From an uncultured Oscillospiraceae bacterium (lineage in GTDB: Bacteria > Bacillota > Clostridia > Oscillospirales > Oscillospiraceae), in assembly GCA_946546815.1 (NCBI GenBank), contig CAMNOL010000008.1:1-42079 (forward strand): DNA of 42,079 nucleotides. Direction: 5' to 3'. The notes beneath the pieces are model-generated. The model did not search any database. It was given only the letters and a program-made list of their open reading frames with translations, and was not told where the DNA came from. Both the position numbers and the translations under genes were made by a program. This document shows, one piece after another, positions 1 through 42,079 of this stretch. Every line of letters starts with the position of its first letter. The stretch's first letter is position 1.

Positions 1-524
1 GTGGGTTCCTTCATGGAGCCGTCGTAGTTGTCCACAAAGTCCACGGTGTCCTTGTCGATATCCTTAAAAAACTCCTGGCAGATGCTGTCCAGCCGGACCT
101 CGGTGTAACGGGAGGCGGCCCAGGCCATATCCCGGGAGTAGACTTTGCCGAAGTTGCCCTTGGAGTCCACCAGCGGGTGGAGCAGCGCGCCGTAGCCCCG
201 GCTCAGCCGGACCATGGTGTCGTAAATGGCTGCGTCGCCGTGGGGGTTCAGCTTCATGGTAGCACCCACCACGTTGGCGGATTTGGTGCGGTTCCCGTTG
301 AGCAGCTTCATCTGGTACATGGTGTACAGCAGCTTCCGATGGCTGGGCTTGAGACCGTCGATCTCCGGGATAGCACGGCTGATGATTACGCTCATGGCGT
401 AGGGCATATAGTTAATCTCCAGTGTCTCGGTGATGGGCTGTTCCAACACCTCTGCCCGGAGTCCTTTGACGTTGCTGTTGATAACCGGTCGTTTTATCGT
501 TTCTTTTTTGCTTCTTCTTGCCAT
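1..524 (-). CDS. DNA topoisomerase (GyrA/ParC-type) subunit A, N-terminal part
   Basis: Type IIA topoisomerase breakage-reunion subunit. Only the first 174 codons lie in the window; the gene continues past base 1. The start ATG (522-524 on the minus strand) follows a GAGGT ribosome site and gives MARRSKKETIKRP. The segment MSVIISRAIPEIDGLKPSHR is typical of the winged-helix domain. NPHGDAAIYDTMVR is the quinolone-determining region, and AASRYTEVRL carries the active-site tyrosine that bonds to DNA. The region just upstream holds no gyrB or parE, but the partner gene could lie elsewhere. The Lys/Arg-rich start and the Asn of NPHGD (His in E. coli GyrA) suggest the second clostridial GyrA-like paralogue, but GyrA, ParC and this paralogue cannot be told apart from the N-terminus alone. 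Confidence 0.9.
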   Translation of the reverse strand, partial: MARRSKKETIKRPVINSNVKGLRAEVLEQPITETLEINYMPYAMSVIISRAIPEIDGLKPSHRKLLYTMYQMKLLNGNRTKSANVVGATMKLNPHGDAAIYDTMVRLSRGYGALLHPLVDSKGNFGKVYSRDMAWAASRYTEVRLDSICQEFFKDIDKDTVDFVDNYDGSMKEP

Positions 525-573
525 TTTTTACCTCATATTGCAGATTGCCATTCATCATTTTGCATCGTTTCAC

Positions 574-602
574 AGTATAACATGATAATTGTCCGGTTGC
601 AA
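574..602 (-). promoter_or_regulatory. Sigma-A promoter for the topoisomerase gene
   Basis: On the minus strand TTGCAA (602-597) and TATACT (579-574) are 17 bp apart, about 50 bp upstream of the topoisomerase start. The long AT-rich gap 525-854 holds this promoter and the divergent one at 690-718. I see no gene in it. Confidence 0.6.
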
Positions 603-689
603 GGGAGAGAAAAAACGGAAAAGTGTAGATTTCGTATCATTCAGTTTTCGAAAAAAAGTTGTAAGACGAATGCAATTTTACAAATAAAT

Positions 690-718
690 TTGACAAAAAT
701 GCTGTAAAGAGTTAAACT
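690..718 (+). promoter_or_regulatory. Sigma-A promoter for the secreted C39-like protein
   Basis: TTGACA (690-695) and TAAACT (713-718) are 17 bp apart. The leader before the GTG start at 855 is about 130 nt. Confidence 0.5.
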
Positions 719-854
719 GTAACATAAGTATCGTAATAATTTCCCTCAATTGTGATTGAGGAGCTTCTGACGGCATCTGCTTGGCTGTGTGTGAAACAAC
801 AGTGGAATGTGAGAAAGCTTTATAGGGACAACGGAACTGCAAAGGAGTGTTACG

Positions 855-2966
855 GTGAAACAGCGATTCAAACGGGCAGCTGCGCTGCTGATGGCGTTTG
901 CCATGTGTCTGAGCCTGATAGGCGGAGCCTGTGCAATGGAGGAGGCGGAAACCTCTGAAGAGACGTATTCTGCAGCCCAGGAGGAAGCAGAGGTTCTTCC
1001 GGAAGCGGAGGAAAGCAGCGTGGAGCGTGTCAGCGACAGCAGCGCCGTAGAAAACCAGGCGGAAGAGCCAGAAGCGGAAGCGGAGGAGAGCGCTGAGAAC
1101 AAGGCTCCGGAAGAGGGGGCTGAGCCAGATACATCGGTGGAACGGGATACATCTGACGAGAGCTCTGCGTCGGTCAGCACCGCAGCGGCCAAGACGACGA
1201 CGGACCCTGATGAGGGGAAAAATTTTATTCAGCAGACAGACCTGTATCTCAAGCTGAACGGAAAACTGAGCCTGAAGCTGAAAAACAAACCCTCTGCGGG
1301 GGCGTACTTTGTCAGCAGCAATTCCAAGGTGGTCAGTGTGAACAAGAGCACCGGCGTACTGAAGGGGATTGCTCCGGGCAGAGCCAAAATTGAGCTGCGC
1401 AAGGCCAACGGAACCAAGCTGGATCAGGTTGTGGTGTTCTGTTTCCGGCCCACCACCTGGACCCGGGACACGAAGAAGAACACGAGAGCGAACCCTTCGG
1501 TTCTCACCGTGAAAAACAGTGCACACCCGGGCTACTCCAACCGCAAGTACAAGCTGGTTTGTCAGCAGAAGCAGAAGGACAAGCCCTATGGAACGTATCT
1601 GGCGTCCCATGGCTGCTCTGTCTGTTCCGTTGCAGCGGTGTGTCAGGCCTACGGTGTGTCGGAGATGACTGTGGACTGGCTGATGACCGGCGGCCTGGAG
1701 GAGATTGCCGCCCGGGAGAACGTGACGCTGAACGAGGACAAGACGCTGGGCTATTATGGACTGCAGAAAATTCTGGAATACGGCGGAATATCCACGAAAA
1801 TCTACACCAACTGGGGAAAGAATGTTGACGCGGCAGCGGAAGAGATGGTGAAATGCCTGTCCGAGGGGCGCCCCATCCTGATGTTTGTGGACAGCCGTGA
1901 GTGGAACGGGATCACTCTGTGCGCAGCCCCCCATTGTGTAGTGCTGGCAGGAATCAGTCCGGAGGGGTATCTGCAAATCATCAACAGCTCGTATCCCAAC
2001 GTAGTCAGCTGCTTCTACCAGAGGTCCAAGAGCAAGTGCCAGGTCATAAACCTTACGGTCAAAGAGCTGCTGGCGAATTTCACCCGGGCCGGATCGAAGA
2101 AAGCGGTTCGTCGAAAGAATGATGACTTTTATCTGACCTTGGGCGGTGGGTCCGGCCTGCAGACCTTCCTGGAGCTGAACTGCGATTATTCCAAGAAAAC
2201 ACCAAGAGCCACCATTGCCACCATGAAGGCAACGCTGGATAAGACCTCCTATATCTACACCGGAGAGGCGTTCACCCCTCAGGTGAAAATCAGCGGACTG
2301 AAAAAGGACCAGGATTTCCGGGTCAAATATTCCAATAATATCAACGCCGGCAAGGCTGCCGTCACCGTTTTCGGAATTGGCGACTATGTGGGCAGACTGA
2401 ATGCTGCGTTTACCATCAAACCCCAGGCGGGTGAGATTATTGCTGAGAATAAAACCATCACAACCTCGGCCAAGGAACAAAAAATCCAGCTGGGCGCTTC
2501 AGCAAAGGGAGACGCTCCCATCCAGTACAAATCTAACAATCGAAAGGTGAAAGTGAACAGCAGCGGCGTTGTCACAGTGCCCAAGAACTTCGTCGGGAAG
2601 GTGACGCTGACGCTCACCGCTGCCAAGACCACAAATTATACCAAGGCTACAAAGAAGGTGGTGCTGGCTGTCAATCCCATGTCCGTAAAGCTGTCCGGCG
2701 TTGCCAATGTGAAGGGCAGGAAGCTGAAGGCGGCATGGAAGAGCATCGGCGGCGTGACCGGGTACCAGGTTCAGTATTGGAAAAAGGACCAAGCGGCCAA
2801 AGCAAAAGTCGTCAACGTGAAGGGGAGCAATAAGAACGTTGCTCTGATTTCCAAACTGAGCGTCAAGGCGACCTATTACGTGCGTGTGCGCACCTACAAG
2901 AGGGTGTCGGGAAAGAACTATTACTCCGCATGGAGCAACGTGAAAGCTGCTGCAATCAAGGTTTAA
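855..2966 (+). CDS. Secreted C39-like cysteine peptidase with Ig-like and FN3 domains
   Basis: Probably a cell-surface or secreted protein. It starts at GTG 855 behind AAAGGAG. Residues 1-27 are a signal peptide (KQRFKR, hydrophobic core, GACA). Residues 28-115 are Glu/Ala/Ser-rich low complexity. Residues 120-195 resemble a bacterial Ig-like (Big_2) domain. Residues 230-390 look like a Peptidase_C39_2 papain-like domain: candidate catalytic Cys254 in HGCSVCSVA, His360 in APHCVVLAG and Asn377 in IINS. A second Big-like region and a C-terminal fibronectin III-like domain follow (GYQVQYWKK to YYSAWSNV). The 703-residue protein has no sortase motif. It lies 73 bp upstream of a second secreted protein, probably in the same operon. 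C39_2 domains are found in cell-wall and peptide-cleaving proteins; the substrate here is unknown. Peptidase activity is inferred from the Cys/His/Asn spacing only. Confidence 0.75.
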   Translation: MKQRFKRAAALLMAFAMCLSLIGGACAMEEAETSEETYSAAQEEAEVLPEAEESSVERVSDSSAVENQAEEPEAEAEESAENKAPEEGAEPDTSVERDTSDESSASVSTAAAKTTTDPDEGKNFIQQTDLYLKLNGKLSLKLKNKPSAGAYFVSSNSKVVSVNKSTGVLKGIAPGRAKIELRKANGTKLDQVVVFCFRPTTWTRDTKKNTRANPSVLTVKNSAHPGYSNRKYKLVCQQKQKDKPYGTYLASHGCSVCSVAAVCQAYGVSEMTVDWLMTGGLEEIAARENVTLNEDKTLGYYGLQKILEYGGISTKIYTNWGKNVDAAAEEMVKCLSEGRPILMFVDSREWNGITLCAAPHCVVLAGISPEGYLQIINSSYPNVVSCFYQRSKSKCQVINLTVKELLANFTRAGSKKAVRRKNDDFYLTLGGGSGLQTFLELNCDYSKKTPRATIATMKATLDKTSYIYTGEAFTPQVKISGLKKDQDFRVKYSNNINAGKAAVTVFGIGDYVGRLNAAFTIKPQAGEIIAENKTITTSAKEQKIQLGASAKGDAPIQYKSNNRKVKVNSSGVVTVPKNFVGKVTLTLTAAKTTNYTKATKKVVLAVNPMSVKLSGVANVKGRKLKAAWKSIGGVTGYQVQYWKKDQAAKAKVVNVKGSNKNVALISKLSVKATYYVRVRTYKRVSGKNYYSAWSNVKAAAIKV

Positions 2967-3039
2967 GGAAGGACTGAATTCGCGAGACTGGAGGGTCCGG
3001 CAGGGCACTGAAAAAATAAGTTCCGATGGGAGGGAGACG

Positions 3040-5319
3040 ATGATCCGTCAAAAAAGAAACAGACTGGCTGCGCTGCTTCTTGCGCTGGCCATGGCACTGA
3101 GCTGCGTACAGACAGCGTGGGCGGCAGAAGACCCGGAGTATGTCGCTGCGGATACCGCAGTGACAGCAGAAGCTGCCGCAGAGGATGCATCGGAAGGGCT
3201 CCCGGAGGAAGCTGTGAGGGAAGAGCCCACAGAGGAGCCGGAAGAGGAATGTCCTCCCGAAGAATCGGTGCCGGAAGCCGACCCGGAGGAGGAATCTCCT
3301 GCCCAGGAATCGGCGCCGGAGGCCGATGCAGAAGGGGAAGCTTCTGAGGAAGTGCTGCCGGGTGAAACGGAGCCGGAAGAAGTCCCGGATGAGGAGCAGG
3401 GGGACGCCGAAGGGCTGATCTGTGCGCTGAGTGATTCCGAGCTGACGGTCACTCTGAAAGAGGGACAAAGCAACGGCGGGACAAATTACCGGACACTGAG
3501 CGCCGCGCTGGAAAAAGCAGATGGAAAGAACCTGCTCTCTATTCAGGTCGAAACTCCGGGGAAGTACTACCTGGAGTCCGGCGGCGGTGCGCTGATGTTC
3601 TCCTCGAACACGAAACTGGATCTGAACGGCTCCACGCTGATCCGTAAGGGAAAAATGTACAACCTGATTCAGAACCAGACGCTGAAGGGGGAGCGGAGCG
3701 TTGCCGGGTACTCGGCGGCCCATGACATCACGATTCAGAACGGCACGCTGGACGGCGGTGAAAACAACCGGAGCGGTAAGAATTTGGTGAATCTGGGCCA
3801 TGCCAGCGGCATCAGCCTGCGGAACCTGACCTTCCGGAACGGACAGAACGGAGGGCACCTGCTGGAGCTGAACGGCTGCAGCGACTGCGTCGTCGACCAG
3901 TGCACGTTTACCGGGTACGCTTTGGACAACACCGCATCTCCCCCTGAAGCAATCCAGCTGGACATCTGCTACAACGGGGCAGCGGGGGAATGGAACGGCG
4001 TTTATGCCGATGCGGGCACGCCCGGCATGGACAACACGGTGTGCCGGAACATCACGGTTCAGAATTGCCTGTTCCAGGATTACCCCTCCGGCGTGGGCAA
4101 CCATCACTCTCTGTACGGCGGCCCTCGGAATACCGGCATCAGAATTCTCAACAATACCTTTGCCAACAGCAAAAGCTATGGCGGCGACGGAGCGGGCAAT
4201 GCTCCGGCTATCTGGTGCTACGGATTTGAGGACAGTGAAATCTCCGGCAACATCATCACGGGAAAATATTCGTACGGCATCCGCTTCAGCGGCGGCAATG
4301 TCAAGGTGAATGACAACGTCATCGGCACCTCGGAAACGCCTGTCAGCTATTCCCCTGTTTATGTGACAAAGGCCAGCAGCTATGTCATTGGAGAGGGCGC
4401 CACACGGAAAGACGAAGGGGTATCCGGCGGCACGGTGGATGGGAACACGATCTATACCACCTACACCAAAAGCAACGACGGAGCCATCACCGTCCACGGT
4501 GCCAGCAAACTGGACAGCATCAGCAAGAACAAGGTAAGCTCCGGCAAGGGAACGGGCATTACCATTGGCTCCAGCAGCAAGGTGACCAGCGTCAATTCCA
4601 ACACTGTCAGCAAGGCGGGCAAGAGTGCCATCTACATCAACGGCAGTACAGTTGCAAATCTGGACGGAAACACCGTAGCCAGCAGCGTTTCCAGCAGCAA
4701 CAACGGGGCGGTCCATATTTACAAGAGCAAGCTGACCAGCGTCAGCAAGAACAAGGCGACCACCAGCAAGGGCACCGGCATCTACAGCTCCAAAAGTACA
4801 GTGAGCAAGATGAACTCCAACACGGTGAGCAAGGCGAGCAAAAGCGCCATCTATCTCACCGGCAGCACGGTTGCGAATCTGGATGGCAACACCGTAGCCA
4901 GCAGCGTTTCCCACGGCAACGACGGAGCGGTCACCATTTACAAGAGCAAGCTGACCAGCGTCAGCAAGAACAAGGTGACCTCCAGCAAAGGCACGGGCAT
5001 TGTTATCGGTTCTTCCAGTACGGTGAAAAACCTGAACAAGAATGCCATCAGCAGCACGGTGAAAAGCGCGATTTACATCACCAGCAGCAAGGTGACCAAT
5101 GTGAACAGCAATGTCATCAGGAACAGCGGGAAAAACGGAATCGAGTGTACCAGCAGTGCCAAGGTGACCAATGTGAACTCCAACAACATCAGCGGCTGCA
5201 AGCAGTACGGCATTCGCATCACCAACAAAAAAATCAAAGTGACCGTGCAGAAAAACATCTTGAAAGGCAACAAGAAGCCTCTGCAGGTTTCCGCAAAGGG
5301 AAAAATCCAAAAGAAATAA
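3040..5319 (+). CDS. Secreted right-handed parallel beta-helix protein
   Basis: A 759-residue exported protein. ATG 3040 follows GGGAGGGA. Residues 1-29 are a signal peptide ending near WAAED, followed by about 95 residues of very acidic Glu/Pro/Ala sequence. From about residue 150 to the end the pattern is that of a NosD/pectate-lyase-type beta-helix: regular rungs with N-[GT]-[IV] and asparagine ladders (LNGSTLIRKG, ITIQNGTLDGG, LTFRNGQNG). Residues 480-740 are near-repeats of the type SKLTSVSKNKVTSSKGTGI alternating with STVANLDGNTVASSVS. The DNA repeats are also close, for example around 4721-4755 and 4941-4975. No catalytic residues of a particular polysaccharide lyase could be assigned. 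It may be a glycan-binding or glycan-cleaving surface protein. The same layout as the upstream gene (signal, acidic stretch, fold) suggests a shared function. Confidence 0.75.
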   Translation: MIRQKRNRLAALLLALAMALSCVQTAWAAEDPEYVAADTAVTAEAAAEDASEGLPEEAVREEPTEEPEEECPPEESVPEADPEEESPAQESAPEADAEGEASEEVLPGETEPEEVPDEEQGDAEGLICALSDSELTVTLKEGQSNGGTNYRTLSAALEKADGKNLLSIQVETPGKYYLESGGGALMFSSNTKLDLNGSTLIRKGKMYNLIQNQTLKGERSVAGYSAAHDITIQNGTLDGGENNRSGKNLVNLGHASGISLRNLTFRNGQNGGHLLELNGCSDCVVDQCTFTGYALDNTASPPEAIQLDICYNGAAGEWNGVYADAGTPGMDNTVCRNITVQNCLFQDYPSGVGNHHSLYGGPRNTGIRILNNTFANSKSYGGDGAGNAPAIWCYGFEDSEISGNIITGKYSYGIRFSGGNVKVNDNVIGTSETPVSYSPVYVTKASSYVIGEGATRKDEGVSGGTVDGNTIYTTYTKSNDGAITVHGASKLDSISKNKVSSGKGTGITIGSSSKVTSVNSNTVSKAGKSAIYINGSTVANLDGNTVASSVSSSNNGAVHIYKSKLTSVSKNKATTSKGTGIYSSKSTVSKMNSNTVSKASKSAIYLTGSTVANLDGNTVASSVSHGNDGAVTIYKSKLTSVSKNKVTSSKGTGIVIGSSSTVKNLNKNAISSTVKSAIYITSSKVTNVNSNVIRNSGKNGIECTSSAKVTNVNSNNISGCKQYGIRITNKKIKVTVQKNILKGNKKPLQVSAKGKIQKK
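4500..5200 (+). repeat. Internal coding repeats of the beta-helix gene
   Basis: At least three imperfect units of roughly 200-220 bp. Each encodes a SKLTSVSKNK rung pair and a TVANLDGNTVASSVS rung pair. The best-conserved blocks are near 4660-4760 and 4880-4980. They look like in-gene duplication of beta-helix rungs. Confidence 0.65.
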
Positions 5320-5343
5320 AGGCCCGCACCGGCGGGCGACGAG

Positions 5344-5386
5344 ACAGAGCGCTCTCTGCGTCAGACAGGGGACGCTCTGTTTTTTT
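5344..5386 (+). terminator. Intrinsic terminator after the secreted-protein pair
   Basis: ACAGAGCG (5344-5351) pairs with CGCTCTGT (5373-5380), with a small inner hairpin TCTG/CAGA, followed by a run of T. It lies 25 bp after the beta-helix stop codon. Confidence 0.8.
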
Positions 5387-5563
5387 GTGTGCACAGGGGA
5401 AACGGCCCTCCGTCAATAGAGTTAAATAGTTGACTTTATGGTGAAAAGGATTTCAATCTGTCGGTGTTTCCTGTTAAAAAATTCACAAATTGTGAAAACG
5501 CCTAAAAATCAGCTCCGTTTTTTATGGAAAATACCGAAAAGTAGATTTAGGCCATTTTGTGCA

Positions 5564-5592
5564 TTGACATCAGTTCTGAAAAAGTGTACATT
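5564..5592 (+). promoter_or_regulatory. Promoter of the TRAP transporter operon
   Basis: TTGACA (5564-5569), 17-bp spacer, TACATT (5587-5592). An operator-like TGTCGGACA starts 44 bp after the first base of the -35. The transketolase promoter at 8828 has the same arrangement (43 bp to its downstream operator). Confidence 0.6.
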
Positions 5593-5606
5593 ATAACTAT
5601 CCTCTT

Positions 5607-5619
5607 ATGTCGGACAAAT
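5607..5619 (+). promoter_or_regulatory. Operator TGTCGGACA, predicted GntR/FCD site
   Basis: The core palindrome TGTC-G-GACA is at 5608-5616, flanked by A/T, just downstream of the -10. It fits the general GntR-family pattern (GT...AC). Sites of the same form lie at 8752, 8835 and 8871, and a one-mismatch form lies at 12078. A wider dyad TTATGTC/GACATAA (5605-5611, 5628-5634) surrounds its right side. Confidence 0.6.
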
Positions 5620-5667
5620 GGACAATAAGACATAAAAATGAGTGACATCATTTGGAGGTGCAAGCGA

Positions 5668-6714
5668 GTGAAACACTTCAGAAGAACCGCAGCGGTGTTG
5701 TTGAGCGCAGCGCTCATGGCCACAAGCCTTACCGCCTGCGGCGGCAGCAACGCTGCCACTGACACAGGCAACAGCGAGTATCCCAAGCTGAACCTGTCCA
5801 TGGCCGTCAACGGCACAGACACGCAGATCGATACCCAGGTAGCACAGTACTTCGCCCAGCTGGTTTCCGAAGGGTCCGGCGGAAACATCGTCATTGACGT
5901 GTTCCCCAACGACACCCTGGCCGGCGGCAACGCCACAAAGGGCATTGAGTACGTCTGCGCCGGTTCTACCGACCTGGCTGCTTATGCCACCAGTACGCTG
6001 GCGGCCATTGAACCGAAAATCAACGTAGCAACCATGCCTTGGACGTTTACCTCCTATCAGCAGGCCACCGAGGTCATCGACACCCAGGGCTATAAGTATT
6101 ACACCGAACTGCTGGCAGCAAAGGATCTGACCTATCTGGGTTCCTTCCACAACGGTTTCCGTCAGCTGACCAACAGCAAGCATGCGGTCACCAAGCCTGA
6201 GGACCTGAAAGGCCTGAAGATCCGAATCCCAGGCTCCAAGATCTACATGACCTTCTGGAACGCGGTTGGCGCCAGCCCCACTTCCATGAGCTGGTCTGAG
6301 GTCTTTACCGCCATCCAGCAGGGCACCATTGACGGCCAGGAAAACGGCGCGCCCATCACTCAGTCCGCCAAGATGCAGGAGATCCAGGATTATATGACCA
6401 TCTGGAACTACTGCTACGACAGCGACCTGATCATCGCCAACTCCCGTGTTTGGGAAGGTCTGGACGACAAGACCAAGGAGCTGCTGCAGGAGAGCGTGGT
6501 GGAAGCCTGCGCCTGGGGCCGCGAAAAGATCGAGACCGAAGAGCAGGAAATCATTGCCTCCTTCCGCGACGACGGAATGCAGGTGGATGTGTTGACCCCA
6601 GAGCAGCTTGCCCCCTTCCAGGAGCTCATCAAGGAGCCCTTTAAGGAAATCAAGGCTGAGTACGGCAAAGAGGCCTGCGAAGCATTCAACATCCAGTGGG
6701 ATGTGGACGAATAA
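5668..6714 (+). CDS. dctP: TRAP transporter substrate-binding lipoprotein, DctP family
   Basis: Extracytoplasmic receptor of a tripartite ATP-independent periplasmic transporter, anchored as a lipoprotein in this monoderm. I chose GTG 5668, not the in-frame ATG at 5638, because GGAGG at 5654-5658 is correctly spaced and the protein then begins VKHFRRTAAVLLSAAL with lipobox LTAC. The mature part shows DctP-family features: LAGGNATKGIEYVCAGSTDL, YLGSFHNGFRQLTNSKHAVTKPEDLKGLKIRIPGS, SWSEVFTAIQQGTIDGQENG. The Arg of the LKIRIPGS segment is the usual contact for the substrate carboxylate, which suggests an acidic ligand. The length (348 residues) is normal. dctQ and dctM follow directly. The exact ligand cannot be read from the sequence. 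Confidence 0.93.
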   Translation: MKHFRRTAAVLLSAALMATSLTACGGSNAATDTGNSEYPKLNLSMAVNGTDTQIDTQVAQYFAQLVSEGSGGNIVIDVFPNDTLAGGNATKGIEYVCAGSTDLAAYATSTLAAIEPKINVATMPWTFTSYQQATEVIDTQGYKYYTELLAAKDLTYLGSFHNGFRQLTNSKHAVTKPEDLKGLKIRIPGSKIYMTFWNAVGASPTSMSWSEVFTAIQQGTIDGQENGAPITQSAKMQEIQDYMTIWNYCYDSDLIIANSRVWEGLDDKTKELLQESVVEACAWGREKIETEEQEIIASFRDDGMQVDVLTPEQLAPFQELIKEPFKEIKAEYGKEACEAFNIQWDVDE

Positions 6715-6732
6715 GGAGGCGCTGAAAAAGAT

Positions 6733-7200
6733 ATGAAACTGATTGAAAACATTGAAAAGGCAGTCTCCGTCGCCAGCGTTGCTGTGATGTCCATCCTGGT
6801 GTTCATCAACGTCATTGCACGTTTCGTGTTCAAAAACTCTCTGGCGTTTTCTGATGAGATTTCCTCTTACCTCTTCATTCTGATGAGCTTTATGGGCAGC
6901 GCCATCGCCGCCCGCCGCAAGGCCCACCTGGGTCTGTCCATTGTCACCGACCGTCTGAGCCCCGCCGGCCGCAAGCGCCTGGGTATGGCCATGTATGCTG
7001 TGTCCGCGTTCTTCTGCCTGCTGATCGTCATCTTCGGCATCCAGATGGTCATGAGTGAGATTCATCTGGGCCAGGAGACTGCTACCATGCAGTGGCCTGA
7101 GTGGATCTACGGCCTGTTTGTTCCCGTCGGCGGCGCGTTCACCATGATCGCCTTCATCGCCGGTATCTTTGACATTGCCAACGAGAAGGAGGAAGAATAA
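6733..7200 (+). CDS. dctQ: TRAP transporter small membrane subunit, DctQ family
   Basis: The 155-residue small integral membrane subunit of the TRAP transporter. It has about four predicted hydrophobic helices: residues 12-32 (VASVAVMSILVFINVIARFV), 43-60, 84-105 and 128-148. AFSDEISSYLFILMSFMGSAIAARRKAHLG is a characteristic DctQ segment. ATG 6733 is preceded by AAGGAGG, 18 bp after the dctP stop. The gene ends one base before dctM, so translation is probably coupled. Confidence 0.93.
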   Translation: MKLIENIEKAVSVASVAVMSILVFINVIARFVFKNSLAFSDEISSYLFILMSFMGSAIAARRKAHLGLSIVTDRLSPAGRKRLGMAMYAVSAFFCLLIVIFGIQMVMSEIHLGQETATMQWPEWIYGLFVPVGGAFTMIAFIAGIFDIANEKEEE

Positions 7201-7201
7201 A

Positions 7202-8491
7202 ATGGTAGGTATCGTATTGCTTGGCGTTTTTGTCGTCCTTCTGGTTCTCGGCGCGCCCATCGCGGTGTGCCTGGGCCTGTCCAGCGTCGCCGCCATTCTG
7301 GTGCAGGGCGCCGGCAAACCCATCGTGGCGGTCATGTCCGTGCTGCCCCGTATCTGTGCGGCTTCCAGCAGCAAATTCGTTCTGCTGGCCATCCCGTTCT
7401 TCATCATTGCCGGTAACGTTATGGAAAAGGCCGGCATCTCCGGCCGACTGATCAACCTGGCTGAAAAGTGCCTGGGCCACATCAGAGGCGGCATGGCTGC
7501 GGTCTGCATCGTGGTTTCCATGTTCTTCGCAGCCATCTCCGGTTCCGGCCCTGCCACCGTCGCAGCGCTGGGCCTGATTATGATCCCCGCTCTGATCAAG
7601 GCCGGGTATCCCGCTTACTTTGCCTGCGCTCTGATGGCCGCCGGCGGCGCCATCGGCGTGGTGATCCCGCCCTCCATTACCTTCGTTGTCTACGGTTCTA
7701 TCGCTGATGCCTCCATCACCAACCTGTTTAAGGCCGGTTTTGTGCCCGGCGTGCTGATGGGCGTTGCCATGATTCTGGTGGCTCTGGTCATCGGCTCCAA
7801 GCTGGACCTGAAGGTTCTGCCCAAGGCCACCGGCAAAGAGCGCTGGGAAGCCTTTAAAGAGGCGTTCCCGGGCCTGATGATGCCTGTTATCATCCTGGGC
7901 GGTATTTATGGCGGTATCTTCACTCCCACCGAGGCAGCGGCTGTCTCTGTGTTCTACGGCCTGGCTGTGGGCATTATCGTCTACAAGGAAATTGATGTGC
8001 GAAAGACCATTGACATCCTGATTGACTCCTGCTCCACCACCGCTACGGTTATGTTCATCACCATGGGCGCCTCTCTGTTCGCCTATGTTCTGACCCGCGC
8101 CCGTCTGGACCTGGCCATCAAGGGCTTTATGCTGGACGTCACCGGCGGCAACTGGATCATCTTCTTCATCATTGTGAACATCGTCCTGCTGATTGCCGGC
8201 TGCTTCCTGGACTCCACCTCCGCTCTGTACATCTTCACCCCGCTGTTTGCCCCTGTCGCCCTGCAGCTGGGCATTGACCCCATCCATCTGGGCGTTGTCA
8301 TGATCTTCAACCTGGCCATCGGTCTGTTCACTCCGCCTGTCGGCGTCAACCTGTATGTTGCCTGCGGCATCGGTGACGTAAAGATCGAAGAGATTTCCAA
8401 GGGCATCGTTCCGCTGGTGCTGGCGGAGATCGGCATGCTGCTGATCATCACCTACATCCCGGCAATTTCCCTGATGTTCGTACCCCACTGA
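7202..8491 (+). CDS. dctM: TRAP transporter large permease, DctM family
   Basis: The 429-residue large transmembrane subunit that carries the ion-coupled transport path. I chose ATG 7202 (MVGIVLLGVFVVLLVLGAP) because GGAGG in the end of dctQ lies 8-12 bases upstream; the longer reading frame from 7169 lies inside dctQ. Family signatures: GVVIPPSITFVVYGSIADASITNLFKAGFVPG, GGIYGGIFTPTEAAAVSVFYG and AIGLFTPPVGVNLYVACGI near the end. About 11-12 hydrophobic segments. It completes a standard dctP-dctQ-dctM operon ending at the terminator at 8582-8606. Confidence 0.95.
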   Translation: MVGIVLLGVFVVLLVLGAPIAVCLGLSSVAAILVQGAGKPIVAVMSVLPRICAASSSKFVLLAIPFFIIAGNVMEKAGISGRLINLAEKCLGHIRGGMAAVCIVVSMFFAAISGSGPATVAALGLIMIPALIKAGYPAYFACALMAAGGAIGVVIPPSITFVVYGSIADASITNLFKAGFVPGVLMGVAMILVALVIGSKLDLKVLPKATGKERWEAFKEAFPGLMMPVIILGGIYGGIFTPTEAAAVSVFYGLAVGIIVYKEIDVRKTIDILIDSCSTTATVMFITMGASLFAYVLTRARLDLAIKGFMLDVTGGNWIIFFIIVNIVLLIAGCFLDSTSALYIFTPLFAPVALQLGIDPIHLGVVMIFNLAIGLFTPPVGVNLYVACGIGDVKIEEISKGIVPLVLAEIGMLLIITYIPAISLMFVPH

Positions 8492-8549
8492 TCCCAGGTT
8501 GCAACTCACACTTTGTGGTAAATCTCCTTTCTCCCCTCTTTTGTCGATG

Positions 8550-8574
8550 CCGGCCGGGTGTTCACCCCGGCCGG
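8550..8574 (+). other. GC-rich hairpin ahead of the operon terminator
   Basis: CCGGCCGGG (8550-8558) pairs with CCCGGCCGG (8566-8574). No T run follows. It stands 8 bases before the intrinsic terminator and may protect the dctPQM transcript end. Confidence 0.6.
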
Positions 8575-8581
8575 GGGAAAG

Positions 8582-8606
8582 AGCCCTGCTTTTGCAGGGC
8601 TTTTTC
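8582..8606 (+). terminator. Intrinsic terminator of the TRAP operon
   Basis: AGCCCTGC, TTTT loop, GCAGGGCT, then TTTT (8602-8605). A perfect 8-bp stem. Confidence 0.9.
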
Positions 8607-8622
8607 TCTTTCTGGCAGGTTT

Positions 8623-8688
8623 ATTTGCCGGCCCTTCGGCCTCCGTCGGGCAAATGGACCGATTGGAAGGCTCCGGCGGGCATGGACC
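8623..8688 (+). repeat. Hairpin plus imperfect direct repeat, unknown role
   Basis: ATTTGCC (8623-8629) pairs with the GGCAAAT of 8649-8655 around an inner GGCC/GGCC stem. The segment 8638-8660 is then repeated imperfectly at 8669-8688 (GGCYTCCG...GGGC...ATGGACC). The 465-bp gap 8492-8956 holds this, the terminator, three operator-like sites and the transketolase promoter. I see no convincing gene in it. Confidence 0.4.
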
Positions 8689-8751
8689 AGCCTGAAAACC
8701 CACTCCAGGGGAGAATAGCAGTCGGTTCAGAGATTCTGGCGCTTGCTCATA

Positions 8752-8760
8752 TGTCTGACA
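8752..8760 (+). promoter_or_regulatory. Operator-like TGTCTGACA, distal site
   Basis: Matches the TGTCNGACA palindrome, 76 bp upstream of the transketolase -35. It could be an auxiliary site for DNA looping, or chance. Confidence 0.4.
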
Positions 8761-8827
8761 AACTGCACAAAAAAGAAAAGCCAATTTTGTGAAAAACGTT
8801 GAAATAAGTTTTTACGCAAAAAAGCCC

Positions 8828-8856
8828 TTGACTTTGTCGGACAATCAGACTATATT
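8828..8856 (+). promoter_or_regulatory. Promoter of the transketolase operon
   Basis: TTGACT (8828-8833), 17-bp spacer, TATATT (8851-8856). The operator at 8835-8843 lies inside the spacer, so bound repressor would block polymerase. Confidence 0.8.
8835..8843 (+). promoter_or_regulatory. Operator TGTCGGACA within the spacer
   Basis: A perfect TGTC-G-GACA palindrome between -35 and -10. Its centre is 36 bp from the next site at 8871-8879. Confidence 0.65.
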
Positions 8857-8870
8857 GAAATCAGTCCAAA

Positions 8871-8879
8871 TGTCCGACA
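8871..8879 (+). promoter_or_regulatory. Operator TGTCCGACA downstream of the -10
   Basis: A perfect TGTC-C-GACA palindrome at about +10 to +20. It has the same position relative to the -35 as the site at the TRAP operon. Confidence 0.65.
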
Positions 8880-8956
8880 AAACAGAAAATAACAAACTGG
8901 CATACTACAAACTGAAATCCGCATCCATTCCAAAAAATCCATGAGGTGATTGCAAA

Positions 8957-9793
8957 ATGAAAGATGTATCCATCAAGGAATTGAAGAACATCGCCACTGA
9001 CCTGCGCATGAAGGTCGTTGACATGATTTACAAGGCTCAGTCCGGTCATCCCGGCGGCTCCCTCTCCGCAGCGGACTTCGTCACCGCAGCGTACTTCAAG
9101 TACATGAACGTGAACCCCCAGGACCCCCGCTGGCCCGATCGCGACCGCATGGTTCTCTCCAAAGGCCATGTCTGCCCCATCCAGTACGCCGCTCTGGCTA
9201 CCCTGGGCTTCTTCCCTGTGGAGGAGCTGGATACCCTGCGCAAGGAAGGCTCCAAGCTGCAGGGCCATCCTTCCATGAACAAGTGCCCCGGCATTGACAT
9301 CTCCACCGGCTCTCTGGGTCAGGGCCTGGCCTGCGCCGTGGGTATGGCTCTGGCCGGCAAGATCGACAAGAAGGACTACAAGGTCTTCTGTGTCGTCGGC
9401 GACGGCGAGTCTCAGGAAGGCGAGATCTGGGAAGCTGCCAACACCGCTCACAAGTACGGCCTGGACAATCTGATCGTCTTTGTGGACTTCAACAACCTGC
9501 AGATCGACGGCACCTGCGACGAGGTCATGCCCAACGGCGACCTGGGCAAGAAGTTCGAGGCCTTTGGCTTTGAGACGCTGGAGATCGACGGCCACGACAT
9601 GGAAGAGATCTGCGCCACTCTGGATAAGTGCTACGCCTCCAAGAACGGCAAGCCCAAGTGCATCTACGCTCACACCGTCAAGGGCAAGGGCGTTTCCTAC
9701 ATGGAGAACTCCTGCGCATGGCACGGCGTTGCTCCCAACAAGGACGAGTACGAGCAGGCTATGGCCGAGCTGAAGGCTCAGATCATCGAATAA
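8957..9793 (+). CDS. Transketolase, N-terminal (TPP-binding) subunit
   Basis: The 278-residue first half of a split transketolase, which moves a two-carbon ketol unit between a ketose donor and an aldose acceptor. ATG 8957 follows GAGGTGAT. Seen: KAQSGHPGGSLSAADF (N-terminal His motif), SKGHVCPIQYAAL, GSLGQGLACAVGMAL, and the thiamine-diphosphate/Mg motif VGDGESQEGEIWEAANTAHKYGLDNLIVFVDFNNLQIDG. The catalytic pyrimidine-domain half is the next gene, 22 bp away. Split transketolases are common in Clostridia and Archaea; some act in special routes (apulose 4-phosphate, sulfofructose) rather than in the pentose phosphate pathway. The TGTCNGACA-controlled promoter and the neighbouring TRAP, SDR and regulator genes suggest a substrate-specific enzyme. 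Codon use is strongly biased to GGC, CTG, ATC and CGC, as in highly expressed genes. Confidence 0.93.
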   Translation: MKDVSIKELKNIATDLRMKVVDMIYKAQSGHPGGSLSAADFVTAAYFKYMNVNPQDPRWPDRDRMVLSKGHVCPIQYAALATLGFFPVEELDTLRKEGSKLQGHPSMNKCPGIDISTGSLGQGLACAVGMALAGKIDKKDYKVFCVVGDGESQEGEIWEAANTAHKYGLDNLIVFVDFNNLQIDGTCDEVMPNGDLGKKFEAFGFETLEIDGHDMEEICATLDKCYASKNGKPKCIYAHTVKGKGVSYMENSCAWHGVAPNKDEYEQAMAELKAQIIE

Positions 9794-9815
9794 TCAGTTC
9801 AGGAGGGACATGACA

Positions 9816-10775
9816 ATGAGCGAATTGAAAAAGATTGCAACCCGTGATGGTTTTGGCGAGGAAATGGTTGCTCTGGGTGCAGAGAACTCCAACGTCATGA
9901 TCGTTGACATTGATATCGGAAAGAGCTGCAAGACCAAGGCATTCCGCGAGGCTTATTCCTCCGAATACCATGACGACAAGAACCAGTACGTCAACGTGGG
10001 CATCGCCGAGCAGAACGGCGCCGGCGTCGCTGCCGGCCTGGCCACCTGCGGCAAGATCCCCTTCGTGGTCACCTATGCGGTGTTCGGCTCCCTGCGTATG
10101 TGCGAGATGATCCGTCAGGAAGTCTGCTACCCCAACCTGAACGTGAAGTTTGCCTGCTCCCACGGCGGCGTGACGCCCGCCAACGACGGCGCCTCCCACC
10201 AGGCCATCGAGGACATGGGCGTGCTGCGCACCATCCCCAACATGACCATAATCATGCCCGCCGACTATGTTTCCGCCAAGAAGCTGACCCGCGCTGCTGC
10301 TGAGACCTACGGTCCCATGTTCCTGCGCTTCACCCGTGACGCTGTGGATCAGATCTATGACGAGAGCGTGGAGCTGGTCATCGGCAAGGCCCATCAGATC
10401 CAGGACGGCAAGGACGTTGCCATCATCGCCAACGGCGACACCGTCCGCCTGGCTGTCGCTGCAGCCAAGGAGCTGGCTGCCAAGGGTATCTCCGCCCGGG
10501 TGCTGGATATGCACACCATCAAGCCCCTGGACGTGGAAGCGGTCACCGCCGCCGTCAACGAGATCGGCAAGATCATCACCGTGGAAGACCACAACATCCT
10601 GAACGGCCTGGGCTCCGCTGTCTGCGAAGTCGTCGCCGAGATGGGCAAGGGCATCGTCAAGCGCATCGGCATCCAGGATCAGTTCGGCGAGTCCGCTCCT
10701 TATGAGCGCCTGCTGGCCAAGAACGGCATTACCGTTGAGAACATCGTCAAGACCGCTGAGGATCTGCAGAAGTAA
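9816..10775 (+). CDS. Transketolase, C-terminal (pyrimidine-domain) subunit
   Basis: The 319-residue second half of the split transketolase, forming the active site with the upstream subunit. I chose ATG 9816 (MSELKKIATRDGFG) over ATG 9810 because AGGAGG at 9801-9806 is then 9 bases away rather than 3. Seen: VDIDIGKSCKTKAFREAY, the glutamate that activates TPP in NVGIAEQNGAGVAAGLA, FACSHGGVTPANDGASHQAIEDMGVLRTIPNM, GPMFLRFTRD, and the C-terminal transketolase domain VLDMHTIKPLD and TVEDHNILNGLGSAV. The length and domain order are standard for the split form. Together with the first subunit it makes a complete enzyme. Confidence 0.93.
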   Translation: MSELKKIATRDGFGEEMVALGAENSNVMIVDIDIGKSCKTKAFREAYSSEYHDDKNQYVNVGIAEQNGAGVAAGLATCGKIPFVVTYAVFGSLRMCEMIRQEVCYPNLNVKFACSHGGVTPANDGASHQAIEDMGVLRTIPNMTIIMPADYVSAKKLTRAAAETYGPMFLRFTRDAVDQIYDESVELVIGKAHQIQDGKDVAIIANGDTVRLAVAAAKELAAKGISARVLDMHTIKPLDVEAVTAAVNEIGKIITVEDHNILNGLGSAVCEVVAEMGKGIVKRIGIQDQFGESAPYERLLAKNGITVENIVKTAEDLQK

Positions 10776-10790
10776 TTCCATGAACCAACC

Positions 10791-10814
10791 GGAGAGGCTG
10801 AACCCGGCCTCTCC
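10791..10814 (+). other. Hairpin after the transketolase genes
   Basis: GGAGAGGC (10791-10798) pairs with GCCTCTCC (10807-10814). The bases after it are not T-rich, so it is at best a weak terminator or a processing/stability hairpin. Confidence 0.5.
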
Positions 10815-10891
10815 TTCCGAAAGAAGCGGCGGAACGAATAGAGACGATTCGCTGTGCAGCTTCCATATTGCATTCTAATTTCTTAGGTCAA

Positions 10892-10952
10892 TTAACAGGG
10901 GGACGGACCATTTAACTGCCAACTCCGACTCCTATCACCTTCCCTCTGTTAA
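10892..10952 (+). other. Long hairpin in the leader of the SDR gene
   Basis: TTAACAGGGGGA (10892-10903) pairs with TCCCTCTGTTAA (10941-10952), 12 bp with one G-T pair, around a 37-nt loop. It ends 6 bases before the ribosome site GGAGG of the SDR gene. It may be a translational control element, an RNA processing site or the operator of an internal promoter. Confidence 0.55.
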
Positions 10953-10971
10953 CTATTTGGAGGTATTTATT

Positions 10972-11730
10972 ATGTTTGATTTTACTAATCAGGTCGTTCT
11001 GATCACTGGTGCCGGTTCTCCCAACGGCATGGGCCGTGTTTTTGCCCGGGATTTTGCCAAGCTGGGCGCTAAGGTCATCCTGGTGGACATCAACCAGGCC
11101 GGCGTTGACGCCAACGTCAAAGAGCTGAGAGACGCCGGCTACAAAGCCGACGGCTATGAGGCCAACCTGACCGATGAGGCCGCTGTCAAGAAGCTGGTCG
11201 CTGATGTCGTCGCTGCTGACGGCCACATCGACGTGCTGATCAACAACGCTGGTATTTCCCAGAAGGTCACCGTCGCTGACATGACCCTGGACGACATGAA
11301 GCGCATCTTTAACGTCAACATGTTTGGCCTGTTCCTGCTGACCCGTGAGGTCTGCGAGGTCATGAAGAAGCAGAAGTACGGCCGTATCGTGCATCTGTCC
11401 TCCGTTTCCGGCAAGCGGGGCGGCGGCGTGTTCGGCGGCGCTCACTACTCCGCTTCCAAGGCTGCTGTTCTGGGCTTCTCCAAGAACCTGGCCCGTGAGG
11501 TCTCCGAGTACGGCATCACCACCAACTGCGTGGCTCCCGGCCTGATCAACACCCACATCTGGAAGAGCATGCCCGCTGAGCAGGCTCAGAAGGTCATCGA
11601 CACCATTCCCATGGGCCGTGCCGGTGAGCCGGAAGAGGTCTCTGCTGCCGTGGTGTTCCTGGCTTCCAAGGAAGCTTCCTACATCACCGGTGAGGAAATC
11701 GACATCAACGGCGGTTCCCACATGGACTAA
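10972..11730 (+). CDS. Short-chain dehydrogenase/reductase (SDR family)
   Basis: A 252-residue classical NAD(P)-dependent SDR. ATG 10972 is 8 bases after GGAGG. Rossmann motif TGAGSPNGMG (residues 13-22), NNAG, catalytic Ser in SSVSG and YSASK (Tyr and Lys). Asp in LVDIN at the end of the second strand favours NAD(H). The C-terminus GEEIDINGGSHMD is typical of FabG-like and sugar-alcohol dehydrogenases. It probably oxidises or reduces a hydroxyl of the compound imported by the TRAP system, for example a sugar acid or polyol. FabG itself is less likely because no fatty-acid genes are near. It shares the strong codon bias of the transketolase genes and probably their transcript. Confidence 0.88.
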   Translation: MFDFTNQVVLITGAGSPNGMGRVFARDFAKLGAKVILVDINQAGVDANVKELRDAGYKADGYEANLTDEAAVKKLVADVVAADGHIDVLINNAGISQKVTVADMTLDDMKRIFNVNMFGLFLLTREVCEVMKKQKYGRIVHLSSVSGKRGGGVFGGAHYSASKAAVLGFSKNLAREVSEYGITTNCVAPGLINTHIWKSMPAEQAQKVIDTIPMGRAGEPEEVSAAVVFLASKEASYITGEEIDINGGSHMD

Positions 11731-11740
11731 TGGGAGTTTG

Positions 11741-11767
11741 TGCAGGCAGGACCTGCTCCTGTCTGCA
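11741..11767 (+). terminator. Hairpin after the SDR gene, possible weak terminator
   Basis: TGCAGGCAGGA (11741-11751) pairs with TCCTGTCTGCA (11757-11767), 11 bp with one G-T pair, 10 bp after the stop. There is no T tract, so it may serve 3-prime end stability instead. Confidence 0.5.
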
Positions 11768-11818
11768 TGAAACCTCCACATTTACTCAGGTAATTCGCTG
11801 AAAAGCGTTTTGCTCCTT

Positions 11819-11910
11819 GCCCCCTCTCTAAAGCGGCGGACAACAGCATAGTGGCAAGCTGCTTGTTCGCCGCGCCCCCTTCTTATCTGATCCCTTCCCG
11901 GAGAGGGGGC
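11819..11910 (+). other. Nested stem structure, candidate structured RNA or terminator
   Basis: A perfect outer stem GCCCCCTCTC (11819-11828) and GAGAGGGGGC (11901-11910) encloses an inner hairpin GCGGCGGACAA (11833-11843) with TTGTTCGCCGC (11863-11873). TCTTTTC follows the outer stem. The 378-bp gap 11731-12108 contains this, the hairpin before it and the regulator promoter, and no gene that I can see. Confidence 0.55.
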
Positions 11911-12045
11911 TCTTTTCAAAAATTTTATATCAGACAAAATACATATCAGGACGGAGATATGAAACCAGACAACCGATAAATAAGAAGAAAATAGAATGGA
12001 GATTGCTGGCAATTCCGGAATAACCCCTGGATTTCGAAATAATTC

Positions 12046-12074
12046 TTGACGGATTGAGAAAACTGTATTATGTT
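12046..12074 (+). promoter_or_regulatory. Promoter of the GntR-rpiB-rpe operon
   Basis: TTGACG (12046-12051), 17-bp spacer, TATGTT (12069-12074), immediately followed by an operator-like site. Confidence 0.55.
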
Positions 12075-12077
12075 ATA

Positions 12078-12086
12078 TGTACGACA
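12078..12086 (+). promoter_or_regulatory. Operator-like TGTACGACA, likely autoregulation
   Basis: One mismatch from TGTCNGACA (A instead of C in the left half), placed at about +1. A further one-mismatch copy TATCAGACA lies at 11928-11936. Confidence 0.5.
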
Positions 12087-12108
12087 AAAGAGAAGGGGGT
12101 CTCCAATC

Positions 12109-12843
12109 ATGCCACAAACTCCGTCTTACCTCAAAAGCCTGAAAAAAGAATCCGTCGTTCAGAGCGTGATCAATGTCCTGACTGACGCCATTCGCACCAA
12201 GGAATTGAAGCCGGGAGACCGTATTCCGCCTGAGCCTGAACTGGCTGCCTCTCTGGGGGTTGCCCGCAGCTCCGTGCGGGAAGCGATTAAAATTCTGACC
12301 TATCTGGGCGTGCTGGAAAGCAAGCGCAGCGAAGGTACCTTCGTCTGCAGCGGCTTTAAAGAAAGCATGATTGATCCTATGGTCTACGGAATCATTCTGA
12401 ATCAGAACTCCACGGAAAACCTGATCGAGCTGCAGGGGATGATTGAATCCGGCTCCATGCGGCTGGCCATTCAGAAATGCACCGACGAGGAGCTGGAACA
12501 ACTGGCGGAAATCATTGAACAGATGCGCGAGGCGGTAAAGGACACAGACGACCCGGTGGAGAGATTCTTCCGGGTTGATAACAGTTTTCACGCTGCCATT
12601 CAGGAAATGGGGAAGAATCCGCTGGTGAAGAAGATCAGCCGTGTCATCGGCACGCTGACCTATGCCATGCGGCATCAGATTGTACAGACCATGCTGGAAA
12701 CCGGACGCTCAGAAGAGCTGATTGCCGTCCATGTCCGCCTGTACGATATTCTGAAAACCAAGGATGCCGGCAATCTGGATGCCGATGTGCTGGCAACCTA
12801 CTTCACGGACGCGCTGAAGGAAGGGGAGCCTGAGGTGAAGTAA
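12109..12843 (+). CDS. GntR-family transcriptional regulator, FadR/FCD type
   Basis: A 244-residue metabolite-responsive DNA-binding protein. I chose ATG 12109 (MPQTPSYLKSLKKESVVQ) because AAGGGGG stands upstream; an in-frame ATG at 12070 falls inside the predicted promoter. Residues 15-85 form the winged helix (ELKPGDRIPPEPELAASLGVARSSVREAIKILTYLGVLESKRSEGTFV). Residues 100-235 form the all-helical FCD effector domain, with FFRVDNSFHAAI carrying the Asp-x3-His metal/ligand motif and HVRLYDIL the later His. FCD regulators usually bind organic or sugar acids. Predicted to control the TRAP, transketolase and its own operon through TGTCNGACA. rpiB follows 27 bp later. Confidence 0.92.
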   Translation: MPQTPSYLKSLKKESVVQSVINVLTDAIRTKELKPGDRIPPEPELAASLGVARSSVREAIKILTYLGVLESKRSEGTFVCSGFKESMIDPMVYGIILNQNSTENLIELQGMIESGSMRLAIQKCTDEELEQLAEIIEQMREAVKDTDDPVERFFRVDNSFHAAIQEMGKNPLVKKISRVIGTLTYAMRHQIVQTMLETGRSEELIAVHVRLYDILKTKDAGNLDADVLATYFTDALKEGEPEVK

Positions 12844-12870
12844 CCAATCCTTACAAAGGAGAACGTTACG

Positions 12871-13347
12871 ATGAAACTTGCAATTGGCAATGACCATACC
12901 GCACTGGAAATGAAGCGGGAGATTATCGACCTGCTGAAGGACAGAGGAATTGAAGTTGTGGATGTCGGTACCAATCAGACCGGCAGCTTCCCCTATGCAG
13001 TCAGCGGCTACCGGGTTGCAAAACTGGTAGCGGAGGGCAAGGTGGACGGCGGCGTGCTGATCTGCGGTACCGGCGTTGGCATTTCTCTGGCTGCAAACAA
13101 GGTCAAGGGTGTGCGCGCCTGCGTGTGCAGTGAGCCTTACACCGCCCGCCTGTCCAAGCAGCACAACAACAGCAACATCATCGCCTTTGGCGCTCGTGTG
13201 ATCGGCGTGGAAATGGCCAAGCTGATCGTGACCGAGTGGCTGGATGCGGAGTTCCAGGGCGGCCGCCATGCCGCAAGAGTGGATATGATCATGGAGATCG
13301 AGGCCACTCAGGGGCTAAAGGCCGCAGAAGAATACAAGGAGGGTTGA
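12871..13347 (+). CDS. rpiB: RpiB/LacAB-family sugar-phosphate isomerase
   Basis: A 158-residue aldose-ketose isomerase; the family standard reaction is ribose 5-phosphate to ribulose 5-phosphate. ATG 12871 follows AAAGGAG. Seen: GNDHTALEMK at the start, catalytic Cys65 in LICGTGVGISLAANK, HNNSNIIAFGARVIG and GGRHAARVDMI. The Asp-His pair and Cys65 fit RpiB. The segment GSFPYAVSGYRVAKLV differs from the usual DYPDYA in RpiB, so a relative acting on another four- to six-carbon sugar (phosphate) is possible. In an operon with the GntR regulator and rpe, and likely part of the same catabolic route as the TRAP and transketolase genes. Confidence 0.88.
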   Translation: MKLAIGNDHTALEMKREIIDLLKDRGIEVVDVGTNQTGSFPYAVSGYRVAKLVAEGKVDGGVLICGTGVGISLAANKVKGVRACVCSEPYTARLSKQHNNSNIIAFGARVIGVEMAKLIVTEWLDAEFQGGRHAARVDMIMEIEATQGLKAAEEYKEG

Positions 13348-13350
13348 GTT

Positions 13351-14001
13351 ATGGCAATGCTGGCACCTTCTGTTTTATCTGCAAATTTTGCACATCTGGA
13401 GCAGGACTGCCGGGACGCGCTGGAGGGCGGCGCAAAGCTGCTCCACTACGACGTGATGGACGGACACTTTGTGCCCAACATCAGCTTCGGCATTCCGGTG
13501 CTGAAAAGCATCCACAAGGCCATGCCCGACGCCTTCTTTGATGTGCACCTGATGATCACCGATCCCATTGACTATGTCCACGCCTTTGCGGATGCCGGTG
13601 CATCCCTGATCAATTTCCATGTGGAGAGCAACTCCGATGCACAGAAGACGCTGGACGCCATCAAGGCGGAGGGCTGCAAGACCGGTATGACCATCAAGCC
13701 GGCTACCCCAGCAGAGGAAGTGTTCCCCTATCTGGATCAGCTGGATCTGGTGCTGGTTATGAGCGTAGAGCCCGGCTTCGGCGGGCAGAAGTTCATGGCT
13801 GATATGCTGGACAAGGTCCGCGCACTGGCCGCAGAGCGGGAGCGCAGGGGTCTGAACTTCCTCATTGAGATCGACGGCGGCATCAACGAGCACACCGGTG
13901 CTCAGGCGACTGCCGCAGGTGTTGACATTTTGGTAGCGGGCAGCACGGCCTTTGCCGTGCCGGATGTGAAAGCCGCCTGCCAGACGCTGTCCAACCTGTA
14001 A
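13351..14001 (+). CDS. rpe: Ribulose-phosphate 3-epimerase
   Basis: A 216-residue TIM-barrel enzyme that interconverts ribulose 5-phosphate and xylulose 5-phosphate in the pentose phosphate pathway. ATG 13351 lies 3 bases after the rpiB stop, and AAGGAGG inside the rpiB end serves it. Motifs: APSVLSANFAHL, metal site HYDVMDGHFVPN, VHLMI, MSVEPGFGGQKF, second catalytic Asp in EIDGGIN, and phosphate site LVAGSTAF. It supplies or consumes xylulose 5-phosphate, the usual transketolase donor, which links it to the split transketolase. Related epimerases for allulose 6-phosphate exist, but the motifs here are those of Rpe. Confidence 0.93.
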   Translation: MAMLAPSVLSANFAHLEQDCRDALEGGAKLLHYDVMDGHFVPNISFGIPVLKSIHKAMPDAFFDVHLMITDPIDYVHAFADAGASLINFHVESNSDAQKTLDAIKAEGCKTGMTIKPATPAEEVFPYLDQLDLVLVMSVEPGFGGQKFMADMLDKVRALAAERERRGLNFLIEIDGGINEHTGAQATAAGVDILVAGSTAFAVPDVKAACQTLSNL

Positions 14002-14012
14002 CTGATATGATA

Positions 14013-14050
14013 AAGAGCTGCTTCCCGGTTCAGGAGCAGCTCTTTTCGTT
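14013..14050 (+). terminator. Intrinsic terminator after rpe
   Basis: AAGAGCTGCT (14013-14022) pairs with AGCAGCTCTT (14035-14044), then TTCGTTTC. The stem may also serve the convergent threonine aldolase gene. Confidence 0.8.
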
Positions 14051-14106
14051 TCTCATGGTTCAGAAAAAGCGGTCTCAGAACAGTATTCGGCAAGAAACCA
14101 CTTCTG

Positions 14107-15132
14107 TTACAGAATTTCCCTCAGTTTCTGAATGTCCTCAGGGGTAGTGGACCAGCTGGTGGCAAGGCGCACCACGGTGTGGTCAGCGTCCGGCTTCTCC
14201 CAGAAGCTAAGGGCCACCTGTTGTTTCAGCTCCTCCAGACGCCGGTCCTCCAGCACCACAAACTGCTGGTTGGTGGGGGACTCCAGATAGAAGTGACACC
14301 CCTTTTCCCGCAGCACAGCTTTCAGCTGCTCGGCCATTTCAATGGCGTGCCGGCTGATTTCAAAATACAGCCCGTCGGTGAACAGGGTGTCGAACTGGAC
14401 ACCCAGCAGGCGGCCTTTGGCCAGCAGGGCGCCGTGGAGCTTCACCGTGGTCAGCAGGTGGGCAGGGGCGTTGCCCCGGGGGAAGACCACCGCTTCCCCG
14501 CACAGCGCTCCGACTTTTGTGCCGCCGATGTAAAACACGTCGCACAGGCGGGCGATGTCCTGCAGGGTGACGTCGGTGTGCAGGCTCATCAGTCCGTAGC
14601 CCAGCCGTGCGCCGTCCAGAAACAGGGGAATGTGATAGCGCTTGCATATGGAGGACAGCGCTTCCAAATCCTCCAGGGTGTACAGCGTGCCGTACTCGGT
14701 GGGGTGGGAGATGTACACCATGCCGGGGAATACCATGTGGTCATGGTTGTCGTCGGCGTAAAATCTCTCCAGAAAGCCGTTCAGGGTGTCAGGGGCGATT
14801 TTTCCCTGGGCGTGGGGGACGGTCAGCACCTTGTGGCCGGTGTTTTCAATGGCTCCGGCCTCGTGGGCGTTGATATGGCCGGTCTCTGCCGCCACAACGC
14901 CCTGATAGTGCTGCAGCATGGCGGAAATGACCAGCGCATTGGTCTGGGTGCCGCCGGACAGGAAGGTCACCTGAGCCTCAGCACAGCCGCAGGCCGCCCG
15001 GATTTTCTCCCGGGCGCTCTCACAGTAGCGGTCGCTGCCGTAGCCGGACAGGGGCTCCAGATTGGTCTCCATCAGGCGCTCCAGGATTCTGGGGTGAGCG
15101 CCTGCGATGTAATCGCTTTCAAATGAAATCAT
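14107..15132 (-). CDS. Low-specificity L-threonine aldolase
   Basis: A 341-residue PLP enzyme that splits L-threonine or L-allo-threonine into glycine and acetaldehyde. I chose ATG at 15132 (MISFESDYIAGAHPRILERL) with AAAGGAG upstream; a longer in-frame extension lacks a ribosome site and has no similarity to the family. Seen: GYGSDRYCESAREKI, FLSGGTQTNALVISA, ETGHINAHEAGAIENTGHK, HPTEYGTLY, FLDGARLGYGL, and the PLP lysine Lys206 in YIGGTKVGAL. The length and motif order are normal. It has its own promoter (15206-15178). No linked amino-acid genes are near. Confidence 0.92.
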   Translation of the reverse strand: MISFESDYIAGAHPRILERLMETNLEPLSGYGSDRYCESAREKIRAACGCAEAQVTFLSGGTQTNALVISAMLQHYQGVVAAETGHINAHEAGAIENTGHKVLTVPHAQGKIAPDTLNGFLERFYADDNHDHMVFPGMVYISHPTEYGTLYTLEDLEALSSICKRYHIPLFLDGARLGYGLMSLHTDVTLQDIARLCDVFYIGGTKVGALCGEAVVFPRGNAPAHLLTTVKLHGALLAKGRLLGVQFDTLFTDGLYFEISRHAIEMAEQLKAVLREKGCHFYLESPTNQQFVVLEDRRLEELKQQVALSFWEKPDADHTVVRLATSWSTTPEDIQKLREIL

Positions 15133-15177
15133 CAGCTTGCTCCTTTTGTGTATCATATGGTTCAGAACATTGTGACC

Positions 15178-15206
15178 ATTATAGCCCGGTTTGCTGCAAA
15201 TGTCCA
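15178..15206 (-). promoter_or_regulatory. Promoter of the threonine aldolase gene
   Basis: Minus strand TGGACA (15206-15201), 17-bp spacer, TATAAT (15183-15178). The rest of the 406-bp gap 15133-15538 holds the marR promoter at its right end. Between them I see nothing definite. Confidence 0.7.
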
Positions 15207-15476
15207 TATCACGGATGCTTCTGGACGGACTCAAGCGGTTGGGAAAAGGAGGGCGTGGAGCAGATGGACGATGCCCCCTGGGGCTGGTGCCACAGCAGGA
15301 TGGCGCGTCGTTTCTGAGGGATCCTGCCGCAAAACAGCTCCTGCAAAGTCCTGGCAGAAGAAAAAAGCACAAATCATAGGGAGCGGCAGATGGTGCGAAA
15401 GGCAAAACCGCAGCGCCGGGACCGTTTCGTTTGTGTGACTGAGCCAGAGATTCTGTCGAAAATCAGCGGTTACCTC

Positions 15477-15505
15477 TTGACAACTGATGATTGTTAGCAT
15501 ATACT
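15477..15505 (+). promoter_or_regulatory. Promoter of the marR-feo region
   Basis: TTGACA (15477-15482), 17-bp spacer, TATACT (15500-15505). Nearly perfect sigma-A consensus. Confidence 0.85.
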
Positions 15506-15508
15506 AAC
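15493..15508 (+). promoter_or_regulatory. Operator-like inverted repeat over the -10
   Basis: GTTAG-N6-CTAAC overlaps the -10 of the marR promoter. Its size and place suit a MarR dimer, so autoregulation is likely. Confidence 0.6.
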
Positions 15509-15538
15509 TCGTAGTGGGATCTGGAACGAGGTGAGACG

Positions 15539-15970
15539 ATGGAGCAGGGCAGCCTGACGGAACAGCTGGTGCAGATGCACTTTTTGCGATGGAAGGAACT
15601 GACTTGCCTGAGCGGATCGGTTTTTGTTCAGGGCGAGGAGGCACTGCTGCTGTTTCTCAATCATTTTCGACGGCCGGTGCTGGCCGGAGAGTTGGCGGAC
15701 AAGCTGGGACTGACCAGCGGCCGGGTGGCAAACATCCTGAAGCGGCTGGAAGAAAAAGACCAGATCCGGCGCATTCCGGACGGAGAGGACCGGCGCAGGG
15801 TTTTTGTCAGCCTGACGGAGACAGGAAAAGCCCTGTCCGATGAGAAATATCAAAACCTGGTCCGGCAGCACCATGATCTGCTGGAGTTTCTGGGGGAAGA
15901 AAACGCCCGGGAGTTGCTCCGTCTGCTGGAGTGCTGTGTGGAGTATTGCCACCTGTCCCACGGCATATAG
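15539..15970 (+). CDS. MarR-family transcriptional regulator
   Basis: A 143-residue winged-helix regulator. ATG 15539 follows GAGGTGA. The DNA-binding part is residues 45-100 (LAGELADKLGLTSGRVANILKRLEEKDQIRRIPDGEDRRRVFVSLTETGKAL), with the wing arginines of the DxRR motif. The C-terminal dimerisation helices contain CCVEYCHLSH, whose clustered Cys and His residues could bind a metal or sense redox. It lies 97 bp upstream of feoB, so it may control ferrous iron uptake, as MarR-type regulators do in several Firmicutes feo operons. Effector unproven. Confidence 0.88.
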   Translation: MEQGSLTEQLVQMHFLRWKELTCLSGSVFVQGEEALLLFLNHFRRPVLAGELADKLGLTSGRVANILKRLEEKDQIRRIPDGEDRRRVFVSLTETGKALSDEKYQNLVRQHHDLLEFLGEENARELLRLLECCVEYCHLSHGI

Positions 15971-15973
15971 TGT

Positions 15974-16004
15974 GAAAAGAGGCATCCTGTGATGCTTTCT
16001 TTTC
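15974..16004 (+). terminator. Hairpin between marR and feoB, possible attenuator
   Basis: GAAAAGAGGCATC (15974-15986) pairs imperfectly with GATGCTTTCTTTTC (15991-16004), a T-rich right arm. It could partly end the marR transcript and so set the marR to feoB ratio. Confidence 0.5.
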
Positions 16005-16067
16005 CACCTGAATATCTTTCATTGAAATGTTTTAAGAGAAGAAGAAAAAACAAGAGGAGAGACACAT

Positions 16068-18410
16068 ATGACGCTGAAAGACCTGAAAATCGGCCAGTGC
16101 GCCCGCATTGACGCAGTGGGCGGCGAGGGAGCGCTGCGGCAGCACTTTCTGGACATGGGCGTGATTCCCGGCGCGGAGGCCACGCTGGTCAAGCTGGCCC
16201 CCATGGGCGATCCCATGGAGCTGCGGATTCACGGCTACGAGCTGACGCTGCGCCTGGCAGATGCGGACCAGATTGCGGTGACTCTGATCCCGGAGCTGGC
16301 CCAGCCGGAGCACCGGAGGGGCGAGCGCAGAAGTCCGGCTCACCCCGGACTGGGTGAGGAGGGCAAGTTCCATCCCAAGGGGAGCGGCAACCCGCTGCCG
16401 GAGGGAACCAGACTGACCTTTGCGCTGGTGGGCAACCAGAACAGCGGCAAAACCACGCTGTTCAATCAGCTGACAGGCGCCAATCAGCATGTGGGCAACT
16501 TTCCCGGTGTGACAGTGGACCGGAAGGACGGCGCCATCCGGGGTCACAAGGAGACTTCTATCACGGACCTGCCTGGCATCTATTCCATGTCGCCCTATTC
16601 CAGCGAGGAGCTGGTCTCCCGGAACTTTGTGCTCCACGACAAGCCCAAGGGCATCATCAACATTGTGGACGCAACCAACATTGAGCGCAACCTGTACCTG
16701 ACCATGCAGCTGCTGGAGATGGAGATTCCCATGGTGGTTGCGCTGAATATGATGGACGAGGTCACCGGAAACGGGGGTTCTGTGGACGTCAACGAAATGG
16801 AGGCCGCGCTGGGAGTGCCGGTGGTGCCCATCTCCGCCGCAAAGAACCAGGGCATTGACGAGCTGGTGAATCACGCCCTCCATGTGGCATACTATCAGGA
16901 AAAGCCTCTGCGTCAGGACTTCTGCGACAGCACCGAGCAGGGCGGAGCGGTGCACCGCTGTCTCCATGCGGTGGGTCATCTCATCGAGGACCACGCCCAG
17001 CGGGTGGGGCTGCCCAAACGGTTCGCTGCCAGCAAGATCATTGAAGGGGACCAGCTGATCCTGAACCAGCTGGAGCTGGACCAGAACGAGCTGGAGACCT
17101 TGGAGCACATCGTCCTCCAGATGGAAAAAGAGCGCGGCCTGGACCGCAGCGCAGCCATTGCGGATATGCGCTTTTCCTTCATCCAGAAGGTCATCCACCA
17201 GTGCGTGGTCAAGCCCAGGGAGAGCAAGGAACACATCCGCAGCCAAAAGGTGGACAGGCTGCTCACCGGAAAGTACACCGCCATCCCCATGTTCATCCTT
17301 ATAATGGGACTGGTGTTCTTCCTGACCTTCAATCTGGTGGGACCGTGGCTGCAGGACCTGATGGCGGGGGCCATCGCCTGGTTTACCGGGTTGGTGGAGC
17401 GTCTGATGATTGCAGGCGGTGTCAACGAAGTGCTGAGGGGATTCATCATCAACGGCATCTTTGAGGGCGTGGGCAGTGTGCTCAGCTTCCTGCCGCTGAT
17501 TGTACTGCTGTTTTTCTTCCTGTCCCTTTTGGAAGACAGCGGATACATCGCCCGCGTTGCCTTTTTTATGGACAAGATCCTGAGAAAGATCGGCCTGTCC
17601 GGCCGGAGCATCGTTCCCATGCTGGTGGGCTTCGGCTGTTCGGTTCCTGCCGTTATGGCCACACGGACGCTGCCCAGTGAACGGGACCGCAAAATGACCA
17701 TCCTGCTGACGCCCTTTATGAGCTGTACCGCCAAGCTGCCCATCTATGGATTTTTCGCCACTGCGTTTTTCCCCCGTCACGCCGGCCTGATTACATTGGG
17801 GCTGTACCTGCTGGGGATTGCGGTGGGGATTCTGGTGGCCTTTCTCTACAAGGGCACGCTGTTCCGGGGGGAAGCAGTTCCCTTTGTCATGGAGCTGCCC
17901 AACTACCGGATGCCCAGTCCCCGCAGCGTGGCGCAGCTGCTGTGGGAGAAGGCGAAGGACTTCCTGCAGAAGGCGTTTTCCATCATCCTCATCGCCACGA
18001 TGGTGGTGTGGTTCCTTCAGAGCTTTGATCTTCATCTCCGCCTGGTAGAGGATTCCAGCCAGAGTATTCTGGCGATGGTTTCCGGCCTGCTGGTGCCTCT
18101 GTTCAAGCCGGTGGGGCTGGGAGACTGGCGCATCTGCACCTCTCTGCTCTCCGGATTCATGGCCAAGGAGAGCGTGGTTACCGTTCTAAAGGTGCTGTAT
18201 GCAGACGGCGTCAACGCTGCCATGAGCGGGCTGAGCGCTGCCTCTCTGCTGGTCTTCAGCCTGCTGTACACCCCCTGTGTGGCGGCAATCGCCTCCATCA
18301 AGCGGGAGCTGGGCGGCAAATGGGCCTTCGGCCTGGTGCTGTGGCAGTGCGGCATCGCGTGGGTTGCTGCGCTGATTGTGCGGATGATCGGAATGTTGCT
18401 GGGCTTCTGA
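16068..18410 (+). CDS. feoB: FeoA-FeoB fusion, ferrous iron transporter
   Basis: A 780-residue inner-membrane Fe(II) transporter with its SH3-like partner FeoA fused to the N-terminus. ATG 16068 follows AGAGGAGAG. Residues 1-75 are FeoA-like (LKIGQCARIDAVGGEGALRQHFLDMGVIPGAEATLV). Residues 76-115 are a charged linker. The G domain starts at about 117: G1 GNQNSGKT (122-129), G2 Thr in GVTVD, G3 DLPG (167-170), G4 NMMD, G5 ISAAK. The membrane part (about 400-780) has Gate motifs, with GCSVPAVMATRTL and CTAKLPIYGFFATAFF. FeoB usually stands beside separate FeoA; fusions occur in some anaerobes. A Cys-rich FeoB-associated protein and an HMA protein follow. Confidence 0.96.
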   Translation: MTLKDLKIGQCARIDAVGGEGALRQHFLDMGVIPGAEATLVKLAPMGDPMELRIHGYELTLRLADADQIAVTLIPELAQPEHRRGERRSPAHPGLGEEGKFHPKGSGNPLPEGTRLTFALVGNQNSGKTTLFNQLTGANQHVGNFPGVTVDRKDGAIRGHKETSITDLPGIYSMSPYSSEELVSRNFVLHDKPKGIINIVDATNIERNLYLTMQLLEMEIPMVVALNMMDEVTGNGGSVDVNEMEAALGVPVVPISAAKNQGIDELVNHALHVAYYQEKPLRQDFCDSTEQGGAVHRCLHAVGHLIEDHAQRVGLPKRFAASKIIEGDQLILNQLELDQNELETLEHIVLQMEKERGLDRSAAIADMRFSFIQKVIHQCVVKPRESKEHIRSQKVDRLLTGKYTAIPMFILIMGLVFFLTFNLVGPWLQDLMAGAIAWFTGLVERLMIAGGVNEVLRGFIINGIFEGVGSVLSFLPLIVLLFFFLSLLEDSGYIARVAFFMDKILRKIGLSGRSIVPMLVGFGCSVPAVMATRTLPSERDRKMTILLTPFMSCTAKLPIYGFFATAFFPRHAGLITLGLYLLGIAVGILVAFLYKGTLFRGEAVPFVMELPNYRMPSPRSVAQLLWEKAKDFLQKAFSIILIATMVVWFLQSFDLHLRLVEDSSQSILAMVSGLLVPLFKPVGLGDWRICTSLLSGFMAKESVVTVLKVLYADGVNAAMSGLSAASLLVFSLLYTPCVAAIASIKRELGGKWAFGLVLWQCGIAWVAALIVRMIGMLLGF

Positions 18411-18450
18411 CCGCTGCATCTGTCCGCAATCGTACGGCATTTTCTCAACA

Positions 18451-18557
18451 GCTGCAATCCTCGAAACCATTGCAGCAGCGCAGGAATGTCCAGAACTTGG
18501 CTGTCGCCGTTGACAGGCGTCGGCCTGCGCTCTCCGTCTTGCTCTGGACGTTCCTGC
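18451..18557 (+). repeat. Two tandem hairpins between feoB and the Cys-rich gene
   Basis: First GCTGCAAT (18451-18458) with ATTGCAGC (18469-18476). Then a 15-bp stem with one G-T pair joins 18480-18494 to 18543-18557 (GCAGGAAYGTCCAGA), with a small inner hairpin CTGTC/GACAG. No T tract follows. The 197-bp gap is otherwise empty. It could be a REP-like element, an RNase-processing site or an mRNA-stability structure. Confidence 0.6.
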
Positions 18558-18607
18558 ATCGCTTTCGTTGTCTCACTGTTTTTAAATTTTGCTCTAAGGT
18601 GAAAATA

Positions 18608-18805
18608 ATGTTGAATATCTGGGATATTATGTTAATTGCCGCTGTTGCAGTGATTTTTTTCTTCGCACTGCGCAAGACCATCTCTGACACCCGAAAGGGG
18701 AAGGGGTGTCTGAGCTGCGGCGGCAGCTGCGACAGCTGCTCCTCCCCGGTGTGCAAAGCCAGGAGGGAGGAGTTCAGAAGGCGCAAGAGAGAAGGAAACC
18801 TGTAA
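18608..18805 (+). CDS. FeoB-associated Cys-rich membrane protein
   Basis: A 65-residue protein. ATG 18608 follows AAGGTGA. Residues 3-22 form one membrane helix (NIWDIMLIAAVAVIFFFALR). A cytoplasmic tail follows with CLSCGGSCDSCSSPVC, five cysteines in a small loop, then a basic end. This is the usual pattern of FeoB-associated Cys-rich proteins, which probably help ferrous iron reach or leave FeoB, though the mechanism is not settled. It stops one base before the next gene, so the two are likely coupled. Confidence 0.88.
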   Translation: MLNIWDIMLIAAVAVIFFFALRKTISDTRKGKGCLSCGGSCDSCSSPVCKARREEFRRRKREGNL

Positions 18806-18806
18806 T

Positions 18807-19181
18807 ATGGCAAATGGAATCATTGCTGCGGCGCTGGCGGTGCTGATGGCCTGGGCGGTGCTGCGGGTTCGTCAGCGAGCCGCAAAGGGCAGCGCCTGCT
18901 GCGGGGAGCGGCAGGAGACGGTGAAAAAGACCGCCGTTTCAGACCGGAACAGATCCCATTATCCTTACACGGTGGAGATGCAGATCGGGGGCATGACCTG
19001 TCAGAACTGCGAGCGCCGGGTGGAAAATGGGCTGAACGCACTGGACGGGGTGTGGGCCTCGGTGAAACTGGACACCCACTCCGCACAGGTGCTGTGCAAG
19101 GAACTGCCGGACGAGCAAGCGCTGCGGCAGGCGGTCCGGGAGGCGGGCTATGTGGTCACCGGCTTTGCCCGGAAAAATTAA
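18807..19181 (+). CDS. Membrane-anchored HMA-domain protein
   Basis: A 124-residue protein. ATG 18807 is one base after the preceding stop, with AGAAGGA as ribosome site. Residues 3-20 form a hydrophobic anchor (NGIIAAALAVLMAWAVL). A basic linker carries CC at residues 31-32. Residues 55-122 are a heavy-metal-associated domain with the metal-binding loop GGMTCQNCERRVENGL. HMA domains bind Cu(I), Zn or similar soft metals. Its place at the end of a feo operon suggests metal handling linked to FeoB. Its TAA stop lies inside the terminal repeat of the element at 19178-19410, so the natural C-terminus may have been changed by insertion of that element. Confidence 0.85.
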   Translation: MANGIIAAALAVLMAWAVLRVRQRAAKGSACCGERQETVKKTAVSDRNRSHYPYTVEMQIGGMTCQNCERRVENGLNALDGVWASVKLDTHSAQVLCKELPDEQALRQAVREAGYVVTGFARKN

Positions 19182-19410
19182 GGCATCACCGCATAATAAG
19201 AACTTCGGCGCCTTGCGGTTTATTCTCCGCCAGATTGCGGTTCAAGGTGTGCATCTGATCGAACCGGGGCAACCTGCCACTGGCAGCTTGCCTGATTCCG
19301 GTTCGACAGCTTTCTTGAAATCCGCCAGGATTCCTGCGAAATCTTCGAACAATCTGGACGAAGAATACCCTCGCAATTCGCTCTTGTCCCATTATGCGGT
19401 GAAGCCCTAA
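19178..19410. mobile_element. MITE-like 233-bp palindromic element
   Basis: Ends are 20-bp inverted repeats with 18 of 20 matches: 19178-19197 (TTAAGGCATCACCGCATAAT) and 19391-19410. Similarity between the arms continues inward: the segment TTGCGG.TTATTCTCCG.CAGATTG at about 19213-19240 mirrors 19349-19376 on the other strand. The centre has a nested hairpin TCGAACCGG/CCGGTTCGA (about 19258-19312) with GGCAA.CTGCCA/TGGCAG.TTGCC inside. It has no reading frame of note and no transposase. It looks like a non-autonomous insertion or a large folded RNA. Confidence 0.65.
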
Positions 19411-19440
19411 AAAGAGACACCCGTGGGGCGTCTCTTTCAT
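19411..19440 (+). terminator. Intrinsic terminator, bidirectional
   Basis: AAAGAGAC (19411-19418) pairs with GTCTCTTT (19430-19437) around CCC/GGG. T runs exist on both strands, so it can serve the feo operon and the convergent SH3b gene. Confidence 0.7.
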
Positions 19441-19446
19441 AGGCTC

Positions 19447-19481
19447 AGCCTGCACCTGCAAAGCAGATGCAGGCTCTTTTT
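19447..19481 (+). terminator. Second intrinsic terminator
   Basis: AGCCTGCACCTG (19447-19458) pairs with CAGATGCAGGCT (19464-19475), followed by CTTTTTG. Confidence 0.8.
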
Positions 19482-19510
19482 GTCCGCTGCAATCAGTTCA
19501 GATGAGCGGC

Positions 19511-20272
19511 TTACTTCTTCTTCAGATACTTGTTGGAAACAAAGCCGGTGTGGGAATCCTTGTTCTTGTCAATGTAGACGGCCTTGTACCACTTTCCGTG
19601 GGAGGTATCGGTGACGGTAATGGCGGTACCCTTGGCCAGAGTAGTCACAATCTTGGAGCTTTTGGAGGCTCCGGAGCGCATATAGACGTTGCCGGTGGTG
19701 ATATAGGTGACAGCCTTTGCGGCGGCACCCTTCTTCTTCAGGTACTTGTTGGAAACATAGCCGGAGAAGGTCTTGCCCTTCTTGTTCTTATAGGTGGCCT
19801 TGTACCACTTTCCGTGGGAGGTGTTGGTGACGGTAATGGCGGTACCCTTGGTCAGAGTAGTCACAATCTTGGAGTTCTTGGAGGCTTTGGAGCGCATATA
19901 GACGTCGCCGGTGGTGATATAGGTGACGCCCTTTGCGGCGGCCTTCTTTTTTGTTTTCTTTTTCGCGTTCTTCTTCGTGTTCTTCTTCAGATACTTGTTG
20001 GAAACATATCCGGTGAAGGTCTTGCCCTTCTTGTTCTTATAGGTGGCCTTGTACCATTTTCCGTGGGAGGTGTTGGTAACGGTGATTTTTGTGCCCTTCT
20101 TCAGTGTGGTGATAGCGTCGGAGCTTTTCGAAGCCTTTGCGCGCATATAGACATCACCGGTGGTGATATAGGGCACGCCTGCCTTGGCAGCCAAGGCTGG
20201 CCTTGCCGGTACGGCAGTGAGAAACAGCAGCAGGGACAGCATACAGGCAAGCAGTCGTTTTGTTGTTTTCAT
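19511..20272 (-). CDS. Secreted protein with three SH3b domains
   Basis: A 253-residue exported protein. The ATG at 20272 follows AGAAGGAG. Residues 1-29 are a signal peptide (KTTKRLLACMLSLLLFLTAV...ALAA). Three bacterial SH3 (SH3b) repeats follow at about 33-96, 115-176 and 186-252, each with ITTGDVYMRSKASKNSKIV, a KGT.ITVTNTSHGKWYKATYKN stretch and GYVSNKYLKK. The linker after the first repeat is almost pure Lys/Asn/Ala/Thr. Very high Lys content gives a strongly basic protein that should bind cell-wall polymers. No enzyme domain is present, so it may act as a wall-binding or structural protein. The three DNA repeats are close enough for recombination. Confidence 0.85.
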   Translation of the reverse strand: MKTTKRLLACMLSLLLFLTAVPARPALAAKAGVPYITTGDVYMRAKASKSSDAITTLKKGTKITVTNTSHGKWYKATYKNKKGKTFTGYVSNKYLKKNTKKNAKKKTKKKAAAKGVTYITTGDVYMRSKASKNSKIVTTLTKGTAITVTNTSHGKWYKATYKNKKGKTFSGYVSNKYLKKKGAAAKAVTYITTGNVYMRSGASKSSKIVTTLAKGTAITVTDTSHGKWYKAVYIDKNKDSHTGFVSNKYLKKK

Positions 20273-20304
20273 AGCGAATTCTCCTTCTTTGCTACAGATT
20301 TTGA

Positions 20305-20321
20305 AAACGGTATTACCGTTT
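20305..20321. promoter_or_regulatory. Palindrome AAACGGTA-T-TACCGTTT
   Basis: A perfect 8-bp-arm palindrome in the 5-prime leader of the SH3b gene, about 8-24 bases after the predicted start of transcription. It looks like a repressor operator; the regulator is unknown. Confidence 0.55.
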
Positions 20322-20334
20322 CAAGTTAATAAAT

Positions 20335-20343
20335 ATTATAGCA
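20335..20343 (-). promoter_or_regulatory. Extended -10 promoter of the SH3b gene
   Basis: The minus strand reads TGC-TATAAT. I see no good -35, so recognition would rest on the extended -10. Confidence 0.6.
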
Positions 20344-20477
20344 TGAAGCGTCGGAGGAAAGATGAAATTTCTGTTAACAAATTTTATAAAAATACATGAC
20401 TAAAGAGAAAGGCAGCTGCCCAAGCCGCCAGCGCAACAGGCTGCCATGCCCACTTGACTGCTGTCATGCAATCTGAT

Positions 20478-20506
20478 TTGACAAGGTTTCTGAAAGAAGG
20501 TATAAT
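20478..20506 (+). promoter_or_regulatory. Perfect sigma-A promoter of the GH13 gene
   Basis: TTGACA (20478-20483), 17 bp, TATAAT (20501-20506). The leader of about 85 nt contains CCTCC (20565-20569), which can pair with the ribosome site GGAGG (20585-20589). Confidence 0.9.
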
Positions 20507-20597
20507 ACAAAAGCTTTCGTCTGAGAGACCGGTATCGGCGCCTCCATGGGCCGACTGAGAACCCCCTCCGGCGGAATGGATAAAGGAGGACGAGCAA

Positions 20598-22238
20598 ATG
20601 GAATATAAATGGTACGATGAAGGGATTTTCTACCATATTTATCCGCTGGGCCTGACCAGTGCGCCGAAGCAGAACGCCTACGACAAGGTGGAGCACCGGC
20701 TGAATGACCTGGATCCCTGGATCGACCATATCAAGGCGCTGGGCTGCAACGGTCTGTACATCGGGCCGCTGTTTGAGTCCGGCAGCCATGGCTATGACAC
20801 CACAGACTATAAAAAGCTGGACAGCCGTCTGGGCACCAACGAGGACCTGAAGCGCTTTGTGGCGCTGTGCCACAGCAAGGGCATCCGGGTGATCTTTGAC
20901 GGCGTATTTAACCATGTGGGACGGGATTTCTTTGCCTTTCAGGACCTGAAGCAGCACCGGGAGGGCTCCCGCTACCGGGACTGGTTCTGCAATGTGAACT
21001 TCTGGAACAACAACGAGTATAACGACGGCTTCTCCTATGACAACTGGGGTGGCTATAACCTGCTGGTCAAGCTGAACCAGCGCAATCCGGAGGTTCAGAA
21101 CTACATCCGGGAGGTCATTTTCTACTGGGTGCAGGAGTTTGATGTGGACGGACTGCGGCTGGATGCGGCGGACGTGCTGGACTTTGGATTCATGAATATG
21201 CTGCGCCGCACCGCCAATGAGGTCAAGGCGGATTTCTGGCTCATGGGCGAGGTAATCCACGGCGAGTACTCCCGTTGGGTGAACCAGGAGCATCTCCACT
21301 GCGTCACCAATTACCATCTGCATAAGGCGCTGTACTCCGGACACAATGACCACAACTATTTCGAGATCGCCCACACCGTCAAGCGCATTTATGATATGGA
21401 CCGCAGCCGTCCCGAGGGACTGAAGCTGTACAATTTTGTGGACAACCACGATGTGGAGCGGATTGCCACCAAGCTGCGCAACAAGGCGCACTTTGTGCCG
21501 GTGCATATTCTGCTGTACACGCTGCCCGGCGTGCCGTCCCTGTACTACGGCTCGGAGTTCGGAATTGAAGGACGAAAGGAGCGGGGGTCCGATGACTCTC
21601 TGCGCCCGGCGCTGAATCTGTCCGAGTTTAAGAACGCCATCCGGGACAACGGCTTTACCAGTCTGATCGCCCGGCTGGGTCAGGTCCGTCAGCGCAGCAT
21701 GGCGCTGAGCTGCGGCGATTACCGTCAGCTGCTGCTGACCACCAGGCAGTATGCCTTCTCCCGGAGCCTGAACGGGGAGACGGTGCTGGTGCTGGTCAAC
21801 AACGACGACGCACCCTTCCGTACCCGGCTGGGCGCTGAAGGTGAGTATGTGGGCGTGCTGACCGGCCAGAGGGTGCAGGCGGCAAGCGGTGCTGTTGAGG
21901 TGGAAGTGGAGGGGAACTCCGGCGAGATCTTCGTCCCCGCCAGCCTGATGATTGAGGGGGACTACCAGCCGAAGAAGTTTGTGGTTCCCGAAACGAAGCC
22001 TGCAGCCGGCCAGGAACAGGCTCCGGGGACTGTTCAAGCTCCGGAACAGGCCCCTGTGAAGATGGCGGAGAGTATCCCCGCCGGCAAGTCCTATGAGGAA
22101 ATGACGGTGGAGGAGCTGCAAAAGGTCATCTACGAGAAAATGAAGCAGAACGGCCCGGTCACCGACCGGATGTATCAGGATATCGTGAACAACGTGTACC
22201 ACGATTCCCTGGTGAACTGGGCGAAAAGCTTCCGTTAA
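20598..22238 (+). CDS. Cytoplasmic GH13 alpha-amylase-family enzyme (cyclomaltodextrinase-like)
   Basis: A 546-residue glycoside hydrolase family 13 enzyme without signal peptide, so it acts inside the cell on imported maltodextrins or storage glucan. ATG 20598 follows AAAGGAGG. GH13 conserved regions: DGVFNHVG (101-108), GLRLDAAD with nucleophile Asp189, MGEV with acid/base Glu218, and VDNHDVER with Asp285. It lacks the N-terminal domain common in neopullulanases and starts directly at the barrel (YDEGIFYHIYPLG). After the C-terminal beta domain (about residue 460) there is a Pro/Ala/Glu linker and a 60-residue helical tail (SYEEMTVEELQKVIYEKMKQ), which is unusual and may mediate assembly. 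It is a single-gene unit between a perfect promoter and a strong terminator. Confidence 0.9.
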   Translation: MEYKWYDEGIFYHIYPLGLTSAPKQNAYDKVEHRLNDLDPWIDHIKALGCNGLYIGPLFESGSHGYDTTDYKKLDSRLGTNEDLKRFVALCHSKGIRVIFDGVFNHVGRDFFAFQDLKQHREGSRYRDWFCNVNFWNNNEYNDGFSYDNWGGYNLLVKLNQRNPEVQNYIREVIFYWVQEFDVDGLRLDAADVLDFGFMNMLRRTANEVKADFWLMGEVIHGEYSRWVNQEHLHCVTNYHLHKALYSGHNDHNYFEIAHTVKRIYDMDRSRPEGLKLYNFVDNHDVERIATKLRNKAHFVPVHILLYTLPGVPSLYYGSEFGIEGRKERGSDDSLRPALNLSEFKNAIRDNGFTSLIARLGQVRQRSMALSCGDYRQLLLTTRQYAFSRSLNGETVLVLVNNDDAPFRTRLGAEGEYVGVLTGQRVQAASGAVEVEVEGNSGEIFVPASLMIEGDYQPKKFVVPETKPAAGQEQAPGTVQAPEQAPVKMAESIPAGKSYEEMTVEELQKVIYEKMKQNGPVTDRMYQDIVNNVYHDSLVNWAKSFR

Positions 22239-22257
22239 ACAACCAAATATGCAGTCA

Positions 22258-22291
22258 AACGGCCATGCGATCAGCGCATGGCCGTTGTTTT
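22258..22291 (+). terminator. Intrinsic terminator after the GH13 gene
   Basis: AACGGCCATGCG (22258-22269) pairs with CGCATGGCCGTT (22275-22286), then GTTTT. A perfect 12-bp stem. Confidence 0.88.
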
Positions 22292-22302
22292 GGGGATTTG
22301 CG

Positions 22303-23796
22303 TTACTTCACAGTCAGCGTCCTGACCTCGCTCCATGCGGACCAGGAACGGTCATTGTCGTTGGGAACTTTCTTGAAGCTGCGCACCTGGACATAGTAGG
22401 TTTTGCCTTTTTTCAGGCCGGAAAGCTTCGCGGAGGTTCGGGAAGCGCCGGAAAGGGTCTTTGTCTGCTTGTGCTTGAATTTGCTGGAGGTGGCGTACCG
22501 GACCTGATAGCCGCCGGCCTTGCTGTTCTTTGTCCACTTGACCTTGCTGCCGCTGAGGGAGGAGATGGCCGGAGAGGTCAGACGGATGATTTCCTCATCG
22601 TCGTCGTAGCCGCTGACGTAGCTGCCGGAGAAGGCGCGAACGGTATAGTAATAAAGGACGCCGTTTTTGGTTTCTTCATCCAGCCAGGACAGCGTGGTGC
22701 TGCCCTTCACAGAGCCCACTTTGGACCATGTTCCCTTCTTGCCGGTCTTGCGGTAGACATAGTAGCCCTGGGCCTCTTTTTCCAGCTCCCAGCGGACCAG
22801 AATGCCCTTGTCCGTGTTCTTGGGGTCATCTACATCCGGGCAGTCCAGCCGGCGAATGCTCAGTCCCACATCATCGTAGGTTCCCTTCCCCGCAGCGCTG
22901 TAAGCCTGAACGCTGTAGCTGTAGAGGACGCCGTCGCGGGCGTGCTCGTCCAGATAGGAAGTTTTCTTTTGACCAGACACTTTTTTGATGGTGCTCCAGT
23001 CACTGTCAGGGGTTTTACGCAGAATATAGTAACCCTTGGCGCCAGAAACCGTCTTCCACTGGAGCTTCACGCCGTCGTCATGGTTGAATGCTTTGACCAG
23101 CTTGGGAGCGGCCAGCTTGGAGTCGGTTGTTTTGACCTTCTTCTGCTGGCTGGAAGCGGCACTGTCCTTTGCAGAAGCATTGCTCCAGGTCAGCTTTCCG
23201 CCGTAATGCTTTCTCACATTACTGGTCCAGCTGCTGTCATCTTTGGGGGTGTAGACGGTGGCCCGGACCTCTTTAAAGGCGTTTGCACCAATGGAAGGAG
23301 CAGAGCCTTTGAAGGTGATGGTCTTTAACGCTCTGCACTCGTCAAAAGCGTCCCGGCCGATGGTGCGGACCGATGCGGGAATGGTGATGGATTTCAGCGA
23401 TTCACATTCCTCAAAGGCTTCTGCCCCGATGGTGGTCAGCGTGTCAGGCAGGGAGACGCTGGTCACATACTCCAGACCTCCAAAGGCCTCCACACCGATG
23501 GAAGTGACGCCGCTGTTCACCACAATTTTGGTGATGGTGTCTTCGCAGGGCTCCCAGGGAGCATCGTTGTTGTCGTAGCTGTACATTGCACCGCTGCCGC
23601 TGATGGTCAGCGTCTTTTTGTCCTTGCTGATACTCCAGCTCAGCTTTTTACCGCATTTGTCGCTGGCAGCTGACGCCGCTGCAGCGGGCTTCTGGGATGG
23701 AGAGAAAGCCTCAGTTGCCAGCACAGAGCCCTGCAACAGAGAGAGGGCCATGGCTGCAGAGAGAATCAGGCTGAGAAATCTTTTTTTCGTATTCAT
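22303..23796 (-). CDS. Secreted BspA-type leucine-rich repeat protein with FN3-like domains
   Basis: A 497-residue exported protein. The ATG at 23796 follows GAAGGAGGG. Signal peptide residues 1-28. Residues 50-205 are BspA-like (LRR_5) repeats: VTSIGVEAFGGLEYVTSVSLPDTLTTIGAEAFEECESLKSITIPASVRTIG is the type pattern. The rest has three to four fibronectin III-like units of the kind GYYILRKTPDSDWSTIKKV, GYYVYRKTGKKGTWSKVGS and GGYQVRYATSSKF, ending YYVQVRSFKK. No sortase motif was seen. BspA-type proteins often bind host or bacterial surfaces. It lies 36 bp downstream of the anti-sigma gene in the same direction, so it is probably a target or partner of that sigma system. Confidence 0.85.
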   Translation of the reverse strand: MNTKKRFLSLILSAAMALSLLQGSVLATEAFSPSQKPAAAASAASDKCGKKLSWSISKDKKTLTISGSGAMYSYDNNDAPWEPCEDTITKIVVNSGVTSIGVEAFGGLEYVTSVSLPDTLTTIGAEAFEECESLKSITIPASVRTIGRDAFDECRALKTITFKGSAPSIGANAFKEVRATVYTPKDDSSWTSNVRKHYGGKLTWSNASAKDSAASSQQKKVKTTDSKLAAPKLVKAFNHDDGVKLQWKTVSGAKGYYILRKTPDSDWSTIKKVSGQKKTSYLDEHARDGVLYSYSVQAYSAAGKGTYDDVGLSIRRLDCPDVDDPKNTDKGILVRWELEKEAQGYYVYRKTGKKGTWSKVGSVKGSTTLSWLDEETKNGVLYYYTVRAFSGSYVSGYDDDEEIIRLTSPAISSLSGSKVKWTKNSKAGGYQVRYATSSKFKHKQTKTLSGASRTSAKLSGLKKGKTYYVQVRSFKKVPNDNDRSWSAWSEVRTLTVK

Positions 23797-23832
23797 AAGG
23801 GAACCCTCCTTCGTGTCAGGGACGGAAGATCG

Positions 23833-25044
23833 TCAATCGTCCTCGTCCTCGCCATCATCGTCGTGTTTGGTGGACTTTGTGCTTTTCCTGGACGCTTCAG
23901 AGCGTTGAGATTTTTTTTCGTCGTCGTCATCGTCGTTGTCATCGTCGTCATCCTCATCGTCACTTTGAGGGAAGGGACGGCTGCCTGTGTGCAGGGAATC
24001 GGTATCCATGTCGACAATCTGACCGGTGGCGGCGTGGATGTTGTATTCGTACTCGATGTTGCCGCTGATGAATTCCACCTCGTAAACCAGGTTACCGTCC
24101 TCCTCATCCAGCGCTGCCTTGATAAAGGTAGCGTTCTGAGGGGCGATACCTGCATGGTCCAGGGCGAGCTTTTTGGCTGCAGCGGCGGTGATCAGCCCCT
24201 GATTCAGCGCGTTGTCGTTCTCGTTGACACCATCCACCGCCTCGCTGAGATTTTCCCAGATGCTGTCGTCTGCGTCATAGTTGACGATATCGCTGATATC
24301 CAGGTGCTTTTCCCGAACCAGTGCGGCCAGTTCCTTGAGACTCATGGAAGCCAGCTCTTCCGGATCCAGGGAGCTGTCCTTACCGGCCAGATTCAGCACA
24401 AGCACAGCCTTGCCAATGGAGATGTGGTTGCTTTTTGCAAATGCTTTTGCCTGGGAACCAGTTTTCACCGTCTGGTTCAGCACCGCTGCCCGCACTTGAT
24501 TGTTGCTCAGGCTGCTGCTCAGATCCGTCAGCACCAGATTTCGGACGCTGCGGGCCTTTTCTGCACTGTTGTTTCGGATGGAAACCAGAATGCTGTTGTC
24601 CTGACCGGGGGTAAGATAACCGTTGCGGACCATGGAACCGATCACAGCGTTGACTGCAACGTTTAAATCCACATTTTTCAGGTCGATTCCGTCCAGAATC
24701 AGCTTGGCGTCCTCGTTGATGGGGGTGGCGGCAAGTACCCTGTCGTGGCTGTTGGTGGAAATCTCAATGCTGGGGTTGACGTCAATGTCCACCACGGTGT
24801 CCACAGCCAGATTGTTCAGGTAATAGTGCCCGCCGGCCAGTCCGATCATCAGCACCAGACAGGCTGCAAGGCTGCTCAGCACATAGAATATGGATTTGCG
24901 CGGAGGGGCTTTCACAGGTGCCTGCGGCACGTCAAGAGGCTCGGCGTTGAGCAGGTCCAATTTCCAGTCCAGGCGTTCCGGCATGTCGTCGGGCAGCATC
25001 TGCTTGAGGGCTGTATTCAAATCTTTTTCCAGATCATTCATCAT
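23833..25044 (-). CDS. RsgI-like membrane anti-sigma factor with PepSY-like domain
   Basis: A 403-residue single-pass membrane protein. It starts ATGATG at 25044 (or 25041), overlapping the sigma gene by 11 bp, so translation is coupled. Residues 1-50 are cytoplasmic and should hold the sigma factor. Residues 52-74 form the membrane helix. The extracellular part begins VDTVVDIDVNPSIEISTNSHD, as in RsgI proteins; Asn90-Pro91 is the pair at which RsgI proteins are reported to cleave themselves. LDGIDLKNVDLNVAVNAVIGSMVRNGYL continues that domain. Residues 285-350 look like a PepSY domain (AALDEEDGNLVYEVEFISGNIEYEYNIHAATGQIVDMD). The tail is extremely acidic (Asp/Glu runs). It lacks the SigI-binding N-terminal domain of classical RsgI, which fits its ECF partner. 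Confidence 0.82.
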   Translation of the reverse strand: MMNDLEKDLNTALKQMLPDDMPERLDWKLDLLNAEPLDVPQAPVKAPPRKSIFYVLSSLAACLVLMIGLAGGHYYLNNLAVDTVVDIDVNPSIEISTNSHDRVLAATPINEDAKLILDGIDLKNVDLNVAVNAVIGSMVRNGYLTPGQDNSILVSIRNNSAEKARSVRNLVLTDLSSSLSNNQVRAAVLNQTVKTGSQAKAFAKSNHISIGKAVLVLNLAGKDSSLDPEELASMSLKELAALVREKHLDISDIVNYDADDSIWENLSEAVDGVNENDNALNQGLITAAAAKKLALDHAGIAPQNATFIKAALDEEDGNLVYEVEFISGNIEYEYNIHAATGQIVDMDTDSLHTGSRPFPQSDDEDDDDDNDDDDDEKKSQRSEASRKSTKSTKHDDDGEDEDD

Positions 25045-25600
25045 AATGCGCTCCCTCCATTTGTTTTCTGAGCTTTTTCAGCGCCCGGTGGTATTTGGAA
25101 AGCACAGTATTCAGTGGGATGTGCAGGATTTCGCTGATTTCCCGGTTTTTCATGCCGTGTACCGCGTGGAGCATCACAATTTGCTGTTCCTGCTCGCTCA
25201 GAGTCCGGAGCACGGCCTGAAGCACCATTCTCTGCTCTACCGCTGAAATGCGGGAAAGGCCGTCGCCTTCCAAATCCTGAAGGCCGTCCAGTGAATCAAC
25301 ACGGCGACTGAGTTGGAGGTGTTTCAGGGAAAAATTTCGGGCGATGGTAAAAATCCACGCCATGGGCTTGCCCTGACCGCGGTAAGTATGGGCGTGACGG
25401 TACACCGCAAGCAGCGTCTCCTGGACAACATCCTCTGCATCGTGGGGGTTTTTGGTGATAGACAGGGAAAATCCGTAGATGTTCTGGGCAATTGCCTGGT
25501 AGAGAAAATGAAATGCCTCTCTGTCCCCGGCGGCGATCCTGGCCAGAAGCGCATCGTCTACCACTTTGGGATATTCAGTTTTCGCAGTGTTTTGCTCCAT
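25034..25600 (-). CDS. ECF-family RNA polymerase sigma factor
   Basis: A 188-residue extracytoplasmic-function sigma factor. The ATG at 25600 follows AGGAG at a spacing of 8. Region 2 is at residues 25-95 (AGDREAFHFLYQAIAQNIYGFSLSITKNPHDAEDVVQETLLAVYRHAHTYRGQGKPMAWIFTIARN). Region 4 is at residues 125-180 (VLQAVLRTLSEQEQQIVMLHAVHGMKNREISEILHIPLNTVLSKYHRALKKLRKQM). There is no region 3 and no SigI signature. It is the first gene of an operon with its membrane anti-sigma and a secreted LRR protein. It should respond to a signal outside the cell passed on by proteolysis of the anti-sigma. Confidence 0.93.
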   Translation of the reverse strand: MEQNTAKTEYPKVVDDALLARIAAGDREAFHFLYQAIAQNIYGFSLSITKNPHDAEDVVQETLLAVYRHAHTYRGQGKPMAWIFTIARNFSLKHLQLSRRVDSLDGLQDLEGDGLSRISAVEQRMVLQAVLRTLSEQEQQIVMLHAVHGMKNREISEILHIPLNTVLSKYHRALKKLRKQMEGAHYDE

Positions 25601-25621
25601 GGATATGCTCCTGCTTTTGGT

Positions 25622-25639
25622 AAGGGATTGGAATCCCTT
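25622..25639. promoter_or_regulatory. Palindrome in the sigma-factor leader
   Basis: AAGGGATT (25622-25629) and AATCCCTT (25632-25639) form an 8-bp dyad 21 bp upstream of the sigma start. It could be an operator or a leader hairpin. Confidence 0.45.
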
Positions 25640-25828
25640 CTACCTAATCAATCTTCAAAAGGACGGTTTTATTGCACAGTTTCAGTAGATTTTCTGGAAT
25701 TCCCGTCAGGCACAGAGGAAAAAACGAATGGAAAGCAGTTTCCATCCGCTCTGTCTGTCTGCCATGATATCTCATTTTCTGTTTTTTGAAAAGAGCAACG
25801 AATCTGGGGCAATTTCCTGGATTTTTTA

Positions 25829-25857
25829 TTGAAGAAGCCGGAGAAAAACAGTATAAT
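25829..25857 (+). promoter_or_regulatory. Promoter of the glycerol kinase gene
   Basis: TTGAAG (25829-25834), 17 bp, TATAAT (25852-25857), 42 bp before the start codon. The left part of the 299-bp divergent gap 25601-25899 must also hold the sigma-operon promoter, which I could not place firmly. Confidence 0.75.
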
Positions 25858-25899
25858 AGGACATAGCGAAAAGTAAAAGCAGAAAGGGGAGCTTTTTCT

Positions 25900-27402
25900 A
25901 TGCCCAAATATATCATGGCGCTGGATGCCGGCACCACCTCCAACCGCTGTATTCTGTTCAATGAGAAGGGCGAGATGTGCAGCGTGGCCCAGAAGGAATT
26001 CACCCAATACTTTCCACATCCGGGCTGGGTGGAGCACGACGCCACGGAGATCTGGCTGACTCAGTACGCCGTTGCCGCCGAGGCGCTGGCCAAGATCAAT
26101 GCTTCCGCCGGAGACATTGCCGCCATCGGCATCACCAACCAGCGGGAAACCACCATTGTCTGGGACCGGGAGACGGGGGAGCCGATTCACAACGCCATTG
26201 TCTGGCAGGACCGCCGCACGGCGGAATACTGTGACACGCTGCTGGATAAGGGACTCCGGGAGCCGTACCAGAAAAAGACCGGACTGATGATCGATCCGTA
26301 CTTTTCCGCCACAAAAATCCGCTGGATGCTGGAAAACGTTCCCGGAGCCAGGGAGAAGGCGGAGGCAGGAAAACTGCTCTTCGGAACGGTGGACACCTGG
26401 CTGATTTGGAAGCTCACCGGCGGAAAGGTCCATGTGACGGACTACTCCAACGCCTCCCGAACCATGCTGTTCAACATCATTGACCTGAAATGGGACGAGG
26501 ACATCCTGCAGGAGCTGGGGATTCCCGCCTCCATGCTGCCTGAGGCAAAGCCCTCCAGCTGCGTCTACGGGGAGACTGTGCCCGAGCTGTTCGGGAAGCC
26601 CATTCCCATCGCCGGAGCGGCGGGAGACCAGCAGTCTGCGCTGTTTGGACAGACCTGCTTCCGGCCCGGGGAGGCAAAGAACACCTACGGCACCGGCTGC
26701 TTCCTGCTGATGAACACCGGCGAGACCCCCGTTTTTTCCCAAAATGGCCTGGTGACCACCATTGCCTGGGGACTGGACGGAAAAGTGGACTATGCGCTGG
26801 AAGGTTCCATTTTTGTCGCCGGCTCCGCCATCCAGTGGCTGCGGGACCAGCTGAAGGTGGTGGATTCCGCCAGCGACTCCGAGTACTTTGCCCGAAAGGT
26901 ACCGGATACCAACGGCTGTTATGTGGTTCCCGCCTTCACCGGACTGGGCGCACCCTTCTGGGACCCCTACGCCCGGGGCGCCATTGTGGGCCTGACCCGG
27001 GGCGTGAACAAGTATCATATCATCCGCGCCACCCTGGAGTCCCTGGCCTATCAGACCTATGACGTGCTGAAGGCCATGGAGGCGGACTCCGGGATTCGGC
27101 TCTCTGCGCTGAAGGTGGACGGCGGCGCCTCTGCAAACAACCTGCTGATGCAGATTCAGGCCAACGTCATCCAGGCGCCGGTGAACTGCCCGGTGTGCGT
27201 GGAGACTACCGCCATGGGCGCGGCGTATCTGGCCGGTCTGGCTGTGGGCTACTGGAAGAGCAAGGAGGAAGTGCTGCAGAACTGGGCCATTGACCGGGTG
27301 TTCACCCCGGAAATCGACGAGGCGGCCCAGAAGAAGATGCTCAGCGGCTGGCACAAGGCGGTGGGCTGCACCTACGGCTGGGCCAAGGACGAGGAATACT
27401 GA
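25900..27402 (+). CDS. glpK: Glycerol kinase
   Basis: A 500-residue FGGY-family kinase that phosphorylates glycerol to sn-glycerol 3-phosphate with ATP. ATG 25900 follows AAAGGGGAG. Seen: [15 protein letters not shown] (phosphate loop), [41 protein letters not shown] (typical GlpK core), [50 protein letters not shown] and [17 protein letters not shown]. Standard length. It is a stand-alone unit with its own promoter and terminator; no glpF or glpD lies next to it. It is not a good candidate for the missing sugar kinase of the transketolase cluster because all motifs are those of true GlpK. Confidence 0.96.
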
Positions 27403-27439
27403 TACAAGGAATCAGAATTGATTTCATCATCATAACCGC

Positions 27440-27474
27440 AAAGGGTCTGACACAAACGTGCCAGGCCTTTTTTC
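27440..27474 (+). terminator. Intrinsic terminator after glpK
   Basis: AAAGGGTCTGACAC and GTGCCAGGCCTTT pair imperfectly around AAAC, followed by TTTTTT overlap and CTCC. Confidence 0.75.
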
Positions 27475-27565
27475 TCCTGAAACGGAAAGCGGATTGCAAC
27501 CCCGCAGAATATCCGAGAACGATTGCAGTGTGCACAGAGAATGCTGTTCTCCGGTGCGGGGGGCG

Positions 27566-27598
27566 CAAAAGGGCCTGACGCAAAAGCGTCAGGCCCAA
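27566..27598 (-). terminator. Intrinsic terminator of the OYE gene
   Basis: GGGCCTGACGC (27571-27581) and GCGTCAGGCCC (27586-27596) form a perfect 11-bp stem. On the minus strand TTTT (27570-27567) follows. Confidence 0.88.
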
Positions 27599-27631
27599 AG
27601 TTCTGTTATGGAAAAATCAGACTGCGCTGTA

Positions 27632-29656
27632 TCACACAGGGCTGGTCAGATCCAGGAAGCCCTTGTAGTCCAGCACGTTCAGAATGGCGCGGCCTTCCAT
27701 GGTGCCTTCCAGAATACGGCGGGCGCGGACGGAGTCGCCGATGGTGTAAATATGAACGCTCTCGTCCTCGCCGAACTCCTTCTCCAGCTCGGGCAGGATG
27801 GGGTTGTTGGCGCGCATGCCCAGGCAGTTGAAGCCCAGGTCGAACTCCAGGTCGGTGATGGTGCCGTCGGGCAGCTTCACGGTGAAGGCGTTCTCCTTGA
27901 CCTCCTGCAGGGCGGTGCGGGTCAGCTCCTTCACATGATATTTGTCGTGGAGCTCGCGCATGGAGCACTTGGTGATGGGATCGGACAGCATACCGATGCC
28001 GGGCAGCATATCAACGATGGTGCACTCTGCGCCGCGGGGGGCAAAGTACTCGATGACGTCCAGACCCACGGCGCCGCCGCCCATGACGACAACCTTCTTG
28101 CCCTTGCAGAACTCATCGGAGTACTTGCCGGCGTTGTAGTTGTTGATCATGTCGAAGATGGTGCAGACGTTGCCGGCTGCGATGTTCTCCCGCAGGCCCT
28201 TGATGGGGGGAACCAGCGGCACGGAACCGGTGGAGTTGACGATGATGTCGGGGTTCAGGGACTTGATCAGCGGAATGTTGGCCTCGGTGTTCAGGAACAC
28301 GAACAGGTTGTGCAGCTTGCTGGCGCGGTTCACCAGATACTTGGGGAAGTCCTTCATACGGCGCTTGTCGGGCAGATCGGAGATGAAGGTGGACAGGCCG
28401 CCCAGATGGTCGCTCTTCTCGATCAGGAAGGTGGTGCAGCCCACTTCAGCGGCGGTGCAGGCAGCTTCCAGACCGGCGGTGCCGCCGCCGACGACGACCA
28501 CGTTGCAGGGCTTCTTGACCTTCAGCTTCTTGTAAGCGTCTCCCTCAGGCACAGCGGGGTTCACAGTGCAGCGGATGGGACGGTTGACGCCGATGCGGTT
28601 GCCGGCGCAGCCCACGTTGCAGGAAATGCACTTGCGGATCATGTCCTCTTCGCCGTAATGAACCTTGTTGACCCACTGAGGATCCGCGATCAGGCCGCGG
28701 CCCATGCCGATGATGTCAGCGTCGCCCCGGGCCAGGGTCTCTTCCACGACCTTGGGATCACGGTAGTTGCCGGCGTTCATGACAGGCTTGTTGAACTTGT
28801 CCTTCACGGCGCGGGACATGTAGGAACGCCAGCCGTCGGGCAGGAAGTTGGAGTCGATCTGATACTGCAGGGAGGGGTTCAGAGCGCAGGACACGTCATA
28901 CATATCCACGAACTCATCCAGATACTCCAGATACTCCAGGGTGTCCTCCAGGGTGTTGCCGCCGGGCACACGCTCTTCGGCGGAGATACGAATGATGATG
29001 GGGAACCAGGGGCCCACACGCTTGCGGATTTCCTCCAGCACCATGCGGGGGAAGCGCATGCGGTTCTCCACGGAGCCGCCGAACTCATCGGTGCGCTTGT
29101 TGTAGTAGGGGGAGATGAACTGGCTCATCAGGTAGGAGTGGCCCATGTGGACCTCAACGGCGTCAAAGCCAATGGCCTGTACACGCCAGGCGGCGTCGGC
29201 GTACTTCTGGACGGTCTTCAGAATCTCTTCCTTGGTCATGGGACGGGGGGTCTCACCGCCGGCCTTGGTGGGGATATCAGAGGAGGAAACGGTCTGCATG
29301 CCGGTACGGGCAGAGGAAGCAGAAGCGCCGGCATGGTTGATCTGGATGGCAACGGTGGCGCCGCACTTGTGCAGGTTCTCCACCAGCTGATAGTAGCGGG
29401 GCATAAAGCTGTCGTGGTCGATGCGGATCTGGCTGGTGCCGTTGGAGCCCACGGGATAATCCACGTTTGCATTCTCCAGGATAATCAGGCCGGTGCCGCC
29501 CTTGGCGCGCTCCATGTAATAGTTCATGTGGCGGGGGCTCATCTCGCCGCTGGTCTCACCGTAGTTGGTGCCCATGGGAGTCATGGCAATACGGTTGCGG
29601 ATGGTGGTCCGCTTGATGGTCAGCGGTTTAAAAATATTGGGATAATCCTTCTTCAT
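27632..29656 (-). CDS. OYE-family enoate reductase (FadH/BaiCD-like NADH:flavin oxidoreductase)
   Basis: A 674-residue flavo-iron-sulfur enzyme that reduces an activated C=C bond. The ATG at 29656 follows GGAGG. Residues 5-335 form the FMN-binding TIM barrel with AIQINHAGAS, VEVHMGHSYLMSQFISPYYNKRTDEFGGSVENRMRF and GMGRGLIADPQW. A 4Fe-4S site has Cys343, Cys346, Cys350 and Cys363 (CISCNVGC...C). Residues 385-674 hold FAD and NAD(P) Rossmann parts (VVVVGGGTAGLEAAC; VVVMGGGAVGLDVIEYF). Relatives reduce dienoyl-CoA, cinnamate-type acids or 3-oxo-4-ene steroids. Its divergent partner operon handles shikimate-like compounds, so a cyclic enoate such as dehydroshikimate or a downstream product is a possible substrate. 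Codon bias indicates high expression. Confidence 0.9.
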   Translation of the reverse strand: MKKDYPNIFKPLTIKRTTIRNRIAMTPMGTNYGETSGEMSPRHMNYYMERAKGGTGLIILENANVDYPVGSNGTSQIRIDHDSFMPRYYQLVENLHKCGATVAIQINHAGASASSARTGMQTVSSSDIPTKAGGETPRPMTKEEILKTVQKYADAAWRVQAIGFDAVEVHMGHSYLMSQFISPYYNKRTDEFGGSVENRMRFPRMVLEEIRKRVGPWFPIIIRISAEERVPGGNTLEDTLEYLEYLDEFVDMYDVSCALNPSLQYQIDSNFLPDGWRSYMSRAVKDKFNKPVMNAGNYRDPKVVEETLARGDADIIGMGRGLIADPQWVNKVHYGEEDMIRKCISCNVGCAGNRIGVNRPIRCTVNPAVPEGDAYKKLKVKKPCNVVVVGGGTAGLEAACTAAEVGCTTFLIEKSDHLGGLSTFISDLPDKRRMKDFPKYLVNRASKLHNLFVFLNTEANIPLIKSLNPDIIVNSTGSVPLVPPIKGLRENIAAGNVCTIFDMINNYNAGKYSDEFCKGKKVVVMGGGAVGLDVIEYFAPRGAECTIVDMLPGIGMLSDPITKCSMRELHDKYHVKELTRTALQEVKENAFTVKLPDGTITDLEFDLGFNCLGMRANNPILPELEKEFGEDESVHIYTIGDSVRARRILEGTMEGRAILNVLDYKGFLDLTSPV

Positions 29657-30275
29657 AAAAGTTCGTTCCTCCAGTTTCCTGTTTTTTTGGGACTTGCATT
29701 AAGCAAAGTGCGGGTTTGAGGCAACAACCTGCACATTCCTGCTATTTTGTTATTATACTATTGGTTTTTTATGATTGCAAACCGCCGAATTTCCTGCCAC
29801 AGGGTCACTTTTTCAAAGAGAAAGTTAATTGTTTAACAAAAAAACCGTCGAACTTGCTATTTTTCACGAAAAAAGGAAGCCTAAAAGTACATTATATATA
29901 AAATTTTAACAATATCAATAAAAATAATTGAACAGTTAGAAGCTTCAGACATAGAATTCTTCGTGCTTTTGTAAAATAGAATCTGCTGCAGGAGCATAAA
30001 ATGGATTGAAATACAATACTTATCACATTTTTCAAAAGAATAGGATAAAAGTGGAAACTCATAGAGACAAACGAAGACTGATGAGAATTGATTGATAATA
30101 TCTATGAATTGTTACAAAATATATATTGGTTTTTCCGGTTGCTATCGTTTATTATTTAACGAAGAAAGACTTTTACAGTCGGGGACTTTGCGCTTACTGC
30201 GAAAGATTGCGGGAAAGCACCGGTGCAAGAGTCTGAACAACACTTTTACTACTTCAAGGAAAAGAGGAGTTACTT
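29657..30275. other. 619-bp AT-rich divergent regulatory gap
   Basis: Lies between the OYE gene and the aroE-like operon. Beyond the OYE promoter it shows a dyad GTTAA-N4-TTAAC (29824-29837) and a weak plus-strand promoter candidate TTGGTT-18-TATTAT (30126-30155). The last 100 bases (30175-30262) are GC-richer and may form a leader structure; I match them to no known riboswitch. No credible gene: the short frames at 29716-29901 and 30092-30370 lack ribosome sites. No regulator gene is next to the cluster, so control must come from elsewhere. Confidence 0.5.
29752..29780 (-). promoter_or_regulatory. Promoter of the OYE gene
   Basis: Minus strand TTGCAA (29780-29775), 17 bp, TATAAT (29757-29752), about 95 bp upstream of the start codon. 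Confidence 0.7.
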
Positions 30276-31172
30276 ATGCCGAACGTATCTGGACATACCG
30301 AGCTGGTCGGCCTGATGGCCTATCCCATCCGCCACACTCAGTCCCCCACTACCCACAACCTGGCCTATGACAAGCTGGGCTGCGACGTGATTCAGCTGGC
30401 TTTTGAGGTCGATAACGACACTCTGAAGGACAGCGTTCAGGCAATCCGTTCTCTGAAGATGCTGGGTTCCAACATCTCCATGCCCAACAAGACCGTTGTC
30501 CATCAGTATCTGGACGAGGTCGACCCCGCTGCTCAGCTGTGCGGCGCCATCAACACCGTGGTCAACACCCGCGATGCAGAGGGCAACGTCACCGGCTATC
30601 TGAAGGGCTACAACACCGACGGCGCCGGCTACTGGCAGGCTGTCAAGGAAGAGGGCATTGACATCAAGGGCATGAAGATGGTCCTGATCGGCACCGGCGG
30701 CGCCGCCAGCGCCATCGCCGCTGTGGGCGCTCTGTCCGGCCTGGCTGAGCTGCACATCTTCAACATCAAGGACAAGTTCTATGCCCGCGGTGAAGAGATG
30801 GCCGATAAGATCAACAAGGACACCGACTGCAAGGCCACCATGAACGACCTGGCAGACAAGGACCTGCTGAAGAAGCTGATGCACGAGGCTGACATCTTCT
30901 GCGATGCCACCGGCGTGGGCATGCATCCCCTGGAGGATCTGACCAACATCCCCGACACTTCCTTCTTCCGTCCTGACCTGATTGTCACCGATACCGTGTA
31001 CGCTCCCCGCGAGACCGTCATGATGAAGCAGGCCAAGGAAGCCGGCTGCACCAAGGTCTACAACGGCATTGGCATGATGCTGTTCCAGGCTCTGATCGCC
31101 ATTGAGAAGTACACCCTGAAGCCCATCACCCCCGAGCTGGTGGCTTACATGAAGGAGCAGCTGGGCATCTGA
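30276..31172 (+). CDS. Quinate/shikimate dehydrogenase, YdiB-like (AroE family)
   Basis: A 298-residue NAD(P)-dependent enzyme that interconverts shikimate with 3-dehydroshikimate and possibly quinate with 3-dehydroquinate. ATG 30276 follows GAGGAG. Seen: ELVGLMAYPIRHTQSPTTHN (substrate-binding Ser), SMPNK with catalytic Lys72, GAINTVVN, GYNTDGAGYW with Asp115, the nucleotide motif LIGTGGAASAIAA, and DTVYAPRETVMMKQA. The phrases GLMAYPIRH, LAFEVDND and SMPNK are much closer to E. coli YdiB as I recall it than to biosynthetic AroE. In an operon with a sugar-acid-type MFS transporter and a type I dehydroquinase, the same trio as E. coli ydiN-ydiB-aroD. A role in uptake-linked catabolism is therefore likely; biosynthesis cannot be excluded. 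Confidence 0.88.
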   Translation: MPNVSGHTELVGLMAYPIRHTQSPTTHNLAYDKLGCDVIQLAFEVDNDTLKDSVQAIRSLKMLGSNISMPNKTVVHQYLDEVDPAAQLCGAINTVVNTRDAEGNVTGYLKGYNTDGAGYWQAVKEEGIDIKGMKMVLIGTGGAASAIAAVGALSGLAELHIFNIKDKFYARGEEMADKINKDTDCKATMNDLADKDLLKKLMHEADIFCDATGVGMHPLEDLTNIPDTSFFRPDLIVTDTVYAPRETVMMKQAKEAGCTKVYNGIGMMLFQALIAIEKYTLKPITPELVAYMKEQLGI

Positions 31173-31208
31173 TCGGCCCGGAAGCATCCGACCAATTTGT
31201 TTTCACCG

Positions 31209-31231
31209 GAGGCCGGTGCTTCGCCGGCCTC
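31209..31231 (+). other. Hairpin between the dehydrogenase and MFS genes
   Basis: GAGGCCGG (31209-31216) pairs with CCGGCCTC (31224-31231). No T tract. Possibly an mRNA-processing or stability hairpin within the operon. Confidence 0.55.
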
Positions 31232-31278
31232 TGTTGAAGAAATACTCTATCAATAAGAAAAGAAGAGGTATGAAACAC

Positions 31279-32496
31279 ATGAAAAAGGATATGACAAAGT
31301 ATTATCCCGCTGCCTTGATCATGTTCCTGAACTACTTCATCCACGGCGTTGGATGCTCTGTTCTGGGACAGGCCGTGATCAAGGAGGCTCTGGCTGCAAG
31401 CTGGGGCGTGGAGGCAATGTCCATCACCGCAATTTCCGCCGCTCTGGGTCTGGGCCGTCTGATCGCCCTGCCCTTCGCCGGCCCCCTGTCCGACAAGCTG
31501 GGCCGTAAGATCTCCACCATGATCGGTGGTTTCTCCTACGCCATCTACCTGATCGGCCTGGCCATGGCCTTCAACGCCGGCACCAACGGCGGCTATCAGA
31601 TCGCTTATGTCTGCGCCATCATGGGTGGTATCGCCAACTCCTTCCTGGACACCGGCATCTATCCCGCTGTCGCCGAGATCATCTATCAGGCCCCCGGTGT
31701 TGCCACCATGGGCATCAAGTTCTTCATCGCCATTTCCCAGATGCTGCTGCCCTTCTTCCTGGGCATGACCGTGGCTCAGACCGCTTCCGGCGCCACTACT
31801 TACAACCGCCTGTTCTGGATCTGCGGCCTGGCCTATGTGGTGCTGGCTGTCCTCATCTTCATCGTGCCCCTGCCTGACACCGATCTGGCCGCCGGCGAGA
31901 AGAAGGAGGGCCTGCTGCAGAGCCTGAAGGAGACTCACTTCTCCATCGAGTCCATCGCCATGATCCTGATCGGCTTCACCTGCACCGGCACCTTCCAGCT
32001 GTGGCTGAACTGCGCTCAGAACTTCGCCAAGGACGTTGTGGGCTGGGAAGATCCCTCTGTCATGCAGCGTTACTACGCCATGGCTACCCTGATCGTTCTG
32101 GTCGCCACCTCCTTCCTGACCAAGTTCATCAAGGACGTCCGCTTCATCCTGGTCTATCCTGCGATCTGCTGCGCCACCATGGTGCTGGTTATGATGGCTC
32201 CCTCTCAGACCATGATGGTGGTTGGCTCCATTGTCATCGGCGGCTTCGGCGCCGGCGGCCTGCTGCAGATTGCCACCTCCGTGTGCAACATGGTCTTCCC
32301 CAAGATCAAGGGTACTGTGACCGCTCTGGTTATGATCGCCTCCTCCCTGTGCAACTACACCCTGCTGACCGTGGCTTCCAAGATGACCCCCGCCGGCGTC
32401 ATGAAGATGAACATCGTTCTGACCGCCGTGGGCGTGCTGCTGGGCCTGTTCGTCAACCTGCGCTATGCCAAGCTGACTGAGGGCGCTGAGGTGTAA
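31279..32496 (+). CDS. MFS transporter, YdiN/YdiM-like
   Basis: A 405-residue major facilitator permease with about 12 hydrophobic helices. I chose ATG 31279 (MKKDMTKYYPAALIMFLNYF), 10 bases after AGAGG; ATG 31270 lies too close to the ribosome site. Typical motifs: LGLGRLIALPFAGPLSDKLGRKIS (MFS motif A region) and MGGIANSFLDTGIYPAVAEI, which strongly resembles E. coli YdiN (GIANSALDTGGYPA from memory). The genes on both sides act on shikimate-pathway metabolites, so the likely cargo is quinate, shikimate or a close relative. The direction is presumably import with protons or another ion; the substrate is inferred from context only. Confidence 0.87.
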   Translation: MKKDMTKYYPAALIMFLNYFIHGVGCSVLGQAVIKEALAASWGVEAMSITAISAALGLGRLIALPFAGPLSDKLGRKISTMIGGFSYAIYLIGLAMAFNAGTNGGYQIAYVCAIMGGIANSFLDTGIYPAVAEIIYQAPGVATMGIKFFIAISQMLLPFFLGMTVAQTASGATTYNRLFWICGLAYVVLAVLIFIVPLPDTDLAAGEKKEGLLQSLKETHFSIESIAMILIGFTCTGTFQLWLNCAQNFAKDVVGWEDPSVMQRYYAMATLIVLVATSFLTKFIKDVRFILVYPAICCATMVLVMMAPSQTMMVVGSIVIGGFGAGGLLQIATSVCNMVFPKIKGTVTALVMIASSLCNYTLLTVASKMTPAGVMKMNIVLTAVGVLLGLFVNLRYAKLTEGAEV

Positions 32497-32518
32497 TCCC
32501 TCCAAACTGAACAACCTA

Positions 32519-32556
32519 ACAAATTCCCTGCCGCCAATGGTGGCGGGGAATTTTCA
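32519..32556 (+). terminator. Terminator-like hairpin between MFS and aroD
   Basis: AAATTCCCTGCCGCC (32521-32535) pairs with the arm ending GGCGGGGAATT (to about 32552), then TTTTC. It may reduce aroD transcription or end a shorter transcript. Confidence 0.65.
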
Positions 32557-32600
32557 CAACAACGCTTTTTTAATCACTTTTTTAAAGGAGATGCAATGTT

Positions 32601-33380
32601 ATGATTCCTGTCGTCGTGAAAAACTGCAAGATCGGTGAAGGCAAGACCAAGATCATTGTCCCCATCGTGGCGCCCACCCGGGAGGCCATCCTGGCCGAGG
32701 CTAAAACCTTCCACACCATCCCTGTGGATGTGGTGGAGTGGCGCATTGACCTGTATGAGGACGTGCGCAGCGCCGAGAAGGTCATTGAGACCGCCGGTAT
32801 GCTCCAGGAGGTTCTGGATGACATTCCTCTGCTGGTCACCTATCGTTCCGCCATTGAGGGCGGCAAGACCCAGGAGGAAATCGACAACGATCTGACGCCC
32901 GCCGCTTACGGCGAGCTGCTGAAGGCTGTCTGCGCCTCCGGCAAGGCCGACCTGGTTGACGTGGAGATCTTCATCGGTGATGAGGTGGTCAAGGAGGTCA
33001 TTGAGGCCGCCCATGCCAACGGCGTGAAGGTCATCGCCTCCAACCACGACTGGACCGCCACTCCCTCCCAGTCTGACATCGTCTATCGTCTGCGCAAGAT
33101 GCAGGACGCCGGAGCCGATATCCCCAAGATTGCCGTGACTCCCACCTGCAAGAAGGACGTCATCACTCTGCTGGCCGCCACCGAAGAGATGGCCACCAAC
33201 TTTGCCACTTGCCCGCTGATCACCATGTCCATGCGGGGCATGGGCGGCATCTCCCGCCTGGTGGGCGAGGCGCTGGGCTCCGCCATGACCTTCGGTGCCG
33301 CCGCAAAGGCCTCTGCCCCCGGCCAGATTGATGTAAACCAGCTGGACACCGTGCTGGAGACCATCCACAACAGCCTGTAA
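32601..33380 (+). CDS. aroD: 3-dehydroquinate dehydratase, type I
   Basis: A 259-residue type I dehydroquinase that forms a Schiff base and interconverts 3-dehydroquinate and 3-dehydroshikimate. ATG 32601 is 10 bases after AAAGGAG; an earlier ATG at 32596 meets a stop at once. Active-site residues are all present: Glu in VVEWRIDLYE (46), Arg82 in TYRSAIEGGKT, His149 in ASNHDW, Schiff-base Lys176 in PKIAVTP, Arg in MSMRGMGGISR, and GQID at the substrate lid. Standard length. In this cluster it can connect the quinate and shikimate branches. The TGACG-type codon bias differs little from its operon partners. Confidence 0.94.
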   Translation: MIPVVVKNCKIGEGKTKIIVPIVAPTREAILAEAKTFHTIPVDVVEWRIDLYEDVRSAEKVIETAGMLQEVLDDIPLLVTYRSAIEGGKTQEEIDNDLTPAAYGELLKAVCASGKADLVDVEIFIGDEVVKEVIEAAHANGVKVIASNHDWTATPSQSDIVYRLRKMQDAGADIPKIAVTPTCKKDVITLLAATEEMATNFATCPLITMSMRGMGGISRLVGEALGSAMTFGAAAKASAPGQIDVNQLDTVLETIHNSL

Positions 33381-33415
33381 TTTCTGAAATCAATATTACA
33401 TTTTGCAGCTGACTG

Positions 33416-33452
33416 CTTCCGCCGGGGCCTGTGCGCTGGCGGAAGTTTTTTG
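33416..33452 (+). terminator. Intrinsic terminator after aroD
   Basis: CTTCCGCC (33416-33423) pairs with GGCGGAAG (33438-33445), then TTTTTTG. Confidence 0.88.
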
Positions 33453-33495
33453 TACCGGGGCGGCAGGAATGGCCGGGCTTTCCCTGCGTCTCCGC

Positions 33496-33524
33496 TTGTA
33501 TCTCCGGGGGATCTGTGGTAAACT
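33496..33524 (+). promoter_or_regulatory. Possible promoter of the mazG operon
   Basis: TTGTAT, 17 bp, TAAACT, with TGG before the -10 (extended type). Moderate match. The rest of the gap 33381-33656 shows nothing else besides the aroD terminator. Confidence 0.4.
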
Positions 33525-33656
33525 ACGTTCGGATGCCGTTTTTGTTGATATAAGAGGGTTTCTGATGAGAGACAGATGCCTCAGGGCAGCAATGCCGCCG
33601 TGAAAGCAGAAACCGGGGGCATCCCATAGAAAGCAATCAAAGGAAAAAAACAAACC

Positions 33657-34454
33657 ATGGTAGAATACAAGCAAAAAGACCATTATAATATGGACGACTT
33701 TCGGGAGATCATCGGAATTCTCCGCCACCCCGGCGGCTGCCCCTGGGACATGGAGCAGGATCACCTGTCCATCCGCCGAAACCTGCTGGAGGAGACCTAC
33801 GAACTGCTGGAGGGGATCGAGCAGAACAATCTGGAGCTGATGCAGGAAGAGCTGGGAGATGTGCTGATGCAGGTGCTGTTCCACACCAGCATCGAAGAGG
33901 ACGCCGGACACTTTGACCTGGATGATGTGGCGGACTACGCCTGCAAGAAGCTCATTTACCGCCACCCCCATGTGTTTGGGGCGGTACAGGTGAGCGGCGC
34001 CCAACAGGTGCTGAGCAACTGGGACGAGCTGAAACGGAAGGAAAAGCACCAGTCCAGCTATACCGACACCCTAAATGCTGTGGCCCGCACGCTGCCGGCC
34101 ACCTGGCGGGCGGAAAAGCTGCAGAAGAAGGCGGCAAAGGCCAATTTTGAGTGGCCGGACATCAGCGGCGCTGTGGGTAAAATGGAGGAAGAGCTCTCTG
34201 AAGTGAAAGCTGCGCTGAAAGAGGGAAATCCCTCCCATATTTCCGAGGAAATCGGAGACCTGCTGTTTGCGGCGGTGAATCTGGCCCGCTGGGCAGGTGT
34301 GGACCCGGAGTTCGCGTTAAACGAGGCCAATGAGAAATTCATCCGCCGCTTTGCCGGGACGGAGCAGCGGCTGGAAGGAGATATGGCGGAGCACAGCATG
34401 GAGGAACAGCTGGCTGCCTATCAAGCAGCCAAGCACGAGGAGGAAACAACATGA
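33657..34454 (+). CDS. mazG: Nucleoside triphosphate pyrophosphohydrolase MazG
   Basis: A 265-residue house-cleaning enzyme that hydrolyses (d)NTPs to monophosphate and pyrophosphate. ATG 33657, with AAAGGA about 12 bases upstream, is a fair start; ATG 33690 is a possible alternative. Two MazG domains: residues 12-115 with CPWDMEQDHLSIRRNLLEETYELLEGIE and the metal site EELGDVLMQVLFH, and residues 145-245 with WRAEKLQKKAAKANFEWPDI and EEIGDLLFAAVNLARW. The EExxE-x-ExxD metal-binding pattern is present in both halves. It starts the MazG-HU-RqcP operon common in Firmicutes. Confidence 0.94.
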   Translation: MVEYKQKDHYNMDDFREIIGILRHPGGCPWDMEQDHLSIRRNLLEETYELLEGIEQNNLELMQEELGDVLMQVLFHTSIEEDAGHFDLDDVADYACKKLIYRHPHVFGAVQVSGAQQVLSNWDELKRKEKHQSSYTDTLNAVARTLPATWRAEKLQKKAAKANFEWPDISGAVGKMEEELSEVKAALKEGNPSHISEEIGDLLFAAVNLARWAGVDPEFALNEANEKFIRRFAGTEQRLEGDMAEHSMEEQLAAYQAAKHEEETT

Positions 34455-34723
34455 CCAAAGCGGAACTGTGTGCCCGGGTTGCGGAGCAGTCCGGACTGAC
34501 CAAAAAAGATACCCTTGAGATTCTGAACCTGATGCTGGATACCATCACGGACACGTTGGCTGCCGGGGAGCGGGTCCAGCTGGTGGGCTTCGGCTCCTTT
34601 GAGGTGAAGGAGCGGGCAGCCCGGACCGGGCGGGATTTCAGCACCGGAGAGCCGACCGTTGTGCCCCCCACCAAGGCGGTACAGTTCAAGCCCGGTAGGA
34701 ATCTCAAGGATGCCGTAAAGTGA
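34451..34723 (+). CDS. hup: HU-family DNA-binding protein
   Basis: A 90-residue histone-like protein that bends and packages DNA as a dimer. The start overlaps the mazG stop by 4 bases (ATGA), so translation is coupled. Typical features: MTKAELCARVAEQSGLTKKDTLEILNLMLDTI helices, the GERVQLVGFGSFEVKERAARTGRDFSTGEP arm with the intercalating Pro, and the end VQFKPGRNLKDAVK. Standard length. Probably the main nucleoid HU of the organism given this conserved neighbourhood. Confidence 0.95.
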   Translation: MTKAELCARVAEQSGLTKKDTLEILNLMLDTITDTLAAGERVQLVGFGSFEVKERAARTGRDFSTGEPTVVPPTKAVQFKPGRNLKDAVK

Positions 34724-34732
34724 GGGATGAGC

Positions 34733-34975
34733 ATGAGACTTGACAAATATCTGAAGGTTTCCCGCCTGATCAAGCGGCGCACCGTGGCCAATGAGGCCTG
34801 CGATGCCGGCCGGGTCAGCGCCAACGGCCGCCCGGTGAAGGCGTCCTACGACGTGAAGGTGGGGGATGTTCTGGAAATTCAGTTCGGCCAGAGGACCGTG
34901 AAACTGGAGGTTCTGGCAGTGGCAGAAGCCGTCCGCAAGGATGACGCTTCGGCAATGTACCGGGAAATCCTGTAA
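34733..34975 (+). CDS. rqcP: S4-domain RNA-binding protein RqcP (YabO/Hsp15-like)
   Basis: An 80-residue protein of the ribosome-associated quality-control pathway that helps RqcH add alanine tails on stalled large subunits. I chose ATG 34733, giving the family start MRLDKYLKVSRLIKRRTVANEAC, with AGGG 4-7 bases upstream; ATG 34727 sits directly on the ribosome site. The S4 RNA-binding fold covers residues 1-62 (GRVSANGRPVKASYDVKVGDVLEIQF). Ten bases after hup, same operon. Confidence 0.93.
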   Translation: MRLDKYLKVSRLIKRRTVANEACDAGRVSANGRPVKASYDVKVGDVLEIQFGQRTVKLEVLAVAEAVRKDDASAMYREIL

Positions 34976-35022
34976 AAAATCAGGGCCTTTTCGGCGCAGC
35001 AGCAAGAATTGAGCACAGTATA

Positions 35023-35051
35023 TTGACAAATCTCTTTCAGTACAGTATAAT
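35023..35051 (+). promoter_or_regulatory. Perfect sigma-A promoter upstream of aroK
   Basis: TTGACA (35023-35028), 17 bp, TATAAT (35046-35051). Transcription would start near 35057-35058. Confidence 0.9.
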
Positions 35052-35057
35052 TTTTAT

Positions 35058-35089
35058 GCTGTCTGCTGTTAAGAGACAGCTGTTTTTTG
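35058..35089 (+). terminator. Terminator-like hairpin at the very transcript start
   Basis: GCTGTCT (35058-35064) pairs with AGACAGC (35074-35080), then TGTTTTTTG. The stem begins at the predicted +1 of the consensus promoter. It may form an attenuator, a 5-prime protective hairpin or a tiny RNA. Confidence 0.6.
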
Positions 35090-35237
35090 ACGGGTGGACT
35101 TTTGCACCACAATGTGTTAAAGTAACCGGAGAGCATGGAGCGTGACCAGAAAGCAGGGCCCTCCGGCGGCTCCGGGAAACAAGTTAAAAAGCCGGACAAC
35201 ACAGCGCTGTTGCCCGGAAGAAATGGAGAGAGAAACC

Positions 35238-35738
35238 ATGAAAAATATTGTGCTGATTGGTATGATGGGCAGCGGAAAAACCACCTGCGGCCAGCTGTTG
35301 GCCAAGGAACTGGGACGCACTCTCATCGACGCAGACATCACCATTCAGGCCCGTGAGGGCCGCACCACCACTGAAATTTTTGCGGTGGACGGGGAGCAGT
35401 ACTACCGGGATCTGGAAACCGCTCTGTGCCATGAGGTGGAGGATCAGAGCGATTTGATCATCGCTACCGGCGGCGGCATGATCCTGCGGGAGGAAAACAC
35501 CAAGGCCCTGAAAAAGAACGGCGTGGTATTCATGCTGAACCGTCCCGTGGACGAGATTTTTGACGGCGAGAACCTGTCTGACCGCCCGCTGGCTCAGAAC
35601 GGCAAGCAGGACTTCATCGACCGCTTTGAGGCCCGCAAGCCCTACTACTTCGGCGCTGCGGACGAGGTCATCAATGACTTCACCACCCCTGCCATCACGG
35701 TGGGAGAGATTCTGAAGCACCTGAAAAAATACGAATAA
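35238..35738 (+). CDS. aroK: Shikimate kinase
   Basis: A 166-residue enzyme that phosphorylates shikimate at O-3 in aromatic amino-acid biosynthesis. I chose ATG 35238 (MKNIVLIGMMGSGKTTCGQLLAKELG) with GGAGAG upstream; an in-frame extension from 35142 has no family similarity. Walker A GMMGSGKTT (residues 8-16). DADITIQ replaces the usual DxDxxIE. TTTEIFAVDGEQYYRDLE contains the shikimate-binding Arg, GGGMIL the glycine motif, and SDRPLAQ the lid Arg. Separate from the mazG operon, with a perfect promoter of its own. Its presence 2 kb from the aroE/aroD-like genes means a biosynthetic reading of those genes must be weighed. Confidence 0.9.
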   Translation: MKNIVLIGMMGSGKTTCGQLLAKELGRTLIDADITIQAREGRTTTEIFAVDGEQYYRDLETALCHEVEDQSDLIIATGGGMILREENTKALKKNGVVFMLNRPVDEIFDGENLSDRPLAQNGKQDFIDRFEARKPYYFGAADEVINDFTTPAITVGEILKHLKKYE

Positions 35739-35754
35739 TCCCTGCAAGAAAAGT

Positions 35755-35786
35755 GCCGGTACAGCCAAGCTGTACCGGCTTTTTTG
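35755..35786 (+). terminator. Intrinsic terminator, bidirectional
   Basis: GCCGGTACAGC (35755-35765) and GCTGTACCGGC (35769-35779) form a perfect 11-bp stem with TTTTTTG after it. The stop codon of the convergent gene follows directly, so both genes can use it. Confidence 0.9.
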
Positions 35787-36482
35787 TTAACGCTCCAGCA
35801 GGCGCCGGATCTGCTGCTGCTCGGAACGGCACTCGTTGGCCAGCTCCACAAACAGCTGACGGAGAACCGGGTCTGTGGTTTCATTTGCCTTGCGCCGGTA
35901 GTCGCCTTCCAGCTGCTGAGACTCCCGGAACAGCGCCCGCAGGGCGGTGCGGCGGTCCGGCCAGATCTGGCTTCCCCCCTGGGTGGGGAAAAACCACCTG
36001 CCGCTGATGAGAAACAGCACCGCCGCCAGACGCCGGGCCCGGGAGTAGGCCTGCCTGGCCAGTCTGCGGGGCAGGTTCTGCTGCTGAATGCTGCGCCAAC
36101 GCCGCAGCTCCTGCCGGATCATGGAGCGGAGGAACTGCTCGCAGTCTCTGCAGCCCTCCCCCAGCGGATAGGGACGGGGCGGGGGATTAGGCCGGTCAGG
36201 CCGGTCAGGCCGGTCAGGTCGGTTGGGCCGGTCAGGTCGGTTGGGCCGGTCAGGTCGATTGGGCCGATCAGGTCGGTCGGGCCGATCAGGTCGGTCAGGT
36301 CGGTCGGGTCGATCAGGTCGGTTGGGCCGGTCAGGCCGGTCGGGACGCTCCGGCGGTTCAGGACGGGGACGAACGGGCACACAGGCGGACTCAATGGGGC
36401 AGTCCTCTCCCGGCGCCACTCGCTGCCAAACCCGGCCAAACGCTTCGGGGTCCAGTGGGGGGAACATGGAATCGGGATCCAT
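35787..36482 (-). CDS. Ferritin-like domain protein with N-terminal RPD/RPN repeats
   Basis: A 231-residue protein of unknown role. I chose ATG at 36482 (MDPDSMFPPLDPEAFG) because AAAGGAG lies 7 bases upstream; the longer GTG frame would translate the ribosome site itself. Residues 1-45 are acidic/Pro-rich. Residues 46-99 are 18 exact triplets of Arg-Pro-Asp or Arg-Pro-Asn. Residues 105-231 are helical and resemble small ferritin-like (rubrerythrin-type) proteins of Clostridia: CRDCEQFLRSMIRQELRRW, SRARRLAAVLFLISGRWFFP, and LRALFRESQQLEGDYRRKANETTDPVLRQLFVELANECRSEQQQIRRLLER. Few of the Glu/His iron ligands of true rubrerythrins are visible. Such repeat-tailed proteins may be spore-coat or surface proteins; that is a guess. 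Confidence 0.72.
   Translation of the reverse strand: MDPDSMFPPLDPEAFGRVWQRVAPGEDCPIESACVPVRPRPEPPERPDRPDRPNRPDRPDRPDRPDRPDRPDRPNRPDRPNRPDRPNRPDRPDRPDRPNPPPRPYPLGEGCRDCEQFLRSMIRQELRRWRSIQQQNLPRRLARQAYSRARRLAAVLFLISGRWFFPTQGGSQIWPDRRTALRALFRESQQLEGDYRRKANETTDPVLRQLFVELANECRSEQQQIRRLLER
36186..36347 (-). repeat. Tandem 9-bp repeat, 18 copies, encoding Arg-Pro-Asp/Asn
   Basis: 162 bp of back-to-back 9-bp units (CGG/CGT-CCN-GAC/AAC on the coding strand) in frame in the ferritin-like gene. Copy number is likely to vary between strains through slippage. Confidence 0.9.
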
Positions 36483-36740
36483 AAAAACTACTCCTTTCAC
36501 AGGGAATGAGAGAAAACTCTCTCCGGTTCAGCCTATGCGAAAGAAGAAAAACAGGTGTATTTTCTGTCAGACTGCCGCCGGGTATCGGGAGACCAGGGCT
36601 TCACCGGCTGTCCGGAATAGCGGAATAAGACCGTTCAAGGTGCCGGTTTATTGGTTGGTAGGGGCCTGCTGCCGGTTATTGCACATTTTTTTGCGCCGCT
36701 GCATAGACTAGTGCTGTTGAAATGATAAGGAGGCGGCGTT

Positions 36741-38576
36741 ATGTGCGGAATTACAGGCTTTTGCAGCTTTGAACAGGACTACACCGTGCCCCGCTGGGGG
36801 CAGGCGCTGGAGCGAATGAAAAACACCCTTGCCCACCGGGGGCCGGACGGAGAGGGGACCTTTCTCAGCACTCACTGCGGCCTTGCCCACCGGCGGCTGG
36901 CGGTCATTGACCCGGAAAATGGGGCGCAGCCCATGTACAGCGGGGACTGTGTGCTGGTCTACAACGGGGAGCTGTACAACACCCCGGACCTGCGCCGGGA
37001 GCTGGAGCGAAGAGGACATACCTTCCGCACCCACGCCGATACGGAGGTGGTGCTGGAGGCCTGGCTGGAGTACGGCACAGCAGTGGGGGAGCATCTGGAG
37101 GGAATCTATGCCTTTGCGGTGTGGAACAAGCGGACGGAAACGCTGTTTTGCTGCCGGGACCGGTTTGGCGTAAAGCCGTTCTTTTACACGGTGCAGGACG
37201 GGAGCTTCGTCTTCGCCTCCGAGGTGAAGGCGTTGTTTGCCTGCCCCGGCATTGTGCCAAAGGCAGATGAGGACACCTGGCGGGAAGTGCTGGGGGTCTG
37301 CCCGGCCCGGACCCCGGGAACCGGCGTGTTCCAGAACATACAGGAGCTGCGCCCGGCCCACCAGCTGATCCTGGACCGGGAGGGGCTTCGTATAGAGCGG
37401 TACTGGAATGTGGAGAGCCGGGAGCACGGGGAAAATTACGAGGACACGGTGGCCCATCTGCGCGCCCTGCTGACCGGAGCCATTCAGCGGCAGCTGGTCA
37501 GTGACGTGCCCCTCTGTACGCTGCTGTCCGGCGGGCTGGACTCCTCCATTATCACGGCGGTGGCAGCGCAGACATACCGGGAACAGGGGCTGCCGCCGCT
37601 GGAGACCTATTCCTTTGACTACACCGACAACAAAAAGTACTTCAAGGCCAGCTCCTTCCAGCCGGATGCAGACTGGCCCTGGGTGGAGCGGATGCGGGAG
37701 GAATTCGGCACCCGCCACCGGGTGCTGACCTGTGACCAGCAGACGCTGGTGGATCTGCTGGAGGATGCCATGCGGGCAAAGGACTTTCCCGGCATGGCGG
37801 ATTGTGATTCCTCTCTGTTATATTTCTGCCGGGAAATCCATAAACGACATATTGTCGCCATTTCCGGGGAGTGCTCCGACGAGATTTTCGGGGGGTATCC
37901 CTGGTTCCACCGGCCGGATATGCTGGCGGCGGACACCTTCCCCTGGTGCATGGACCTGTCCGTCCGCACCCGTGTGCTGAAGCCGGAGCTGGTGAAGCGG
38001 CTGGCGCTGGAGGAGGCCGTTCATGAGCGGTATCAGTCCAGTCTTGCCGAAACCCCCCGATTGGAGGGAGAATCCCCGGAGGACGCCCGCCGCCGGGAGA
38101 TCGGATGGCTGAATCTGACCTGGTTCATGACCAATCTGCTGGACCGAAAGGACCGGATCAGCATGGCCACCGGGCTGGAGATCCGGGTGCCCTTCTGTGA
38201 CCATCATTTGGTGGAGTATGTATGGAACATTCCCTGGGAAATGAAGAGCCGGGGGGGTGTCCGCAAGCAGGTGCTCCGGGACGCAGCAAAAGGCATTCTG
38301 CCTGAGGATGTGCGCAACCGGCCCAAGTCCCCCTATCCCAAAACCCACAATCCCCTGTTTGAGCAGCTGGCACGGCAGGCGCTGCTGGACATTTTGGCGG
38401 ATAAAAACGCCCCCATCCACGCAGTGGTGGATGAGGACGGGCTGAAAAACGGGTTGTTAAAGAACAGCGGGGACTACGGTCAGGCCTGGTTCGGGCAGCT
38501 GATGGCAGGGCCCCAGATGATTGCCTATCTGATCCAGCTGAATCAGTGGATGGAACGTTACGGGGTATCAGTGTGA
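36741..38576 (+). CDS. asnB: Asparagine synthetase (glutamine-hydrolysing)
   Basis: A 611-residue enzyme making asparagine from aspartate, glutamine and ATP. ATG 36741 follows AAGGAGG. The catalytic Cys2 follows the start Met (MCGITGF). The glutaminase domain covers residues 1-210 (LAHRGPDGEGTF, HRRLAVIDPENGAQP, YNGELYN, RDRFGVKPFFY). The synthetase domain has the ATP pyrophosphatase loop SGGLDSS (263-269), SFDYTDNKKYFKAS, ISGECSDEIFGGYPWF, DRKDRISMATGLEIRVPFCDHHLVEYVW and the Lys-rich GVRKQVLRDAAKGILP. Full length. Its last 9 bases overlap the end of the convergent peptidase gene, with no terminator between them. Confidence 0.95.
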   Translation: MCGITGFCSFEQDYTVPRWGQALERMKNTLAHRGPDGEGTFLSTHCGLAHRRLAVIDPENGAQPMYSGDCVLVYNGELYNTPDLRRELERRGHTFRTHADTEVVLEAWLEYGTAVGEHLEGIYAFAVWNKRTETLFCCRDRFGVKPFFYTVQDGSFVFASEVKALFACPGIVPKADEDTWREVLGVCPARTPGTGVFQNIQELRPAHQLILDREGLRIERYWNVESREHGENYEDTVAHLRALLTGAIQRQLVSDVPLCTLLSGGLDSSIITAVAAQTYREQGLPPLETYSFDYTDNKKYFKASSFQPDADWPWVERMREEFGTRHRVLTCDQQTLVDLLEDAMRAKDFPGMADCDSSLLYFCREIHKRHIVAISGECSDEIFGGYPWFHRPDMLAADTFPWCMDLSVRTRVLKPELVKRLALEEAVHERYQSSLAETPRLEGESPEDARRREIGWLNLTWFMTNLLDRKDRISMATGLEIRVPFCDHHLVEYVWNIPWEMKSRGGVRKQVLRDAAKGILPEDVRNRPKSPYPKTHNPLFEQLARQALLDILADKNAPIHAVVDEDGLKNGLLKNSGDYGQAWFGQLMAGPQMIAYLIQLNQWMERYGVSV

Positions 38577-40208
38577 CGGCAATTCCGTGGGATAGCCCGG
38601 GTTCTCGCAGGGCTCCCAGGTGAGCGTTCTCATACGCCACACCCACCAGCTGCCGTCGGAGCGGGCATAGTAGTACCAGTCGGAGGAGGCAGGAGACTGA
38701 TAGGAAAGGTCGCCGTTGGGGAGCTGGGCGTAGTACAGCCTTGCGTCCGCATCCCACTTCCAGAGACGCTCTTCGGACCCTTCGGTCTCCTCCTGACAGT
38801 CGATCATACCGTTGAGTGCGGTGTCCTCATCGCTGAGCCACTCTTCCCACTGGGTCTCGTCAGACTGCTTCTGCTGGAAATCCTCCCAGCCGCCCCATTC
38901 GGCGTCCCAGTCCTCCCAGTGGTCATAGTAATTTTCACCGATGTCCAACGCATCGGCAAAGGTGCCCAGCCACTCCAGATAGGTTTCGTCAAAGCGGCAG
39001 CCCAGCAGCACGGATTTCATCTTCTGATAAAAGGTACTGTCTCCGTAGGGCAGGGTGACGGAAAGGCCGGTCATATGGCGGTTTCCCTCTGTGGCGGAGC
39101 AGGCGGCGATGGCAGAGGACAGGGCAGAGGACAGAGCGGAGGAGCCCTCCGGGTCCACGGTGGTGGCTGCCGCCATGACATCGGTGACATAATAGCTGTC
39201 CGCGTCAAAAAGCCGGGCGCTCAAACTGGTGGAGCGGGAGGTGGGGGTGGCCCTCCAGCTGTAGTTGGCGCTGGTCAGAGAGCTGTCGTGGCTGTAGGCG
39301 AAATCTGCCCACACCGCAGAGAGCAGCGGCGTATAGGCCAGATCTACCACGGCGAGAATGCCGTCCTCCCCGGCCTTGTCGGAGGCCTGAGTGAAGTCCT
39401 CGGTGATGATCTGCCCCAGCTCCGAAGTGGGAACGGCGGGGTTGTTCCCCAGGGCGGAGAGCCATCGGGTGTATTCCCAGCCGTCACAGGACTCAAAGTC
39501 CTCAGAGGCCGCCAGGTAGTCCGCATAAGGCCACAGAGCACAGCAGGTTTCCAGACTGCCCATGAGGCAGGCATCCATGCCCAGCAGGTCAAAGGTGACG
39601 CCGCTGTCGTTCAACGCGGTCTGCAGCTCGTCCAGCTTCAGGGAGGCGGTTTTTCCCTGGTGCTCATCGCAGCCGTAGCCGTAAATGGGGCCGGCGCCGT
39701 GGTCCCAGAGGATGAGGATATTCCGATCAGCCGGGTACTCTTCCGAACAGAACCGAATGAAATCGGTCAGTGTCTGGGGATTGGTGGAGTCCAGCTGTCC
39801 CAGTGTGTCGTCCAGCAGGTGAAGCCCGCCGTTCTGAATCGAAAAGCGCATGGTGGTATCTGAGCGAACCACCGGACTGCACCACTGTTTGGTCCCCATG
39901 GTCTGCACCACCAGATTGACGTGCTCCCCCAAATCCGCCGCCAGCATTTCGTTGAGGTCGTCGGTGGCGAGACCCCGCCGGGACTCCAGGTCGGAACCGA
40001 TCATGTAGATCATGACGGTGGCGCTTTTGGCGTCGGCGGTGTTGGTCAGGGGAGGGCGCAGTGCGGAGGCAATGGTGTTTTCCGACAGCGCAGGGGGCGC
40101 TGACAAGGAAGCATCGGATGCCAAAGCAGGCCGGGCGAGGGACAGGGCAAATACAGCACTGCACAGCAGCGCCGCTGCGCGGCGAAGCAGACGGGAACAA
40201 AGATCCAT
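38568..40208 (-). CDS. Secreted clostripain-like cysteine peptidase (family C11)
   Basis: A 546-residue exported peptidase. The ATG at 40208 follows AGGAG. Signal peptide residues 1-30 (ends PALA). Catalytic pair His170 in ILWDHGAGPIYGYG and Cys214 in LGMDACLMGSLETCCAL, in the order and spacing of C11 peptidases. The conserved start of the fold is TVMIYMIGSDLESRRGLATDDLNEM. Clostripain-type enzymes usually cut after arginine or lysine and mature by self-cleavage. The C-terminal 110 residues are rich in Trp, Asp and Glu (HWEDWDAEWGGWEDF) and may bind carbohydrate or calcium. No sortase motif. Confidence 0.9.
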   Translation of the reverse strand: MDLCSRLLRRAAALLCSAVFALSLARPALASDASLSAPPALSENTIASALRPPLTNTADAKSATVMIYMIGSDLESRRGLATDDLNEMLAADLGEHVNLVVQTMGTKQWCSPVVRSDTTMRFSIQNGGLHLLDDTLGQLDSTNPQTLTDFIRFCSEEYPADRNILILWDHGAGPIYGYGCDEHQGKTASLKLDELQTALNDSGVTFDLLGMDACLMGSLETCCALWPYADYLAASEDFESCDGWEYTRWLSALGNNPAVPTSELGQIITEDFTQASDKAGEDGILAVVDLAYTPLLSAVWADFAYSHDSSLTSANYSWRATPTSRSTSLSARLFDADSYYVTDVMAAATTVDPEGSSALSSALSSAIAACSATEGNRHMTGLSVTLPYGDSTFYQKMKSVLLGCRFDETYLEWLGTFADALDIGENYYDHWEDWDAEWGGWEDFQQKQSDETQWEEWLSDEDTALNGMIDCQEETEGSEERLWKWDADARLYYAQLPNGDLSYQSPASSDWYYYARSDGSWWVWRMRTLTWEPCENPGYPTELPSH

Positions 40209-40240
40209 GGAAGAATTCTCCTAACATAAGAGGGAAATGG

Positions 40241-40269
40241 TTGAAAAGAAAGGGGAAAAAGGGTAAAAT
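40241..40269 (+). promoter_or_regulatory. Promoter of the corrinoid adenosyltransferase gene
   Basis: TTGAAA (40241-40246), 17 bp, TAAAAT (40264-40269). Confidence 0.65.
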
Positions 40270-40298
40270 AGGACAAAACAACCGGGGAGGGAAGGAAG

Positions 40299-40814
40299 AT
40301 GCTTCACATTTACTGCGGGGACGGCAAAGGCAAGACCACTGCCGCCATGGGGCTGGCGCTCCGGGCGGCAGGACGGGACATGAGAGTTGTCGTTGCACAG
40401 TTTCTGAAGGGATCGGACTCCGGGGAGCGTTTTGCCCTGGCGCACATCCCCGGTGTGACGCTGCTGGACGTGCCGGAACAGGTGAAGTTTTCCTTCCGGA
40501 TGAACGAGCAGGAGCGCAGGGAGGCATCGGAACGCTTCCTGGCGCTCTGTGATGGGTGTGAAACACGGATGGGGCAGGGACAGGCGCAGCTGGTCATTTT
40601 GGATGAGGCCTGCGCGGCGGTGAACACCGGACTGCTGCCGCTGAAGCGGCTGCTGGCCCTGCTGGACCGGGCGCCGGAGGGAACGGAGCTTGTACTGACG
40701 GGCCGGGAGCCGGCAAAAGAGCTGCTGGACCGGGCGGACTATATCACGGAGATGAAAATGGTCCGCCACCCCTTTGAAAAAGGCATCCGGGCCAGAAGGG
40801 GAATTGAGTATTGA
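40299..40814 (+). CDS. cobO: Corrinoid adenosyltransferase, CobA/CobO family
   Basis: A 171-residue enzyme that adds the 5-prime-deoxyadenosyl group from ATP to cob(I)alamin or its precursors, making coenzyme B12. ATG 40299 follows GGGAGGGAAGGAAG. Seen: the Walker-type loop GDGKGKTTAAMGLALRAAG (residues 7-25), VVVAQFLKGSDSGE, VILDEACAAVNTGLLP, VLTGREPAKELLDRADYITEM and HPFEKGIRARRGIEY at the end, all diagnostic of BtuR/CobO. No other cobalamin genes or B12 riboswitch are near, so salvage of imported corrinoids is possible. Confidence 0.93.
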   Translation: MLHIYCGDGKGKTTAAMGLALRAAGRDMRVVVAQFLKGSDSGERFALAHIPGVTLLDVPEQVKFSFRMNEQERREASERFLALCDGCETRMGQGQAQLVILDEACAAVNTGLLPLKRLLALLDRAPEGTELVLTGREPAKELLDRADYITEMKMVRHPFEKGIRARRGIEY

Positions 40815-40846
40815 GCGCCGCCGCAGCAAAGGGATCGGGCGCGGGG

Positions 40847-41047
40847 CTAGCCCAGTGTCACCGCGTACCACCACTTGTCGCCGCTCCGCTCCAGCGGAGT
40901 AAAAACGGCGTCGGGGAAGCGCTGGCGCAGCTGGGCCACTTCCGGCTCGCTCAGACGCAGCTCCCGGGTGCCGGGTCTGGGCACGCCCTCGAAAGCGGCG
41001 AGGAGCAGGGACAGGGCGCTGCCCGCCGGTTCGGTGTTGTTCTGCAT
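40847..41047 (-). CDS. Small protein of unknown function
   Basis: 66 residues. I chose the ATG at 41047 (MQNNTEPAGSALSLLLAAFEGV) because AAAGGAAGG lies upstream; an in-frame ATG at 41095 is before that site. The sequence has one amphipathic N-terminal helix, a charged LRLSEPEVAQLRQRFPD stretch and the end GDKWWYAVTLG. I do not recognise the family. It is convergent with the adenosyltransferase gene (32 bp apart). Confidence 0.6.
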   Translation of the reverse strand: MQNNTEPAGSALSLLLAAFEGVPRPGTRELRLSEPEVAQLRQRFPDAVFTPLERSGDKWWYAVTLG

Positions 41048-41213
41048 GATAAGCCTTCCTTTCCAGAATGGCGAAATCGAACTATAACACATCAATTATA
41101 CCGACTCCTGTAGACTTTTGCAAGAAAAAAACAGATGTCAGCCGGAAATAGCGGGAAATGGTGCGGGAAGCGGGAAAAACTTCCGGTTCTGCGTTGCAAT
41201 TTCCACCCCGGCG

Positions 41214-41241
41214 TTGTAAAATGACTCATATATGCTATAAA
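41214..41241 (+). promoter_or_regulatory. Promoter candidate for the phosphorylase gene
   Basis: TTGTAA (41214-41219), 16 bp, TATAAA (41236-41241), 21 bp before the start codon; the gap 41048-41262 shows nothing else. Confidence 0.5.
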
Positions 41242-41262
41242 CTGAGAAGGAGTGCTTCACGA

Positions 41263-42079
41263 ATGAGTTTTACCTATGCGGAGTATCAGGCCAGCGCGGA
41301 CTATCTGAAGAGCCGTATCGGCAGCTTTGTGCCCAAGGTGGCGATGGTGCTGGGGTCCGGCCTTGGTTATCTGGCGGAGGAGGTAGAGAACCCCATTGCG
41401 GTTCCCTTCTTTGCCATTCCTCACTTCCGCCGCTCCACCGCTCCGGGACACGCTGGACGGCTGGTGTTCGGTATGATGGACGGACAGCCCGTCGTTGTCA
41501 TGCAGGGCCGGTTCCACCACTATGAGGGCTACGACTTTGCGGACGTCACCTTCCCCATCCGGGTCATGCGGCTGCTGGGCGCGGAGACGCTGATTGTCAC
41601 AAACGCGGCGGGCTGCGTCAATGTGAACTGGAAGGCCGGCGACCTGATGCTGATCGAGGATCATATCAAGTTTGCGCTGGATTCCCCCCTGTGCGGCCCC
41701 AACATTCCGGAGTTCGGCCCCCGGTTCCCGGACAGCTCCTACAGCTACAGCCCTGCCCTGCGGGAATTGGCCTGCCAGGTTGCGGCGGAGCAGAACATCA
41801 CCCTGCGGAAGGGCGTGTATATGTACCTGCCCGGTCCCCAGTATGAGACGCCGGCGGAGATTCGGGCGGCTCGGATGCTGGGCACCGACGCGGTGGGAAT
41901 GTCCACTGTGCCGGAGGTCATCATCGCCCGCCACTGCGGGATGCAGGTGCTGGGCATCACCCTGCTGACCAACATGGCCGCCGGAATCCTGGACCAGCCC
42001 CTCACCGAGGAAGAGGTGCTCAACGCCGCAGAGGCAGGCAAGGAGAAGTTCTCCGGCCTGATTCGGGGCTGCCTGGAGC
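41263..42079 (+). CDS. Purine nucleoside phosphorylase, 5-prime part
   Basis: A purine nucleoside phosphorylase of the trimeric (PunA/PNP) family. It releases a purine base and ribose 1-phosphate, or the deoxy form, from nucleosides. ATG 41263 follows AAGGAG at a spacing of 10. The first 272 codons are present; the stop lies beyond the window. Seen: VLGSGLGYLAEEVE, the phosphate site in the His of HFRRSTAPGHAGRLV, MQGRFHHYEGYDFADVTFPIRV, VTNAAGCVNVNWKAGDLMLIEDHI, GVYMYLPGPQYETPAEIRAARMLGTDAVGMSTVPEVIIARHCGM and LLTNMAAGI. The VTNAAG and GPQYETPAE motifs are those of the family. Confidence 0.92.
   Translation, partial: MSFTYAEYQASADYLKSRIGSFVPKVAMVLGSGLGYLAEEVENPIAVPFFAIPHFRRSTAPGHAGRLVFGMMDGQPVVVMQGRFHHYEGYDFADVTFPIRVMRLLGAETLIVTNAAGCVNVNWKAGDLMLIEDHIKFALDSPLCGPNIPEFGPRFPDSSYSYSPALRELACQVAAEQNITLRKGVYMYLPGPQYETPAEIRAARMLGTDAVGMSTVPEVIIARHCGMQVLGITLLTNMAAGILDQPLTEEEVLNAAEAGKEKFSGLIRGCLE

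What the first reader, a model, noticed from the sequence alone, without database searches (positions are those of the whole stretch)
5668..14001. Possible kinase-free, transketolase-based catabolic pathway
The block holds a TRAP importer (typical for carboxylates and other acids), split transketolase, NAD-type SDR, FCD regulator, RpiB-like isomerase and Rpe, under shared operators, but no sugar kinase, aldolase or dehydratase. TRAP transport does not phosphorylate its cargo. Known precedents (the sulfofructose transketolase route, with a split transketolase and an RpiB/LacAB-type isomerase) show that a kinase is not always required. A scheme that fits: import of a sugar acid or sulfo-sugar, oxidation to a ketose-type donor by the SDR, transfer of C2 units to an aldose phosphate by the transketolase, isomerisation of the shortened product by the RpiB-like enzyme, and entry of xylulose 5-phosphate into central metabolism through Rpe. 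The substrate is unknown.
Basis: inference. Interest (0 to 1): 0.75.

Follow-up and report, generated by a model that had tools for sequence, protein, structure and literature searches.

The report
Transketolase cassette for an imported acid
A gut bacterium carries a co-regulated gene set that seems to import an organic acid, probably a sugar acid, oxidise it once and let a specialised transketolase pass two of its carbons into central metabolism without a sugar kinase; similar sets occur in related gut bacteria with different dehydrogenases, but the substrate is still unknown.

Summary
Window 5668-14001 carries a TRAP importer, split transketolase (TK), NAD-type SDR, FCD regulator, RpiB and Rpe, with palindromes TTGTCNGACAA before the TRAP and TK genes. 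It recurs: of 79 usable loci (window included), 66 have TRAP and 59 an FCD gene within 8 kb of the TK, and 71 one of four unrelated dehydrogenase families (SDR, ketopantoate-reductase type, GFO/IDH, Zn-ADH). SDR and ketopantoate-reductase types swapped repeatedly on the TK tree. Some cassettes use other transporters (GntP, MFS, TctA/TctC). The cassette TK is a distinct clade: F434 to Tyr and VGED to PAND beside the catalytic Asp, phosphate residues kept. The genome has a second, ordinary TK-Rpe set and a second RpiB. Some relatives add RpiB, Rpe, PFK, FBA or a TIM-like gene. Best reading: import of a hydroxy acid, probably an aldonate; one oxidation to a ketose-like donor; C2 transfer to glyceraldehyde 3-phosphate giving xylulose 5-phosphate plus a short aldehyde acid. 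RpiB and Rpe look like ordinary pentose-phosphate enzymes, not tools for the shortened product. A sulfosugar is unlikely, as the sulfo-TK RAFDR motif is absent. Substrate and chain length remain open; nothing was assayed.

The parts
5607..5617 (.). operator-like palindrome ATGTCGGACAA before DctP
5668..6714 (+). TRAP solute-binding protein DctP, lipoprotein-type signal by eye; carboxylate triad R175, R196, N236 (numbered in the 5638 frame)
   Evidence: triad Arg152/Arg173/Asn213 of 4P47 from PMC11668362 passages
6733..7200 (+). TRAP small permease DctQ
7202..8491 (+). TRAP large permease DctM
   Evidence: ATG read
8751..8761 (.). operator-like palindrome ATGTCTGACAA
8834..8844 (.). exact operator TTGTCGGACAA, one of three exact sites in the genome
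8870..8880 (.). operator-like palindrome ATGTCCGACAA, 87 bases before TK
8957..9793 (+). transketolase N-terminal subunit (thiamine diphosphate binding)
9810..10775 (+). transketolase C-terminal subunit with signature R-S-Y-H / PAND
10972..11730 (+). short-chain dehydrogenase, NAD type by eye (YxxxK; Asp after the second strand)
11927..11938 (.). weak operator-like site between SDR and regulator
12077..12088 (.). degenerate operator before the regulator
12109..12843 (+). GntR/FCD regulator (open frame from 12070)
   Evidence: start inferred
12871..13347 (+). ribose-5-phosphate isomerase B
   Evidence: TIGR01120 175.9 bits, cut-off 138.65
13351..14001 (+). ribulose-phosphate 3-epimerase
   Evidence: TIGR01163 247.1 bits, cut-off 212.6

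Best explanation
A sporadic catabolic cassette for an imported hydroxy acid, most likely an aldonate (sugar acid). TRAP brings the acid in unphosphorylated. The SDR oxidises one secondary hydroxyl with NAD to give a HOCH2-CO-CHOH-R keto acid. The dedicated split transketolase moves the C2 unit to glyceraldehyde 3-phosphate, giving xylulose 5-phosphate and leaving a short aldehyde acid (glyoxylate from a C4 acid, tartronate semialdehyde from C5, a C4 semialdehyde from C6). Rpe and RpiB, and in some relatives PFK, FBA and a TIM-like protein, turn xylulose 5-phosphate back into triose phosphate, which renews the acceptor. The FCD protein senses the acid or an intermediate and controls the TRAP and TK promoters. 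Shown: gene content, conserved neighbourhood, TK signature, clustered palindromes, a paralogous ordinary set. Inferred: direction, acceptor, oxidation step, acid class, role of the regulator. Unknown: the substrate.
For: Of 79 usable loci (window included; the best 80 of 297 relatives were kept, and L087 and L095 dropped out), 66 have TRAP genes and 59 an FCD gene within 8 kb. Dehydrogenase within 5.5 kb: SDR 40, KPR type 17, GFO/IDH 11, SDR+Zn-ADH 3, none 8, 7 of those 8 beside a contig end. On the TK tree supported branches force at least 6 changes for KPR and 8 for SDR. Lactonifactor (L061) has two cassettes in tandem, one SDR, one Zn-ADH. Transporter swaps: GntP in L082, over the gluconate-symporter subfamily cut-off; an MFS in L071 closest to the D-galactonate transporter subfamily but under its cut-off; TctA/TctC by the distant L111. 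DctP keeps Arg/Arg/Asn, invariant in 21 aligned sequences. TK signature: of 91 hits at 55% identity or more all but one cut hit show Tyr at F434, and 89 of those 90 a Pro at the VGED Val; 8 of 9 hits below 55% show Phe and VGED. Helpers in same-strand runs: RpiB 7, Rpe 5, PFK 8, second PFK 8, FBA 7, TIM-like 2 of 79; PPi-PFK and FBA can replace transaldolase in clostridia (PMC7029132, passages). Precedent: an E. coli TktA variant reported to turn 5-keto-D-gluconate into tartaric semialdehyde (PMC12016104, passages).
Against: No activity, growth or ligand data. DctP matches many TRAP binders at similar Z, so the ligand is not named, and the same residues bind sulfonates. The SDR passes only two broad subfamily cut-offs (FabG-like and glucose 1-dehydrogenase) and no equivalog. 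The engineered TktA that works better on 5-keto-gluconate lost R358, H461 and R520, which the cassette TK keeps. L093 is not cut and has TK without any of the dehydrogenases counted. L111 has a 2-hydroxyacid dehydrogenase and no called SDR, KPR or GFO, which would also fit glycerate. 49 of 79 loci have no operator-like site in the cassette. The window genome lacks both glycerate-kinase families and has a transaldolase-family gene, so the helper argument is weaker there.
Confidence: 0.6

Rival explanations
1. Hydroxypyruvate version: the cassette oxidises D- or L-glycerate (or a near relative) to hydroxypyruvate, the classic irreversible transketolase donor (recalled), giving xylulose 5-phosphate and CO2.
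For: KPR-type and, in L111, 2-hydroxyacid dehydrogenases belong to families that act on C2 of 2-hydroxy acids; a glycerate kinase over its cut-off in L030 and glycerate-kinase-like genes under their cut-offs in L037 and L077 sit beside KPR or GFO cassettes; a LarA-like protein, far below the curated cut-offs, in L080.
Against: Glycerate is more simply used by glycerate kinase, so TK would seem pointless; a lactonase-family gene follows the SDR in L039 and, by clustering, L049, one close pair.
Confidence: 0.15
2. Sulfosugar transketolase pathway (SqwGH type): import of a sulfonate, TK on sulfofructose, RpiB-like SqwI on the shortened product.
For: Split TK with an RpiB/LacAB protein in the same block; the TRAP arginines also bind sulfonates (PMC11668362, passages).
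Against: Sulfo-TK has RAFDR at the head-group site (PMC11659671, passages); the window TK has R-S-Y-H-R. The RpiB passes the ordinary RpiB cut-off and lies in the run of only 7 of 79 cassettes. No specific search for sulfosugar genes was made.
Confidence: 0.06
3. An ordinary, separately regulated pentose-phosphate module with a neighbouring TRAP system.
For: Rpe and RpiB are canonical; the TK residues for phosphate are kept.
Against: A housekeeping TK-TK-Rpe group and a second RpiB exist elsewhere; the TK clade has its own signature; TRAP, TK and a dehydrogenase lie together across several families, and some share palindromes.
Confidence: 0.1
4. A polyol or unphosphorylated ketose pathway: the SDR oxidises a sugar alcohol to a ketose that TK cleaves.
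For: SDR and Zn-ADH families include polyol dehydrogenases; TK can use free ketoses (both recalled).
Against: Carboxylate triad in DctP and acid-type replacement transporters.
Confidence: 0.09

Closest known systems
Sulfoglycolytic transketolase pathway (SqwGH, SqwI; PMC11659671, passages)
   Same: Unphosphorylated donor, split TK, glyceraldehyde 3-phosphate as acceptor, xylulose 5-phosphate as carbon product, no kinase (for the cassette these are inferred, except the split TK and the lack of a kinase gene)
   Different: There an isomerase makes the donor and the TK carries RAFDR; here a dehydrogenase fills that place and the TK carries R-S-Y-H-R
Transketolase cleavage of 5-keto-D-gluconate to tartaric semialdehyde (PMC12016104, passages)
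   Same: TK cleaving a keto sugar acid
   Different: Engineered or proposed for tartrate synthesis with R358I/H461S/R520Q; not a catabolic cassette with importer and regulator, and the cassette keeps those residues
Carboxydothermus split transketolase (6yaj/6yak)
   Same: Two-subunit TK, best solved relative of the C-subunit
   Different: VGED and Phe where the cassette has PAND and Tyr
D-apulose 4-phosphate transketolase AptAB (recalled; no paper found)
   Same: Split TK in a catabolic cluster
   Different: Uses a kinase; donor is phosphorylated (recalled)
Tetronate pathways with DUF1537 kinases (recalled; search listing only)
   Same: Catabolism of small sugar acids
   Different: Kinase and decarboxylating steps; no such kinase among the block genes

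Membership tests
TRAP transporter (DctPQM) | three subunits DctP, DctQ, DctM | tested here: met
TRAP transporter (DctPQM) | Arg/Arg/Asn carboxylate site in DctP | tested here: met
   R175, R196, N236 align with 4P47 Arg152, Arg173, Asn213
Split transketolase | separate N and C subunits with TK domains | tested here: met
Housekeeping pentose-phosphate transketolase | Phe at F434 and VGED before the catalytic His, as in the C19 copy | tested here: not met
   window R-S-Y-H-P-A-N-D-H-R; C19 copy R-A-F-H-V-G-E-D-H-R
Sulfofructose transketolase SqwGH | RAFDR head-group motif | tested here: not met
Sulfofructose transketolase SqwGH | activity on sulfofructose | not testable with these tools
   needs an assay
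Aldonate-cleaving transketolase pathway (proposed) | TK uses an oxidised aldonate as donor | not testable with these tools
   needs an assay
Aldonate-cleaving transketolase pathway (proposed) | a dehydrogenase linked to TK and an acid importer | tested here: met
   window; relatives: dehydrogenase in 71 of 79, TRAP in 66 of 79; L093 an uncut exception
DUF1537 tetronate pathway | DUF1537 kinase in the block | tested here: not met
   no such family among the block genes
Apulose 4-phosphate transketolase AptAB | adjacent apulose kinase (recalled) | tested here: not met
   no kinase in the block

The most novel reading that the evidence does not exclude
A new kinase-free route for aldonates in gut Firmicutes: oxidation erases the stereocentre next to the CH2OH end, so swapping the dehydrogenase (SDR, KPR, GFO/IDH, Zn-ADH) lets one transketolase clade serve different epimers of a sugar acid, all entering metabolism as xylulose 5-phosphate plus a short aldehyde acid. 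By my hand-drawn stereochemistry, D-erythronate and L-threonate (a vitamin C product) would give the same C4 donor with the right configuration; for C5, pairs such as D-arabinonate and L-xylonate.
Probability: 0.45. Interest if true: 0.78.

Novelty: new variant of a known kind. Interest (0 to 1): 0.62.

Why it matters
If right, it adds a general logic to sugar-acid catabolism: one oxidation plus transketolase, no ATP spent on activating the acid. It would make clusters of transketolase, TRAP and SDR genes in gut bacteria readable, and gives a signature (Tyr at F434, PAND) to find them. Its substrates could include diet- or ascorbate-derived acids. In the listings of nine paper searches of an open-access library I saw no title or abstract start that describes this cassette; most subscription papers are not held, and I read passages of only four papers.
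Full report
What is there. The window is contig C8 of a 1.86 Mb assembly in 145 contigs, 93.6% complete. The nearest TK relatives come from records titled Eubacterium sp. UBA3720, Dysosmobacter and Oscillibacter.

Shared control. TTGTCNGACAA with at most one mismatch occurs 46 times in the genome, less than the backwards control (90), so it is no genome-wide signal. Four sites lie in the two promoter regions of this block (5607; 8751, 8834, 8870), a clustering that I estimate by hand, after the fact, at about 1e-4. In the related loci the palindrome stands before TK in many Oscillospiraceae-like loci and before the KPR gene in five Mogibacterium loci (L041, L044, L046-L048); in L059 and L060 it stands before KPR and TK, in L060 also before DctP, and just inside the called start of a PFK-family gene. 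Overall there are 62 hits (9 of them in coding sequence) in 502,635 cassette bases against 17 in 795,247 other bases; 49 of 79 loci have none in the cassette. So the operator belongs to part of the family only.

A conserved cassette. The scan for the TK N-subunit found 297 relatives and kept the best 80 loci; 78 of them and the window had a usable TK call (L087 and L095 dropped). Of these 79, TRAP genes lie within 8 kb in 66 and an FCD gene in 59. A dehydrogenase lies within 5.5 kb in 71: SDR in 40, a ketopantoate-reductase type (KPR) in 17, GFO/IDH in 11, SDR plus Zn-ADH in 3; none in 8. Of those 8, seven are beside a contig end; L093 is a real exception. SDR does not occur with KPR or GFO in this count; counted by same-strand runs, Zn-ADH appears in six loci, L061, L080 and L089 besides the three. 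One member of each family was scanned; the rest are assigned by clustering. The SDR cluster includes distant ones (32% identity in L098 and L099).

Swapping. On a tree of joined TK subunits (68 of 79 loci plus the housekeeping pair) GFO is one clade, but supported branches force at least 6 changes for KPR and 8 for SDR. So unrelated dehydrogenases replaced each other while the TK stayed. Lactonifactor longoviformis carries two cassettes in a row, one with SDR and one with Zn-ADH, each with a regulator, TRAP and TK. An oxidation step tied to the TK is the simplest reason. My inference: after oxidation the stereocentre is gone, so one TK can serve epimers.

What is carried in. DctP has the Arg/Arg/Asn set that binds carboxylates in this family (R175, R196, N236; PMC11668362, passages). 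Sulfonates can use the same set. Other cassettes have a GntP-type gluconate symporter over its subfamily cut-off (L082), or an MFS closest to the D-galactonate transporter subfamily but under its cut-off (L071; by clustering L078 and L083). The more distant L111 has TctA and TctC. A lactonase-family gene follows the SDR in L039 and its near twin L049, and a LarA-like protein, far below the curated cut-offs, lies by L080. Together this points to hydroxy acids, most likely sugar acids. It does not give the chain length.

The transketolase. The cassette TK differs from the housekeeping copy on C19 (52% and 48% identity for the two subunits). In 100 tblastn hits 78 of the 86 at 64% identity or more read R-S-Y-H-P-A-N-D-H-R at ten positions; the other eight are one-residue variants or cut hits. 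Five at 55-64% keep Tyr and Pro. Of nine below 55%, eight read Phe and VGED; the ninth is L111. The place names follow yeast and E. coli TK and are partly recalled. Sulfo-TK reads RAFDR at the phosphate site (PMC11659671, passages); the cassette keeps Ser and His, as expected if the acceptor is still a sugar phosphate. Against a simple parallel, the TktA variant improved for 5-keto-gluconate lost three of these phosphate residues (PMC12016104, passages). Tyr and PAN beside the catalytic Asp could suit an acid donor; that is inference.

The helpers. RpiB and Rpe in the window pass the cut-offs of the ordinary enzymes; in same-strand runs RpiB occurs in 7 and Rpe in 5 of 79 loci, PFK in 8, a second PFK type in 8, FBA in 7, a TIM-like protein in 2. 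PPi-dependent PFK and FBA can replace transaldolase in clostridia (PMC7029132, passages). These are the kinds of enzyme needed to turn xylulose 5-phosphate into fresh glyceraldehyde 3-phosphate, so they argue for the direction proposed. The window genome has a housekeeping TK-TK-Rpe group, a second RpiB and a transaldolase-family gene elsewhere.

The leftover. A glycerate kinase over its cut-off lies by L030, and glycerate-kinase-like genes of another family, under their cut-offs, by L037 and L077. Genes of one 2-hydroxyacid dehydrogenase cluster lie by seven loci (scanned in L030 and L077). They fit a C3 leftover (C5 acid) or a hydroxypyruvate route. The window genome lacks both kinase families, so there the leftover must go elsewhere, perhaps reduced and excreted. 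Within the acid reading I give C5 about 35%, C4 25%, C6 20%, glycerate or other 20%.

Spread. In the class survey (E 1e-80) only the own genome and G318 (68%) of 391 reach 65% identity in the sorted match list; in the family survey 7 of 200 genomes, own included, match at E 1e-120. It is a sporadic, accessory trait.

Judgement. The finding is real and conserved, and co-regulation is likely; the kinase-free transketolase idea is strengthened; the sulfosugar and RpiB parts are not. Function rests on inference until an assay is made.

Noticed in passing
own genome C11:288-298 (L010): One of only three exact TTGTCNGACAA sites lies about 170 bases before a thiamine transporter gene (Thia_YuaJ); the cassette TK needs thiamine diphosphate. 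Could be chance.
   Followed up: partly
own genome C4:39364-39639 (L008): Two operator-like sites stand before a run with V-type ATPase genes.
   Followed up: partly
window 30276-33380: Shikimate/quinate-type dehydrogenase, MFS transporter and type I 3-dehydroquinase in a row, perhaps a plant-acid use operon.
   Followed up: partly
window 25900-27402: Glycerol kinase GlpK, 12 kb from the cassette; only a 2-mismatch operator-like match (25754) before it.
   Followed up: partly
window 14107-15405, minus strand: Beta-eliminating-lyase/threonine-aldolase-like gene beside Rpe; by clustering, homologues lie near the cassette in L081 and L097.
   Followed up: partly
L041, L045-L048, L035: PdxA-like dehydrogenase genes near the cassette, next to a 2-hydroxyacid dehydrogenase in L041, L045 and L046; role unclear.
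   Followed up: partly
L111:987-6675: Distant TK relative (R-S-Y-H-P-G-N-D) beside TctA/TctC, an Asp/Glu-racemase-like protein, a 2-hydroxyacid dehydrogenase and an FCD regulator: perhaps a sister cassette with another acid importer.
   Followed up: partly
window 16068-18805: FeoA-FeoB fusion ferrous iron transporter with an associated small protein.
   Followed up: no
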